From Polytrichum commune (lineage: Eukaryota; Streptophyta; Polytrichopsida; Polytrichales; Polytrichaceae), in NCBI GenBank assembly GCA_950295325.1, contig OX485803.1, positions 66,417,554 through 66,481,553 of the forward strand: a stretch of 64,000 nt of DNA, in the 5' to 3' direction. The notes beneath the pieces are model-generated. The model was not told where the DNA came from. It did no database searches and saw only the letters and a list, made by a program, of their open reading frames with translations. Positions 1-64,000 of the stretch are shown here, one piece after another. Every line of letters begins with the position of its first letter. The stretch's first letter is position 1. Position numbers and translations under genes: made by a program.

Positions 1-225
1 TTTGCATTTTTTCTTGTTGTTTGGTCTTGTATAGATTTATGAATGAACATGTTCAATTCTCTAATTCAAAAAACGTAGTTTTCAAGCCATGAAATTATGA
101 GAATTAAGATTGGAATGTAGTTCATTCTTCATAAATTTTTGTTATTAGTTTTACTTGTCTTGCTAGTAGTGTCTAATATGCCAACATTCTATTCATTGCC
201 TTTTTGCTACAACAACCTTTTGTAG

Positions 226-306
226 ATGATCGATGATGCGCTACAACATTTGGCACCTCACCATGGTAGATTCAGAGGATTGCGCTTTGCCTTGGAGGAT
301 ACGTGA
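226..306 (+). CDS. possible last exon of a gene entering from the left
   Basis: A pyrimidine-rich stretch ending in TTTTGTAG is followed by 26 open codons and TGA. The peptide starts MIDDALQHLAPHHG and ends FALEDT. It could be the terminal exon of a plus-strand gene whose body lies outside the window. I do not recognise the peptide, and a chance open stretch is not excluded. Confidence 0.2.
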   Translation: MIDDALQHLAPHHGRFRGLRFALEDT

Positions 307-1740
307 TGGAGTGGTTGGAGACTTCGAAGGTTGCCCGCCTCATGCCAACAATTAGTTTTAGTTATTTGTCATCATTGGTGTTAAACCTCTCCAAAACATT
401 TTGTCTTATCATGACATTGTAGAGGATATCGATATGTACCTTGACATGTATCGGAGGGTGCATAGTTATATCCTAACCCTTCACATTGTAAATATTTGGT
501 ACAAGGTTGAATGTGTTTGTGAACACAATTAAAGTAAATGTTTTCAATTTTTGTATTTGGTTTTTTCAATTGAATGCAATCTTTTGTTTTGGAGTAGATA
601 ATTATGCAAAATTTCATGTCTTATGGCAATTGATTATAATTCTTGTTTTGTTCTATCCGTGTTTACAACTTGTCTATGTTAGCTTGTACATTTTGTTATC
701 TTCATGTTCATTGGTAATCTTTTAACTAAACTCCAAGTGTTATTGGTTGTGTTTTGAATGGCATTTTGAATGCTTTAGCATTGGTATAACTAATTGAAAC
801 CGATTAAATGATAAGATGGATGGTGTGGAACGTTTGTTGCTCACATAGTTGATTTTGCAATGCTATAGTATTCCGTTCATTATTTGGTACTTGTACGATT
901 TATAAAAAAGATATGATGCCAAAAATTGGTCTCTCTAAAAATTTACAAATAAACATAGGATGCTTAAAAATATGTCAAAGTAACTTTATATCTACAAATA
1001 GGGAGGGAAAAAATACCGAGAGGTGCATAAATATCCCCCCATTAAATACCCCATTATCGCATGTGGTTACAAAATGTAAGGGGGTGTGACCCCCCCGTGC
1101 ATTGAATGCATATATAAGATAAAATTCTTGGATGTTTATTATGGGCCATGGTATATTAAACCAAAATTTATGCATTGGTAGAATCAATATTCAAAACTTA
1201 TAATATATGATAACACATAAATATTAAAAAATTTGAAACTTCAATTATTATTTTCAATTATTTTTGTAACATTATTGGATTGCACATGGGGACAAAACCA
1301 TCTCTAAATTTAACTATTGTCATGAGATGATTGATTATTTTTAAAAAGTTGACTATGATTTTGCGTCCATTAATAATCGGAGTTTCATATTTCACTCTCG
1401 CGTGAAATATTTGAAGTTATAACTTGTACAACTATGATTTTTTTTAAATATTTGTAATTTTTTTATTGCTGTAATACTCTTACATTTATAGTGAATAATA
1501 GATGAAAATTGATAAATGAGAAACTTGAATTTAAAAATATTCATGATATTTCGTGATGTTGTGTTGAAATTAATTGCAATCATATTTTCTTTTATAAATT
1601 CAGCGTAATAAAAATATAGTTTGATTTAATAAATTTTATAATTAACTCATGATCTTACAAATAATTATATAATGAACATTTAGATTCATCAATATTTTTA
1701 ACACATTGTTAGATTATTTCATGATTCTCATGTGATTATT
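307..1740. other. AT-rich intergenic DNA, no gene seen
   Basis: Strongly AT-rich sequence with only short, non-conserved open frames on both strands. No domain motif, RNA gene or clear terminal repeat was found. The tandem array begins at its right edge. Confidence 0.6.
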
Positions 1741-2445
1741 GCTCATATCTTTATCAATTTGAGAGTTTCTTATATGTATTGGGTGCATTTTTTAAAAATG
1801 CATCCAATGTACCTTTCAATTTCTGTTGGATATGCTTAGAAAAAACATTATGCAAGAAAGAACTTTGTTGGGCCTAAACCTAGAATGCTTCTTCCTTGCA
1901 TAACTTGCTCATATCTTTATCAGTTTGAGAGTTTCTTATATACACTGGATGCGCTTTTGAAAGATACATCCAATGCAATTTTCAATTCATGTTGGGTATG
2001 CTTGGAAAAAAAACGTTATTAAAGACAGAAACTCGCTGAGCCTAAATTCAAAATGCTTCCTTCTTGCATAACTTATTCAAATCTTTATAAATTTGAGAGT
2101 TTCTTATATGCATTAAGTGCGTTTTTAAAAGATTCATTCAATGCACATTTCTATTTGTACATAAAATTTGTAATGAAAAAAAAGTTATACAAGAAAGAAA
2201 ATTTCTGGTCTTAAATCCAACATATATTTTTCTTTGCATAACTTATTCAAATCTTTATCAATTTGAAAGTTTCTTATATGCATTGGGTGCGTTTTTGAAA
2301 GATGCATCCAATGCACATTTCTATTTGTGCATCAGATTTGTAACGAAAAAAAAATTATACAAGAAAGAAGTTTCATCGCCTTAAATCCAACATGTTTTTT
2401 CGTTGCATAACTTGTTTATATCTTTATCAATTTGAGAGTTTTTTA
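1741..2445. repeat. tandem array of about 168-bp units (left part)
   Basis: Units begin near 1741, 1908, 2076, 2246 and 2412, each starting with a variant of CATATCTTTATCAATTTGAG. Spacing is 166-170 bp. Every unit carries an imperfect inverted repeat, GCATTGGGTGC facing GCATCCAATGC, around a short T/A-rich loop. Units are clearly diverged from one another. The last unit is cut at TTA by the Harbinger element and resumes at 8701, which shows the array is older than that insertion. Confidence 0.85.
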
Positions 2446-2470
2446 GAGCATCCCCACTAGTGCCTTAACC
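2446..2470 (+). repeat. left terminal inverted repeat of Harbinger element
   Basis: Matches the complement of the right terminus with one mismatch at its second base. It follows TTA directly. Confidence 0.9.
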
Positions 2471-3369
2471 CCTTGAGCCTCCATCCAAGTTAGAGGCTTA
2501 GGGGTCCCAAATGCTCCTAGTGGTGACCTCTAAATACCTTTATCATCCAGGTCGCGGCCTTAACTTGCCCGTCGACCTGAAAACTTCCGCCCGTTTCAGG
2601 TCGGCTGTAAGTGCCGGAAATAGCACAACGGTCTCCCGCTTCTTCCTCATCTTTCTGTACACCGTCGTTGGTATCCTCGATAGAAAAAACTTGGTTGCGA
2701 GATGTAGGGAGCGATGTCGTTGGAAAATCGGTGGAAAATTGTTGGCAAATCGTTTTGTTGAACTGGCGGAATGGCCCGCTGCAACAATGTTGCAGTGCGC
2801 ACCAACAGCAACAACGATGGTGAGAGGAGGATCACCACATAGGAGATATGGCGCCCAAAGTGGGGCGGAAAATGAAAGATTTTACATCCGCAAGAAGGGG
2901 TTCAATCAAATCCAGCCTTGTGGTCCAATCAAATTTGTTAAAACCTAGTTTTGGTCACTTCTCAAGATGTGGAGAAATTTCCAGTACATGAATTTTGTGA
3001 CACAGTTACGTGAATTTGTGTGGGAGAGTGATGTGCATTTATGTGTAGATCAACCTTAGCTTGGGCAGAGCTGTCTCTTAAAGTTAGAGATGCAAAATAT
3101 AAACCCTAGAATTTGCAACAGGTCTTGCTTTTTGTAAATTGGAAGTCGACCTCAATTGATTAGGATAATCTTGTCTTGTGCAGAGGTGGATGTAGCTGAA
3201 GCTAAAAGGCTCGAAGGTGTTAACAAGCCTGAGTTGCTGTCGAAAGAATTGGTTTGGAGGATTGGATGGCACTGGTTTGGGTCTTATATTGCATTATGAA
3301 GCACTTGGAAGGTGCTGACTACACTCTTCTTTCACAAATTAAGATTTTCTTCACACATCTCAACTCATC

Positions 3370-3396
3370 TATACTACTACTACTACTACTACTACT
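3370..3396. repeat. (CTA)n microsatellite
   Basis: Uninterrupted CTA triplets, about nine copies, in an intron of the captured gene segment. Confidence 0.9.
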
Positions 3397-4134
3397 ATTG
3401 GGTGGGTGCATGAACTTACATACTTGACAGGTACTGTTGAGATTACGAGGTCTTAATAGCTTCATGTGCTTTCAATGTTTGCAGGTTATTTAATCTGCAG
3501 TGTCTTCACATTCCAGTTCATGACCGCACGCCTTTCACAGGTACCTCATATAGTTATTTCCAGTCATGACCTTTCCAAAAAAACTTTGTGGTAGTTCTGC
3601 CTTTTGCTACAAAGTCATCAGTTTTTAACTTTCATGGGTGGTGTGGAATTTTTAGATCTTCTTAAGCTTGTGGAAGAGACAATTTTAACAGAACATGAGC
3701 GCCGACCAACATCACCCATTTACCTGATTGGTGACTCCTTTGGGGGAGCCTTGGCCTTATCGGTCGCTGCGTGGAATCCCAGTTTGGACCTTGTTTTGAT
3801 TGTTTCCAATCCTGGTTAGTAGCACAAGATTTAGCAAAAATTCAACAAAGATTGCATTGTCGTGATGGTTATTTTTTTACTATTTTTTGTGGGTAAATAA
3901 GGTACTATTTTTCTCTCATGTTTGAGGTCTATGTGCTAACACAGTTGAACTTGGTTAATGTCAGCGACTTCATTTGACAGATCTCAACTGCAAGCCTTAT
4001 TCCCTTTACTACAAGCAACACCTGCATCCTTGTTTACTTACGTGCCCTATCTTCTCAGTTTCATCATGGGTATGTATTTCAGCTATTAATACTTGAAAAG
4101 CAATCAGGTGTGTGGGTGTTATGTGGTTACTTTT

Positions 4135-4475
4135 CTTCAGGGAGACATCTATATTTCTTTGATGTGTGGTTCGGTGAGGATCAAACAACAAACGCCATAT
4201 GGACACACATTGTTTAAAAGAGCTTGGACTATGCGTTCAAATTTCACTAACTACTCCATATTCAATAGTGAACACAATTGGGAGGACATATATATATTTA
4301 ATTAAGGAATCAACAAACATGCACTTTTGATATCCATAACTAACTCAAGGGAGGTCCGATTTTGCTGATGCTTCATTTGGTTCTGTTAATGCAACACAAG
4401 TTTTGTCATGTTAACCTATTCAGTACAAGTTGAAGAACTTGAAAAACAAAACAAATAACACCCACATACCTTATT
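4135..4475. repeat. dispersed repeat, copy 1 (pair with 22.8 kb)
   Basis: Shared blocks with 22830-23165 in the same order and orientation include TTTAAAAGAG followed by TTGGACTATG, CAATAGTGAACA, AATGCAACAC and AATAACACCCACATACCTTA. The match is continuous apart from small gaps. The copy sits in the last intron of the captured gene segment. No coding capacity or clean terminal repeats were seen, so the class is unknown. Confidence 0.75.
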
Positions 4476-5029
4476 TACTTCGTTTACAACTCTCTATTTT
4501 AAGTGCTCATGCATGAGAAGTGGTATTGTTGGTTATTGTATTCATGTTTTATCAGGTGATCCACTGAGGATGGCAGAAGCAAGGGTGCAAGCAAATGCTT
4601 CTTCCGTTGACAGACTCTTACAATTACGAGAAGCACTTCTTACAACTGAAACCATTGTTATTTGCAGAAAGTCGGCAAAAAGAAAACGCTTCTCAATTCA
4701 AAAGCTTACTTTATTGATTACACTCTATATAGATACAAGGCGAGCTATTTGATAACCTGACTCCATGTTAACAAATATCACAAACTTAAATTGTAAGGAA
4801 ATGTGTGATCTTTGTGCAATTTCCGTGAATAATTGTTGATGGAAATGAGTTCCCATCTGGTGCATCTCAAACGATCTTCACTGATTAGAGGCAGTCAGAG
4901 CGTCAACTTTGGTTGGATATAGCCATGCAGTAGTTGATTATAGAATATCAAACTAGGAATATGCAAGCAATTGGTTCTGGAATTATAGGAGCTGTAAAGA
5001 CCATGACTTATTAGAGTTGTCCTTCAACT

Positions 5030-5182
5030 CAACATGACTTCTGGTGAGGAGTTGGTTGTTTTTCATACAACCCTTCCATGTTTGGCAAGTTTGCGGTGCA
5101 TGCTTGGAGGTAGTGTGTAGGTTTGAACGAAGAACATGCTATATTGGTTCATTGAGGGTCAAATCCATTTTGGCATGCAAAG
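5030..5182. repeat. dispersed repeat shared with 51.3 kb
   Basis: About 150 bp resembling 51328-51480, including GGTGCATGCTTGGAGGTAGT, TTTGAACGAAGAACAT and CTTCCATGTT. It lies between the captured gene segment and the Myb-like gene inside the Harbinger element. Its presence beside a host B3 gene suggests a dispersed repeat or a second captured scrap. Confidence 0.75.
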
Positions 5183-5196
5183 TACCTTGATTTGCT

Positions 5197-5238
5197 TTCT
5201 ACCATGCTTTCTACCATGCTTTCTACCATGCTTTCTGC
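5197..5238. repeat. short tandem repeat, 12-bp unit
   Basis: TTTCTACCATGC is repeated three times, followed by a partial unit. Confidence 0.85.
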
Positions 5239-5251
5239 CTGCTACTAAAAT

Positions 5252-6232
5252 TCATAAATCAATCATATCCAACATTGATTGCACATAAGAACCGTGCTGA
5301 CCAGTACTTGATCCTCCTGAAGGTCTCTCTGAACCCCCCTCATCATTAACATTTATAGGATCATAAAAGGCTCCACCTAGTTCAGGTTCCTCGATAGGTT
5401 CCTCTACTTTTTGTTTGCCTCGTTCCATAGTCTTTAGCTGTCTTAATTCAAAGTCCACCTCCTTCAGTGCAAGTTCATTGCGACGTTTGTCGTATTCTTG
5501 TTGTTCGGGATTATCTACATGACGAGGATCTGCAAAGTATGCATCATTGGATTGTCGTTTTTGCTGCTGCAGTTCTTTCTCCCTCATGCGAAGTTCTTGT
5601 TCTTTTAACTGAGCTAACTTTTGTTGTGATTGGGCAATGCTTCTGTTTGCTTTCACATCTACCCTCATTATATTCATACGTTGCATGTCCGTGAGTTTGC
5701 TCATTTTCGCTTCTTTTGTTCCTCCAGGTCTATTTTTTTCAAGTGAGTCATTTATGTCCTCAGTACCTTCACCCCCTTCAGGTCCCTTTCGCTTAAGACT
5801 ATCCAGATTTGTAGGTCTAGGTGGTTCTGAAATTGGGCCCATGAATTTATTGTAGTTCCGAAGGATCGCCCAGCAATGAAGGTACTTAAAATCATTTTTT
5901 TCTACATCTTTGAAAATCTCCTTCGCTCTCTCAACCATGTCGTTTTCGTTCATACCTGAAGGTTGCGCATTTCGTACTTGGATATACATACTTGCAAACT
6001 TTGTTACATTTTTTGCAATTGATGCGTAGCGTGCACTCAATCCTTTGGCTGGACGTTTAAAAGAACCCCTTGGTAACTTGTCGTTGTATTCTAATTCTAT
6101 TGTATCCCATAATTTCTTCTGGGTTTGAGATGTGCCCAACTCTCGGTCCTCGCTAACTGACATATAGGCACGGCAGAGAACCTCATCTTCCTCTTCACTC
6201 CAATTGGCTGCTTTACCTCTTCCTTTACCCAT
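5252..6232 (-). CDS. PIF/Harbinger Myb/SANT-like accessory protein
   Basis: An intact 326-residue frame starting at MGKGRGKAANWSEEEDEVLC; an upstream in-frame ATG nine codons earlier is less likely. Residues about 10-120 form the trihelix/Myb-like domain of Harbinger second proteins: WSEEED, a Trp-rich core (KLWDTIELEY), and the LHCWAILRNYNKF end of the NAM-associated type. A Gln/Glu/Lys-rich helical stretch (residues about 170-280) probably forms a coiled coil. In this family the protein binds subterminal DNA and carries the transposase to the nucleus. It is read divergently from the transposase, with about 500 bp between, the usual arrangement. No break is seen. Confidence 0.88.
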   Translation of the reverse strand: MGKGRGKAANWSEEEDEVLCRAYMSVSEDRELGTSQTQKKLWDTIELEYNDKLPRGSFKRPAKGLSARYASIAKNVTKFASMYIQVRNAQPSGMNENDMVERAKEIFKDVEKNDFKYLHCWAILRNYNKFMGPISEPPRPTNLDSLKRKGPEGGEGTEDINDSLEKNRPGGTKEAKMSKLTDMQRMNIMRVDVKANRSIAQSQQKLAQLKEQELRMREKELQQQKRQSNDAYFADPRHVDNPEQQEYDKRRNELALKEVDFELRQLKTMERGKQKVEEPIEEPELGGAFYDPINVNDEGGSERPSGGSSTGQHGSYVQSMLDMIDL

Positions 6233-6259
6233 TGTAAAAACTATAAAATATAATAACAC

Positions 6260-6739
6260 TACAAAACTATTCGATAATGTATACTACAATGCAAAATATA
6301 ACAAACAAAATATATGTGATGTGAGAAAAGGAGATAGAGAGAGAGACAACAAATATATAAAGTAACCTAAAGTAAAATCTATGGTTGCGGAGACGGAAAT
6401 ACATGCTCATCATGCCCCGCGTCTTCGAAGTAAAAGTTCATGCCTATAAAAGTAGAATCAAATTCATGTCAATAATATTTTATCATTGTAAGTAAAATCA
6501 CATTTTGTTTATATCTATATAAAATGAAGTTTTGAATATATTTATAGGACTTTAATTTTGAATGTATCCAAATTAATTTTCTTTCGAATATATTTATATT
6601 ACTTTTATTTTTAATGTCTATGGTTTGTATATAAATATATATTCATATATATTCATATCTATTTACATATTCATATCTATTCACATATTCATATCTATTC
6701 ACATATTCATATATATTCGTATTCATAAATTCATACGCA
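6260..6739. promoter_or_regulatory. divergent intergenic region of the Harbinger element
   Basis: AT-rich spacer between the two transposon genes, so promoters for both are expected here. From about 6640 to 6735 it contains a degenerate repeat of ATTCATATCTATTCACAT-type units. No specific promoter box can be supported. Confidence 0.45.
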
Positions 6740-8105
6740 ATGGATGCTAAGCGTGGAGCGTGGCCAAGGCGAATTCCAGAGAGTATCTTTGATTCCGACG
6801 ATGATTTTCACTTTATTGGTAGTTTGGTGCGCAGGTTCACCCTACAACATCGAGGTAGGATGCAAGAGCTGCTACAAGAGGATGAAACGGAACCTAGAAG
6901 ACGTGGGGGATCACGCCCTGGAAGACTAAAACAAAAAATAAGAAGAGCAGAAGATGCCGATGTACGACTTTATCAAGATTATTTCGAACCCACGGAGTCT
7001 GTATATTCAGAACATGACTTTCGTCGATGATTTCGCATGTCCAAGCGGTTGTTTTTGAGGTTGGTTGATGAAATCAGTGAATATGATTCCTATTTTGTTC
7101 AAAAAAAAAGATGCTGCTGGAAAATTAGGATTAAGTGCCATCCAGAAGTGTGCAGCTGCTGTGCAGATCTTGGGTTACGGTATGACACCTGATGCTTTGG
7201 ATCAGTATTTTAGAATTGCTGAGAGTACAATAAGGGAGGCTTTAAAAAGATTTGTGAAAGCGATTCAAGGGTTGTATAAGTCTCGGTACTTGAAAAAACC
7301 AACAAGAGAAGACATATTACAACAAATGCAGATTAACGAACGTCGGGGGTGGCCAAGAATGTTCGCGTCAATAGATTGTATGCACTATCAGTGGAAGAAC
7401 TGTCCGGTGGCTTGGCAAGGGCATTACCAGAACAAAGATCATAATCGGAGCATTGTTTTGGAAGCGGTAGCTGACCAATCTCTCTGGATATGGCATGTTT
7501 TTTTTGGAGTACCGGGGTCAAACAATGATCTCATGGTATTAGATCGGAGTCCACTTGTTCAAGATTATTTAAGTGGAGAATCTCAAAATGTTTCATTTCT
7601 TGTGAATGGCCACACATACGACAGTTATTATTTATTGGCAGATGGGATATATCCTCAATGGAAGATTTTTGTGCAATCCATTAGCGAACCAAGCAATGAA
7701 AAACTCAAATGGTATGCCAAAAAACGAGAGGGTGCAAGAAAGGATGTTGAGAGATGCTTCGGAGTGTTTCAACAAAGGTGGGGAATAATAAAACAACCGA
7801 ATATGTATTGGCATGAGCAAACAATACACGATATTATGTATGCTTGCATTATATTGCACAACATGATCATTGAGGATGAGAGAGAACAAAATTTACCAAA
7901 TGTGGGAATTCCAGAGCAACCCTTCGATCTGGGCGAAGCAAACGAGAATTTAGATCAACCTCGGGATGCTAATATAAACAGAGGTTTAACATTTGTTGAG
8001 TATCGAGAAGGAGCCATAGACATTCAAGATAGAAGAGTTCACATAGCATTAAAGAGAGACCTTATTGAACATTGGTGGGCGCGGAAAGGCAATAGAGTGG
8101 ATTGA
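6740..8105 (+). pseudogene. PIF/Harbinger DDE transposase, two breaks
   Basis: The N-terminal part starts MDAKRGAWPRRIPES and runs to SEHDFRR, then meets TGA at 7028-7030. It continues in the same frame with FRMSKRLFLRLVDEI and then shifts frame at an A-run near 7100-7109 into the long open part DAAGKLGLSAIQKCAAAVQ onward. DDE signature: ASIDCMHYQWKNCP, with the first Asp; YYLLADGIYP, with the second; and RKDVERCFGVFQQRWGI, with the Glu. All three catalytic residues are present. The family cuts at TIRs and makes TWA duplications, which fits the TTA seen. Apart from one stop and one homopolymer shift the frame is well kept, pointing to recent inactivation. Confidence 0.9.
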
Positions 8106-8675
8106 AAATTCAAATGTTTTAAATGGACTTATTACAATAATGTATCTTTTACTTCTTATCGAAGATGTTTTTATGGTATTTAGATCGTTCATATGATTGC
8201 ATAGTAAAATATCATGGATCTTTTAAATTAGTCTTAATAGAAAAGGTGTTTGTTAATAAGAATGTTAACCCCTAAATGTCATGAATGATATGGTGTATGA
8301 TACGATTGATCCTCATCTCTGTGAAATGAATTTCCTAACATGATTTTGTACTTGACTGAACATTTTCCGGTAATCCTTAATTTTTCCGTCTAATATTTCC
8401 ACCCTGCAGCATAATTCCATGAAGTGTATTTGTTCCTCTGAATTAAGCCTATTCATTGATTTGCAAACCCCTGGCATCTCCATACATGTCACAGGTCAAA
8501 GTTTCAAGGCCTCGAGAGTCAGACTCACATTCCACAATATCTCAGAAAGAATCCTTACAGAAATTTCTATTGAAGTAAAAGAAATGGCTTTAAAGGTCCC
8601 TTTAAAGGGCCACCACTACGACATTCGCCTTTACCCTAACCCTCAATCCTCCATATGGCAAACTTAAGGGCTTAA
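8106..8675. other. 3' part of the Harbinger element, no gene
   Basis: AT-rich sequence after the transposase stop, then a more balanced segment near 8420-8667 that stays open for 82 codons without recognisable motifs. It is probably untranslated and subterminal sequence. Confidence 0.5.
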
Positions 8676-8700
8676 GGTTAAGGCACTAGTGGGGATGCCC
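8676..8700 (-). repeat. right terminal inverted repeat of Harbinger element
   Basis: Mirror of the left terminus, followed directly by the TTA target duplication and then by the interrupted tandem unit. Confidence 0.9.
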
Positions 8701-8815
8701 TTATATGCATTGGGTGTGTTTTTGAAAGACGCATCCAATGCACATTTTTCTTTATGCATCAGATTTGTAGAATAAACTATTTTTCAAGAAAGAAGGTTGC
8801 TGGCCTTAAGTACAC
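8701..8815. repeat. resumed tandem unit after Harbinger insertion
   Basis: TATGCATTGGGTGTG through CTGGCCTTAAG continues the 168-bp unit cut at 2445. It carries the same internal inverted repeat. Its first three bases are the TTA target duplication. Confidence 0.88.
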
Positions 8816-11401
8816 GTATGTGTGTAGAATTGTGTAATTAGTATTTTAAAATATGTGTCAAGAATATTTTTAAAATAAATATTTATTATAAATCCTTAAT
8901 AAACGTTTGTGCATCTTATATAACATTGATATAGATTAGAATAAAATCATTTACACATGTATTATTCTTTAGAGTCACCATGATAAATGATGTATATAGC
9001 TTTTAAACCGTCCCTCACTATAGTATGAAGCCAAAAGCTAGAGAATTGCAATCGCCTATTGGAATTATCAATTACAAAACATTTTTTCTTTTTTTAATAT
9101 ATGTGTTTTAATAATAAAACTTGTATATTCAAATTTTATAAATTTATATAATGATGTATATATGAATAGTAGAATGCATGATATGTGGTCATATTGATAA
9201 AATAAATCATTAAAAATCCTTCAAAATCAATATTTTAAAATTTTAAATAAAAAGTTGATGCATAAATTGCTATATATATCTGTAAATAAGCGATATCAAT
9301 GCCAACCTATGAAGAGCATAATTATATTATTTAAACTTCATACATATTTTAAGGCCAAAAATATAAAATTATATAAAATTATCAAAATCAACAAAAAAAA
9401 TTTAATTATTACTTCTGTAATTTTTTACTTGTGCAGTTTAAGATACCAGTTGTGTAGTTTTTAGACCTTAAGTGTAATTTTTAAAATTTACTGATAAAAA
9501 TGTATTTTAATATATAAAATATTTTATTTGATATTGTAATATTCAATATTTCTTTAAATATTTAAAAATCAAACTTTAATATTGAGAAAACAAATTAATT
9601 GAATAAAAAAATTATCAAAGGACATTAATATTGGTATATAATCATGACTATTATTATGATTTGATGTGATTCGCCGATTTTTGAGCTTCAACATCTTAAA
9701 GTGCCATGCATCTTCACGATCCATTATTTCGCAGTGACAAAGATCGTCACATATTTCATGTTCATTCATAATAGTCACAATTGATTTGGTGTTGTTTTTT
9801 ATGGTACACAATGCACATTCCAAAATTTTGTTCAAGACTCTACGTTTTTTGGTTGAATTTGTGTAGCAATCGTCATCATAAACTATGGTCTCTAGTAAAG
9901 GAATTTTATCACCTATGTATATTGATATATATTTTTAAAAAATTTACAGTAATTAAATATATTTTAGAATCCATAACAATATCAGTAATGAAACATATAT
10001 CATTCGATAATAGACTATCAAACAACAAATTTCCCGAGTCTATCGTATAAGAACACATCGGTAATCACTCATTATTATATCATAAATTTTAATTAATAGT
10101 GTTTATTTAGGAAATTTTACATAAGGGTGATTTATTGTCTTTAAGTTATATATTTGAAAATTATTTTTTTGGGTTGATCAAATTTTAATCTCACAGTCAT
10201 AAATATTTTTTAAATCATTTATGAAAAAATTTCACTTCTCTTGACATTGAGATTTTGACCGCATCATAGATCGTGTCACAATGTTTCTCCTCATGTTTTT
10301 CCCGTTTCACGCTTCTTATGATCATCAATGTACGCCAATTGTTTTATTTTATGTGAAAATAAAAATCAATTCGTTTAGAAGCAATTGATATCAAATATTT
10401 AATCAAACTCCATTTATATTTTATGTATGTGTGACCTACCTCCAAAGGTCGTGTTCATATCATTGAAACCTTGAAAAGCTAGAATTATCTCATCGACAAC
10501 CCATATTTGTGTCAAGGTGATAATAAAATCACTAAATGAATATACACAAAATTAAAATTATTAATGAATTAGAGTGTATGTAATATTTAAATTTTTAATA
10601 ACAATGATTGTTGAAGAATATTATATGACTTCAAAGTTTTCAACCCTAAAAAATACTTTAATTTAATTATTTAGTCAAGTGTACATGGTATTAAATTTTT
10701 TATGAACTTTTATATCTTTTAAAATGAAACTTACAAGCTTTCAAAGGAGATATAATATTTAATGCATATATAACTTTCAAAATCACTAACCAGTCTTCTA
10801 ATGCATTTGAAAGCATGTATACGTTAATTTGTACAATCAATCACAAATTACTCTACATTTGAATTTGCATTAAATGATTGTTCACACATTATAATAATTT
10901 CAAGAGAGTAATAATTAAAACTTACATTACATCGCATTTGAAAAATCTCATATAGGTGATAGATGTGTATATTTGCCCTTCACAAAAAAACATCATTGTA
11001 CCGCAAGGAACCCTAGGAGTTCCCTTCAAAAGAAAATACTTAAAGAACAACATGGCCTTTAACACCCAAAGTGAACGGCTGATCCAGTCACCGAATCTCT
11101 CTAACCAACACATGTCATTTTCTTGACCTTTAGGACGACCCGTCTTCGGATGCCCGTTCTTACACAATGTACAATATGGGACACTCATCTATATGGGATA
11201 TTGGTCCTTGGGTAAAAGGGATAGACACATGACACCATCCTTTCATACACAAAGCTCTCTACCTGCCTGCCCAATTATTTTTCTAGAAAATGGATTGGGA
11301 TTGGTACATGGAACTTGGTCCTTCCTCCCCCTTCTCTCCCTTTCTTCTTGTGTTTTCCTTGGATTCTCCCCTTGCCCTCATACATTGTGTTTATGGAAGC
11401 T
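8816..11401. other. AT-rich intergenic DNA, no gene supported
   Basis: Very AT-rich, with short open frames on both strands that lack family motifs. Nothing reliable was found beyond low-complexity T and A runs. Confidence 0.6.
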
Positions 11402-12970
11402 CTACACTAGATATTGTATTTAGTGTCATACGGTAGTTTAGTCACCACTGTAACTTTTATGGGGGCACTTCTTCTGAATAAATTTACAATTTTTGTCATC
11501 TCGGCTTACTCTTACTTCATCCAAATGCCAATTACTGGAATAAATTCCAGTATATTATGTTTATCCTACAAAATTTAGTGAAGTACTATCATGAAAGATT
11601 GTAATTTGGATGAAATATCACTTAGTAAGTGATAGTAACTGTGATATTATAAATTGATAATGCCCAATTTTTTCCTTACAAAGAATGACAAATATTGATA
11701 TATTTAGATTTAGAGTTGGTGACACTATTCATGTGGTTTAGAATTAGCAATTAATTGAAATGAAATGAAATGAGAGTAGATTTCAATGTCTAGAAAGTCG
11801 AAAAAGGCTAATGGGACTGAAAGTACATCATGATGGTTTCAACCCAATTAATTCTCTAGCGTGGGAGAGTGTGGTAGCCTCCGTGATATAAAGGCTAATG
11901 TTAATTTGTTGGTCCAATTGAAAAAAAAAATACTTGAGGCTCCATGGAACTACATTCTCAAATAGTGATGGAAACTTATCTCTAATGAGGTTGGATAGGG
12001 GACGTTCTAACACCATAAAGCTTGCCAAAGATTGTTCCTAGCATTATGGTCCTATAGTTCCCCGGGAGTGTATTTCACCATATTTGAAGATCATTTGATT
12101 GATGTTGATAGTCCATGAAGCCGGGAAACCCTCTTTAGCCACCAAATTAAATAGCTTTGTGATTGGTTCACATAGGTCATTTGCAACCCATTTTAGAAGC
12201 TCAAGTTATAACCCATTTGTTCCCTCGCCCTTGTGATTTGCTAGGTCTTTCATATGGGCCCATATCCCCTCCCCCCCCCCCCCCCTGTAAAAACATAAAG
12301 AAGTTGAATGGTTGGAACAAAACGATCATAGATACTTTGACCCAAGGTGTATAGTTTTGTGTAATAATTCATTGCTTCTTGTGGCGTAATTAGGAGGATC
12401 GAATCATCTTTTCTTCAAAGCTCTACCAAACACTTTTAGGTTACTTTTGAGTAGGACATGTAGATCGTTTTGTTTGCACTCCAGGTGAGAGCATTTCTTG
12501 TGGTGGATCATCATGCAATACTTTTTGAAAGCCATTTTGTACATTTTGTCTAAATGACTAGAGGTTAACACCGTATGGAAGTTTTGCCAAGCCTCTCAAC
12601 AATCGTTTTCAAACCATGTGTTGGACGGTCTACCATGTTGTTTGCCACTTGGTATTTTAAGAGAAGGTTGGTTGAGTTGCACATAGTATCTAGTGTAACC
12701 AAGCTACAAGTGAGAATTTGACATCGCTTATCTACTTCATTAAGAATCAAATAACATGAGGAGGACAACTTTTTTTTTTTGGATTGTAATGACTGATGTC
12801 ATCGGATTCTCTCAATTAGTGGGGTCTAGGAACCTCTAAGAGATTGATGCCATTATTGTCAACATGGAGGCCATGTCCTTCGTGAGATCTAGTTCAAGCA
12901 TTAAAATCACCTACTAGAGAATTGAGCAAGACAAAATAATTGGTGACACTAAACACAATATTTAGTGTAA
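11402..12970. mobile_element. TIR element, family A copy, split by a LINE fragment
   Basis: The left end reads CTACACTAGATATTGTATTT followed by AGTGTCAT. The right end complements to CATTACACTAAATATTGTGT followed by TTAGTGTCACCAATT. The inner left part (AGAATGACAAATATT, GTTGGTGACACTA) matches the copies at 44.1 kb and, in reverse, 57.2 kb. The inner right part (GAATTGAGCAAGACAA) matches the 57.2-kb copy. In those copies the two parts are adjacent, so about 1.15 kb here is an insertion. Confidence 0.6.
11760..12920 (-). mobile_element. old LINE fragment (endonuclease to RT)
   Basis: On the minus strand, near 12910, the sequence encodes LVGDFNA, the GDFN motif of LINE AP endonucleases. Near 12055-12000 it encodes NYRTIMLGTIFGKLYG, the early RT block (compare NYRPI.L.NT..K in the family). 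Frames between these points are interrupted many times. No poly-A tail or 3' end is identifiable. The piece lies inside the family A TIR element, so it inserted after that element did. Confidence 0.6.
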
Positions 12971-14192
12971 TGACTTACACAATTATGATGTGTTCCTAGG
13001 AAAAAGCAAACGCATCCAAGAAGTGATGAAATAACCAAAGAAAGTACAAGGCATGCAACTGCTAGTTAACACAAGATGTCCAAATTAAGGTTCAAACGTA
13101 TTTAGGGTGTCTTTATGTGCTTGTCCATGTTTCACACGATTTTTCAAGATGTATTGTGTCACATGTCCATGAGTAACTTGCCTAACATGTTTCACATAAG
13201 CTGGTTAGATGGGTTGAACTACCTACAAGCTAGAAATAGCTAAATATATACACATAATTATGCCAACCACTACAAAGTGGCAAGAGGGAACTACCTCTCA
13301 TCCATCACAACATAAAAAATTTAAACCTTTTAGAATCATGGTCAATTTATCTCAAATGAGTTGGACTAGATTAATTTGGGGTTTTCATTACTAATTTTTG
13401 TTGTCAAATCAACCATAAAATAATAGCCTCCAAGTTGCATGCTATTTCAACATTAGTATGTTGGATGATTCATAGGTAGACTTCCGTCTTCCCCTACAAA
13501 AGTAGGTAAATTTAGTACCGTTATAGGCAAAGCTAACCACATCATGTGTGAACCCACTTTAAGGGTTGGTTCACATGGGTTCCAAGTCCTAATTCCCAAT
13601 TCGCTTGAGGTCAATCCATGCAATTTCAACATGAAAACGGAATCATATAACATCCACATACAACATGTGAACTGACCCCAAGAAGGACAGTATCCACATG
13701 AGGCTCATATACCTCAAATTAGGGATGGTTCACATATCTATGGGTATGTCGTAATTTTAATTGACATATTTATCAATCTTAATGGTAAAATAACTTAACT
13801 TTAAATTAGCATAAATGTAATTTTAGTCACACCTATAAGCAACTTTACCAAAGATGTCGCCTATCTAGAGTGAATTACTACTTCTATTGACATGCGGGCA
13901 ACATCAAACTCACCTTGCTTGTCACAAGTCATCGTGTCATGATGTCATTTGATCATTGGTAAGTCACTAGTCACCACCATGGTCTTTAATTTAGTTAACC
14001 ATCCTGATACGCATGTGGCAAGTTGCCACCGAGGTTTGGTGCTAATTATGTTGTTAGGTTATAACTACAGGGTAACTTAACCTAGCGATGATAACTTAAT
14101 GTATGAGGTAAGTTGACAATGGACCATGTGTGAATGTAGAGAAAATAACAACGAAGTAATAAAAAATACCCATGGGTGTGAACCATGCCTTA
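12971..14192. other. intergenic DNA with fragments of Harbinger-type MITE ends
   Basis: No gene is supported. Near 13556 the sequence TTTAAGGGTTGGTTCACATG, and near 13716 TTAGGGATGGTTCACAT, resemble the termini of the MITEs just downstream, so decayed copies are likely. Confidence 0.4.
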
Positions 14193-14485
14193 GGGCCAGC
14201 TCACATGGGGTCCCAAGTCCCAAGCCCCACACACGTAAGCAAGTCCCAACACAGAGGCAAAGTCCCAACTTTTGAGCCTCAAGACACTATCAAAATATGG
14301 TTGCCCATCATTAAAGTCGGATCTTGATTATTTTTATGCATAACTATTCGAGTTGAGAGTTAAGAAATTGTTTTTATTCGACCCAACTCTCAACACAAGT
14401 CTCAAGCCTCAACTCCAAAAATGTTGCCATGTAAGTATCTAGAGTCGTACTTGGGAGTTAGGAGTTGGGACCCCGTGTGACGTGG
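14193..14485. mobile_element. probable Harbinger-like MITE, diverged
   Basis: The left end GGGCCAGCTCACATGGGGTC is mirrored by the right end, whose complement is CCACGTCACACGGGGTCCCA. TTA precedes the left end and TAA follows the right end, so the target duplication is imperfect. The termini resemble those of the better preserved MITE next to it. Confidence 0.4.
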
Positions 14486-14553
14486 TAAGTCGCAACTTCC
14501 ATGCTCTCAACGGCTGAGATTGCACGGATTGACCTCAAGCGACTTGGGGCTTA

Positions 14554-15051
14554 GGGCCACTTCACACACGAGCCAAGGGCCGTGACCATGAAATTGTGAG
14601 AGCCCAAAAGAACGTGTCCCAAGGCCGTCCCAACACACCTCCCAAATCACGCAGTGTGGTCACGGACCCTCAAGTGGAGTGTGAAGCCATAAGTGACCGG
14701 CCCTCAACCAAATGCTATTTCAATGAACTTCTATTCACACGGGTCCTCACACATGATAAAATAGAATAAACCAACGGTTGCGAGCGTTCGGAGTACTATG
14801 GTCTCCCGGTTTTGGGTTAGGCCCACCTTCAAGAGGTGGTTATGAAAAAAAGTCCAAGTGACCATGAAACATGATCCATTGGATGCCACATAGGAATCCA
14901 CGTAGACTTTACATCCATCTTGCATTCACGTACTCCGTTGGTCCCTCAAGCGTAGTGTGAAGCGAACTTGGACTGGCTCCGCGTTTCCCACCAATGAGAG
15001 TGCTTGAAGTGTAATGGTCACGGGCTCTCAGTCTCGTGTGTGAAGTGGCCC
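14554..15051. mobile_element. Harbinger-type MITE, 498 bp, upstream of the Nudix gene
   Basis: The left end GGGCCACTTCACACACGAG is repeated inverted at the right end. TTA flanks both sides (14551-14553 and 15052-15054). No transposase frame is present, so it is non-autonomous. It ends about 270 bp before the Nudix start codon and therefore contributes to or borders that promoter. A solo piece of the same left end lies at 20100-20195. Confidence 0.75.
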
Positions 15052-15054
15052 TTA

Positions 15055-15317
15055 ACTTATGCAGTGTGGCCACTTGGCGACACGGCGGAAGCAAAAGGGA
15101 AGGGTCGGATGGCGAACAAGAACATTATCCTCGTTCGACGATCCTCTCGTCCTCATTGAAGGAAGGAAGCTGTCGTCCCTTCTTCCGTTGCCTGCCTGCC
15201 TGCCTGCGATGTCGCAGCGTGGAGGGCCACGATGCTAGCCATCGCCGTCTACCTCCCTACCCTCGCCTCCCCATCGCCACCTCCCACAGCGGGCCAGGCC
15301 GTGAGTGAGAAGTCCCA
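15055..15317 (+). promoter_or_regulatory. 5' leader/promoter region of the Nudix gene
   Basis: GC-rich segment between the MITE end and the chosen start codon. CTGC and GCCT repeats near 15190-15207 suggest a transcribed leader. No TATA box can be assigned with confidence. Confidence 0.4.
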
Positions 15318-18300
15318 ATGGGGGGCGCCATCGTCCGAGGTTGTTGCGCAAGCCGTCCGTGCTCGCCGGCCGCTCTATCTCTGTCTGCCCTCGGCTCCTG
15401 GCGCACAGCGGGATCACATGCGGTTCTAGGGTTTCATGCGGGTTTAAGGGCGAGGCCAATTAGAGTTGCGGATCCTGCACTCGGATTGCGGTTTCGGTCG
15501 AGGAACAACGGGCTCGGGAGCGGGGTGAGTGCGTGGGTGATTTCTGCGAGAGCCAGCCGGGCAGGACGCGTGGTGTGTTGCAGCTCGAGTGCCGCGGGTT
15601 CGGAGACTTCGAGCTCGGATAGGATGCAGCAGACTGCTAAGGTTCCGAGAGCTAAGGTTGGTATTCGGAGAGGCCATGGAGGGAATCTTGTTTGGATGTG
15701 GATGTGAAGGAGAAATATTTCGCATCCTCTGGTGATTGTGATGTTGATAGTGTCAATTTTTTTTTAATAATAAATCTGTACGAAAGTAAGAATCACTTCA
15801 AATTTAAAGCTTAGCAATACTAGCATTATTGACTACATTTGAGGCCAATCAATTATGGATCAGCATTTACTTGCGAATGAATTCGTCATTTAGAGTTGAG
15901 AAGGGGGCCGGGAAACCGAGCTATGTGGTTCTGAACACATTTTGTAAGGTGAGAAGAGATCACATGTAGATTGGTAATGCCCGATCCCATTCCGACCTCG
16001 AAATGTGAAATCGTCTTACGCTATATGTACTGATTTATAAATTTCGGATTTATTATACTGGAAATTTTTATACCGGGCATATCTGATAGTTTTTTTGGTT
16101 CCACTGGTTTTATTGCGTAATCATCCGGACAGTTACCATCTACATATACGTGTGTCTGGAGTCTCGTCTTGGAACCTGCTCTGCAAAATTGAGCCAATTC
16201 CAACGCATCAGGAGACTTAGTTTTCTTAAATGCAGCAGAATATAAATCTTGCGACTGAGGACCATCAATGGACTTTAGAAAGAAGCGCATGGGCCTGCTA
16301 TTGGTTTGGGAATTGGTGAATTTAAAGAGGAATCTGGCAACATGCCATTGTTGTATTGATAGAGTTGCTGGTTTCGTACTTTGCTAGTGACACTTTATAA
16401 GGTGAGAAGATGCCTGTCTTTCACCAGAAATTTTGTTCCAAGGACTGAAGATTCTCTGTCAAACTTTGTTCAGACATTTGTGGTCTCTGTCATCTGCATG
16501 TTGTTCAATTCCAACCTTGTGCAAACAGGATGATCTCCAATGAAATCTCAATCAGGTTTTTGGCCCGCTGGTGAGCTTCTGCCAATCATGCGGGGGTGTG
16601 ATGGAGCAACGGATACCAGAAGGCGAGCATGAGATGCGGGCAGTATGCTCCAAATGTGGTGCTATACATTATCAAAACCCTAAAATGGTAATTATTTAGA
16701 CGAAAATGCATTACACGGTGCTAACACCGGACACTCATCTAATTGTCTTGCTTTAAGAGTTCATGGGTTGATTATGCGATGAGTCAATGTTTGCGATTTC
16801 TATAAATGAGGACTATGTACAAATAGGCTATCACTCTGAACAACCCAAATTTGCAGAGCTGAACTTTGAGAATCTGAAAGTCACCCTGAAATCTAACGAT
16901 CAGGAAGTAGACGAGCAGTGTGTTTGAAAAACGTATTCTATAATTTAATGTTCCATCCAGTATCTTCCCAAATTACAGCTCCTGTACCTTGGCAAACGTG
17001 GAGCGATTTTGGTGGGCTAAGGCTTCTCAATGCCTTGTCACTAAATTCAGATTTAATGTGTCGTTCCCACCCATTTGTGTGCAAAGACCATACAAAGTAT
17101 ATTAAAATGCACTTTCATTCTCCATTTAGTGGACATTCTTGGTAACATCTTTCAGTGACAGCTCAATAGACCCAAAATCCATTTTGAAACTCAAGGAACT
17201 CCAGAAATGGGCTGTTGTGGTTAATTCACAATCATAGATGGCACTGGAACCACAGAAGTCGGTTGCAGCAGTCCAATAGACCGTACTAAAGCTTGTATAC
17301 TCCTTGTTCAGGTTTAAGAAAAGATCTGCACTGGTGATAACTGAATATCTATTTAATAGTAATCTTTAAGTATGTAGAGTGTCAGGAGAGATGGCCAGTA
17401 TTTGCTTCTGACTGGAACATGACAGGTGGTAGGTTGCTTGGTGGAGCATGAAAACAAGGTTCTACTGTGTAAGAGGAGTATTCAACCATCATATGGTCTC
17501 TGGTAGGAATCCATCTTTGTGCAGCACATGTGTATATACAGGAACGCCAGAAGTCACAGAAGTGCTATTTTCAGTTGCATTAAAACAGTTTTCTTTCTGG
17601 ATTTTGAACTCAACACATCAGTGGGAAGGATACCCAACTTTCACTGAGCTCACTAATTTTGTTAATTTTTTGGGGATGACATGGTAACCTCTAAATCAAT
17701 AATCTTCAAATTCTAGGATGTTGTTGTAGGACATTGCCAGCAGGGTATATGGAACTAGGTGAGTCGGCTGCTGAAGGTGCTGCGCGAGAGACTATGGAGG
17801 AAGCTCAGGCAGATGTGGAAGTCATCAGCCACTTCGCGCATCTTGACATTCCAGTCATTGGCCAGGTTGGTACTCGTGTATGTTCTATGTTTCCCTAATG
17901 GATTAGTCCTGCAAATGAAGTTCTCATACTGCAGGATGTGAGTTATATTGCTCCATTTGGACAAGAAACGTAGGACACAATGCTGGCTATGTGATTGCCA
18001 CATGTGCCACCTCTGGTTGTGTCATGTACTGATGTTCCATGCAAGATGTTAGAAGAATGCCTTAACTGAGCTTGGAATGGTACTCTGTTGACTCTCTACT
18101 TCTGTGCTGAGGATAAGTAGATTTGCAAGGGGCTGGGTCATTGATGCATGCTTGACCATGTGCAGTGCAGAGCTACATAATATTTCGGGCTCGATTCAAG
18201 CAGCCTACATTTGCTCCTGGCCCAGAGTCATTGGAGTGTGCTCTCTTTGCACTGGACGAAATCCCATTTGACTCCATTGCTTTTTCCTCCATCAGTGTTG

Positions 18301-19507
18301 CCCTCAAGATGGTGAGCTGCAGAGATTTGATGAGTCCTCAGAATCATTACTACACTAAATATGATATTTAGTGTCACTTACTATTTGGAATTATGCAATG
18401 CTATAACTGTTTACTGTACATCTCATTTTTTACCAACAATGGTCGAACTGGTTGTTTGGACATTATGAAAAAATTACATCTTGGTAAAAAATTACACTAG
18501 TAGTAAAGACATAGGAATGTGTAACTCCGAATAGTAAGTAACACTCAATATCATATCTAGTGTAGCTGTTTCATATGTTCTGTAGCTGCCGTGTCTGCGA
18601 CCCTGAGGTTGAGCAATCAGTGATGTACTTCCGAAGGGTGACCTATGGACCTTGACATTTTGTACCTCTTTGCAGTATGTTGAAGATACCAAGGCAGGCC
18701 GGATCAGACAGCATCATGGAGTTATTGACAAGAGGTTGAACAAAGAACTCTTTTTATTTGAATTCAGTGTCCTAGATTTGAATTCAAGTGTTGTTTGTTC
18801 TGTGTAAGTATCAAATATAGTCATTGTATTTAGTCCTGTTGCAATCATACTAAAGGAATACAAACTAAAACTAGATTACGAAAAATGCAAGATAACACAC
18901 CCAGGGACAGAAAATGGTAAGTTTTTGGGACCTCCAATAGGTGCTAGGAACAATGCAAAAGTGAGCCCTGAGGCAGCCAAACTGTGGATTTTTTTATGTG
19001 AAGCATAATCCAGGATTCACTGGGCCATTGCTAGAACTTGGACTTGATCAGTTGAGCAATTGTAACTTATTCTAGAAATGTACATCTTGAAAGGAACATA
19101 TGTAATGCTTTACATCAAGATTAATTCTACTGGAGGAGTTTTGTATTGTCATGTTTGGTTACTTGCATCTGAGAGCCCCAGCCCTTTTTGTTGATGTGTC
19201 GATAAAAATATTACTGCTACAAGTTGCGAATGGGCGAAGTGAAGTGATGAACTATTGTTTCCCTGTTGGTTTGATTGCCGCATTGATGGCTATTGCTTCA
19301 CACTTGCTTCACACTTCAGCCTGTTGGCAGGTGGTTGCAAGCACTGTAATTCCTCCAGGATTTACATTGTGGATGAGATTCTTTCACTGTCAATTGTTGT
19401 ACTTACCTATGATTTGAAGGAGCTGACACATTCTTGACCATTGCAGACCTGGTGCAAGCCCTTCAGACCCGCAAGGATACGTGGTTCGAGATCACCTCAT
19501 AGCTTGA
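15318..19507 (+). CDS. NUDX23: Nudix hydrolase, NUDX23-like FAD pyrophosphatase, plastid
   Basis: Seven coding exons: 15318-15656, 16556-16687, 17426-17502, 17730-17865, 18171-18311, 18676-18734 and 19447-19507. All junctions are GT-AG and in frame, giving about 314 residues. Exon 1 encodes an Arg/Ser/Ala-rich N-terminus like a chloroplast transit peptide. Exon 2 holds a zinc ribbon (FCQSCGG and VCSKCG). Exon 3 gives [20 protein letters not shown] and exon 4 the Nudix box, [20 protein letters not shown]. Exon 5 carries [20 protein letters not shown], a hallmark of the plant NUDX23 group, and the last exon ends [10 protein letters not shown]...DHLIA. In that group the enzyme splits FAD to FMN and AMP in plastids. 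Oddity: the Gly of the box's EExG is Gln (EEAQ). Introns are long and one holds a MITE. Confidence 0.9.
16021..16290 (-). other. open stretch in Nudix intron 1, unidentified
   Basis: An 89-codon open frame on the opposite strand in the first intron, containing [20 protein letters not shown]. It may be a decayed exon of another gene or a chance frame. No family is recognised. Confidence 0.15.
18350..18566. mobile_element. MITE, family B, in a Nudix intron
   Basis: The left end CACTAAATATGATATTTAGT then GTCACTTACTATTTGGA is mirrored by the right end, whose complement is CACTAGATATGATATTGAGT then GTTACTTACTATTCGGA. The inverted repeat is about 45 bp in a 217-bp element. It lies in the intron between the fifth and sixth coding exons of the Nudix gene. 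A related copy is at 21.3 kb. Confidence 0.75.
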
Positions 19508-20099
19508 TTTTGCAAGAACAATCAACTGTTGACCCCTGTATTCAACTTTCTACTATCTTGACACAGGTCTTCACTGCTATCTACATTCACCATAAATTTT
19601 GAGGGAATAGAGCTAGTTTAGCAAGAATTGCACGAACTTGAGATCTCAAAGAGAAATGCGTAGCAGTTTGCTCAGTTTCACTCCTTATCTTCTTTGTTTA
19701 GAACTGCAAGTTCACCTCTGCACAGTAGGTAATTGTTGTCAAGGGGCAACCTTGCTATTTGTTCTATTTGTCATAATATTTCAAGTTTGCAGATACACCA
19801 TATGTCCGTGCATTGTTTCTTTGTGGGAGAATTTTTCCTTGTCAGATGTAGTTTTGACTGAAGTTGAATTCGTGCCAGCAGTGGGTAACTTATCAATGTT
19901 TACATCACTCTGAGATTGCGAGATGTTTTGCAAGAGTTAAGTTTTGCAAGAGATGTCACTGTGATATTCTTCTAATTCAAGTCAAGAATGAAGTAAGAAA
20001 TCATTGCTGCCTACAAGCACTCTAGGGAGATAGAATATTTCCCTCTCACCTTCTACAATAAAGTAATGATCATGTTTGTAGGATGTGAAACACACAATT
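19508..20099 (+). other. 3' flank of the Nudix gene, no further gene
   Basis: T-rich sequence after the stop codon, probably the 3' untranslated region followed by spacer. No conserved frame was found. Confidence 0.5.
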
Positions 20100-20195
20100 T
20101 CATGGTCACTTCACACACAAGCCAAGAGCAGTGACCATGAAATTGTGAGAGCCCAAAAGAAAGTATCCAAAGGCCATCCTAAATGTGAGGAATAC
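20100..20195. repeat. solo end of the Harbinger-type MITE
   Basis: About 85 bp match the left end of the MITE at 14554, including GTGACCATGAAATTGTGAGA and GCCCAAAAGAA. No matching right end was found nearby. Confidence 0.65.
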
Positions 20196-20374
20196 TCCAC
20201 ATAATACTGTTAGTCCCACAAAACATTGTTATGAGTTTGAATAATGTTATGTCGGAGCTCATGTCATTCATTATCAAAGTGAAGAATCTCTTTCACATTA
20301 AATGATCATAAAGGTGTCCCAATATTGTTGACTATTGAACCTTAAGTGGTCAATATATTTTGAGAATATGTCTA

Positions 20375-20870
20375 TGGTCTCAATTTGGGTTTGCTAATCA
20401 TCTTGTACTAATTGTGTGGGAGACGAGAAGTGGGGGCAACGCTATGTAGTGTGTATGATTGGGGGCCGGGGCTCAAGGGAGGAGGGACATATATGATCAT
20501 TTAAGAAGGAAGAGAATATTCACTTTGACAATGAATTAGATATTTATATATGAGCTCCAAAAAATATAAAGAAAATGATCAACCTTAATTTGGATCTGCT
20601 TATCACCTTGTACTAATTGTGTGTTTGATACTTTATGAAAAATGGGAGCAAAGTTGTATTGTCAACACAATTTTAGGGGGAGGGGCAGGTGGCACATATG
20701 TATTCATTTAAGAAGAAAGAGATTTGAGAAGTAAGAAAATCTTTACTTTGATAAGGAATAGGATATTTTGATATGAGCTTCAAAAATGATGAAGAGAATG
20801 ACTGTGCGTTTTGTTAATTATCTCATATTGATGGTGTGTTCAATATCTTCCGAGAAGTGTGGTTAGTGCA
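20375..20870. repeat. tandem units of about 220 bp (left part)
   Basis: Repeated blocks start near 20380, 20583 and 20805 with variants of CTTGTACTAATTGTGTG and include TCATTTAAGAAG, GATATTT and ATATGAGCT. A further unit appears at about 21865-22090 beyond an inserted segment. Confidence 0.65.
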
Positions 20871-20889
20871 AAAAGGTTAACATATAGGC

Positions 20890-20968
20890 CGCCCACACAT
20901 ACTGGTGGTCGGCAGCAGTGAACGGGCGAACTCCGTTCACTGTCACTAGTATGTGTGGGCCTATGTTC
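20890..20968. repeat. strong imperfect hairpin
   Basis: GCCCACACATACT pairs with AGTATGTGTGGGC, and inside it CAGTGAACGG pairs with CCGTTCACTG around GCGAACT. An outer region like its left arm recurs inverted near 21810-21853 (GGTGTGGGGAGGCT), so it may be the end of a TIR element of about 960 bp. Confidence 0.6.
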
Positions 20969-20975
20969 GGGGAGA

Positions 20976-21327
20976 ATCGGCCGTTACGTACAGATGACCT
21001 GGTTGAGTTTGAGAAATAGCCAGGTTGAGTTCGAAAAATAACCTAAAGTTACGAAGACGAATTGGTTGATTTTGAGAAATTACCCAGTGGAACTTCGAGA
21101 CTTCATGAGAATTTGGTATCTAAAGTTACAAAGACGAACTGGTTGATTTTGAGAAATGACCCTGTTGAACAAGACCTCACAAAACTTATCAAGCATTCTA
21201 GAGGAATATAGAGAATATGCCTCAAATTAATAAAGAAAAAACCGAAAGTTCATGCAACATGTAAATAACCAATATGACTTGGAAAGAATAGAAATTGAAC
21301 CGATCATACCAAAAAAATCTCCATGGA
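20976..21327. repeat. dispersed repeat, copy 1 (pair with 56.3 kb)
   Basis: Shares with 56258-56492 a series of ordered blocks: GTTACAGATGA-like, GGTTGAG.TTGAGAAATA, AGAGGAAT.T..AGAATAT.CCTCAA, TTAATAAA, CAACATGTAA and a final CCGATCAT. Copy 1 is longer because of internal repetition of the TTGAGAAATGACC block. Confidence 0.65.
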
Positions 21328-21334
21328 CAATTAG

Positions 21335-21554
21335 TCAAATATGATATTTAGTGTGACTTACTATTTGGATTTACACGGTGCTATATCATTTTGCTAATGA
21401 AATAAATTTTTACCAAGTAAAGTTGTCAATGTTTTATAATGTCCAAACTACCAATTTAACATTTGTTGGTACAATATGAAATGTACAATAAATAGATATA
21501 GCATTGCGTAATTCCACATAATAAGCTTTGCCTAAATGTCATATTCAATGTAGT
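21335..21554. mobile_element. MITE, family B, copy 2
   Basis: CAAATATGATATTTAGTGTG followed by ACTTACTATTTGGAT is mirrored by the right end (complement ACATTGAATATGACATTTAG). Size and internal blocks (TTTTTACCAA, ATGCTATA-like) agree with the copy at 18.35 kb. Confidence 0.7.
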
Positions 21555-21864
21555 TATAAAGAAATATGAATTCGTGGCCTTTCTCTAAGCTCACTCATTG
21601 CAAAAGTGAAAACGTAGTGAATTATCTCGCTTGAAACTATTCAAAAGTGCGGAATTACCTCACTTGAAATTATCTTGCTCGAGATTATCATATAGTACGA
21701 AATTATCCGACATGTGAAATTACCGAACGCAGCAGCGAACGAGCGAGTAGCAGGACCGATGCGACTAGTCGCTGCCACTGCTATAAAGTTAATATAAAGT
21801 GCGACCATGCTAGTGGGAGCCGGTGACTAGCCTCACCACCAGCAGGTGTGGGGAGGCTAATAGT

Positions 21865-22090
21865 TGGGGATTGGGAGGAAGATATGATCATCTTTAAATA
21901 TAAATAGATTATATATACACACACACACATACACACATACATACATACATACATACATACATTCTCTCTTCAATATAGAATTAGATTTATTTATATGAGC
22001 TCCAAATATATGAAGAAATTGGCTATGGCTTCAATTTTGATTTGCTACTCATTCATACTAATCGCATGTTGAATATCCTACGAGAGGTCA
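21865..22090. repeat. tandem unit resumed, with (CA)n/(CATA)n tract
   Basis: GATATGATCATCTTTAAATA, ATATGAGCTCCAAA and CATACTAATCGCATGTTGAA repeat the units of 20375-20870. A microsatellite of CACA and CATA units occupies about 21915-21962. Confidence 0.65.
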
Positions 22091-22829
22091 AGGCCGAGAT
22101 TAAAGTATCTATTATAAGACCACTTAACTTATACCAAAAATATCCATCCTTAAATTAAACATTAGCATTATCTCTTGCAACAAAAGAGCATTGTGACATT
22201 GCATAGCACTTTCTTTTGGCCGTTCTCCACATGGCTCTATCAAAAAGTCCAAGTTCAGACAACATGGAGAAATTTGAGTGCAACCCTCCAAGAACCCCCT
22301 AGACGGCCTTTGAGTCGGTCGAGGAGGCAGGTGGTTGGTTGGAGCATAATCATCCAAAGTTTGGTTCATTTTCCCATCTTGTTTACCACTCTCGGTAAAA
22401 AACCAAACCCCTAGAAAACTAAATGGTTAGCAATCCAAAATTTTGTTATCATCCGGTTAGGGGATAAATTATTTTAATAAAAAAAACCGAAGATTTCAAA
22501 ATTCATTTCCAATACCCCAAAAAATTGGGACTTATGCGATCAGGCCATGAGACCATCATGATACTTTCAATAATCTATCAGAGGAAATGCAAAGTTAAGC
22601 AGATAACACCACATTTTCACCCACATCTTTAATCATCACAAATAAAACCCTTGACGCTTTGTATCCGACCTAACTTTGTTGCAAAGTCACCACACAAGCA
22701 ACAATTCTAGGGTTTTAGACAAATAGGGTTTATGTAACAAAATTTGTCAAAAACAATGTGGTGAGTGTGTCCTTATGTCCCTCAAATGTAGTAAGGTAGA
22801 TGGGTCTTAGTGGCTCGTTTTCTTAATCG
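22091..22829. other. intergenic DNA, no gene supported
   Basis: Mixed sequence with short open frames on both strands and no domain motifs. Confidence 0.5.
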
Positions 22830-23165
22830 GATCCCTATATTTGATTATGTGGTTTGGTGAGGATTAAAGAGAAAGCATCATAAAGGCACATGTTTAAAAG
22901 AGATTGGACTATGTTTTCAAATTTAATAACTACTCTACACTCAATAGTGAACATAATTAGGAGGACCTATGTGTACAATGTAGAAATTAACAAACATATA
23001 CTTCTAATACCTGTAGCTAAATAAGGGGAGGTCTGATGTTCAACCTGGTTTTGCAAATGTTTCATTCTAAATTTGCTAATGCAACACGAGTTTACTTGTG
23101 TAACCCTAATTGGTAGAAGTAGAAGAACATGAAAAACGAACCAAATAACACCCACATACCTTAGT
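22830..23165. repeat. dispersed repeat, copy 2 (pair with 4.1 kb)
   Basis: Same ordered blocks as 4135-4475, in the same orientation, without any neighbouring acyltransferase exon. This supports an independent dispersed repeat rather than a copy of the gene intron. Confidence 0.75.
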
Positions 23166-24779
23166 CCTTGTCCACCTTTCCAATTCAAGAATGAGAAGAC
23201 TCTGATCCCAAAATCTTGCAATAATTCGAAAGGAAGCACCCTAACCTAAGTTGCAAATCTTATAAGGAGACAAGAAGAATTTCACAAAGCGACCCTTGAA
23301 TCATAGCCAGATACTCGCTGAATATGAAAATCAGAAGAAGAATTGTACAAAACTCAAGGTCACCGGATATGGCCGGACTTCGCTCCAAATGATGCACCAA
23401 CTGTGAATTTCGTCGGCAAAAATGCCTTGAGCCCTCACAGGTTTTGCAAGTGGGGTTTTGTAGGAAGCATGTGCTTCTGATGCAAGTTAAGTTGATGGAA
23501 GCTTGTTGGGAAATCTCTAGACTGCCGACAGTCTTCACACTGTCCTTTGTGGATCGTACCAAGCATTCACCTATATACCAGACCAACACTCACTGATCAC
23601 CACTGATTCATTCACAGACCAGGAATGGCGGAAGCATGAAAAGCTTACTAGATGCCAACTTCAAATCAGGGGGTGATTCAATCATCAATTGCAGATCTCA
23701 TTTACTAACAAACTTCATATTCGTGGGAAACATATCAAACCCTAGTGTCAATAACTGGGAAGCACATGCACCGGAAAAAGTAACGCCCGTAGCTAGGTAC
23801 CGGCATGAACGTGAGCCTGTTAGCCGAATGATGATCACGGTTGTCCGTGATGCGACATAAGGTGTTATGCCTCTTGGGAGGTGGGCTCGGGGAAGCACAT
23901 GCACACATCAATGAGAGGGACGTAAGGCAAAGATGAGCAACAAGGATGAGCAATGAAAGCGAGTGTGAGGAGTGGCGACAAAGCTTCTGGATGGAGCTCA
24001 TAGAGCTTCGGTGCATAGAGTAGAGGAGAGGAGCTAGAGAATGAATCCAAAAATGGCGGGGGGGGGGGGGGTCCATACCCTCAGGGGTTAGCCGGCATCC
24101 ACTGATATCCTTGGGGGGATAATTAATATCCGGGGTCCTAGTTACTTAACCAACCGTTTATCTATTATTTCAAAATGAAGATTGGTTGAAATCTGGATTC
24201 CTCCTGTAGTTAATCGGATGTCCATCTAGTTACCTCCTTCTATAGCCGGTTTTTGATTCATATTAGTTGGTTCATTTGTAGGAACTGCTAGTTCTATCCG
24301 CTCATTGCCCCAACACTTCACTTTTAATTTATGATATGAAATACTATGGTAATTGGATATGCTCTTTTTGTCATAAACTAATCAACTACCCAATTATTGC
24401 AACTAGGAATAATGTGACAAATGTAGTGTTGCATTTTTTTTTATTCTAGAGGTCGGAGGCGGCATTATAATATGTTTTTTTAATGTTTAAAAATAAATAA
24501 ATCATTGAAGACATCAATCCGTGAGGTCCTTTATGGAAAATCATTGTCGAAAACATTCCCCTCTTCTAAGATTGGTTCTTCGAGCTCTTCTCCACCCAAG
24601 TATTGATCCAAGAATGAAGACATTGTGAATGCAAACCACCATTCACAACTTGTCTGGTGTGCCATGTGGTGCGTTATGTATTCCAGTATTTGTCATTTTT
24701 TGTGGCAACACTCAAGGCTCAGACATTGCCATTGAGTTTGACTGTACTAATGCTATATGGTAGTATGGAAGAGAAGGAT
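23166..24779. other. intergenic DNA, no gene supported
   Basis: No family is recognised. A G-run of 13-14 bases lies near 24058-24071. The base composition changes sharply to A/C-rich just after the right edge, where the LINE begins. Confidence 0.5.
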
Positions 24780-24951
24780 GGAGAGAGGCAGAGCTCTCCG
24801 AACGCTGCCTCAACAACAGACAGACAAGAATACCCCAAAGCTCAAGCTTCTGCCAAGAGCGAAGCCGAAGTCATAGACACAATATGAGCGCCCTCCGAAA
24901 CCTGATCGTCGACCCGCACAGATCCATGTATACATCCAGCGCAGAACGAGC

Positions 24952-26640
24952 TTGAACCACAGACACCAAGAAGACCCAGGAGCTGCCGAAGGTGCAGCAC
25001 CCCAAGGAGCGAGACATGCGACAGACAATATCCGGCCGAAGAAACACAGAAGCAGCCACCGAAAAGGAGCTGCCCAGACAGCGCACTCACAGAAGCTAGC
25101 CCCGGAGACCGAACAGCTCCCCCTCGACGCCGGAGATAGGCAACAGTGCAAACCGCAGCGAAGGAAGGATCCCAGCGCAACCACAACAAAACACCGAAGA
25201 TGCACAAAAGGAAGAGACAACTCAGATCTAGATCTAGAAGTCGAAAAAAGCGGGAGAAGAACTACATCAACATACACCAACAACTCTAGGGTTTTACCCT
25301 TTCACATATTATGGGTGCTAATAAGCACCATCTTCACACACCACAATGCTCAACCAACAAAGATCACCTCCATAACCTATCTACCATGCTACCACCCACC
25401 AAAGCTACCACCAACAATCTACCCATTAAGATGTTGCTACCCAAAACATACCAATGCACACTCACCCACACTACCCTCAATAATCTACCCACCAAACTAC
25501 CTCTCCCACTCAATGCCACCACTCATCCAATACTCAACAAGTCAATACCCCTCCAAAAGGCCATCTCCAAGATCGGAAAATACTCCACACTCGTTCATAC
25601 CGCCACCATCACCCACACACACCAAAACCACACACACAATGGTTAGTAAAACTACTTGCACCTACCATACACTCACTCCCACCAAAAACCACCAAAAAAC
25701 AAGAAACAAACTATCTATAAACTTACCTCAAAATCAAAAGTTGCATCGGAGCTCCAAGAACCTCCGCATTAAGGTAGTCCAACACTCCCCTTGTCAGAAC
25801 ATTGCTAAACACCTCACAAGATCCACACAAATAGCCATCACACCCACACACCCACCACACCCAAACCTAAAATCCCACCACCCAACAAAAAACCCGCCAC
25901 ACACAACACCTGCAACACTCCAATCTAAGCCAAAACACACCCCACTAATGCACACTAAAGCTGGAAACACAAATCACAACCTGCCTCAAACCCAGATTGC
26001 CGAATCCCTCCAAGAAAAGCCCAAAAAACAACTCATATGCCCCAAAACCACACACCGCCGCCCACCCACAAAGCCCCACCCTCACACTCAAATACCCTCC
26101 CCTCCCACACACTCCATCAACCATCTCTCCCATACTTCATCAATAACCACCATGTTCACCAACACAGACACCCACAAGCCCACCGCAGATCAGATTGTAC
26201 TCGAACCAGCGACCAGGACGAGAGAGAGCGCCGGAACCAGAATGCAGAGAACTATGGGGCAGCAGCAGATCTCTCAAGGCCGGACGGAGAAGAGCAACAA
26301 CAAGCCCAGCCGAACCAGCACCGCATGAGGTGGCCGGAGAATCAACACAGAGTCGGGAGGAAGGACCAGCAGAGAGGCTGGAGGAAGGGGAGGGGTCGAG
26401 ACGGGCGGGCCAGGCGCACAAGGAGGAGAAGACAACGAGGGGGCCGAGACTAGAAGCGGCAACGGCTCTGGCTTCTTCGGCAACGGAGTAAAGAGCGGGA
26501 CCAGGGAAGCGAACGGGAGCGAGAACAACGAAGGGAGGAAGACCAGGAGCGGGACCCGGCGAAGAGCTTTGTTAGAAAGCTACAGTGAAGACGAAGACGA
26601 GAGAGCCACCAATGAACAACAAGCCAACCCATGCATCAAT
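24952..26640 (+). other. LINE 5' region, open in ORF1 frame
   Basis: This stretch stays open in the same frame as ORF1 except for one TGA at 26326-26328. It divides into a GC-rich start, an A/C-rich middle rich in Thr, Pro, His and Lys, and a G/A-rich end that would encode Gly/Arg/Glu-rich peptide. T-poor sequence yields few stops by chance, so coding is uncertain. It may be a leader or an N-terminal extension of ORF1. Confidence 0.4.
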
Positions 26641-28575
26641 ATGAAGGAGATTGCCCCTCCTTCACAAGATTATGATATCGACATGCAATTAGTGGATATC
26701 TCCCCCGAGCACGGCGGGAGCTCCCTTCAACTTTCTACATCAAGAGACGAGTATGCGGCCACTCCCAATCAAGCCGTCATACCATCATCACGCTTAGAAG
26801 CCATCAATCTTGCCGATAGGACCCCCCCAACATCCATGAACAAGGACAACACCACCGACACTCAAAGCGCCAAGAGAAGGAAGAGTGAGATGGGCACACA
26901 CACATTCAACTCCGGCACTAGTAAGCAACCAATCACCCGCAACAAAGTAGCAATTCCAAGCATCGACATAGTGGCACACATGTGGCTCGGTTTCCCCATC
27001 CATGAGACCATGGCATTGCATAGAGGAACCGAGATCATAAGGGAAACCCGCACCAATGAGGAGTTTGCCATGATCGGGACCCCCTCAAGAGAGATCCTCG
27101 AATTCCGCACCCTTCGAAGAGCATTCCCACACGTCCCTCAAGCATACTACCCGAGCGAGAGACCGGATGCGGTCCCGGGGCACCACCTCCACTTCACCCA
27201 AGTTCCAAGACTAGAAAAGATCGACCCAACCACCGGCCTCTCCGAGGGGTTCCACATCACCATCCGCTTCGACCATGGTTTCAAGAGCATTAGCCGACAT
27301 GAGGCGAAGAAAGTATGCTTAGAACGGCTTCAACAAATGGACATCCCACTTGGTAACACATACTCCAACCCTCTTGACATAGGAACCAATGCCGTTACTA
27401 AGAATTGGGCGGGTTTCATAAAAATGCATTTATTACACCCCAAGAGAGATGGACTAACATTCTTACATAACAATAGGGCATTTGTCATGGAAATGGAGGA
27501 TGGAAAGAGAGTAATAGGCAAGGTAGAGAAAGGGTATGAATTAGTCACCAAGGCTAGCAATCTACGTCTACACATCAAAGGAGAAACCCTCCGACATGAA
27601 CATGCATTCACCATCTTTGAAGCATTAGTACATGAGAACTACTACATAGGCAAGCAACATGAGTTTATGGGACTTACCAAACCAGAGGTAGATAAAAACT
27701 ATACTTTTCTTACACTCACTACAGAAGAGGCTAGGGACAACGTGCTCAAAGATGGAATCATCTTCAATCAAGAGAAGCTCCAAGTTAGCGTCACACGTGA
27801 TCGCGGCACCGGCAACCCATCGGAGCTACGCATTAGCACCACGCTCGTCGCCAATAATCTCCCACAACGAGAGTCCCAAACCACTATCTCGAAGGTCATC
27901 AAACAAATATTCGGAGCGGACAACATAGTTGGCATTGGCTTCGGCAACAACACCCAAAATGACAAGCAAGCGGGTTGGTGTCATATCCAATGTCTCAACG
28001 CCGCGGTCTACACGGAATGGCTTCACAAATCGGTCTACATACTCGGCCGGCGCATAGATTTCATACCTCATCGCGGGAGCATAGACGGCACGGACCCTAA
28101 CAAGACGTCGATTCGCCTAGCCCAAGTACCCGTACGTGAGGCGATAGCGGATAAAATACAAGCCATGAGCAATGCCACCAACTCCAACCCGCCCCTCACC
28201 GAAAAACACCTTACCAAAACCATGAAGGAATTTGAAGACAAGTTGGATGAAAAATTTGGTACGCTAATCACCACCATCAACAACCACACGGATCGCCGAT
28301 TCGAAGCAACTACGGCCATGATCACACACCACACCGCCAACCTTCAAGCGCTCTTTGATACGATCGCCCACGAATTTCAACAATCCAACCTCCGAATGCA
28401 AGGCTTGGTGAATGGCCTCTCCGCCGCCGCACCGGAAATCCTACAAAGAACCGCTTTACCCTCGATACCACAAGGTCTCCACGCGAACACCCCACCACTC
28501 CCCCTACAAGCCCCCCCGGGCTTCCACACTAACGAACAAATGCATCACCAAGGACCTAACGCATTTAATGGTTAG
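26641..28575 (+). CDS. LINE ORF1 protein, RRM-like
   Basis: Uninterrupted frame; the first ATG gives MKEIAPPSQDYDIDMQLVD. The open frame extends upstream without an ATG, so a longer product is possible. The central part has a mixed fold (FHITIRFDHGFKSISRHEAK; KNWAGFIKMHLLHPKRDGL). About residues 400-480 look like an RRM: TTLVANNLPQRESQTTISKV, VGIGFGNN and GRRIDFIPH. The C-terminal quarter is helical and Gln-rich (KEFEDKLDEKFGTLITTIN), a probable coiled coil. ORF1 proteins of this type bind the element's RNA and oligomerise. The stop overlaps the ORF2 ATG (ATGGTTAG, 28568-28575), suited to termination-reinitiation. Confidence 0.8.
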   Translation: MKEIAPPSQDYDIDMQLVDISPEHGGSSLQLSTSRDEYAATPNQAVIPSSRLEAINLADRTPPTSMNKDNTTDTQSAKRRKSEMGTHTFNSGTSKQPITRNKVAIPSIDIVAHMWLGFPIHETMALHRGTEIIRETRTNEEFAMIGTPSREILEFRTLRRAFPHVPQAYYPSERPDAVPGHHLHFTQVPRLEKIDPTTGLSEGFHITIRFDHGFKSISRHEAKKVCLERLQQMDIPLGNTYSNPLDIGTNAVTKNWAGFIKMHLLHPKRDGLTFLHNNRAFVMEMEDGKRVIGKVEKGYELVTKASNLRLHIKGETLRHEHAFTIFEALVHENYYIGKQHEFMGLTKPEVDKNYTFLTLTTEEARDNVLKDGIIFNQEKLQVSVTRDRGTGNPSELRISTTLVANNLPQRESQTTISKVIKQIFGADNIVGIGFGNNTQNDKQAGWCHIQCLNAAVYTEWLHKSVYILGRRIDFIPHRGSIDGTDPNKTSIRLAQVPVREAIADKIQAMSNATNSNPPLTEKHLTKTMKEFEDKLDEKFGTLITTINNHTDRRFEATTAMITHHTANLQALFDTIAHEFQQSNLRMQGLVNGLSAAAPEILQRTALPSIPQGLHANTPPLPLQAPPGFHTNEQMHHQGPNAFNG

Positions 28576-30937
28576 TGACCACCTAGGACATCACAAATGG
28601 TCTCTTTTTCTTACATATTGTATTACTTTTTTCTTATATAATAAAGAGCTCACAATAATGTTGGGTAAACTTACCCCATACATAGTCATCCACAAAGTCC
28701 CCCCCACCGATAGACATACATGTATCCCACTCATTACACTTCTTTCTTTAATAACATACATACACACTAACCCCCCAAGTCCACACCATATAACATACCA
28801 CATCACCTACATGAATAGCACACACATAATATACTCATGGATGTTACTCATACACCTATTATGTACCTCCCTCCTACATATAAATAAAGGATACACACTT
28901 ATGTCCAAAATAGCCACACTAGGAGTAAAATCTCCCACATACACGCCCAAATACAAAACTACACCCTCTACCAACCAAGCATACACTATAATAATTGCAC
29001 TTCTCATCATGACAACATACGTACACACCAACCTCCTAACATCACAAAATATAATCCACACAATCACATATACCCCCCACACAACATATATGACCCATAC
29101 ATCTACCACCACTTCCTCACACCACAACTATACCCATACACACAATATAACAAACACCGCACAAACCATAATACCACCAAAATCCCCCCCACCACACACG
29201 CTAATAAACAACATCAACAACATAGGCAATATTTGTCACATAACACACACACATCTTAAAACCCCAAAAACCAAAAACATACAATATTACACATGGAACA
29301 ACTCCACACTCATTCTTCTATGTGGAGATATACAACTTAACCCGGGCCCACTATCACACATATGTACATACACTACATATGAACAAATACACAACCTATA
29401 CACAAATCACAACAACACAACCCACACAATCACCCCCATTAATATAATGATACATATAGGCAACATCTACTACATAACACACACACACCACAAAAAACCA
29501 ATAATTAAAATCATAACATACTACACTTGGAACAACTCTACACTCATACTCTTACACAGAGACATTGAACTAAACCCGGGGCCGCTTTCAACCATCCTCA
29601 AAAACCTCCCCAAAGAATACACACAAAGAATTTACATAATAATCACCATGATCATTCTCTCATGCACGTTCACTCACCTCACCATCCTAACCCCACACAC
29701 CACTTCACTAAAAGCATTTTATGGATACCACACATACCACCCATACCATAAAGCTACAACCAGCCTCCCATATAATCACCCCAACCACACATATAACACC
29801 CATAACACCACCCAACCCATCCCACTCAACCAACCCACACTCCAAACACCAATTATAATCTTCATAACACATATAAGCACCATTCGTCACACAACCCACA
29901 CCCACCTCAAACATCCAAAAACTAAAGTTACACACTACTATACATGGAACAACTCCATAATCATATTACTAGGAGGAGACATATACACAAACCCGGGCCC
30001 ACTTTCCCACACTCTAAACACTCTCCAACATTCACACACACAAAGACAAAAACAATCCCTCATGACTAACACAATTATGTTCAAAATACTCTATAAACTC
30101 CTAAAAGAAAAATTTAAACCTCACCCAAACCACCACATTTCAAATTCATACACACCACCAAATTCCACCCCCCTTCACACGAACCAATATAAACCAATCA
30201 CGCAAAAATCCAACCAAAAATCACAATTAAACATAACAATACAATACCATACTCAACTACATTTACTCATTTTACAATGCGGTGACATCCACCCTAACCC
30301 AGGACCTATGCCTGACCTACTAAAAACACACCCCCCTGACCACAAGAGAAGACAAACAACATATTTCCTACCAAGTACGATCAAATTCCACCCAGAATAT
30401 CAACACTTGGCCGAAACATTCAAACCCCTTTTCCAAAACACACATCCGCTACATACACAAATAATACACTCCCTCCCATACTTGTATAATCACATACAAC
30501 AATATAATCACCATCCTCCCCCAAAGGTCATCTATGCAATAGTCATAACCATTAGTCCCTCCACTCTAACATGTAACACACTCCTACACCACCAACCAAT
30601 ACAAGAATGGACATCTCAACTACTAGAAAGAATGTCAAGATTGCAAAACCCACCAGAAAGACGTATAGATACCCCACACCCATATACACAATTTTGTCAT
30701 ATATATAAAGACACTATCACCCCTCCCAACACAATACACAAACAATTATATGATTATATACATCTAGACCATAACTCCGTTAATATAGAAAAATTACAAG
30801 AAAAATTCCCATATCTACCACGACAACTACTAATGGAGGCACTAAAATATAACGAACCTATAAATGAATACACACGCCCCAACCCCCCCCATTACTTATC
30901 ATTCATCACCCTCGCCCAACCCGGTCCCGCTAACTAG
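28568..30937 (+). CDS. LINE ORF2 N-terminal region with four 2A-like modules
   Basis: A 789-codon frame starting MVSDHLGHHKWSLFLTY at an ATG that overlaps the ORF1 stop by 8 bp. The first third has several hydrophobic segments (CIPLITLLSLITYIHTN; WMLLIHLLCTSLLHI; TIIIALLIMTTYVHTN), two of which look like repeats of each other. Then follow modules of the form THxHxKxPxxKxxxYYTWNN then STLILLxxDIxxNPGPLS, three strongly alike and a fourth diverged. Known 2A peptides have D(V/I)ExNPGP and make ribosomes skip the Gly-Pro bond. The frame runs out just after a run of eight Cs near 30890, where the endonuclease opens in the next frame. Confidence 0.75.
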   Translation: MVSDHLGHHKWSLFLTYCITFFLYNKELTIMLGKLTPYIVIHKVPPTDRHTCIPLITLLSLITYIHTNPPSPHHITYHITYMNSTHIIYSWMLLIHLLCTSLLHINKGYTLMSKIATLGVKSPTYTPKYKTTPSTNQAYTIIIALLIMTTYVHTNLLTSQNIIHTITYTPHTTYMTHTSTTTSSHHNYTHTHNITNTAQTIIPPKSPPPHTLINNINNIGNICHITHTHLKTPKTKNIQYYTWNNSTLILLCGDIQLNPGPLSHICTYTTYEQIHNLYTNHNNTTHTITPINIMIHIGNIYYITHTHHKKPIIKIITYYTWNNSTLILLHRDIELNPGPLSTILKNLPKEYTQRIYIIITMIILSCTFTHLTILTPHTTSLKAFYGYHTYHPYHKATTSLPYNHPNHTYNTHNTTQPIPLNQPTLQTPIIIFITHISTIRHTTHTHLKHPKTKVTHYYTWNNSIIILLGGDIYTNPGPLSHTLNTLQHSHTQRQKQSLMTNTIMFKILYKLLKEKFKPHPNHHISNSYTPPNSTPLHTNQYKPITQKSNQKSQLNITIQYHTQLHLLILQCGDIHPNPGPMPDLLKTHPPDHKRRQTTYFLPSTIKFHPEYQHLAETFKPLFQNTHPLHTQIIHSLPYLYNHIQQYNHHPPPKVIYAIVITISPSTLTCNTLLHHQPIQEWTSQLLERMSRLQNPPERRIDTPHPYTQFCHIYKDTITPPNTIHKQLYDYIHLDHNSVNIEKLQEKFPYLPRQLLMEALKYNEPINEYTRPNPPHYLSFITLAQPGPAN
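29324..29350 (+). other. 2A-like motif 1 (GDIQLNPGP)
   Basis: Preceded by YYTWNNSTLILLC and followed by LS. It matches 2A except that the Glu of DxE is Gln. Confidence 0.8.
29558..29584 (+). other. 2A-like motif 2 (RDIELNPGP)
   Basis: Full match to D(V/I)ExNPGP, preceded by YYTWNNSTLILLH and followed by LS. Confidence 0.85.
29975..30001 (+). other. 2A-like motif 3 (GDIYTNPGP)
   Basis: Preceded by YYTWNNSIIILLG and followed by LS. The Glu position is Tyr. Confidence 0.8.
30281..30307 (+). other. 2A-like motif 4 (GDIHPNPGP)
   Basis: Preceded by YHTQLHLLILQC, a diverged form of the module. The Glu position is His. It is the copy nearest the endonuclease. Confidence 0.75.
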
Positions 30938-33900
30938 TCAAGAATCATACACCATAACTTGGAATGCCTCCTCACTAAACACTACCATGTCATGTCTACA
31001 AGAACTAATCACGGACCCCCAACAACCCCCATCAATCATCACTATTCAAGAAACCAAGCTTTCCGCCACTAAATCCACAAAATATATATAACACCTATTC
31101 CCTCAATACAAACTTTTCTTTAACAACACACACAACATCACAAGAATCACACGCCAACGAATGACATATAGAGGATATAGAGGAGGACTACTACTACTAA
31201 TACACAACAAACATGCATTCCCAGGCAATCTTTCCAAAATTCCCACCCCCGCAAACATATCCCCATTCCTTCAAGTAACGCGCATAGCAAACCAACCTTT
31301 ACAACAATGGCTCTTAATTAATTTATATATGCCCTCGCATGAGGAGGACCTACCTCTCATCCCCATCATACAAACTAACATCACTCATCAAATAAATACA
31401 CACCCTAATCACGCATACATCCTATGTGGAGATTTTAATAGAGACGTTGCTTTGATTGGAAGACAAAACGACCAACAAACCACACCGCCACAACCGGAAG
31501 ATTATCTTTGGCGATCCTTTACAACCAACCTAGAACTAACATACATCCCGACAAACACAACATTTTCAAGGCAAAGAAGACATAATTACACACAAAATAG
31601 CCTAATAGATGGATTTTACATCAAAACCCCACATAACCACCAATTCACCTCAATTACAAATCAAACAACACACCTAAACTCCGATCATCTACCTATACAA
31701 CTCCGAATACCCCCAAACACACTTATAGCAAGAGAACCAATCACAACCCTTGATCCACCACCTAGGATACTCAACCCTATACCCAAGGAAAACCTAGAAA
31801 CCTTCCACACCAAATTCTTCAAGGACAACTCAAACCAAATCGACGAGCTCATACAATTGTTAGAAAATAACCACTTGACAAATGAACAATGGCAACTAGC
31901 ATGTCAATCACTAAGATCCCTTACCGACAACATTACAACCACCGTCCTAGAAACATGTAGTGCCCCACCCATTCCCACGCTATCAAACAAAATTGCTAAG
32001 CAAGGAGGCTACCTTCCAAAGAAACTCCAAAAAGAATGGAAAATACATTTATCTACCTACCATCTTATTAGAAAAACAATATATATCATAAAAAACAACC
32101 CAAATTAGCGAATTCACCCCATTATCACACAAGAAATTAACAACCATACCTCTGTCACTATACCCCCACCTCCACATCCTTCCCACCCATACGAAACATG
32201 GTTAGCCAACTTAGCCAACATCGCCAAAGAAGTTAAAAACAAAGGCCGCAAAATAACAACAAACTACACAACCCAACAAATTAAAAAAACCATATGCAAA
32301 TACCGACAATTATATGACAAAAGTCCCAAGAAAATTAATAGAAAAGTCTTCAAGAATATTGACACCCCCCCTCTAGACTGCCTAATAGATCGATTCAATA
32401 ATATCCTTACAAGCCCCACAGACATTGCATAAAAAATACATGTGCAACAATCCATAAGCAATAGACCAACCGTCCCAACATGTCATTATCAACCCGATCA
32501 CCCACAACAATGCCTATGTGGAGTTAGACAATATCCGTGGCACGACCTCAACGGATTTACTATAGAAAAGAGAGGCGAAGCCTTAACTCCCTTACACACA
32601 TACCTAAACCAAGAAACATACGATATATGTCTTAAAAACCTTACCAACGGGAAAATGCCGGGATCCGATCAAATTCCTAACACCATACTAAAAAATATGC
32701 CGCCAAGATTCCACAAGCTTCTACTATTATTTTTTACCCACTGTTATAAACAAAAACAAATACCTGAAGCTTGGAAAACGAGCCTTACGATACTCTTATA
32801 CAAAAAAGACAACCCCCATAATCTCACCAACCATCGGCCTATTGCACTTGCCAACACTATTTACAAACTATTTACTAGCACGCTCACTAGTATACTCTCC
32901 TCATACGGGGAAAAACACCAAATTCTACATGATAGCCAAGAGGGCTTTAGAGCTGAAAGATGCACCGCCCGACAACTTCAAACCCTCATCGCCGCATTAG
33001 AAGATGCACGACTCACTAACCAAGACATCTACATTCTATACATAGACTTCAAAAATGCCTTTGGTTCTATAGACCATGCTAGACTCCTCGCCATTATGAA
33101 AGACCTCGGTTATCCGCAAGATGTCGTAGCACTAGTAGGAAATATCTATTCACAATCAACTACCACATTTATTGGGGAATACTTCGATAAAACACTACCC
33201 ATACCCATACAAAGGGGAACCATACAAGGAGATACGCTAAGCCCTTACCTCTTCATCATCTTTCTCGAACCATTACTTAGATGGCTACAACGCGGACCCC
33301 ACGGATACACCTTTAAAACCTCTAATACAAAATTAAGCTCCGCGGCCTACGCGGACGACCTAGCGGTAATATCCAACAATACGACATCCATCCAACAACA
33401 ATTGAACAAGCTAGATAGATATTGCGAATGGGCCGGAATGGACCTCAGCATCCCGAAATGCGCAATCACAGGATGCCCAAATAAATCCAAACTAAATGCA
33501 CAAGCCTTTAAAACACATTTAACGGCCATCAATATTAACTTCCGAAACCAACCAATACCGATACTAAGCCAACACGAACCATATGTTTACCTCGGAATCA
33601 ATTTAGTTCTATCACTATAATGGAAAATACAAACGCACATCACAATAGCCAAACTAATCAAACAATGTAAACTCCTAACCACATGCCCAACCACTATGAA
33701 GCAAAAAATACAAATGGTTGACACAGTCATAAGAGCCGGCATAGCCTATAGCTTTTATGCCGTCCCATACTCACTTCCCGCTATTAAAAAACTAGATAAA
33801 AGAATAATTGCCCTACACAAAAATATATGTGGCCTCCCGAAATGCCTATCAAATGCCGTTACACAACTTCCACAAAATATGTTCAGCACTGAAGCTTTCT

Positions 33901-36900
33901 CACTAAAAAACGCCTATATAACATGTATCGGAGAACAACTCATAAATGCCCTCAACGACCAAGGAAGACTTGGAAGAATATATAATGGATTAACCAAACA
34001 TATCCTTGCCAAACATGGCGGATCACTCCACTTACCACGAATAACCCCACATGATTGCATGAGATCACCAATTACTAGAACATTATACCTACTCAAAAAA
34101 ACTAGTGACACTCACCTTAGAAGTACACTTGCAAAATTCCCCCTTCACCCTACGCCATTAGAGACACAATGGATGAGTCAAACACACCATATACCCACAC
34201 TAACTCCCACCACTTCCCTCAAATACTTACATAAATTAATTTTACACAACATAACCGAACTAAAACATATAACGCACCCCAATTGCACACACCTCATGAC
34301 AAATGATGAATTTAAGTACTATTATGCCCCACCCACTAAACTAGTTAAAACCGCCCTAGAACACGCGCGTAAGATATTTTGTAAACCCCCTTGTCACAAC
34401 CAATGCCCAAATACCTGCCGAACACATACGACACCCAATACTCTCAAAGACGCCTACAAAATACAAAATCATCATATAAACACAAGCCTAAGTAGACATA
34501 ACATACACCCCATGCCACCCCCACTACCAGAATATCCAAAACCCCCCTTACACATCCAACAAAACCACATACAATTCCCAATACAATCTATAATAAACGA
34601 CCACCCTCACACATACAAAGACAAAGACAAAATCACAAAACACTACACATCCTACCTTTGCCAATGGATACTTCCTAACGAAACCAAATACCATAAATGG
34701 CTCCCACAACGAAACTTGTTCCCTTGGAACAACCAAAACACTATAAATCATAACATACTACTCTTAACACAATACTACACCCAAAAACAACACCAACACT
34801 TCACCAACATTCTCCAAATAAACTTTAGTGAAGCACAAATGAGAGACACAAGATATGTCCGCCCACCACAAGACATACCCCTATGCCACATTCATATGAA
34901 TGAATGCAACCCAGATAATGACATTGAATGCACACAACACACCATTCAAAGCCAATATGGCGCATCACACATCTATGATAATGACGGACGCCACCTAATT
35001 ACCATTCCCGAACTAAGACTACAATGGCTATGGGAACAATACCAAAATGCATTAAACAAACCACACAACTTAGAACCCCCCATACAATACTTTGAAAAAG
35101 AAGTGGCATGGTTGTATCAAAGATACAAATATAGAATGCCCAAAAACGACCCCCTCAAACTCTCACAATACACCCTCCCAAATGCCATCATAGAAAACAT
35201 CATTGACTCCTTCCACATCACCCATTCCTACTTTTCATCACCAATCACATATCTTACTACATTGAAACAATTCTCCTCCCCATTTTCTAGGGACAAGGTA
35301 TTCGGGTCAATAGGCACATCATTCCAACATAAATGGGCAGGGGTGGGATATGCCCACCCGCACACAGAAAAAGACACTCAACAAGCCCTACATTGGGCTA
35401 GACTTGCCGCCAAACATAACCCAGACACAATCACAATACTCATAACAACTGGCCCAAACTGGTACCACAACCTCAACCCCCATGAAGGCCCTTTCCCAGA
35501 TTCTCACGTTATCTCACATTTCAAAGCAGATACCATTGCATATGATGAACCCACAATACCCCCGGAATTACGAACTAACCCACGAACAGAAAATCATGAC
35601 ATCCGCATATTATGTATACACCACAAACACACGTCCCCCGGATCATGTGAATATGCGAATCGTATGGACACTATTAGTACTACCCTCCAAATACCCACAT
35701 CATTTCACACACCGGCACCGCCTACACCTATAAACACCTTAGTAAATAGAAACAAGAAATGGTCCCAACTTATATACCCGCCCCCCCATCCACTTACAAA
35801 CCAAACTTCTAACACTCCCATATACACGAATCAAGACATATGCCTACCCCTCAAATACCACCCACAATTTTGCTATTACACGGATGGATCATTCATGCCA
35901 CCCAAAGAAATAACCCGAGGGCATTGGAGAAGAGAAAAAGCAGGGTATGGTATATATAACCCTTTCAAAAACCTCAAAATCACAGAAAGACTACCCGGAC
36001 TCCAAAATATACTTAGGGCAGAACTTATGGCTATACACCACACCCTCCACCTCCTCACTACCACATACCGGAATGAACCGGCACATATCTTTACAGACTG
36101 TCTCAATGTCTTATACCTCCTGAACACGCAAACTAAACACCCAACACTACACAATAGCCACCCGGATAAAAATATACTAGAATCCATAGTTAAAATGTTG
36201 CAATCCCGCACACAAACCACCATACTACACAAAGTCAAAGCCCACACAAACATTCAAGGTAACGAACAAGCCGATAAATTAGCAAAATTAGGTTGTGAAT
36301 TAGAACATAGAGATGCTATAGCCACACATGAGCATGCGCACCCCACGCCATACTACCTCCAAAAAGATTGGTGGCATTCAATGCAAGAAACACCAGACAA
36401 AGGCCCCATCCGACACCTTGGCAAATACATCATCAAACACGATAAAAAACACAACCTATCCATTCTAGCAACCCAAACACATCAATTACATAAATGGCTT
36501 GATAACAAAGATATCGACAAAACATTATCAAATGACTTTTGGACCAACCCGGCTATCTCAGACAAGCAAAAAACGTGCTTAGTAAAATTCCGAACCGGAC
36601 AATACATGGGACAAGCTAGAAAACAACTCTTTTTTGGTAGAATTGCATACCCATCCCATACATGTAACATTTGCAACTCATTAGAAGCGGATACATGGCT
36701 ACATATACTCCTTAAGTGCAAACAACAACACATCCACGCACTAATTACAAAAAGACATAACAAAGCGGTATGGGAAATACGCAAACTTCTTGTCTCAAAT
36801 AAAATAACAAGACACTACATACTCATGAACGCAGGTACATATAATGAACTACCCCAAGACAACACAATACCAACATGGTTACTACCCTGCACATGTGGTA

Positions 36901-37337
36901 CCCAAAGATGTCATTGTAACGCTAGACTCAAACCCGACATTCTATGCATTATAGGGCACCCTTACAATTCCCCACCACCAGAAGCACCCACACCAGAAAT
37001 TACAGTTCAATTTATAGAATTCACATACTGTAACGACAGATTCTCCACTGAAACCATAAATCAAAAAATCACAAAATATCAACCACTCATAAATAATATC
37101 ATCGCAAAGGGTTGGAACGTAGCCCCACTTATTGTATTAGCATCTGGTGCTCGAGCCACAACTCACATCCCCTCAATGAACGAACTTGAAACAAAGCTTA
37201 AACTCCCCACATCACAAATTAGGAACACATTCAAACAACTTAACATAATTGCCATACAATATGCACACTCAATATTAATCCACAAGAGACGAATAGAAAA
37301 TAGACAACCCATCACAGACCTACAAAATCATAACTAA
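30938..37337 (+). pseudogene. LINE ORF2: endonuclease, reverse transcriptase, RNase H, CCHC finger
   Basis: One frame runs through the whole stretch with in-frame stops at 31089, 32106, 32429 and 33618. AP endonuclease (about 30945-31720): TWNAS, IQETKL, LCGDFN and NSDHLP, all catalytic motifs present. Reverse transcriptase (about 32620-33620): RPIALANTIYKL, FRAERCTARQ, YIDFKNAFGSIDH, RGTIQGDTLSPYLF and AYADDLAVIS. A linker of about 700 residues includes a Cys cluster (FCKPPCHNQCPNTC). RNase H (about 35870-36300): YYTDGSF, RAELMAIHHT, IFTDCLN and NEQADKLAK, giving the DEDD set. Finger: CNICN...HILLKC, then PCTCGTQRCHC near the C-terminus. The enzymes copy the element RNA at a nicked target. 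Confidence 0.9.
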
Positions 37338-37720
37338 AATTAAAGAGGGGTAGTGGTCAGACCACTAGTTATTAAGTTACCACCTATAGCTCAGAAAGGC
37401 GGGGAGTAGCCGGCTGGTTGGCATAACTTTCCTGCCTATGATTAACTCACTTGCAGCACCAAGTCAAAGTGTATTGCACTAACACGCTCAGACGGATTCA
37501 ACGCGAATCGAACCCGGACCGTATTAATACAACACGCACGTCCTTATCCAACCAACCTTGGAACCATGACTTGGCGACCAACAACACAATCAACCATCAT
37601 TTATACTCAAACAAATACGCACGCTTCTCGTCTCAAACAAAGTAGCAAAACCCACACAATTCTAAATTAAAACCCATGCATCCTACACACCACCCTCCCC
37701 CCCCCCCCCCCCCCGGTTCA
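37338..37720 (+). other. LINE 3' region with palindrome, tRNA-like boxes and poly-C
   Basis: Perfect palindrome TAGTGGTCAGACCACTA at 37351-37367. On the minus strand GGGTTCGATTC (near 37507) and TTGGATAAGGACGTGCG (near 37545) resemble Pol III B and A boxes of a tRNA about 40 bases apart. An 18-base C run at 37697-37714 is followed by CCGGTTCAACCGG. Where the LINE ends is uncertain. Confidence 0.4.
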
Positions 37721-37842
37721 ACCGGTTAAAACATTAGTTACTAACATAGTGTCTACTCCCTGCAAAGGGTGAAGTAGTATTACACCCAACGCCGCTACCC
37801 TGGGGTACGGCCACGGTTGTCCTACGAACATACACTTTATTC

Positions 37843-37886
37843 ACTCCGGTCCCTAGTAGGGACCGGAGTTCTTCTTCTTCTTCTAG
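37843..37886 (+). mobile_element. candidate Helitron 3' end
   Basis: The palindrome ACTCCGGTCCCTA-G-TAGGGACCGGAGT (13-bp arms) is followed after 13 bases of TTC repeats by CTAG and then T. Hairpin, short spacer, CTRR and insertion before T is the Helitron 3' signature. No 5' TC end was recognised upstream. Confidence 0.3.
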
Positions 37887-39859
37887 TATGGAAGAAATGG
37901 CGAAGTTGAGCGTGTTTATATTTGTCCTACTGGCCTGGACTGACCGTACTCGTAATCCTAGAGTAGAAAGGTTATCTATGTTTTGAGTGAAACTAAACTT
38001 ATGCATGATTTTTTGCTAGAATGAGATTATAAATTTGCACTTCTATGGCCAACACCTTCAATAGAAATGACAAAAAAATATCTTAGATTTGGATTGCATC
38101 TCTTGTTGTAACACATTTTAGTTGCATGCACATTGTGTTGCTTGTAAAAATTACACATCTAGAGGGATTATTTGATCAAGCAGCTTCTATCACCTTTAAA
38201 AACGGTTGTCCCAGGCTCACTCAAAGGTAAGCCCCTATACCATTTTGGCCATAACTTGAGATTTAGGCTTTATATTAGACCTGGGAAATCAAAACGATGT
38301 GCAAAATGGCTTGTGTATTGTACACACTTGGATGGTGGACCTGATCCAGGTGGACAATCCTCCATTCTTAGCTAGTGATAATGTAACTAAAAATGTATAG
38401 AATAAATGTAGGATTTTCCACCCAGATCTCAGAAGCCTAACAGGATGCCTGCCCACTTTCTTGATTTTCTCAATTTATCAATTCATTGATCTCAAAGTTC
38501 CATCAACTAAAAAGTATGGAGATCTTCAAGTTTGGGCCCTCATCTACTTCCTCTCCAAGACTTTTTGAGTTAAAGTGTCAGATTCTCTTCAACAATGTTT
38601 GGTTGTTCCAACACCTTCTTAATGAAGGTTTTCATGTGAGAATTTCTTGATAAATCCATTTTGGTTCAGAAAGTTTAGATATCACTAGTATCAAGCCAAA
38701 TGTGAAGTTAAGAATGATATGAACCAATATAGTTCTCATCTAATCTTCTAGGTCTTTGTAATGTCTTTTTTGCTTCAAAGAACTTGTCTTGCTTGACAAC
38801 ATTATTGTCTACCTCAAATTTTCTCCATAGAATGATTCAACATATGTATAATGGCATGTTCTTCAACTAATCCATTGTTATCAACATGACTTAAAAGTTG
38901 GAACAGTTAGAACCTTATGTGTTAGGGGCTTGTTAGTGCTGAACATAGTATCACATCAGGCTACAACACCTCGGTATCCAAGTTCTAGCATGCTCTCTGC
39001 TTGCTATTTCAACCCTATAACCAAGATAATGCATATTATGTGGAATTTGATTTTGCATATCGCCAAAGTTTGAAGCTACAACTTTCAGTATGAGTGCATT
39101 ATTCCTTGAATTTTGGCACAACACTTTCTTGTGTAAAATTCCCTTAAGTTAGAAAGAAGTTACATGCTTGTTCTCCTTCATTTCATTTTTGCAATACCTC
39201 AGAAGTACACCCACCATGCAATAGATTACTCGGTCCTCAGAAGTCAAACTTTCTAGAATCTCTTCAGGTTTGGCATCTGTGGATTGGAATTCAATGTTGG
39301 GCTTCTTGGTTTTTACAGTTTAGATGTACAAATTCGATAGCAAGCATCGGCTTTAATTATGTTGTTTTGGAATCAATGTAGAAATCAAAATATATAAAGC
39401 ATTAATCAGTTCCAGTTTTTGAACCAGATAGAGCTCGATGGTAATATCTTGAAATGCCAAAAGTCCACACGTACTGTGTAAGGTTAAAATTGCAAATATT
39501 CATAAATATTTGACAGAAAGATTTCTTTGATGAAATTATGTCTCAAGTCTCAAAAATGACCTTTATGTATAAAATAGGTCAGACGATATACCCAAAAAAA
39601 TTGCAATCCTGTAAAGAAATGGTTAGCCTCAAAATACCAGAATTTGTATAGTTTTGCTTCATGGACTGGATTGTATTTGCACTCTAATTTCAACTTAGTT
39701 CTTGAATCCTAACCAGATTACCTCATTACAAGAATAACACTATAATCTCAAGAAGAGTTACTTAAATGTCCAAGAAATGATTAAAGATGAAGATATAACA
39801 ACAAAATTTCATTTTTTTGACTTGCTGTAATATGCGTCCTTCCAGATGAGAATGGAACC
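37887..39859. other. intergenic DNA downstream of B3 gene 1
   Basis: AT-rich, short open frames only, no motifs. It is expected to contain the 3' untranslated region of the minus-strand B3 gene near its right edge. Confidence 0.5.
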
Positions 39860-42527
39860 TCAATTTGGGGATGAGCCTCTATCAACAAGTTGAACAATCC
39901 AAAATCCTGGCGCTGTTAGAGAAAAGACCACCACATCTGCCAGCCGAAGTTCATATTTCACCGAAAAAGCCCGCCATCCAGTCGAGAAAGATATTTCGAA
40001 TGCTCCATACGGCTTTAGCATTTTCCCAATGCTCTTCACCTCCGTCACTTGACCATCCGGTCCCTGAAGGCGGTTTGTGAACCCCAGAACATAATTTCCA
40101 TACCTCCGTGAGAATTCAGCAGGAAAACTCTGCCACAAAACCAATTCAGAAGATCAACATATTAATGTCAACTAGAATCAGAAATGTGCATATTAACAGA
40201 GACATTTGCAGTTTGCATATGATGATAAGAAAATTTGAACTGATCTTGCCTAGGCCAGTAGATCAGTTATTCTTAGTCTCTCAAAAACTCTTGATTCGGT
40301 GGGGAGTTTCGCACCACTTTTTGATAATTTATAATGTTTAAAGAGCATTCAAGTGGTGTCGGAACCAGGCCTCATTTTAGTGAATTGAAGTGGACATGTC
40401 TGACTTTGGCCCACTTGAGACAGTTATATAAAACTTAAATTCTTGTCAAGGTTTTCAGAGCACCATTTTAGGTGCCATCAAAAGTTTTTCATGAGATTTT
40501 ATTTATTATAGCAGTCTCTTTGCCAAGTCAAACGCCTCCCTTTCATTTCACCAAATTTGGGGGCTCCAACACCAACACACCTTAAACATTATAAATTGTC
40601 AAAAGTGGGGCAAATCTTCCTATCAAAACATCATGAGTTTTTGGAAGACTTTAAGGATAACTCATGAGTTTAAATTCAGTAGAGTTGAAACATTGGTTTG
40701 AAATTCCTACCAGTATCACGCTTCTTCCTGATTGTACATTCACGTGTTGTATTTTCTTCACAAAATGTGGACACTGAAAACCTGTAAGAAGGCTATCGAC
40801 TTTGTGTTTCAAATGCGGACTGAAAATATCCTTGGTGTTTTCGGGATACACAACGTCGTTGGGCAGCATGTATTTTGAAAGCCTGCCAGGCCTCTTAATA
40901 ATCTGGACCGGAGAAGTTTTTGTGCTGCTATATATGATGTCATCTGCATCGCCATTCGATTCCACAACTTTCGCACCAACATCCAATCCCTCATTCACTG
41001 GGGAATCAACCCGTTTCTTTTTAGGGGTTCCGTTATGGCAGAAGATGTACACAACAAACTTCGACATCGCCACAACGCAAAAGATTAACTCGTCACCCAC
41101 CTCCACTCCATTTTCCATCACAAACTCCCGCCACCCTCGTCCAAATAAAACCTTTTGTCGAGTATGTTCTCTTGAAATTCTCACTTTCACAGCGCATGCT
41201 CGTGGGTGCTCCCGTACCTTGAGTAACACAATCTCTTGAAACTTGTCTCCATGCTCCTTGATAAACTGGGCAGGAATATCCTGCAAAATTTAATTTAAAG
41301 TGTCCTTACCTATTATTTCCTTCATGTTGGGGTTGTCAGACACAACTTGAGCTCGAGCACAAGCTCAAGCTTGCAAGTTTCCTGGGCCGAAACCTAAAAA
41401 GATTTGCGCCCTCACATGTGCCTAAGATGGTGGAGCTTTGAAATTTTGGATCGCTTTTAAAGTTCAACCCCAATTTTGAACTTGTAGAACTTTCAAATCC
41501 GATGACTACAAGTTCAAATTCGGGCTTAAACTTTAGATTCAATCCAAAATTGGATCGAGGAACCAAAGCTCCACCAATTTAGCTAGGCACCTGCAAGGGT
41601 CCAAATTTCCTTACCCTTCGCCTACGAAACTTGAGCTCAAGCTACATTGTGTGTAGGTACACATGAGAAGAAAGGATAGAACTTTCTAACTTCTTAGAGT
41701 ATAGTACTTATATTTCTGTACTAACTGGTCGATTCAGGAGGTGATTTTTTTAATCTCATTCTAACTGGTAGTAAAGCCCAAGACTCCAGTGATCAATCAA
41801 GTATTGACTTTCGTCTGTTACATAACTGACAAGAAATTCCAGAGAATGTCAAATAAATGGGATAAAGGTATGTATGTCAATCTTCTTAATTTGGACACCT
41901 ATGTTTGAGTGGTATATGGTAATTTAAGTTGGTAGTTAAGAATGGGCACCAAAAACGTATGTGACCTTTACGATGAGATTGGACTACGCGCTCAAAATAT
42001 AGTCAGACACCATTCTAGGTTAATCGTTAACAAAAAAAAGAGAGAAAAGGAATCTTCACTTCTATCTCCTATGAGATTTGCATCTCGAAAATCGATTCTC
42101 AAGCTTGAAGGACCTCCCAATCTACATAATGCGCACTTGCTAATCGGATGAGAGAATTCTTTGATCCGATATATTGGCCGAATTCTGTCTGTGGAGTTGG
42201 AATTCCCTACGAACTAATATAAAACCTTCAATGAGCATGGACGGGCAGAGATCAGAGTGAATTGTTTGAGAGTTTATTCATAATTTGGAAGTTAGTTGAG
42301 TTTTACCGGTCGGTCGAGCAGTATGATAATCCTGGCGGGGACAGTAAGAAACTCACCAACTTCCACCCGCCAGATTTGTGCTCAACCATCCAGCGGGTCA
42401 TTAGTCGCCGAAAATGTGGAACGCTCAATTTCTCCAGTTGGTGCAACATTTGATGAACATTGAAGTTGGACCAACTGGACGTTGTTGCCTTCTTCACATC
42501 CTCGACGTCTTTACTTTCCAAGTCCAT
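39860..42527 (-). CDS. two-domain B3 (REM-like) DNA-binding protein, copy 1
   Basis: Three exons: 42527-42357, 41280-40711 and 40129-39860, with GT-AG ends and phase-0 junctions, giving 336 residues. The N-terminus MDLESKDVEDVKKATTSS leads into the first B3 strand, LEKLSVPHFRRLM. After the first intron comes DIPAQFIKEHGDKFQEIVLL, GRGWREFVMENGVEVGDELI and FVVYIF. The second B3 begins FQCPHFVKKIQHVNVQSG and, after the second intron, continues SFPAEFSRRYGNYVLGF, STGWRAFSVKYELRLADVVV and FWIVQLVD. Both introns fall at the same place in the B3 fold, just before the (I/F)PxxF strand. B3 domains bind DNA in the nucleus; REM targets are mostly unknown. It faces away from the SRA gene at 46.9 kb. Confidence 0.85.
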
Positions 42528-45500
42528 CACTTCAACATGTAACAGACTCGGATGGATCATTCGAACACTAGTAGCACCAAAGATTCAAACGTTCGACTCC
42601 ATCAATCCAAGGCCCACGAGTTTTTGTATCGCGATTTCTACTAACATCGCATGATTGAAGCCGGTTCTAAGCAGCAGCAGATTCAGTTCACTAAATCTAA
42701 GATTCTGGAAGAGCTCACCGATTGATTGCGGAGGATCTTTCGCCACTCACATTTTAGCAGAGTTTATAGAAAAGTTCTGGTGGGTTAGACCTTCGCCATC
42801 GCATTGCAATTCGATACAGTAACGGTTATTGCAACTCATCCTAAGTTATTACATTCTGAACTTATGATATTGAAGTTTCGTAAGGGCAACTTCCTTTCTC
42901 TTGTTTCTCACTTTTTTCAGTGAACATGAGAAATTACGTTCACAGTTAAAATTTGGAAGTGGTTTCCTGTTCTTCAACAACTGCAGAGCCAGAGCAGAAT
43001 TTCTAAACCCTAAATTTCTCGCTTCCCTGGCACTGGACTCATCGAGCCAGTGCAACTAACTAAACGATCAACACCACATGATGTGATTCAACATTTGGGC
43101 TACATGAAGCTTAGGGTGGGTTTCCATTAGCCCACCAGACTCTAGTGGGAGTAAGAACAAATGTAGATGAAATTTGGTGGGGTAGGGTTCGTATGTGCCA
43201 ACTAGCCACTGTTATCTTCGGTGTTTAATGAGCGCATGGAAGTCTAGTGGCTGATGGTTAGGGCCCTCCACATTCTAGTAGGGGCTAGGGCAACCAAAAT
43301 GTGTCTGCTTGCTTTTGTTAATTTCATGAGAACACCTTCAACCTACTGGATTCTAGATAATAGTGGGTTGAATTTGTCTAGATCTAGATTCATCTTACAT
43401 CTTTGTCATAAAATGGTGATTCATTTGAAATGCTTAAGTTACTCCTTGTAGTCCTACTTAAAATGATCCCAGAAATGGTTCAACTCGTTTCCTAGAATTT
43501 TGATTTTGGACCGGAAATTTGAAAAAACGAACCAGTCGGTTTGTAACTAGGAGCCGGTTCTCCCCATTCATTGCCCACCCTTACCCAACAATCAAGGTCC
43601 TCCATGTAGCAAGGCGAGCATTAGATCATCATTTTCATCATCCTTGTCGTCCACTTACTCATGTTCATGAATACACTATCATAAGGGTGTATACGGTCTA
43701 GGGTTTAGGAAACGGCTAGTACTAGAAGCATCATTTGATCTGTAGTGACCACAAGGTACTTTAAGTTTTTGGTTCATGGCCTCTTATTTTGGTCACCGGG
43801 AATCCAAGGTGTAACTTAGCCATCTAGGTTTAAGTATTGATACGACTAATCACAATCACCACCCATTGCATTTGAGTCCCAGATGACTTTCACTGCTTCT
43901 TATTTCACACTTAAAGGCCTAAGAATCGTAAGACACAATGCCGTTGCCCACCTACTCTTGAATTTATTAAAATCAAATGTATATACTAGACACCTCACAC
44001 TCATTCATGCCGCTAATCAACATGGCAATCACCAAGACAACACCATCCCATCATGAATACTAAGATTGCCCGACGTTAATTTTTTCTTTTTCTTTGCTAT
44101 AAGTGAATTTTTCTTTGGCTTCATGGGGTCAAATTTCATCAAAAGTACACTACATATTGTATTTGAAGTCATATGGTGTTTTTACATCATTGTGGTAACT
44201 TTTCTGATGACACTTGCTTATGAATTAGTTTATAAAACTTGTCATCCCAGTTCATTTTTAATTCATACATTTTTTTTTGTATATTTTTGATCCTAGCAAT
44301 GAAACACTGAATCATTGTCATGGATGATTGAATTCTGGCTGATAATTCACTTAGTTAATTGATAGTATATTGGAACATTTTAAATCTATTATGTCCAAAT
44401 TTTTTTTACAAGGAATGACAAATAATGTTAAGTTTACAATTGGTGTTGGTGACAATGCACGGGCGGTTTACAATTAGTTTATATGTTGCATTCTATTGTC
44501 ATGAAATTACATTACATATATTGCAACACTACAATAGAATTGATGACACTAAATAATATATTTAGTATATACATGGGCAGTTATATATAATGAGGTGACG
44601 TGTTCTCTTGAGAATTTTTTTTGAAAAACAAGGTCAAAAAATTTAACAAAACAATGTCGTTTGACGGGTCAATGCCAACTTCGCATCCAATGTCACATAA
44701 ATGACCTATGTTGTAGTCAACACATTAGCCATAATAGCTTCTCCCTTGTGACCTAACTCCTATTTTAAGGAAAATATTGCATCCTATTATCAACTTTAAA
44801 AATTGGATTAAACAAATAGAAAACCAAATGATAGTCTTCATCGTGCATTATGATGCCAACATGCAGAGACCTTAAAGTAACACCTTCCTTTGGTGACACC
44901 TATGTTCCATCCTTACAATGTCGACAAGTGATTGCAATGGTCCCATTGAATAAGTCATTGTTAAAAGTGATAATCATATGTGGCATTAAGTTCAAAACAA
45001 GACCACTTTGGCCCTGGGGGGTGGACTCTTCATTGGAAACCTAAATGACATGCATGGGTCACTATGAAACTAAACCCCCTATATACAAGAAGTTTATAGA
45101 GAAAAATTAAATGTATACGTACTAACAACTAGCTAGAAAATGGACTCATGTATTTATACTAAGCTTCTCAATTTAATAAGATAAATGCCTCTACTACATA
45201 TACAAATCGTAAATTAGAAATCAAACATGCATTTATTACATCTATCATCCTTGTTCACTTTCTAATAAAGAATTTATTGAACATTTTTTCATTCATAGCA
45301 TGTAATTCAACGGATTGCATCAAACAAATAATGAAAATTTAGAGAGCAAAACTCAAGGGAGCCCATGAGCACTCCAAGAGCCTCTAGCTTGTCCTATAAT
45401 CCAAATGCGAACCCTAACAAGAATGGACAAGGGAGTCATTGAGGACAGATACCATATGACACCAATGCATTAAAATGTGAATTAAATGAAACCAACACAT

Positions 45501-46936
45501 CTATTGTCAAAAAATTCTCTAAAACTTAGGGGGGCCCTTTTATACATCGACCTTTACTTCATAATACTTAATAGCCTTTTCAAAGGTACACACTAGAGAA
45601 AGTTAATACCTCTCCCTTATGTATACTATGCATGCTAATGCCTTAATTACACTCATGTCCCTTCTTACACTCATGTTCCTTTGTACATGGTATGAAGAGC
45701 CCACCCCCCGGGCTTTGGCCTTTCATAGTAGCAGTGTACGTAAGAAGGATGCAATAACACTTTTTGCAAAGCACCAACTTTGGCCCAACACAATGGCTAA
45801 TTGGGGGTCTATTTGCTTAACAAGGCAGTGTAAGAAGTGATCCACAAAAGGGGGAAAACACTTTCATTTGATAAAGGAGCCTCACCTGCAATAAGGATGA
45901 TTTTGTGGCGAATCTCACCTTGCAATTCAACATCACTAAACCCCCTTAATGGAGAGTTGAAAGCTCTTCCCTTACGACGACTTTGTGAATTTCTAAAGGT
46001 TGCATCTGAATTTATTATTTTAATGAATTATTTTTGTAAAATTTGTAAAGATTTTCTAGTTAATTAATTATTATAAAAAATCCAAGCTATTTAACCTGCC
46101 TGAAATATAATTTTTTCTTTCTTAAAATGTCACTTTAAGGCCTCAATACCTTGCTCATAAAACCAAAATACAAAACTCTGAATTATTGCTAGGGTTTGAT
46201 GACGACTGGCCAGCCGGTTAATATACTTGAATGTTACAATGTAGACTTTAATAATGATGTATTAATATGTCTTTATGGAACAAAGAGCTCCTTGAGTTTA
46301 ATCTTGAGGTCAGTTCCTTCCAGTCAACTTGTCAAGCAAGTAACTCGCATTCGATCGATGCCAAGCACTAGAAATTATGACATGAGCTAATCAATTGACA
46401 CCGACAATGGAAGTAACGTTCCTGGTAAATTACATAAAATGTCGATCGATGACGACTAGCACTACTGATCACAACATTTAAATCACACTTCAATGTGGCT
46501 GCCGAAGACAATGCCGGCGATGCTCAATGCTCATAGCCATAGCCCGCGTTGGGCATCCTCAATCCTGGACCTGACGATAAACTCATGTTAAATGTTGAAT
46601 TAATCAAAGTGATCATGTTCCATAAATTATGATATGACTTATATGTGAGTGGTGTCTTTGTAGATGGTAATTTACTTGTAAATGAAGCCATGAGCGCCAC
46701 GATCGATGTGTATATGTTTCTGATCGCGCAACCAAAAAGCTATCCCCTAGTGCACACAATTTCACACTGCTTTAGATTCAGTGACAGAGGTTGCTAGACT
46801 TGCACAAGTCAGTGCGGAGGTCCAAGTTTAAAATTGTACTTTCACGAGAGCTGCGACAAATTCTCATCACAGTTACTTCGGAGTTGGTGTGAATCTCTAC
46901 ACTGATTGGCTGCCTCGAAACGATCGAGAATCAGCT
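42528..46936. promoter_or_regulatory. divergent spacer between B3 copy 1 and SRA copy 1, with insertions
   Basis: About 4.4 kb, more than three times the equivalent spacer of the second pair, and enlarged at least in part by the TIR element at 44.1-44.6 kb. Near 46186 GCTAGGGTTTGATGACGACT resembles 53300 in the second spacer, so part of the ancestral shared promoter region survives. A minus-strand open stretch at about 46010-45835 (GFSDVELQGEIRHKIILIAG) is not recognised. Confidence 0.45.
44145..44571. mobile_element. TIR element, family A copy 2
   Basis: The left end ACACTACATATTGTATTTGA and the right end, with complement ATACTAAATATATTATTTAG then TGTCATCAATT, are inverted relatives. Internal blocks TACAAGGAATGACAAATAAT and GGTGTTGGTGACAA are shared with copies at 11.4 and 57.2 kb. 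It is a non-autonomous element of about 425 bp. Confidence 0.65.
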
Positions 46937-48412
46937 ATGGCTCCAGTTGCAGAGACAAAACTACTCGGAAAACGGGTCAAGGATGGAGATCCGGGTGAGT
47001 GCTTGCAAAATCACGCTCAAACCATGTCGACCATGAGCTCTCACTTGAACGACACCAGCTCCGAGTCTGCAGAGTACTATCATCACAAGAAGCAGTACTG
47101 CGAGGTGGCACAACTTTATAAGGAGGAGCCGAAGATGGAAGGCGGGCTGGTCGGCGGGAAGAATGCATTGAGGAAATGTAATTACAGTGGTGCAGATCAC
47201 GATTTATACTATGGAGCATCTGATTCCAACCGAATTCACAAAAGAGTGCGTCGGATACTGGTTAAGCTTTCCAGCAGCGACGACGAGGACAGCAGGAACA
47301 AAATCAACGAAGTTAGACACCATCACGAAAATTTACCTAAAACTTCACGCAAGTTGCGTCGCTGGTCGAATCGCATCGCCAAGCTTCCCAGAAAGAATTA
47401 CTCCCCGAACACAACCAGGAGTTCCGAGCATTCAATTGGCCCCGAAGACGACGATGACGACGACCCGGAATTTAGAACTCCAATCGAAGACACGGAAACA
47501 AGTGAGTACAGCTCGGAATTCGAGACGAATTATAATGATCTCCGCATCAGGTCGAGAGTCATCAAGCCTAATGTGACTGTAACGGCTCAGGCTGCCCCTA
47601 TCGTGGAAACCAAAACCATGTCGAGAAATTCTCTTCTGAGGATCCAACAGCAAGTCAAGGAGAGGCTATGCACATTCTCGGCGCTCTACATGAAAGCTTC
47701 GGTGAAGGAAGAGGAGCGGGTTAAGAAATTTCAGCTTAAACCCCAATCATCCTTTAAGTTTCACGGAAGGCCGGACATGAAGGTCCTCCAAATCATGTCG
47801 TCACAGGAAACCTCTAAAAATCTGCCACGGATGATAGGAGAGATCCCGGGAACATGTGTGAACCAATCCTTCATCTCCAAGGTGGAGATGGCCGTCGTGG
47901 GCATGCACAAACGTGTAATGGGAGGCATCGACTTCGTCAGCAAGGTCGGGGAAGGATCATCCTCAAATTCTTATGACAGATTTTTGCCTTTGGCAGTGTG
48001 TGTAGTGTTGGCGGGTCGCTACGATGATGAAACCAATGACCTGGACGAGATTGTGTACGTCGGAGAAGGCGGTAGAGATCCAAGGGGCAGAGTGTACAGG
48101 GACCAGTGGCTGTCAGGAGGAAATTTAGGTCTGCAGAACAGCATGAAACATTCGAAGCCTGTGCGTGTGGTTCGGAAGCGGCTTGGTTGTCGATATCTCT
48201 GTTACGGATCTTACACTTACCTCGGGCTGTACCAGGTCGTGGATTCCACCTACAAGAAAGAGAAATCTGGTTACTTGGTGTTTAGGTTTACGTTAAGAAG
48301 GTTGCCGGGGCAGGCTGCAATTGAACGAATCCCTGCTATTCCCTCCAGTGAATTTTTCAATGAAGTCGATCATTCTGCTTCCTCCAATTCCATCTCCACA
48401 CTGCAGGAGTAA
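46937..48412 (+). CDS. SRA (SAD/YDG) domain protein without SET, copy 1
   Basis: Single-exon frame of 491 residues from MAPVAETKLLGKRVKD. The N-terminal half is charged and probably disordered, with SSDDED, basic RKLRRWSNRIAKL, and an acidic Asp/Glu run near residue 175. Residues about 275-455 form the SRA domain of plant SUVH proteins: GEIPGTCVNQSF, KVEMAVVGMHKR, GGIDFV, VVLAGRYDDETNDLDEIVYV, GEGGRD, GNLGLQNSMKHSKPVRVVRK, YTYLGLYQVVDS and FTLRRLPGQA. In SUVH proteins LPGQ leads on to pre-SET/SET; here the protein ends soon after, so no methyltransferase is present. SRA domains bind methylated cytosine. Its 3' end is repeated downstream. Confidence 0.88.
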   Translation: MAPVAETKLLGKRVKDGDPGECLQNHAQTMSTMSSHLNDTSSESAEYYHHKKQYCEVAQLYKEEPKMEGGLVGGKNALRKCNYSGADHDLYYGASDSNRIHKRVRRILVKLSSSDDEDSRNKINEVRHHHENLPKTSRKLRRWSNRIAKLPRKNYSPNTTRSSEHSIGPEDDDDDDPEFRTPIEDTETSEYSSEFETNYNDLRIRSRVIKPNVTVTAQAAPIVETKTMSRNSLLRIQQQVKERLCTFSALYMKASVKEEERVKKFQLKPQSSFKFHGRPDMKVLQIMSSQETSKNLPRMIGEIPGTCVNQSFISKVEMAVVGMHKRVMGGIDFVSKVGEGSSSNSYDRFLPLAVCVVLAGRYDDETNDLDEIVYVGEGGRDPRGRVYRDQWLSGGNLGLQNSMKHSKPVRVVRKRLGCRYLCYGSYTYLGLYQVVDSTYKKEKSGYLVFRFTLRRLPGQAAIERIPAIPSSEFFNEVDHSASSNSISTLQE

Positions 48413-49690
48413 AGAGATTCATCCTCCTCACAGTACTGAACGATATCTGTGGCAGTGGCTATGCTATGTCGTCTCGCCAGACTGTCCACAGACTTCTTGG
48501 AGGAATCAAATGACCAGTGTTGCTTCAGATTGTCTTGATTGTGATACAATACTTTTGTGACCGAGTCGACCACAGGACAGTGCTTAGGCAAATTGTAGCT
48601 AAAGCTTTATTTAGTACTACAATGTTTGTGCCGAAGTATGACCGGAAGGAGCTAGGTGCCAATATTCCTATCGTCCTTCACACTACGAGTAACAGAAATC
48701 TGGTTAATTAGTGCTTAGGGTTACGTTAAGAAGGTTGCCGGGCCAGGCTGCGATTGAACGCATCCCTGCCATTCCCTCCAGTGATTTCCTCAATGAGGTC
48801 GATCATTCTGCTTCCTCCGATTCCATCTCCACACTGCAGGCATGAAGAGTATCGTCTTAGTATCTGTAGCAGTGGTTAAGCTATGTCATCGAGCACCAGA
48901 CTGTCCAAAGACTTATTGGAGGACTTACGTGACAAGTGGTGCTTCGGTTTGACTTGAATGTGATGACACACCTTTTGTGACCGATTAGTCAGTGCACAAG
49001 CAAATTGTAGCTAGTAATTAGCTGCCTGTAATTCTAGCTATTTAATGGTTGTTGCGGAAGTAAGTTATATATGGCTGGAAAGAGGTGCCGACGCTCCTAA
49101 ATATAAGAAAGACAAATCCGGTTACTTGATATTTAAGTTAACGTTAAGAAGATTGCCGGCACAGACTGCGTTTGAACGCATCCCTGTCATTCCCTCCAGT
49201 GCTTCCCTCAACGAGATCGACCATTCTGCTTCCTCCGATGCCACTTCCACACTACAGGAATGAAGACAGTCATCATCCTCACACAGATGTATATTCTTGA
49301 GGTTATGGCGTCGTCTTACAGTTTTTTTTATCGGAGTACTCAATTCAGAGTGTTTCGGATTGTCATTGTTGTCATGCAAACCTTGGACAGCGTATCACAA
49401 GCAACTTGTATATCCTAAAATCAATTAGTTTTCTATAAATTATACAAGTAATGCTTGCCGAAGTATGGCTGGCAGGAGGTGTCAATGGTGCTTCCAACTA
49501 TAAGGACAATTCCGGCTGGACATCTGTAGCAATGGCTAGGTTATGTCGTCTCACCGGACATTTTTCGTTCTTATCGGCGGACTCAATTGACCAGTCCGTG
49601 TGAAACAAACCTTTTGGACAGTGCACAAGCAGATTGTGGCTACACGTTTTTAGCTATCTGACGTAATACCAAGAATGGTTGCCGAAATAT
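48250..49690 (+). repeat. tandem partial duplicates of the SRA gene 3' end
   Basis: The coding tail and following sequence of SRA copy 1 recur at about 48716-48845, 49085-49263 and, without the coding tail, about 49440-49690. Shared blocks include AGAAGGTTGCCGGGCCAGGC-like, CGCATCCCTG.CATTCCCTCC, CATTCTGCTTCCTCCGAT and CTGTAGCAGTGGTTA-like. The 49085 unit also has the upstream AAATATAAGAAAGACAAATC piece and keeps an open tail. These are gene fragments, not whole genes. Confidence 0.8.
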
Positions 49691-49759
49691 TCCCACCGGT
49701 ACCTCATTGCAAATCACCTCTACTAAAGTTCTTCACAAGGATAACATCCTGTAGAAACC

Positions 49760-50780
49760 ACATACCTGCGATATGTACATCCGACTTTTCGTGGACTCAG
49801 TATTCCAAATCCGATACACCAAAATCAACCAGTACACGATCCAATATCTCTTTCAGAGACGCTTTTGGTAGTTCGGTAATTCGGATTACTTGGAAAGTCA
49901 CGTCGTCACCACGCTTCCTTTCCTTGACAATTAATTCCTCTGGTTCAGGTCATCGGAAATGTGACACGTCACATTATCAACTCCATTGAAGTCATCAATT
50001 CTTGAGCTCAAGATTTATGCTCACCGATCAATAATCGGCTCACCGATCAATAATCAGCTCACCGATCAACAATCGAGATCCACCACGTAACTGGCAGAAG
50101 GATCATTACAGTTTTGGAAAGATTCCCGACATGATCAATTTTATCCATCCTTGTCGCCCAATCACTCGACGTGAAACTTGGTGATCGGTGAATTAACTTC
50201 AAGCCGGCTGGTACTCGAATCATCTTGTGAATAATGTCCACAAGAATGATACTGTCAGTTTAGCAGGCATCTTGTTGTAGTCGTGTACTTATTTGAATAG
50301 AAAGCATCCTATAAATTTCATCACGACCACAAATCCAAGATGTTTGTACAAATAATAGAAAAAGTAACATAAGTCGAGGATTTCATCACGTTGACACCGA
50401 AGGCTTCGATCATTTTGCGTTAATTGTGTCGGAGATTAAATCCTTAGGTGTAACCTCAAAAGAAGGTCACAGCAAATTCGTAGACATCCTTTTCCGACAT
50501 CCAACATTTTCTCAGATGTGATAATACAATTTTTCGATGTCGTGTCCTTGAATGTCTCCGGTGCATGCACTCGGAAAGCTATTGCCGACAATCCTTTGGG
50601 AATCTATTACGCCAATACTCACACGCTAAGGATCTACTACAGAAGCAATCTATATGTGCTTTAGGGATCCGGTACCATAGAAGGGGCACATGGATGCTTC
50701 AGGTCTCAGTAAGAAGCACACCTTTATCAATCCTAATGCAGACTCTTCATCCCACAAGCAACCTGACTTGCCATGATGCC
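49760..50780 (-). pseudogene. decayed minus-strand coding remnant, unidentified
   Basis: On the minus strand, runs such as CHHGKSGCLWDEESALG, KVCFLLRPEASMCPF, VKERKRGDDVTFQVIRITEL and PKASLKEILDRVLVDFGVSD look coding but are broken by stops. I do not recognise the family. It lies between the SRA repeat array and B3 copy 2. Confidence 0.3.
50016..50074. repeat. 19-bp tandem repeat, three units
   Basis: GCTCACCGATCAATAATCG repeats three times, with slight change in the last copy. Confidence 0.85.
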
Positions 50781-50890
50781 AAGACGTAACCATTATAACT
50801 CACTGAAAAGTTCTTCATATGATGATTTGCCAGGAATTTGAATTTTGATCACTCTTCCATATAAGATTTGGCCAAGTGCTGGAGTTGTTT

Positions 50891-52669
50891 TCAATCCAGT
50901 GTGGATAAACTTGATCTGTCAACGAATTGAACAATCCAGAATGCCGGAGCTGTAAGAGAGAAGATCAGCACGTCCGCCAGGCTGAGTTGATATTTGAGCA
51001 AAAAAGCCCGCCATCCAGTTGAAAAACAGAGTTGTGGAGACCTTGTTGATTGCCCTCTCTTCACACTCTTCACTTCCATCACCCGACCGTCTGGTCCCTG
51101 AAGACGGTTTTTGAACCCTAGAACATACTTCCCGTACTTATGTGTGAACTCAGTCGGAATATTCTGCAATGAGTATAATTTGCAGTGGAACATAAATCTC
51201 ACGAGCGAATTAGGCAACTTGCAGTTACGATGAATATAGGAGCAGATTCGAAAATCTCTAAGGCAGCCATGACTACTAACATATTCATGGAAGAAAAAGT
51301 TGACAATCATAGACTTATCCTCTAATTCGAGATGACTTTTGGTCGGGAGATGTTTGTTTTGCTTACAAGACCTTCCATGTTCGGCAAGTTTCGGTGCATG
51401 CTTGGAGGTAGTGTGGAGATTTGAACGAAGAACATTCTATATCGCTTCATTGAGTGTCAAACGCATTTTGACATCCCAAGAGGTGCTAAATGAACCGAAA
51501 TAGGATTGCTCTTCATTCAATATTGAAATATTACCTCCGATCATGCACCACAAGTGGCAAGAAATAATTCATACTGTACGCAAAACAACAAATGGAAAAT
51601 CATTGAAAACCACTTCCCGTTGAATTGAAGGATAATTCTATGATTTAATTTTTTTCTTACCAGTTGGACGCTGCCCTCCGAGCGTATATTGACGTTTTTG
51701 ATTCTCTTCACAAAATGGGGACACTGGAAGCCTGTAACAAGACTATCGATTTTGCGCCTCAGAGTTATGCTGAATTCTGTTGTCATTCTTGGGTACACGA
51801 TGTCGTTGTTCACCAGAGCCTTCGGAATCTTGATCCTCTTTATCTGGTTGGAGAAATTCGCGTCAGGATTAAATTCCTTGATGATGTGTTCCACATGATC
51901 TTCCTCTGCACCAACATTTAAAGCATTCGACTGACCTGGAACAATTTCATCACGACTACTATGCATAGTCGTTGAATTATCAGGTGTGAGTAGCCGCCGG
52001 TTCTTAGGGTTTCCGTCCTGGCCGAAGATATGCACAACAAACTTCGACATAGCCACGTTGCAGAAGACCAGTTCGTCGCCCACCTCGAGTCCATTATCTT
52101 TTGCGAACTGTGACCACCCACAACCAATGACCACCTTGTATTTGTTCCTATGCTTAGAGTGATCGATTCTCAATTTCAAAGCGCACACCCGCCCATACCG
52201 TCGTTCCTTCAGTAACACGGTCTCTTGAAATTTGTCTCCGTGTTCCTGAACAAACTCTGCAGGAATATCCTGCAATACGTAGACACACTCGTGACTCCAA
52301 GGAGATGAAGAAAAATGAACTTTGCAAAGTAGTGCAAGCAAGGAAAAACTCAAGCAATCTAAAAAATTATGTTCCAATTGTTCTTGACGTGATAATTTAG
52401 ACATAAATTTCCAGACACCAACGACAGGAAAGATGCACCGGTGCTATTTCATCACAATTTTCCTAAAGATTGTCACAAGTGAAAGATCGTGGACAAATAT
52501 GTCTCACCAGACTCACGCCACCAGAGTGTCTCCTCACCGTCGAGGACGTCATAATGCGTCGAAAATGTGGAACGTTCAATTTCGTCAGTTTGCTAAGTAT
52601 TTGGTGAAGAGTGACAGTTGAATTGTCAGCTGCTTTCAGATTGTCTTCGTCTCCATCTTTTATATCCAT
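50891..52669 (-). CDS. two-domain B3 (REM-like) DNA-binding protein, copy 2
   Basis: Three exons, 52669-52508, 52269-51661 and 51163-50891, matching copy 1 in number, phase and position; 347 residues. The N-terminus MDIKDGDEDNLKAADNST leads to LTKLNVPHFRRIM. The first B3 continues DIPAEFVQEHGDKFQETVLL, GCGWSQFAKDNGLEVGDELV and FVVHIF. The second runs FQCPHFVKRIKNVNIRSEGS, then NIPTEFTHKYGKYVLGF, STGWRAFLLKYQLSLADVLI and FWIVQFVD. The linker between domains is the least conserved part. Introns are shorter than in copy 1, with the first only about 240 bp. Its start faces the SRA copy 2 start 1.3 kb away. No defect is seen. Confidence 0.86.
51328..51480. repeat. dispersed repeat shared with the Harbinger element
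   Basis: About 150 bp in B3 copy 2 intron 2 that match 5030-5182 in the same orientation. Confidence 0.75.
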
Positions 52670-54001
52670 TTTGCACTAAGATACTGTGTAGACAGGATAC
52701 GACTGTAAAAAAGCTTATTCAGATGTGTAGACTCAAAGACAATATAGATTGGATCACTTTCCGGTGCTTTCCAGCAATTTAAACTCTGCGTCCTCAGGTG
52801 GAGTAAAAAGACATTCTCGAGATGATAACCAGAAGAAACTGATGGCAATATCGAAGACCTTTCTGAAGCTAGTGTAGGCATCCCAACTCACAGGTCAAGA
52901 ATTCACGAAGATGCCATTATATCAACTCTCAATCTCATACAAGGCCTATAATTAATAATAACTGAAGATTCGAACCTGCAATTTCGCCAGTATATCCGAA
53001 AGGCTGGATGGCTAACGAGGGGAATCCCACCATCATGATGTGGATCGAGAGGACTGGCAATGATCATCTTTATTCTTGTTTCTGCAATGACATGACACTA
53101 AGTGATCAAAGAAAACTTCATGGCTCTTAATAGAGTATCATTTGGACATTAACGCCGCATATAATGAGTTCGAAAAATATTTTGCATCATAGTTTCATCA
53201 CGACCAGCAATCCAGAATATCGGTACAATTTATGCATTAATCATACTAAAGGATTCCAGACAACCTCGGTTGTAGTAACTGCATTTCAAGTTACTTGCTG
53301 CTAGGGTTGATGATGACTCGCCTCCCACTGCCTAGCCCTTAAGCTTAGTAGCAAATTAATCCTTGAATTGATTGTGGTATCGATACGAAAAGACCCTGAC
53401 CGGGAGTCATAGCCAAGCGCTAGTAAATGAACGAATAGAGTTGACAACATAGAATGAGCAACCCTCGTTACCTCCGTGGTACGGCAAGTCGTTACAGGAT
53501 CATCAGATTTTTATCGCCGAATAATACTCAAAAACATAAGTACGGGCGACATTGAATGTCGACACAGCCTTTTTCTCAATAACACTTGATATAGCCGATG
53601 GAGACATTTCCATCTGCTCATGACCATACTTCCAAGAAGACATACACAACTGTGATCCCGGGGTCCAATTTTCATCGCTTTATCTTTACAAAGCCATGAA
53701 AGTGTTGAGGAATCTGAACTAGAGACTCTTTTACTCAATTCAGTCGTCACGTTACACCCGCAGCATTAATTTCTAGCCGGATACTGAATAGAAAAAATTA
53801 GTGTATACATAATTCGCCATTTGGAAGGTGCTTTTTGCGCTGCTTTGCGAGGTGAATAGGATTGGTGGATGATTAGTGCACTCTTAAGAGCAGATTGAGC
53901 ACTGGATACTTGAACAACTACGGCGCTAGCACTAGAAATCGAGTATTCACAAAAAGCAGCGCGAGGTAGTCCAGCAAGTTACTAGAAAGGATACAGACAA
54001 G
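52670..54001. promoter_or_regulatory. divergent spacer between B3 copy 2 and SRA copy 2
   Basis: The only sequence between two divergent start codons, so it should carry both promoters. GCTAGGGTTGATGATGACTC near 53300 recalls the copy 1 spacer near 46190. A minus-strand open stretch at 53511-53750 has no recognised motif. Confidence 0.5.
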
Positions 54002-55231
54002 ATGGACGACGAGCAGAAAACATTCAGAAACCTGAGTGCAGATTGGAAGTGTTATGTACGACAGCGACGTAATGTGCAACATAAAGGAAACGTAGAGCAA
54101 GGGAATTCCACTTCATATCACAGTGTCGAAAAGGGAGGGCGTCGGAAACAGGTTGTCTACAGCGATGACGAGGACAGGAACAACACACACCAGAAACTCG
54201 AACCAGACTCAGAATTGTATGCCGAGAAGGTAAAATCTCCCGCACAAGAAAGTCGCCGGAGATCTGAGCGCATTGTCAAGCTTGTCAGCAAGGGTAAATT
54301 ACGAGGTACCGCAATTACAACAAGCACTGAACAATCAAGTGGTCTCGAAGACGAATATGCTCCGGAAACGAGTCTTCCAGCAGGTAGGAGGGAAGCATCA
54401 AGTGAGTCAGACTCCAAACCTTTCCTAATCAATTCATTGCCTCTCAACCGATCTATTCAAGTCGTTGAAACGAAAACACTGTCACTCCAGTCATTGAAGA
54501 AGATTGAAGTACAGATGAAGCAGAGGCTATTGAGATTTTCTGCGCTCTACATGAAAGCTTCACTAGACGAAGAGGAGCGGGTGTTCCCGAAGCTTAAAGC
54601 TCAATCGCGTTATCAGAGGTCGGCCTTCCATGGAAGACCGGATCTCAAAGTTCTCCACATAATGACACACGATGATAAAACCTCCAGATTGCCAAAAATA
54701 ATAGGAGACATCCCGGGGATAACTGCGAACCAAATCTTTACTTCTAAGGTTGAGATGGCTGTCGTAGGCCTGCATAGACGTTGGATGAGCGGTATCGACT
54801 ACATTGGTTGCGTAAATGCAATTGCAGTGCATGTAGATTATAAGTTACCTTTAGCAGTGTGCATCGCCTTAGCTGGTCGCTACGAGGACGACGCTGGCAA
54901 CCTGCAAGAGATCGTGTACACCGGAGAAGGAGGAAGATCGAGTGTCACGTCAACCCGGGGACGTCAATGCAAAAACCAGCGATTGTCGAAAGGCAATTTA
55001 GGATTGGTGAACAGCATGAAATATGCAAAGCCTGTGCGTGTGGTGCGAAAGAGAGTCGGTGGCCATGGCGTCTGCTATGGACTTTACACCTACTTGGGAC
55101 TGTACCAGGTGATGGATTTCACATACACCGAAGATAAATCCGGTTCTCTGTTTTCAAGTTCAGATTACGCCGCTTGCCTGGACAGGCTCCAATTGAACGC
55201 ACTCCTAAGATTCCTTCCACTAAATTTCTGA
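54002..55231 (+). CDS. SRA (SAD/YDG) domain protein without SET, copy 2, C-terminus frameshifted
   Basis: 409 residues from MDDEQKTFRNLSADWKCYVR. The basic/acidic N-terminal half is shared with copy 1 (YSDDEDRNN; SRRRSERIVKL). SRA domain at residues about 209-370: HGRPDLKVLHIM, GDIPGITANQIF, KVEMAVVGLHRRWMSGIDYI, IALAGRYEDDAGNLQEIVYT, GEGGRS, GNLGLVNSMKYAKPVRVVRK and YTYLGLYQVMD. After DKSG the frame departs from copy 1; a one-base loss near 55145-55155 would explain it. The old tail (RLRRLPGQAPIERTPKIPST, ending LQE) is still open in the next frame up to 55284. The core fold is intact, so the protein may still bind DNA. Confidence 0.85.
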   Translation: MDDEQKTFRNLSADWKCYVRQRRNVQHKGNVEQGNSTSYHSVEKGGRRKQVVYSDDEDRNNTHQKLEPDSELYAEKVKSPAQESRRRSERIVKLVSKGKLRGTAITTSTEQSSGLEDEYAPETSLPAGRREASSESDSKPFLINSLPLNRSIQVVETKTLSLQSLKKIEVQMKQRLLRFSALYMKASLDEEERVFPKLKAQSRYQRSAFHGRPDLKVLHIMTHDDKTSRLPKIIGDIPGITANQIFTSKVEMAVVGLHRRWMSGIDYIGCVNAIAVHVDYKLPLAVCIALAGRYEDDAGNLQEIVYTGEGGRSSVTSTRGRQCKNQRLSKGNLGLVNSMKYAKPVRVVRKRVGGHGVCYGLYTYLGLYQVMDFTYTEDKSGSLFSSSDYAACLDRLQLNALLRFLPLNF

Positions 55232-55284
55232 ATGAGGTCGAGTCAGCTATTTCCTCCGATTCCAGCTCCAAATTGCAGGAATGA

Positions 55285-56257
55285 AGAGCCGGGCATTCTC
55301 AAATATGAGCACACTGCTCATCAGATTTCTGTGAAATATTCATGGCGGAGAGTATGTGTCCCACGGTCAGGCACTTGTTATTTTCTTCCTCCAATGATTT
55401 ATCCGAATGTTGTATTACTGTACATACTTAGTAACATTTTGCGAAGATTGGACATATTACAGTGCAAATGTAGTGTTGTAGTACCGGATGAGAACAACAG
55501 TCTTCTTACATTTGCATGTAGAATTTGCAACTAGTTGCTGATATATATTATGACTGGGAGGAGATATCTTGAACCTGTCGATCGTCCAGTTGGCGTAATT
55601 GATTTCCTTTGGTGTTTGGAGTTGGAGTGTATGAATCGACCAAACTCTTACCACAGTGAGCTAATTAAGGTAGCAAACATTTCGTGAATATTGAAGATTT
55701 ATTCAGATGTGGAGAGTCATTCGGGAACATGTAAAACGTCGAAACCCTAAGACTTTCAACACAAAATCAGTATTGAGCGGATGTGATGGCATGCAGAAGT
55801 ACAATCACAACGCAAGCGAAAGCAAAAACACAGACTGTGTTGTGCAATTTGAGCGATGTGTCTGGCCTCTGTCTGATCGTAGTGTCGCAATCTGCATCAA
55901 TTGTACATACAGTGTCTTCGCTTACATTGTTGTTTTTGTGAGATAAACGAAACAAGAGTATCCTCGCTTACATTCAAGACCTGCTTCTTCGGTCAAGACT
56001 GTCAAAAATAGAACAGCTGTACAACAGAGTAAACTTACATGGCTTCGCAAAGTGTGCTGCAGTGATTCGTCTGTCCGGTACCAATTTACTGTAACATAAT
56101 CTGCATGCATTATCAGATTCTCTCAGGAATATTTGCAACTTAGAAATTGAGACATCTGGTAGCCAAAATAGAAGAACATTTTCAAATATGTTTGCCAGAA
56201 TCTTCCACAGGAAATTCGGAGCCGTCTTCAACACATGACAACTCAGGATTCAAACCA
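55285..56257. other. 3' flank of SRA copy 2, no gene supported
   Basis: Short open frames only. It includes the likely 3' untranslated region of SRA copy 2. No family motif was found. Confidence 0.5.
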
Positions 56258-56492
56258 ATGATCGGGGGGAACCGGCAGTTAGTTACAGATGAACCGGTTG
56301 AGCTTGAGAAATAACCGGTTGAAGATCAAGACTGCAGGAAAATTACCGATCGTTTTAGAGGAATTTGTAGAATATACCTCAATTTAATAAAGGAAAACCA
56401 GAGGATGTCAACATGTAACCGGTTGGACTTGCAAACACCAGGATCTCAACCGATTATGCCCAAAAATCTTCCCGATCACTGATTCAAACTTC
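56258..56492. repeat. dispersed repeat, copy 2 (pair with 21.0 kb)
   Basis: Ordered blocks match 20976-21327, including GGTTGAGCTTGAGAAATAAC and AGAATATACCTCAATTTAAT. It is shorter because the internal repeats are fewer. Confidence 0.65.
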
Positions 56493-57225
56493 CAAGAAGA
56501 AACACTATATTAGGTACTTTGAGACCATCCATTGTCTCAATTAGTACATAGATGACCAACATGAAGTCGCCCTAAACATAGACTACTGTCAATGTGTATT
56601 TTTGATTAAGCTTTTGGAAGTTTTTGACATTTGACTCGCAAAACTTGCACAAAACAAAATGCACATCAAATGACACGTACAATTTAGAATTGGATCTGTA
56701 ATGTGACTTGTGAACAAAAAAAATCACACATCAATTGACACATTAAAATTTGAAATGACTCGTACTACTAGGCATGTGACATTGAGGTGACATTTTAGAA
56801 GAAAATGTAGATGTTAGTTGGCATTCATTATTGTTTTTGAACATCAAATGAAATTTGTCAAACATACACACCACCTACGGTATATCAGCAAGAAATATAT
56901 TATTAGTCCAATCTCAAAGTTAATGGTTGGCCAATATAAGCACATTGGGTAGAGCACTTTAAACCTACTCCATCAATAAAATCAAAAGAAAGTATACTAT
57001 TTTAGACATATAGAATAAAACCTTAACCCTTTCACCTACAAAACCACAATGGAATCAATGCATATTGATTCCAACATATAAATTTTGTCCCAAACAAAAC
57101 TATAAAATAAAAATGATGTTTATTGGATATTATGTATGGATATTCATCCAAACCCTAACATACTATGGGATTCCTAAGAACCTGAATTTTAGCCGAATTG
57201 TATTGAACCCACGATGCATATAGAC

Positions 57226-57611
57226 TTACTACATTAAATATGATATTTAATATCACCAATTCTAATTGTCTTGCTCAATACTAATTGCAAACCAAGGTAT
57301 AGTATCACCAACACTAAATGTTAACCCAACATTATTTGTCATTCCTTGTAATTTGGGGGGGGGGGAGATTATAGATTTATAGTGTTGCAATTATTGTCAC
57401 TTACCAAGTGAATTTTCATCCAAATTTCAATCATCCATGAAAATATTTCATCATAAATTGTTTTCAAGAGAAGGCAGGGGTTTGGCCAATACATAAACTC
57501 ATCCTTCATCCATGATCGCATTTATAAATTTATTCATAAGAAATGACATCTAAAAAGTTACCATAGGGACATAAAATACCATATGACACTATGTATCATA
57601 TTTAGTGTAGT
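57226..57611. mobile_element. TIR element, family A copy 3
   Basis: The left end CTTACTACATTAAATATGAT and the right-end complement CTACTACACTAAATATGATA are inverted repeats. The internal part is the reverse of the copies at 11.4 and 44.1 kb (CATTATTTGTCATTCCTTGT; TTCATCCAAATTTCAATCAT). A G-run of about 12 lies near 57355. Confidence 0.7.
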
Positions 57612-57717
57612 AGTCTACTAATATAAAATATGTTAATACAATTTTAGACCATATACAAAAATGTTGGATATTATTGGTAGTTGTTCACAACCAAATAATT
57701 TGGCTTCTACCAAGTTT

Positions 57718-58450
57718 TCATTGGCCCGATTCATCCCCAAGACATGCAAGGTTATTCTTTGCAAATGTTATGTGCATTTGAGAAATGGATAGTGATCCAC
57801 TAAGATTCTTCTGTGGTTTCCATGCTATGAATATGGAATTTGTGTCCGTCCAACTTGGACCATGATCATAATTCACCCTCCAACAACAATTATGATTTGT
57901 ATCCCAAAATGTGTAATGACAAATTACATCTTCATTTTGTGTTATTGGGCGGTAGTATTCCACCTAAATTTGTCAGAATTGAGGACTAGAAGTTACAAAA
58001 TTTGGTTGAGACAAAGCTTTTGCAACCCAAACCAGTTTAGCATATGTCTCATCTCCAAGACGCAAAATGCAAATAACTTTCATGACAATCCACTGCAACA
58101 CAAAAAAGATGGTGAGGGATAATTACTGGTAGGCCCAACATAATGGTCGTTCTCAACAAACTACTCATGAACCTTCCCATTCCCCAAAAGCCTAGTCTTT
58201 GAAGCATGAACATTCACACGACTTTGTGGCCAAAATCTCTACCTCAAAGTAAGGGGCTCATTTTATAAAGGTCCGTCAAAGCAAAACGGACACATGTCCA
58301 ATATCCTATCTAGTTTTCATTTGGTGGCGGAATGATCACCAACATCCGTTTCCCGCAAATATCCCAATATTGTATGAAATATGGTATGCCCTTCATAATA
58401 TCCTCCACGTTCTTCGTGGGTATTGGTTTGCAAGGTTTGGGTGAGTTAGA
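57718..58450 (-). pseudogene. decayed copy of the DUF7869-like gene (C-terminal part)
   Basis: Matches the C-terminal third of the protein at 62490-64000: VDCHESYL and VWVAKALSQPNFV against VDCHEGYL and IWLVKALSSPNFV; YYRPITQNEDVI against YCRPSTKDQNVL; DTNSIFIAWKPQK against NTDTILCAWKPRK. Frames are interrupted several times. At about 58440 the similarity stops within GGTTTGCAAGG and a DUF4283-type fragment begins on the other strand. Confidence 0.75.
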
Positions 58451-58534
58451 GAGCAAGTTGGTGAGATCCTCCCAACAAATCTTGAGCGGAACTTTAGTGG
58501 TTTTTTTGTTAGGAAGAATGTCATTACCTTCAAA

Positions 58535-59230
58535 GTGGATCCGATGAAAGTGAGTGCACGCATTGCTCTCTTAAAGGATCAACTATTCATTGCAAAGTTT
58601 GTAGGCCCTAAATCCACCCTCCAAGACATGGATCGGTGGTTACAAGCCTTCAACCAAAGAATAGGAGATAGTATGTTAACATTTTGCATAAACGTGGGCA
58701 AAGGGTACTTCTTCCTCAAAGGAGAGGACTCGGATGCACTCAATAGAGCTCTTATGTTGTCACCATACAAATCCAAGTGGGGAACTTGCATGATCCAAAG
58801 CTGGGTTCCGGGATTCAATCCGGACAACCCTAGTAACCTTGCTTTTCCCACATGGGTAGCCTTAAGAAGACTTCCATTTGAACATCATGATCAAGCACTT
58901 GCCATAGCAAAAACGCTAGGGGAAGTGATTGGCATTGATACATCAAACAAATCGGCAAGAGATCCAAGGTTTTGTATGAATCTTATGGTCAACAAAGGTT
59001 GGGTGACAAGTATAGATCTAGAAACAGAAGATGGAACATTTCCAACCCAAAAAGTTTTAGTGGAGTATGACAAACTACCAATGCGATGCAAAGCATGCTA
59101 GAGCTACAAACATAGAGGGAGGGATTGCAATGAGTTACAAAAGAGACCCGTGAGAGGTGGGAGGAGACCAACACATGCACCATATATGTATCAGCAAGAC
59201 AAGAACACCATATTCGTTATATTGGGAAAT
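58535..59230 (+). pseudogene. DUF4283/zinc-knuckle protein fragment (LINE ORF1 type)
   Basis: The open part (188 codons) has DUF4283-like features: LQDMDRWLQAFNQRIG, GKGYFFLKGEDSDALNRALM, IQSWVPGFNPDNPSNLAFPT and WVALRRLPFEHHDQALAIAK. The frame ends at TAG inside a CX2CX4HX4C zinc knuckle: CKAC, stop, SYKHRGRDC. Similar proteins are ORF1 (gag-like) products of plant L1 LINEs and some host proteins. No endonuclease or RT follows, so this is a fragment. Upstream coding-like sequence from about 58460 lies in another frame. Confidence 0.7.
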
Positions 59231-60089
59231 ATGAAGGACTTTGGGAGATATACGAGCTAAGATGAATCCATAACTCTGTTCACTTTTGGCTTGGGGGGTG
59301 CACTGTACTAAACATGTACGAGTATACGTGAGTGCACAGAAGGGATATTAAATTGAGCATTGATATATTACGTATACATACAATAAACACATTTAATATT
59401 GAAACATATTCACGTATACTTACATTAAACATATATTTAAAATGGAATACACATGTATACAAAGGTCTCTAGACATATAACCTCTTGTATACTAGTGGGT
59501 TTTTAGGAGGGGTCATGAACGCACGTGGTTCTCAAACATAATATATTGTGCATCCCCCGAGACTTTTGGAAGTAAATCTCCAAAACACGCATCAACCATG
59601 AACAATATTTAACAAGTAAGGGCTTCAATAGACAAAGAATAGAAGAATGAGGAAAGGAACAAAGAATATTCCATTATTCCATGTTTTATTCCATGTTATA
59701 AAATTCTACAAATGCGAGCCACCCCTCAACCTTTCTAATATTTGACATAAAGGTTGGTCACATCCTAATTGCAACAAACATCCTCCTTCACAAAAGATGG
59801 ACCTATCCTCTCTAGGTCACTTAAAATGGTGCGGATCAATCCACCCTATTCTCAGATCCGTCCATATCATCACCTAAGGCAACTAAGGTTTAATCGCCAC
59901 CAGTCAACATTGGATCCTTGTTGTTCTGTACAGATGATTAAGGTTGTTTGGACAATTGATCCCGAGCTACACTAAGTGACAATGGCAAATACCTTATTTT
60001 ATAACCTCTATGTACCTCAAAAATCATCCACCACTATTCTAGGGTGTTCCACCATAAGCCTCAATACGAAATATAATAAATGCCCGTTG
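59231..60089. other. intergenic DNA, no gene supported
   Basis: AT-rich, with repeated ATATTCACGTATAC and ATACATACAATAAACA-like motifs near 59340-59460. No coding motif was found. Confidence 0.5.
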
Positions 60090-60856
60090 TCACTGACGTC
60101 TCCAACTTATATCCCCCTGCATCATAGGACTATCAAGAAGACGCTGCAACCCTTGCCTACGCTGTTCCCCAATGCTAGCCTTTGGCAGCGAGTGGCGGCG
60201 AGAAGTCAACGAAGGTTTAATCAATCCCTTATCATTTCTCGCCGCACCCCATGGCTCTGGAGACTCCAAAGATGGTTCCTGCACGTGACACGATGAGCAT
60301 GACTTTAGATGGGATCGAGCTAAAAAGGGTTTATCGCAACACGATAGCATGTCCACTCTTCTAGCAACTACATCGTTGCCCATTTAGGTCGGCCCGAGCA
60401 AAAAATGAACAAAAGGAATACCACTCCTCGTACTAATTACAAGAATACCTCAATCTGAGCCACACCGAATAAATTTCACACCCACCTCAAAGAATGCACG
60501 GACTGAACAGAAATGACTTGAAAAGGGAAATAGAAACTAACCTTTACAGGGGGACAAAGAGCAACATCCTCCCTTGTGCCATATAGGGCACGTTTGGCTA
60601 AAGTACACCCCATTCGGTTTGGAGAATGATTCTCAATTTTTGAGGGCGGCCACGTAGGCGAAGGGGATCTCAGAATTTCAAGACGTGATGACCGAGTGAC
60701 AGGGCTTTCAACCACTCCATTGTCCACAGCCATTGTTGAGAAATCCATGGTAGACTGTGCCGTGGCAACAGACTGCAATAAAAGACCTCTACTTCGAAGC
60801 GAAGGCCCCAAATCCTCAGCATTCATCAAAGAATCCAAGGAAGCCCGACAATGGCC
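60090..60856 (-). CDS. probable 3' exons of the FCP1/NIF-like gene
   Basis: Two open segments on the minus strand. One (about 60856-60543) starts after ATACTATGCAG and encodes GHCRASLDSLMNAEDLGPSL to LCPPVK, followed by a GTTAGT donor. The next starts after CACGTGCAG (about 60272) with EPSLESPEPWGAARNDKG and ends GDISWRRQ at a stop. These two join in phase 0. The junction with the domain exon upstream could not be made frame-consistent, so the link is inferred from order and spacing. Confidence 0.45.
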
Positions 60857-61035
60857 CTGCATAGTATATTAAAATCATTTCGAATGAAAACACTCAACAA
60901 TAAAAAGCGGCACAACAAACTTCATACACAACATGGTGAACATACCAACAGATACAACATCACATTCAATGGAATTAACCATTTATATACAAAAACCCTC
61001 TGATGAAGGCAGTACAATAAAACTCAAAAACTACC

Positions 61036-62137
61036 CGACATGGAAGGACGAGATAAATTCTTCCAATCTGACAAGGCATCCCGGATATTGACATATTGTC
61101 TACACGTAGCAAGATCATCATAGAACATAGGCCGTCCAAGAAGATGAGCCGACCGATACTTCTTAAGAGAACCCCAGAACTCATGTAGGCCCAAAAGATA
61201 CGGCAAAAGCACGTTCAATAAAACAGAATCCTCCGCCGCACCATCGACTGTGTGAGACCAAGAAGATAATAAAAGAACGTTAGCAGGCAGATTTAGCATG
61301 TGCTTAATCGGACTATCGTCTATGACGAGAGTATTAGCCTCTGTATATAGACCATCATAACTATTAAAGAGATGGTCTGATAATGACTTGAGGAAGATAT
61401 CTTTCTGAGTTCCGTGTTCTTTCATGTAGAATGTTCGGCCCCCACTTTTGCGCAACGGAACTCTATCACAGTCCTCCTGACCTAAAACTCGTAAAGGCTT
61501 GATAGGATTTATGGGACCGAACAAGTAATCACATATATCCTTGGTTGTTGATGTCATCATCGAACTCCAAACCGTAAGAGTTGCAAACGCTGACAACCGC
61601 GAGAGGAAGTCCGAACATCCTCGCCTCACCCAGACTAGCTTTTTCCCCACTTCAATTGGTACCGTAGGAGAGTGTACACCAAGGTCGTGGCTTCTGGATC
61701 CCTTTGCGGCCCACGCAGGCACACAAGTGCACAGAATCCCATTGAGGTCGTGACAACATTCAACCAAGCACGGGGGGAATCTGATGAAACTGGACCTAAA
61801 TCGTCCCTAGAACTTACATCACTGACAGATGCCTCGCTCACCTGGATAGAAAATGCCGGAACACGATGACATTACTTTGGATTCTATGTATAGTATTCAT
61901 TCCAAAAACCAACTCATTCCCAAACAAATCCACGAATAAATGTCACATGCAAGATTAGAATAAAATTACCTGCTTCTCATCATAGCTCTCATCAAAATCG
62001 TCGTGGACACCCATAGACCCTAACGATTGGTGGGCGCCATCGAGGCCCTTAGCAAAACTGTGCTCCAAACCTGGGAGCGCCGATAACACTATATTCGTTA
62101 ATTGGAGACTTTTGAAAGTCTCAAAATAAAATATGCC
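61036..62137 (-). CDS. FCP1/NIF-homology HAD phosphatase-like protein
   Basis: The main exon encodes HDLNGILCTC, KKLVWVRRGCSDFLSRLSAF, ATLTVWSSMM, LVIDDSPIKHM, LLSSWSHTVDGAAEDSVLLN and LLPYLLGL, the order of an FCP1-homology (NIF) domain: catalytic Asp loop, VRPG-type block, Ser/Thr motif and the final DDSP Asp pair. The DxDx(T/V) loop reads DLNG, as in a plant subgroup, so the usual acid-base Asp is Asn and activity is uncertain. An upstream exon (about 62137-61970) starts MGIFYFETFKSLQ and ends DESYDEKQ with a CAG|GTAATT donor. An acceptor at 61807 (TTCTAG) restores the frame; the stronger looking one at 61842 does not. These proteins dephosphorylate nuclear targets such as the polymerase II tail. 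Confidence 0.75.
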
Positions 62138-62489
62138 CATAGTTTGGGATGCCAATATTATGGGCATACGGAATATTGGAAATATCAAGAACATGACGAT
62201 TTAAAAATTCGTACGTAAAGGATATTCTTATTACTAAAAATAGAGAATTTCAATTAAAATGAAAAATGAGCTCCATGTGGAAAATAACAATCCACTCCAA
62301 AAAAAACAAATGGTTTATGTCATTATAGAGTTTGGGGTGCACATCCCATAAGTAAGGCTCTTATGAATTTGGATGGCACATCCCAAACGTATACCACAAT
62401 GGAGTGTGACAAGTCCACTAAGTCTATTAAAAACCAAATCTACAATCGCCCATGTTTTTCGCCATTAACTCCCACCTAATATGTTATGT
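62138..62489. other. short spacer between the DUF7869-like and NIF-like genes
   Basis: AT-rich, with near-duplicate phrases GGGTGCACATCCCATA and GGATGGCACATCCCAAA near 62335-62390. It probably contains the promoter of the NIF-like gene. Confidence 0.4.
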
Positions 62490-64000
62490 TTACACATCTC
62501 CATCTTCCGCTTCATATCCATTCTCGGCGTCATTTTCTGCCGCTGCAATACGTGCCAAGTTGTCTTTGGCAAAATCTATATGTTTTTGGGGGATGGTCAT
62601 TGTTTCTGTTTTGGACCCTTTGCGCGGCTTCCAAGCACAAAGTATAGTATCCGTGTTTATCCAAACCGGTGTGTACGCTGAGTCCACTGTCCACTTAAAA
62701 TTCTTTTTGGTGTCCCAACCTAAATAAGTGCGTAGCACGTTCTGGTCTTTAGTACTTGGACGACAATATTCCACCTCAATCTGACGAAAGTTGGGGCTAG
62801 TTCGAACAAAATTGGGTGAAGACAATGCTTTCACCAACCAAATTGGCTTGGGATGTTCCTCATCCCCTGCTCGTACAAGGACCAAATAACCTTCATGGCA
62901 ATCAACACCTACACGAAACGACGGTGCCGGTCGATTGCGGGCAGGGCCAACGTAATGCTCGTCCATTGCGAACTCTTCACGAACGTCTCCATTGCTAAAA
63001 ACCATGGTGTCGGACTCGACAAACGTCAAACGACTTTGTGGCCAAAATCCTTGTGTTAAAGTTGTACGGGTGTCACCACCAAGTGTCATTAGGGCGGAAC
63101 GAATGCGATCCCAATACGCAATCAAAGGTTCATGAGTATCTCTAACACGTCTAGTAATGTCCTCCTCACACAACTCTTTCCAATATTCAATGAATCCGGA
63201 TATGCCTTTGATGATTTCCGGCCCATTCCTCATGGGGTCGGGTTTGCAAGGCTTTGGATCCCCATCCGGGAGCAAACATTTGCCATCATTGTCTTGACGC
63301 CATACAAGTATACCATCATCCGGGCCCCAATTAGGAGATGTGCACAAAAGCTTGAATTGCATGGCTGGGAGACCATCATCCCTTATATAGAATCGAAATT
63401 GTTGTGCTTTGGTATGCCCCACCAAACGGTCCCCTCCCTTCAACATGTATGACTTGATGAAGGCCTTGAAATCTGGTACTTCCTCAATCATGTGCGGAAT
63501 TACTGGCATATGGTCCAAATCCATATACGATTTCATAAGAAGAGGTATGGTTGGAAAATCTTCTTCATGCAACTTCATGCTCCACCGTCCGAATGATGCA
63601 TCAATGTCGTCGTGTGTATGTTCCACCATAAAAAACGACACAAACACCTCCTTGAAGATTCCTTTCGCCACGAGCAATGACCAATAACAAAATACATATC
63701 GACATTTGTTGTCTTTTGCGCAATTATCAAGTTGAACGTGAAGAGTTGGAGGCAATGGTTTTGCACAAATAGGTTCTCCCGGTGGTTCTGGCAATGACGA
63801 CATACAAACCTCCTTCCCCACAAGCACTGCTTCGTAAAGGGGTGTCGTTCCACAACCATCAAAAAGTGCACGTGATGAATGTAACGGCGGCTTCTCCAGA
63901 TCGCGCAAGAGTTTTACAAATGAACCCACTGTGTGGTTAGCATCGCCAGGGTAAAAATCCAACCCATAATGGGCATACTTTACGTCTCCATGGCCGTGGG
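62490..64000 (-). CDS. DUF7869-like protein, 5' end beyond window
   Basis: Open from the right edge to the stop at 62490, about 500 residues seen. The conserved block LHVQLDNCAKDNKCRYVF, LVAKGIFKEVFVSFFMVEHT and HDDIDASFGRWSMKL matches the DUF7869 pattern (LDN..N, then GHTH.DID..F). Downstream are a Trp/Tyr-rich region and a repeated-looking C-terminal part with VDCHEGYLVLV, WLVKALSSPNF and WTVDSAYTPVWINTDTILCA. The function of this family is not known to me; a transposase or nuclease origin is suggested by Asp/His spacing and scattered copies, which is inference. The frame is intact here, while a second copy at 57.7-58.4 kb is decayed. Confidence 0.7.
   Translation of the reverse strand, partial: HGHGDVKYAHYGLDFYPGDANHTVGSFVKLLRDLEKPPLHSSRALFDGCGTTPLYEAVLVGKEVCMSSLPEPPGEPICAKPLPPTLHVQLDNCAKDNKCRYVFCYWSLLVAKGIFKEVFVSFFMVEHTHDDIDASFGRWSMKLHEEDFPTIPLLMKSYMDLDHMPVIPHMIEEVPDFKAFIKSYMLKGGDRLVGHTKAQQFRFYIRDDGLPAMQFKLLCTSPNWGPDDGILVWRQDNDGKCLLPDGDPKPCKPDPMRNGPEIIKGISGFIEYWKELCEEDITRRVRDTHEPLIAYWDRIRSALMTLGGDTRTTLTQGFWPQSRLTFVESDTMVFSNGDVREEFAMDEHYVGPARNRPAPSFRVGVDCHEGYLVLVRAGDEEHPKPIWLVKALSSPNFVRTSPNFRQIEVEYCRPSTKDQNVLRTYLGWDTKKNFKWTVDSAYTPVWINTDTILCAWKPRKGSKTETMTIPQKHIDFAKDNLARIAAAENDAENGYEAEDGDV

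Follow-up and report, generated by a model that had tools for sequence, protein, structure and literature searches.

The window, the whole 64-kb stretch of DNA analysed here, carries on its forward strand a full-length non-LTR retrotransposon (LINE) of 13.1 kb (24773–37883). The 13,111-nt element is bounded by exact 12-bp target-site duplications, TAGTATGGAAGA at 24761–24772 and its match at 37884–37895. Neighbouring ORFs match the families Plant_tran, NAM-associated, B3, SAD_SRA, DUF4283, NIF and DUF7869, from which the plant setting proposed in the first-pass annotation of this DNA is inferred; these families point to a green plant, most likely a land plant, as host. ORFs with B3 and SRA domains alternate at 40651–41286, 46889–48412, 51541–52404 and 54002–55231, and look like the tandem duplication of a gene pair. 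No tRNA was found in the window by a tRNA scan, and no Rfam match in 24700–38000. Strand asymmetry is strong across 24001–38000, with GC skew from -0.11 to -0.57 and AT skew from +0.22 to +0.34 in 2-kb windows.

The element has two ORFs. ORF1 (26641–28575), located by ORF scan, encodes 644 amino acids from its first ATG in a frame open from 26329, and matches no Pfam family at cut-off. ORF2, with its ATG at 28568, overlaps the ORF1 stop codon (TAG, 28573–28575). The N-terminal part of ORF2 (28568–30937) lies in frame 2, which is open from 28412 to 30937, and its codon usage fits that of the enzyme frame of the element (mean log ratio 0.106 vs 0.001 and 0.000 for the other frames). Frames 2 and 3 are both open in a zone at 30864–30934, where the reading leaves the frame of the array and enters that of the enzyme; eight consecutive C lie in this zone at 30883.

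The enzyme part begins in frame 3 with an APE-type endonuclease (30933–32105, in-frame stop at 31089), matching Exo_endo_phos_2 (PF14529; 1.1e-8, 35.3 bits, cut-off 27.4) over 31311–31697 and Exo_endo_phos only weakly on an N-terminal piece (0.037). This match upstream of the reverse transcriptase (RT) bears out the earlier description of a LINE with an AP-type endonuclease. The RT (32442–33617; RVT_1, 3.5e-30) is flanked by in-frame stops at 32106, 32430 and 33618; among solved structures it is closest to R2 (best R2 chain 95.8 bits vs 55.5 for human L1), and in an NCBIfam search it was the only match, below cut-off. A PCIF1_WW-like domain (35055–35432; 2.8e-8, 34 bits, cut-off 31.1) sits between the RT and RNase H. 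PCIF1 is a cap m6A methyltransferase family with NPPF as the usual catalytic motif, and this motif was not seen by eye in the window copy. RNase H (35868–36296; RNase_H, 7.3e-15) has the residues D-E-D-H-D. The following stretch (36663–37019) carries the motifs CCHC, RHN, E, KPD and E in series, a candidate restriction-like endonuclease recognised by motifs only after a consensus from PMC12857005; in its strict published form this consensus is unmatched, and the region has no convincing PDB or Pfam match. Among 40,000 shuffles, the CCHC-RHN part arose once, the RHN-E-KPD part 25 times and the relaxed whole series never. Structures predicted by AF2 for the C-terminus and for ORF1 (pLDDT 38 and 34, respectively) were too poor for fold comparison. 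Part of the sequence coding for the C-terminus of ORF2, 39 nt long (36775–36813), recurs in the 3' UTR (37613–37651) at 82% identity. The element ends with a 27-nt hairpin (37843–37869) and a (TTC)n tail reaching 37883; the hairpin region 37780–37885 has a z of -4.06, and none of 200 shuffles was as stable.

The first-pass annotation spoke of a plant LINE. Instead of an ordinary plant L1, the element appears to be Dualen/RandI-like. Plant L1 elements are reported to have an archaeal-type RNase H in which R replaces H (PMC4640811), whereas the RNase H here keeps the H in KAHTNIQGNEQAD (position by eye). Similarly, (A)n ends are listed for 224 of 233 flowering-plant L1 families, and non-(A)n repeats for 7/7 RTE and 8/8 algal RandI families (PMC3747384, Table 3), and the tail here is (TTC)n in place of poly(A). 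In that table the flowering plants have L1 and RTE only, and the RandI tails do not include (TTC)n. In view of the R2-closer RT, the RNase H with H, the non-A tail, which is the rule for RTE as well as RandI families, and the candidate endonuclease motif series, the element is called Dualen/RandI-like, and not a proven member.

The N-terminal part of ORF2 contains four NPGP sites, starting at 29339, 29573, 29990 and 30296, all in frame 2 according to a frame scan of the window. The corresponding octapeptides, DIQLNPGP, DIELNPGP, DIYTNPGP and DIHPNPGP, thus lie in one frame (28568–30937), and successive sites are 78, 139 and 102 codons apart; a single uninterrupted frame with four 2A-like motifs and spacers of about these lengths in residues had been proposed, and both points hold. 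The region given at the time, 29180–30310, encloses the motifs, but the reading frame of the array starts well upstream, at the ATG 28568, leaving a leader of 260 residues ahead of the first NPGP site. A six-frame scan found one extra NPGP in the window; it lies outside the element, at 46561, and is closely preceded by stops. When the 841-aa ORF was shuffled 20,000 times, one NPGP occurred in 202 shuffles and two in none, so that a chance origin of the four-NPGP frame is excluded. Modules 1–3, but not module 4, match a DNA pattern written for the L-L...D-I-x-x-N-P-G-P core, which had no match in 100 shuffles of the window.

The composition of the strand is extreme, with 6% G and 21% T, and the GC skew in 28001–30000 is -0.54. 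Such an A/C-rich, G/T-poor strand has a lowered stop frequency, and the open frame with its motifs might be a by-product of it that encodes no selected protein. This is extremely improbable, and already contradicted: frame 2 has no stop in 786 codons (28576–30934), for which the chance from composition is 2.5e-16, while the sister frames on the same strand have 38 and 58 stops. The codon usage noted above and the deficit of replacements in the modules, described below, also speak against it.

A motif-blind repeat search placed modules 1–3 in one family with a 165-nt (55-codon) unit. Module 1 (29198–29362) ends with DIQLNPGP (29327–29350), module 2 (29432–29596) with DIELNPGP preceded by Arg (29561–29584), and module 3 (29849–30013) with DIYTNPGP (29978–30001); the second and third copies are 72% and 70% identical to the first. 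Module 4 (30257–30307, LHLLILQCGDIHPNPGP, octapeptide 30284–30307, Met directly after) matches the other modules over only about 17 residues, which are essentially the 2A part. Its leave-one-out score is 50.3 vs 86.0–94.0 for modules 1–3, and the maximum of 5,000 shuffles is 33.5. Judged by these alignments, modules 1–3 are homologous repeats and module 4 is their remote relative. The YYTWNN motif and STLILL-type segment, earlier ascribed to every module, occur in modules 1–3, and module 4 has QYHTQLHLLILQCGD instead.

Comparison of the copies argues for constraint at the amino-acid level. For the pairs 1–2, 1–3 and 2–3, the Nei-Gojobori w over 55 codons is 0.07, 0.20 and 0.35, with dS of 2.8, 1.2 and 1.0 and dN in the range 0.19–0.36; silent sites are near saturation, as these dS values indicate. 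Raw replacements number 21.5, 26.5 and 36.5 vs 26.5, 22.5 and 20.5 silent changes, so the deficit appears per site and not in the raw counts. In 5,000 simulations per module pair, which redistributed the observed substitutions randomly along the same sequence, replacements as few as observed had P of 0.0000, 0.0000 and 0.020 over the 55 codons. In the 26-codon YYTWNN..PLS core, P was 0.0000, 0.0034 and 0.0144, or 0.0000, 0.005 and 0.017 with simulated stops excluded. The upstream half of the repeat gave 0.0058, 0.0078 and 0.20, the last not significant; pair 2–3 is the weakest throughout the full unit and the core (P 0.014–0.020). Modules 1–3 are thus, on sequence grounds, under amino-acid-level constraint, as seen between copies within one element only. 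Free drift of the NPGP residues, the outcome that the first-pass annotation had set against its own reading, is not what the four copies display: the D, I, N, P, G and P codons have 8 third-position changes and no replacement, which is internal evidence from one element. The rough neutral chance of this pattern is 1e-5, for columns picked for being invariant.

The constraint is spread beyond the octapeptide. In successive ten-codon blocks of modules 1–3, nucleotide identity is 0.57–0.60, 0.67–0.73, 0.67–0.70, 0.77–0.87, 0.63–0.73 and 0.43–0.60. The maximum (0.77–0.87) falls on the YTWNNSTLIL block, and the DIxxNPG block (0.63–0.73) is no higher than the two decamers before YTWNN (0.67–0.73). 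Conservation is therefore centred not on the octapeptide but on its lead-in, and ends near NPGPLS. The modules might accordingly be repeats of a protein domain (membrane-associated or RNA-binding, for instance) in which the NPGP end is structural and no skipping takes place. The conserved upstream residues (THTH.K.PK, YYTWNN), where nucleotide identity peaks, and the hydrophobic segments between modules fit such a domain. It is nevertheless an improbable explanation, as identity drops to 0.43–0.60 in the ten codons starting with PLS, the remote module 4 has essentially the 2A part alone in common with the others, and the order L-rich-G-D-I-x-x-N-P-G-P is the known 2A layout (PMC12846837).

The four sites differ in how closely they follow known 2A sequences. 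By eye, the lead-in is L-rich in all four, as are I at p13 and N-P-G-P constant, and G precedes D in three, with R in module 2. LLLLSG-like L-rich upstream motifs accompany D at p12 in 2A sequences described in PMC12846837. The canonical octapeptide (D/G/C/N)(V/I)ExNPGP is exact in module 2 only, and the other three have a single change at p14: Q in site 1, Y in site 3 and H in site 4. The perfect D(V/I)ExNPGP reported earlier is hence present in module 2, which lacks the Gly before Asp preferred by D-type sites and has R at p11. According to PMC12846837, H at p14 is more than 95% active in a natural context and E14Q mutants keep 26% or 56% of activity, while Y at p14 is absent from the active variants listed there. 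These activities were obtained in rabbit reticulocyte lysate, and the foot-and-mouth virus 2A site takes more than 30 residues for full activity (PMC12846837), for which reasons the site-by-site values serve as expectations only. Sites 2 and 4 are likeliest to be efficient. Since every site is off the optimum at a single position (p14 with Q, Y or H instead of E, or p11 with R instead of G), skipping is expected to be partial and unequal.

The same departures could be taken as decay. One site, most likely site 4, by the enzyme, or site 2, may still skip, and the others may be degenerating duplicates that now form ordinary spacer. Every site misses one residue favoured in PMC12846837, and similar hydrophobic stretches lie upstream of the array that could be older decayed copies. 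These hydrophobic, Thr-rich stretches (28733–28822 and 28994–29083, 87 codons apart) resemble each other with a score of 60 (150 shuffles: 95% at 52, maximum 61), and are possibly an older duplication. However, they fail the 2A profile: fifth and sixth decayed modules, sought at 28697 and 28958, scored -0.5 and -2.0 vs a shuffled median maximum of 5.75 and were rejected, and the decay reading gains no support from them. Replacements are moreover under-represented in modules 1–3, and none of the four copies has a replacement at D, I, N, P, G or P. A single surviving site among decaying ones is consequently unlikely, though it is the foremost of the alternatives.

The present copy is dead. The enzyme frame contains four in-frame stops, at 31089, 32106, 32430 and 33618, and the array frame (2) does not continue into the enzyme frame (3), the change falling within 30864–30934; with these stops and this frame change the enzyme cannot be made from this copy. 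A programmed frameshift in the two-frame zone is a possible way of joining the array to the enzyme, but with four stops in the same copy a lesion or an assembly error is the simpler account.

Other copies were sought in several sequence sets. The 64-kb window gave two tblastn matches of no note (E 0.23 and 0.014) and no blastn match outside the element. A profile match at 57106 (E 0.0054) has the sequence DIHPNPN, within only 23 residues bounded by stops, and was taken as chance. Scans of viral contigs revealed no relative, and no second copy of the array was found in the window, the viral contigs or the genome contigs searched. A first scan of genome contigs gave no relative. The DNA-pattern scan of genome contigs identified one distant relative, the 5,085-bp contig PUOC01000032.1, which encodes a eukaryotic-type LINE (tblastn 5e-84) and is filed under a Clostridiales MAG, a bacterial label that most likely reflects contamination. 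Its 1,624-aa open frame includes an RT with 42% identity across the alignment, followed at residues 1446–1583 by a PCIF1_WW match (9.4e-6, 25.8 bits) below the Pfam cut-off of 31.1. The contig begins downstream of the endonuclease, so that the array region is absent from it and it is uninformative on 2A.

On balance, the four modules probably form a tandem 2A/StopGo array, with putative skipping, in the ORF2 N-terminal part of a Dualen/RandI-like LINE. This explanation is favoured because the motif density is far above chance, replacements are in deficit, and what module 4 has in common with the rest is essentially the 2A part. Points against a StopGo array are that only one of the four octapeptides is canonical, and that one with R at p11, that the octapeptide is not where conservation peaks, that the copy is dead, with its array out of frame with the enzyme, and that the searches described above yielded no second copy of the array. 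In an intact element, ribosomes just ending ORF1 would start ORF2 at ATG 28568. At each module the L-rich nascent stretch and GDIxxNPG would stall the ribosome, the chain would be released after Gly, and synthesis would resume with Pro. The predicted products are a leader of 260 aa that includes several hydrophobic segments, three peptides (78, 139 and 102 aa) and the enzyme, beginning with Pro-Met-Pro about 210 residues ahead of the endonuclease. With partial and unequal skipping, fused and free products would occur side by side in graded amounts. The last site alone would separate the enzyme from the leader, and the earlier sites would mainly yield separate small hydrophobic or His/Thr-rich peptides.

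Several known systems resemble parts of this arrangement. Dualen/RandI LINEs were reportedly described from green algae by Kojima and Fujiwara in 2005. These elements carry a cysteine protease, for which the element here has no Pfam match, although a divergent one could be missed, and their RT takes a position between the RLE and APE groups. An APE, RNase H and a non-poly(A) tail are common to both, as may be a restriction-like endonuclease, here a candidate by motif only (PMC4640811, PMC3636483, PMC3747384, PMC8226300). The element differs from them in its 2A array, its host outside the algae and the lack of a visible protease, and perhaps in its PCIF1-like domain.

Among APE-type LINEs, 2A sequences are reported to occur in the clades L1Tc/Ingi of trypanosomes and Rex1, CR1, L2 and Crack of animals (Odon, 2013). 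They have the L-rich GD(V/I)xxNPGP form. A 2A-like sequence inside the protein of an APE-type LINE is the shared feature; here there are four in tandem with spacers, in a plant host, with RNase H and an R2-like RT, and the array follows a separate ORF1. The first-pass annotation knew of no plant LINE with this layout; likewise, none with 2A was among the matches listed in a literature search of titles and abstract openings, which does not establish absence. StopGo serves as a tool in plants, and 2A functions in plant cells (PMC4981915). Plant viruses have almost no StopGo, the six cases being judged likely host misclassification, and its cellular use is called rare (PMC12846837). The hydrophobic 2A signal sequences at the N-terminus of sea-urchin NLR proteins are a cellular example, naturally partial in skipping, but they are single and belong to a cellular gene (PMC4981915).

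There is also a likeness in layout with Paavivirinae picornaviruses, such as aaliviruses, in which serial 2A-NPGP sites precede the replication enzymes with spacers of about 50–150 aa (PMC11512398). The likeness is one of layout: these are RNA viruses with capsid proteins upstream, and the spacers of multi-2A picornaviruses matched related viruses only (PMC11512398). If skipping occurs, this plant LINE with its four-site array would be a case of natural StopGo use in plants, and dual-endonuclease LINEs would be suggested in plants beyond green algae. The array would also supply non-canonical sites (Y14, Q14, R11) for probing what plant ribosomes accept. More broadly, and somewhat short of probable, a dual-endonuclease LINE lineage known from green algae may persist in a land plant with a working natural tandem StopGo polyprotein, in which four graded 2A sites would yield accessory peptides and a metered enzyme from one ORF, a mobile-element parallel to the multi-2A picornaviruses.
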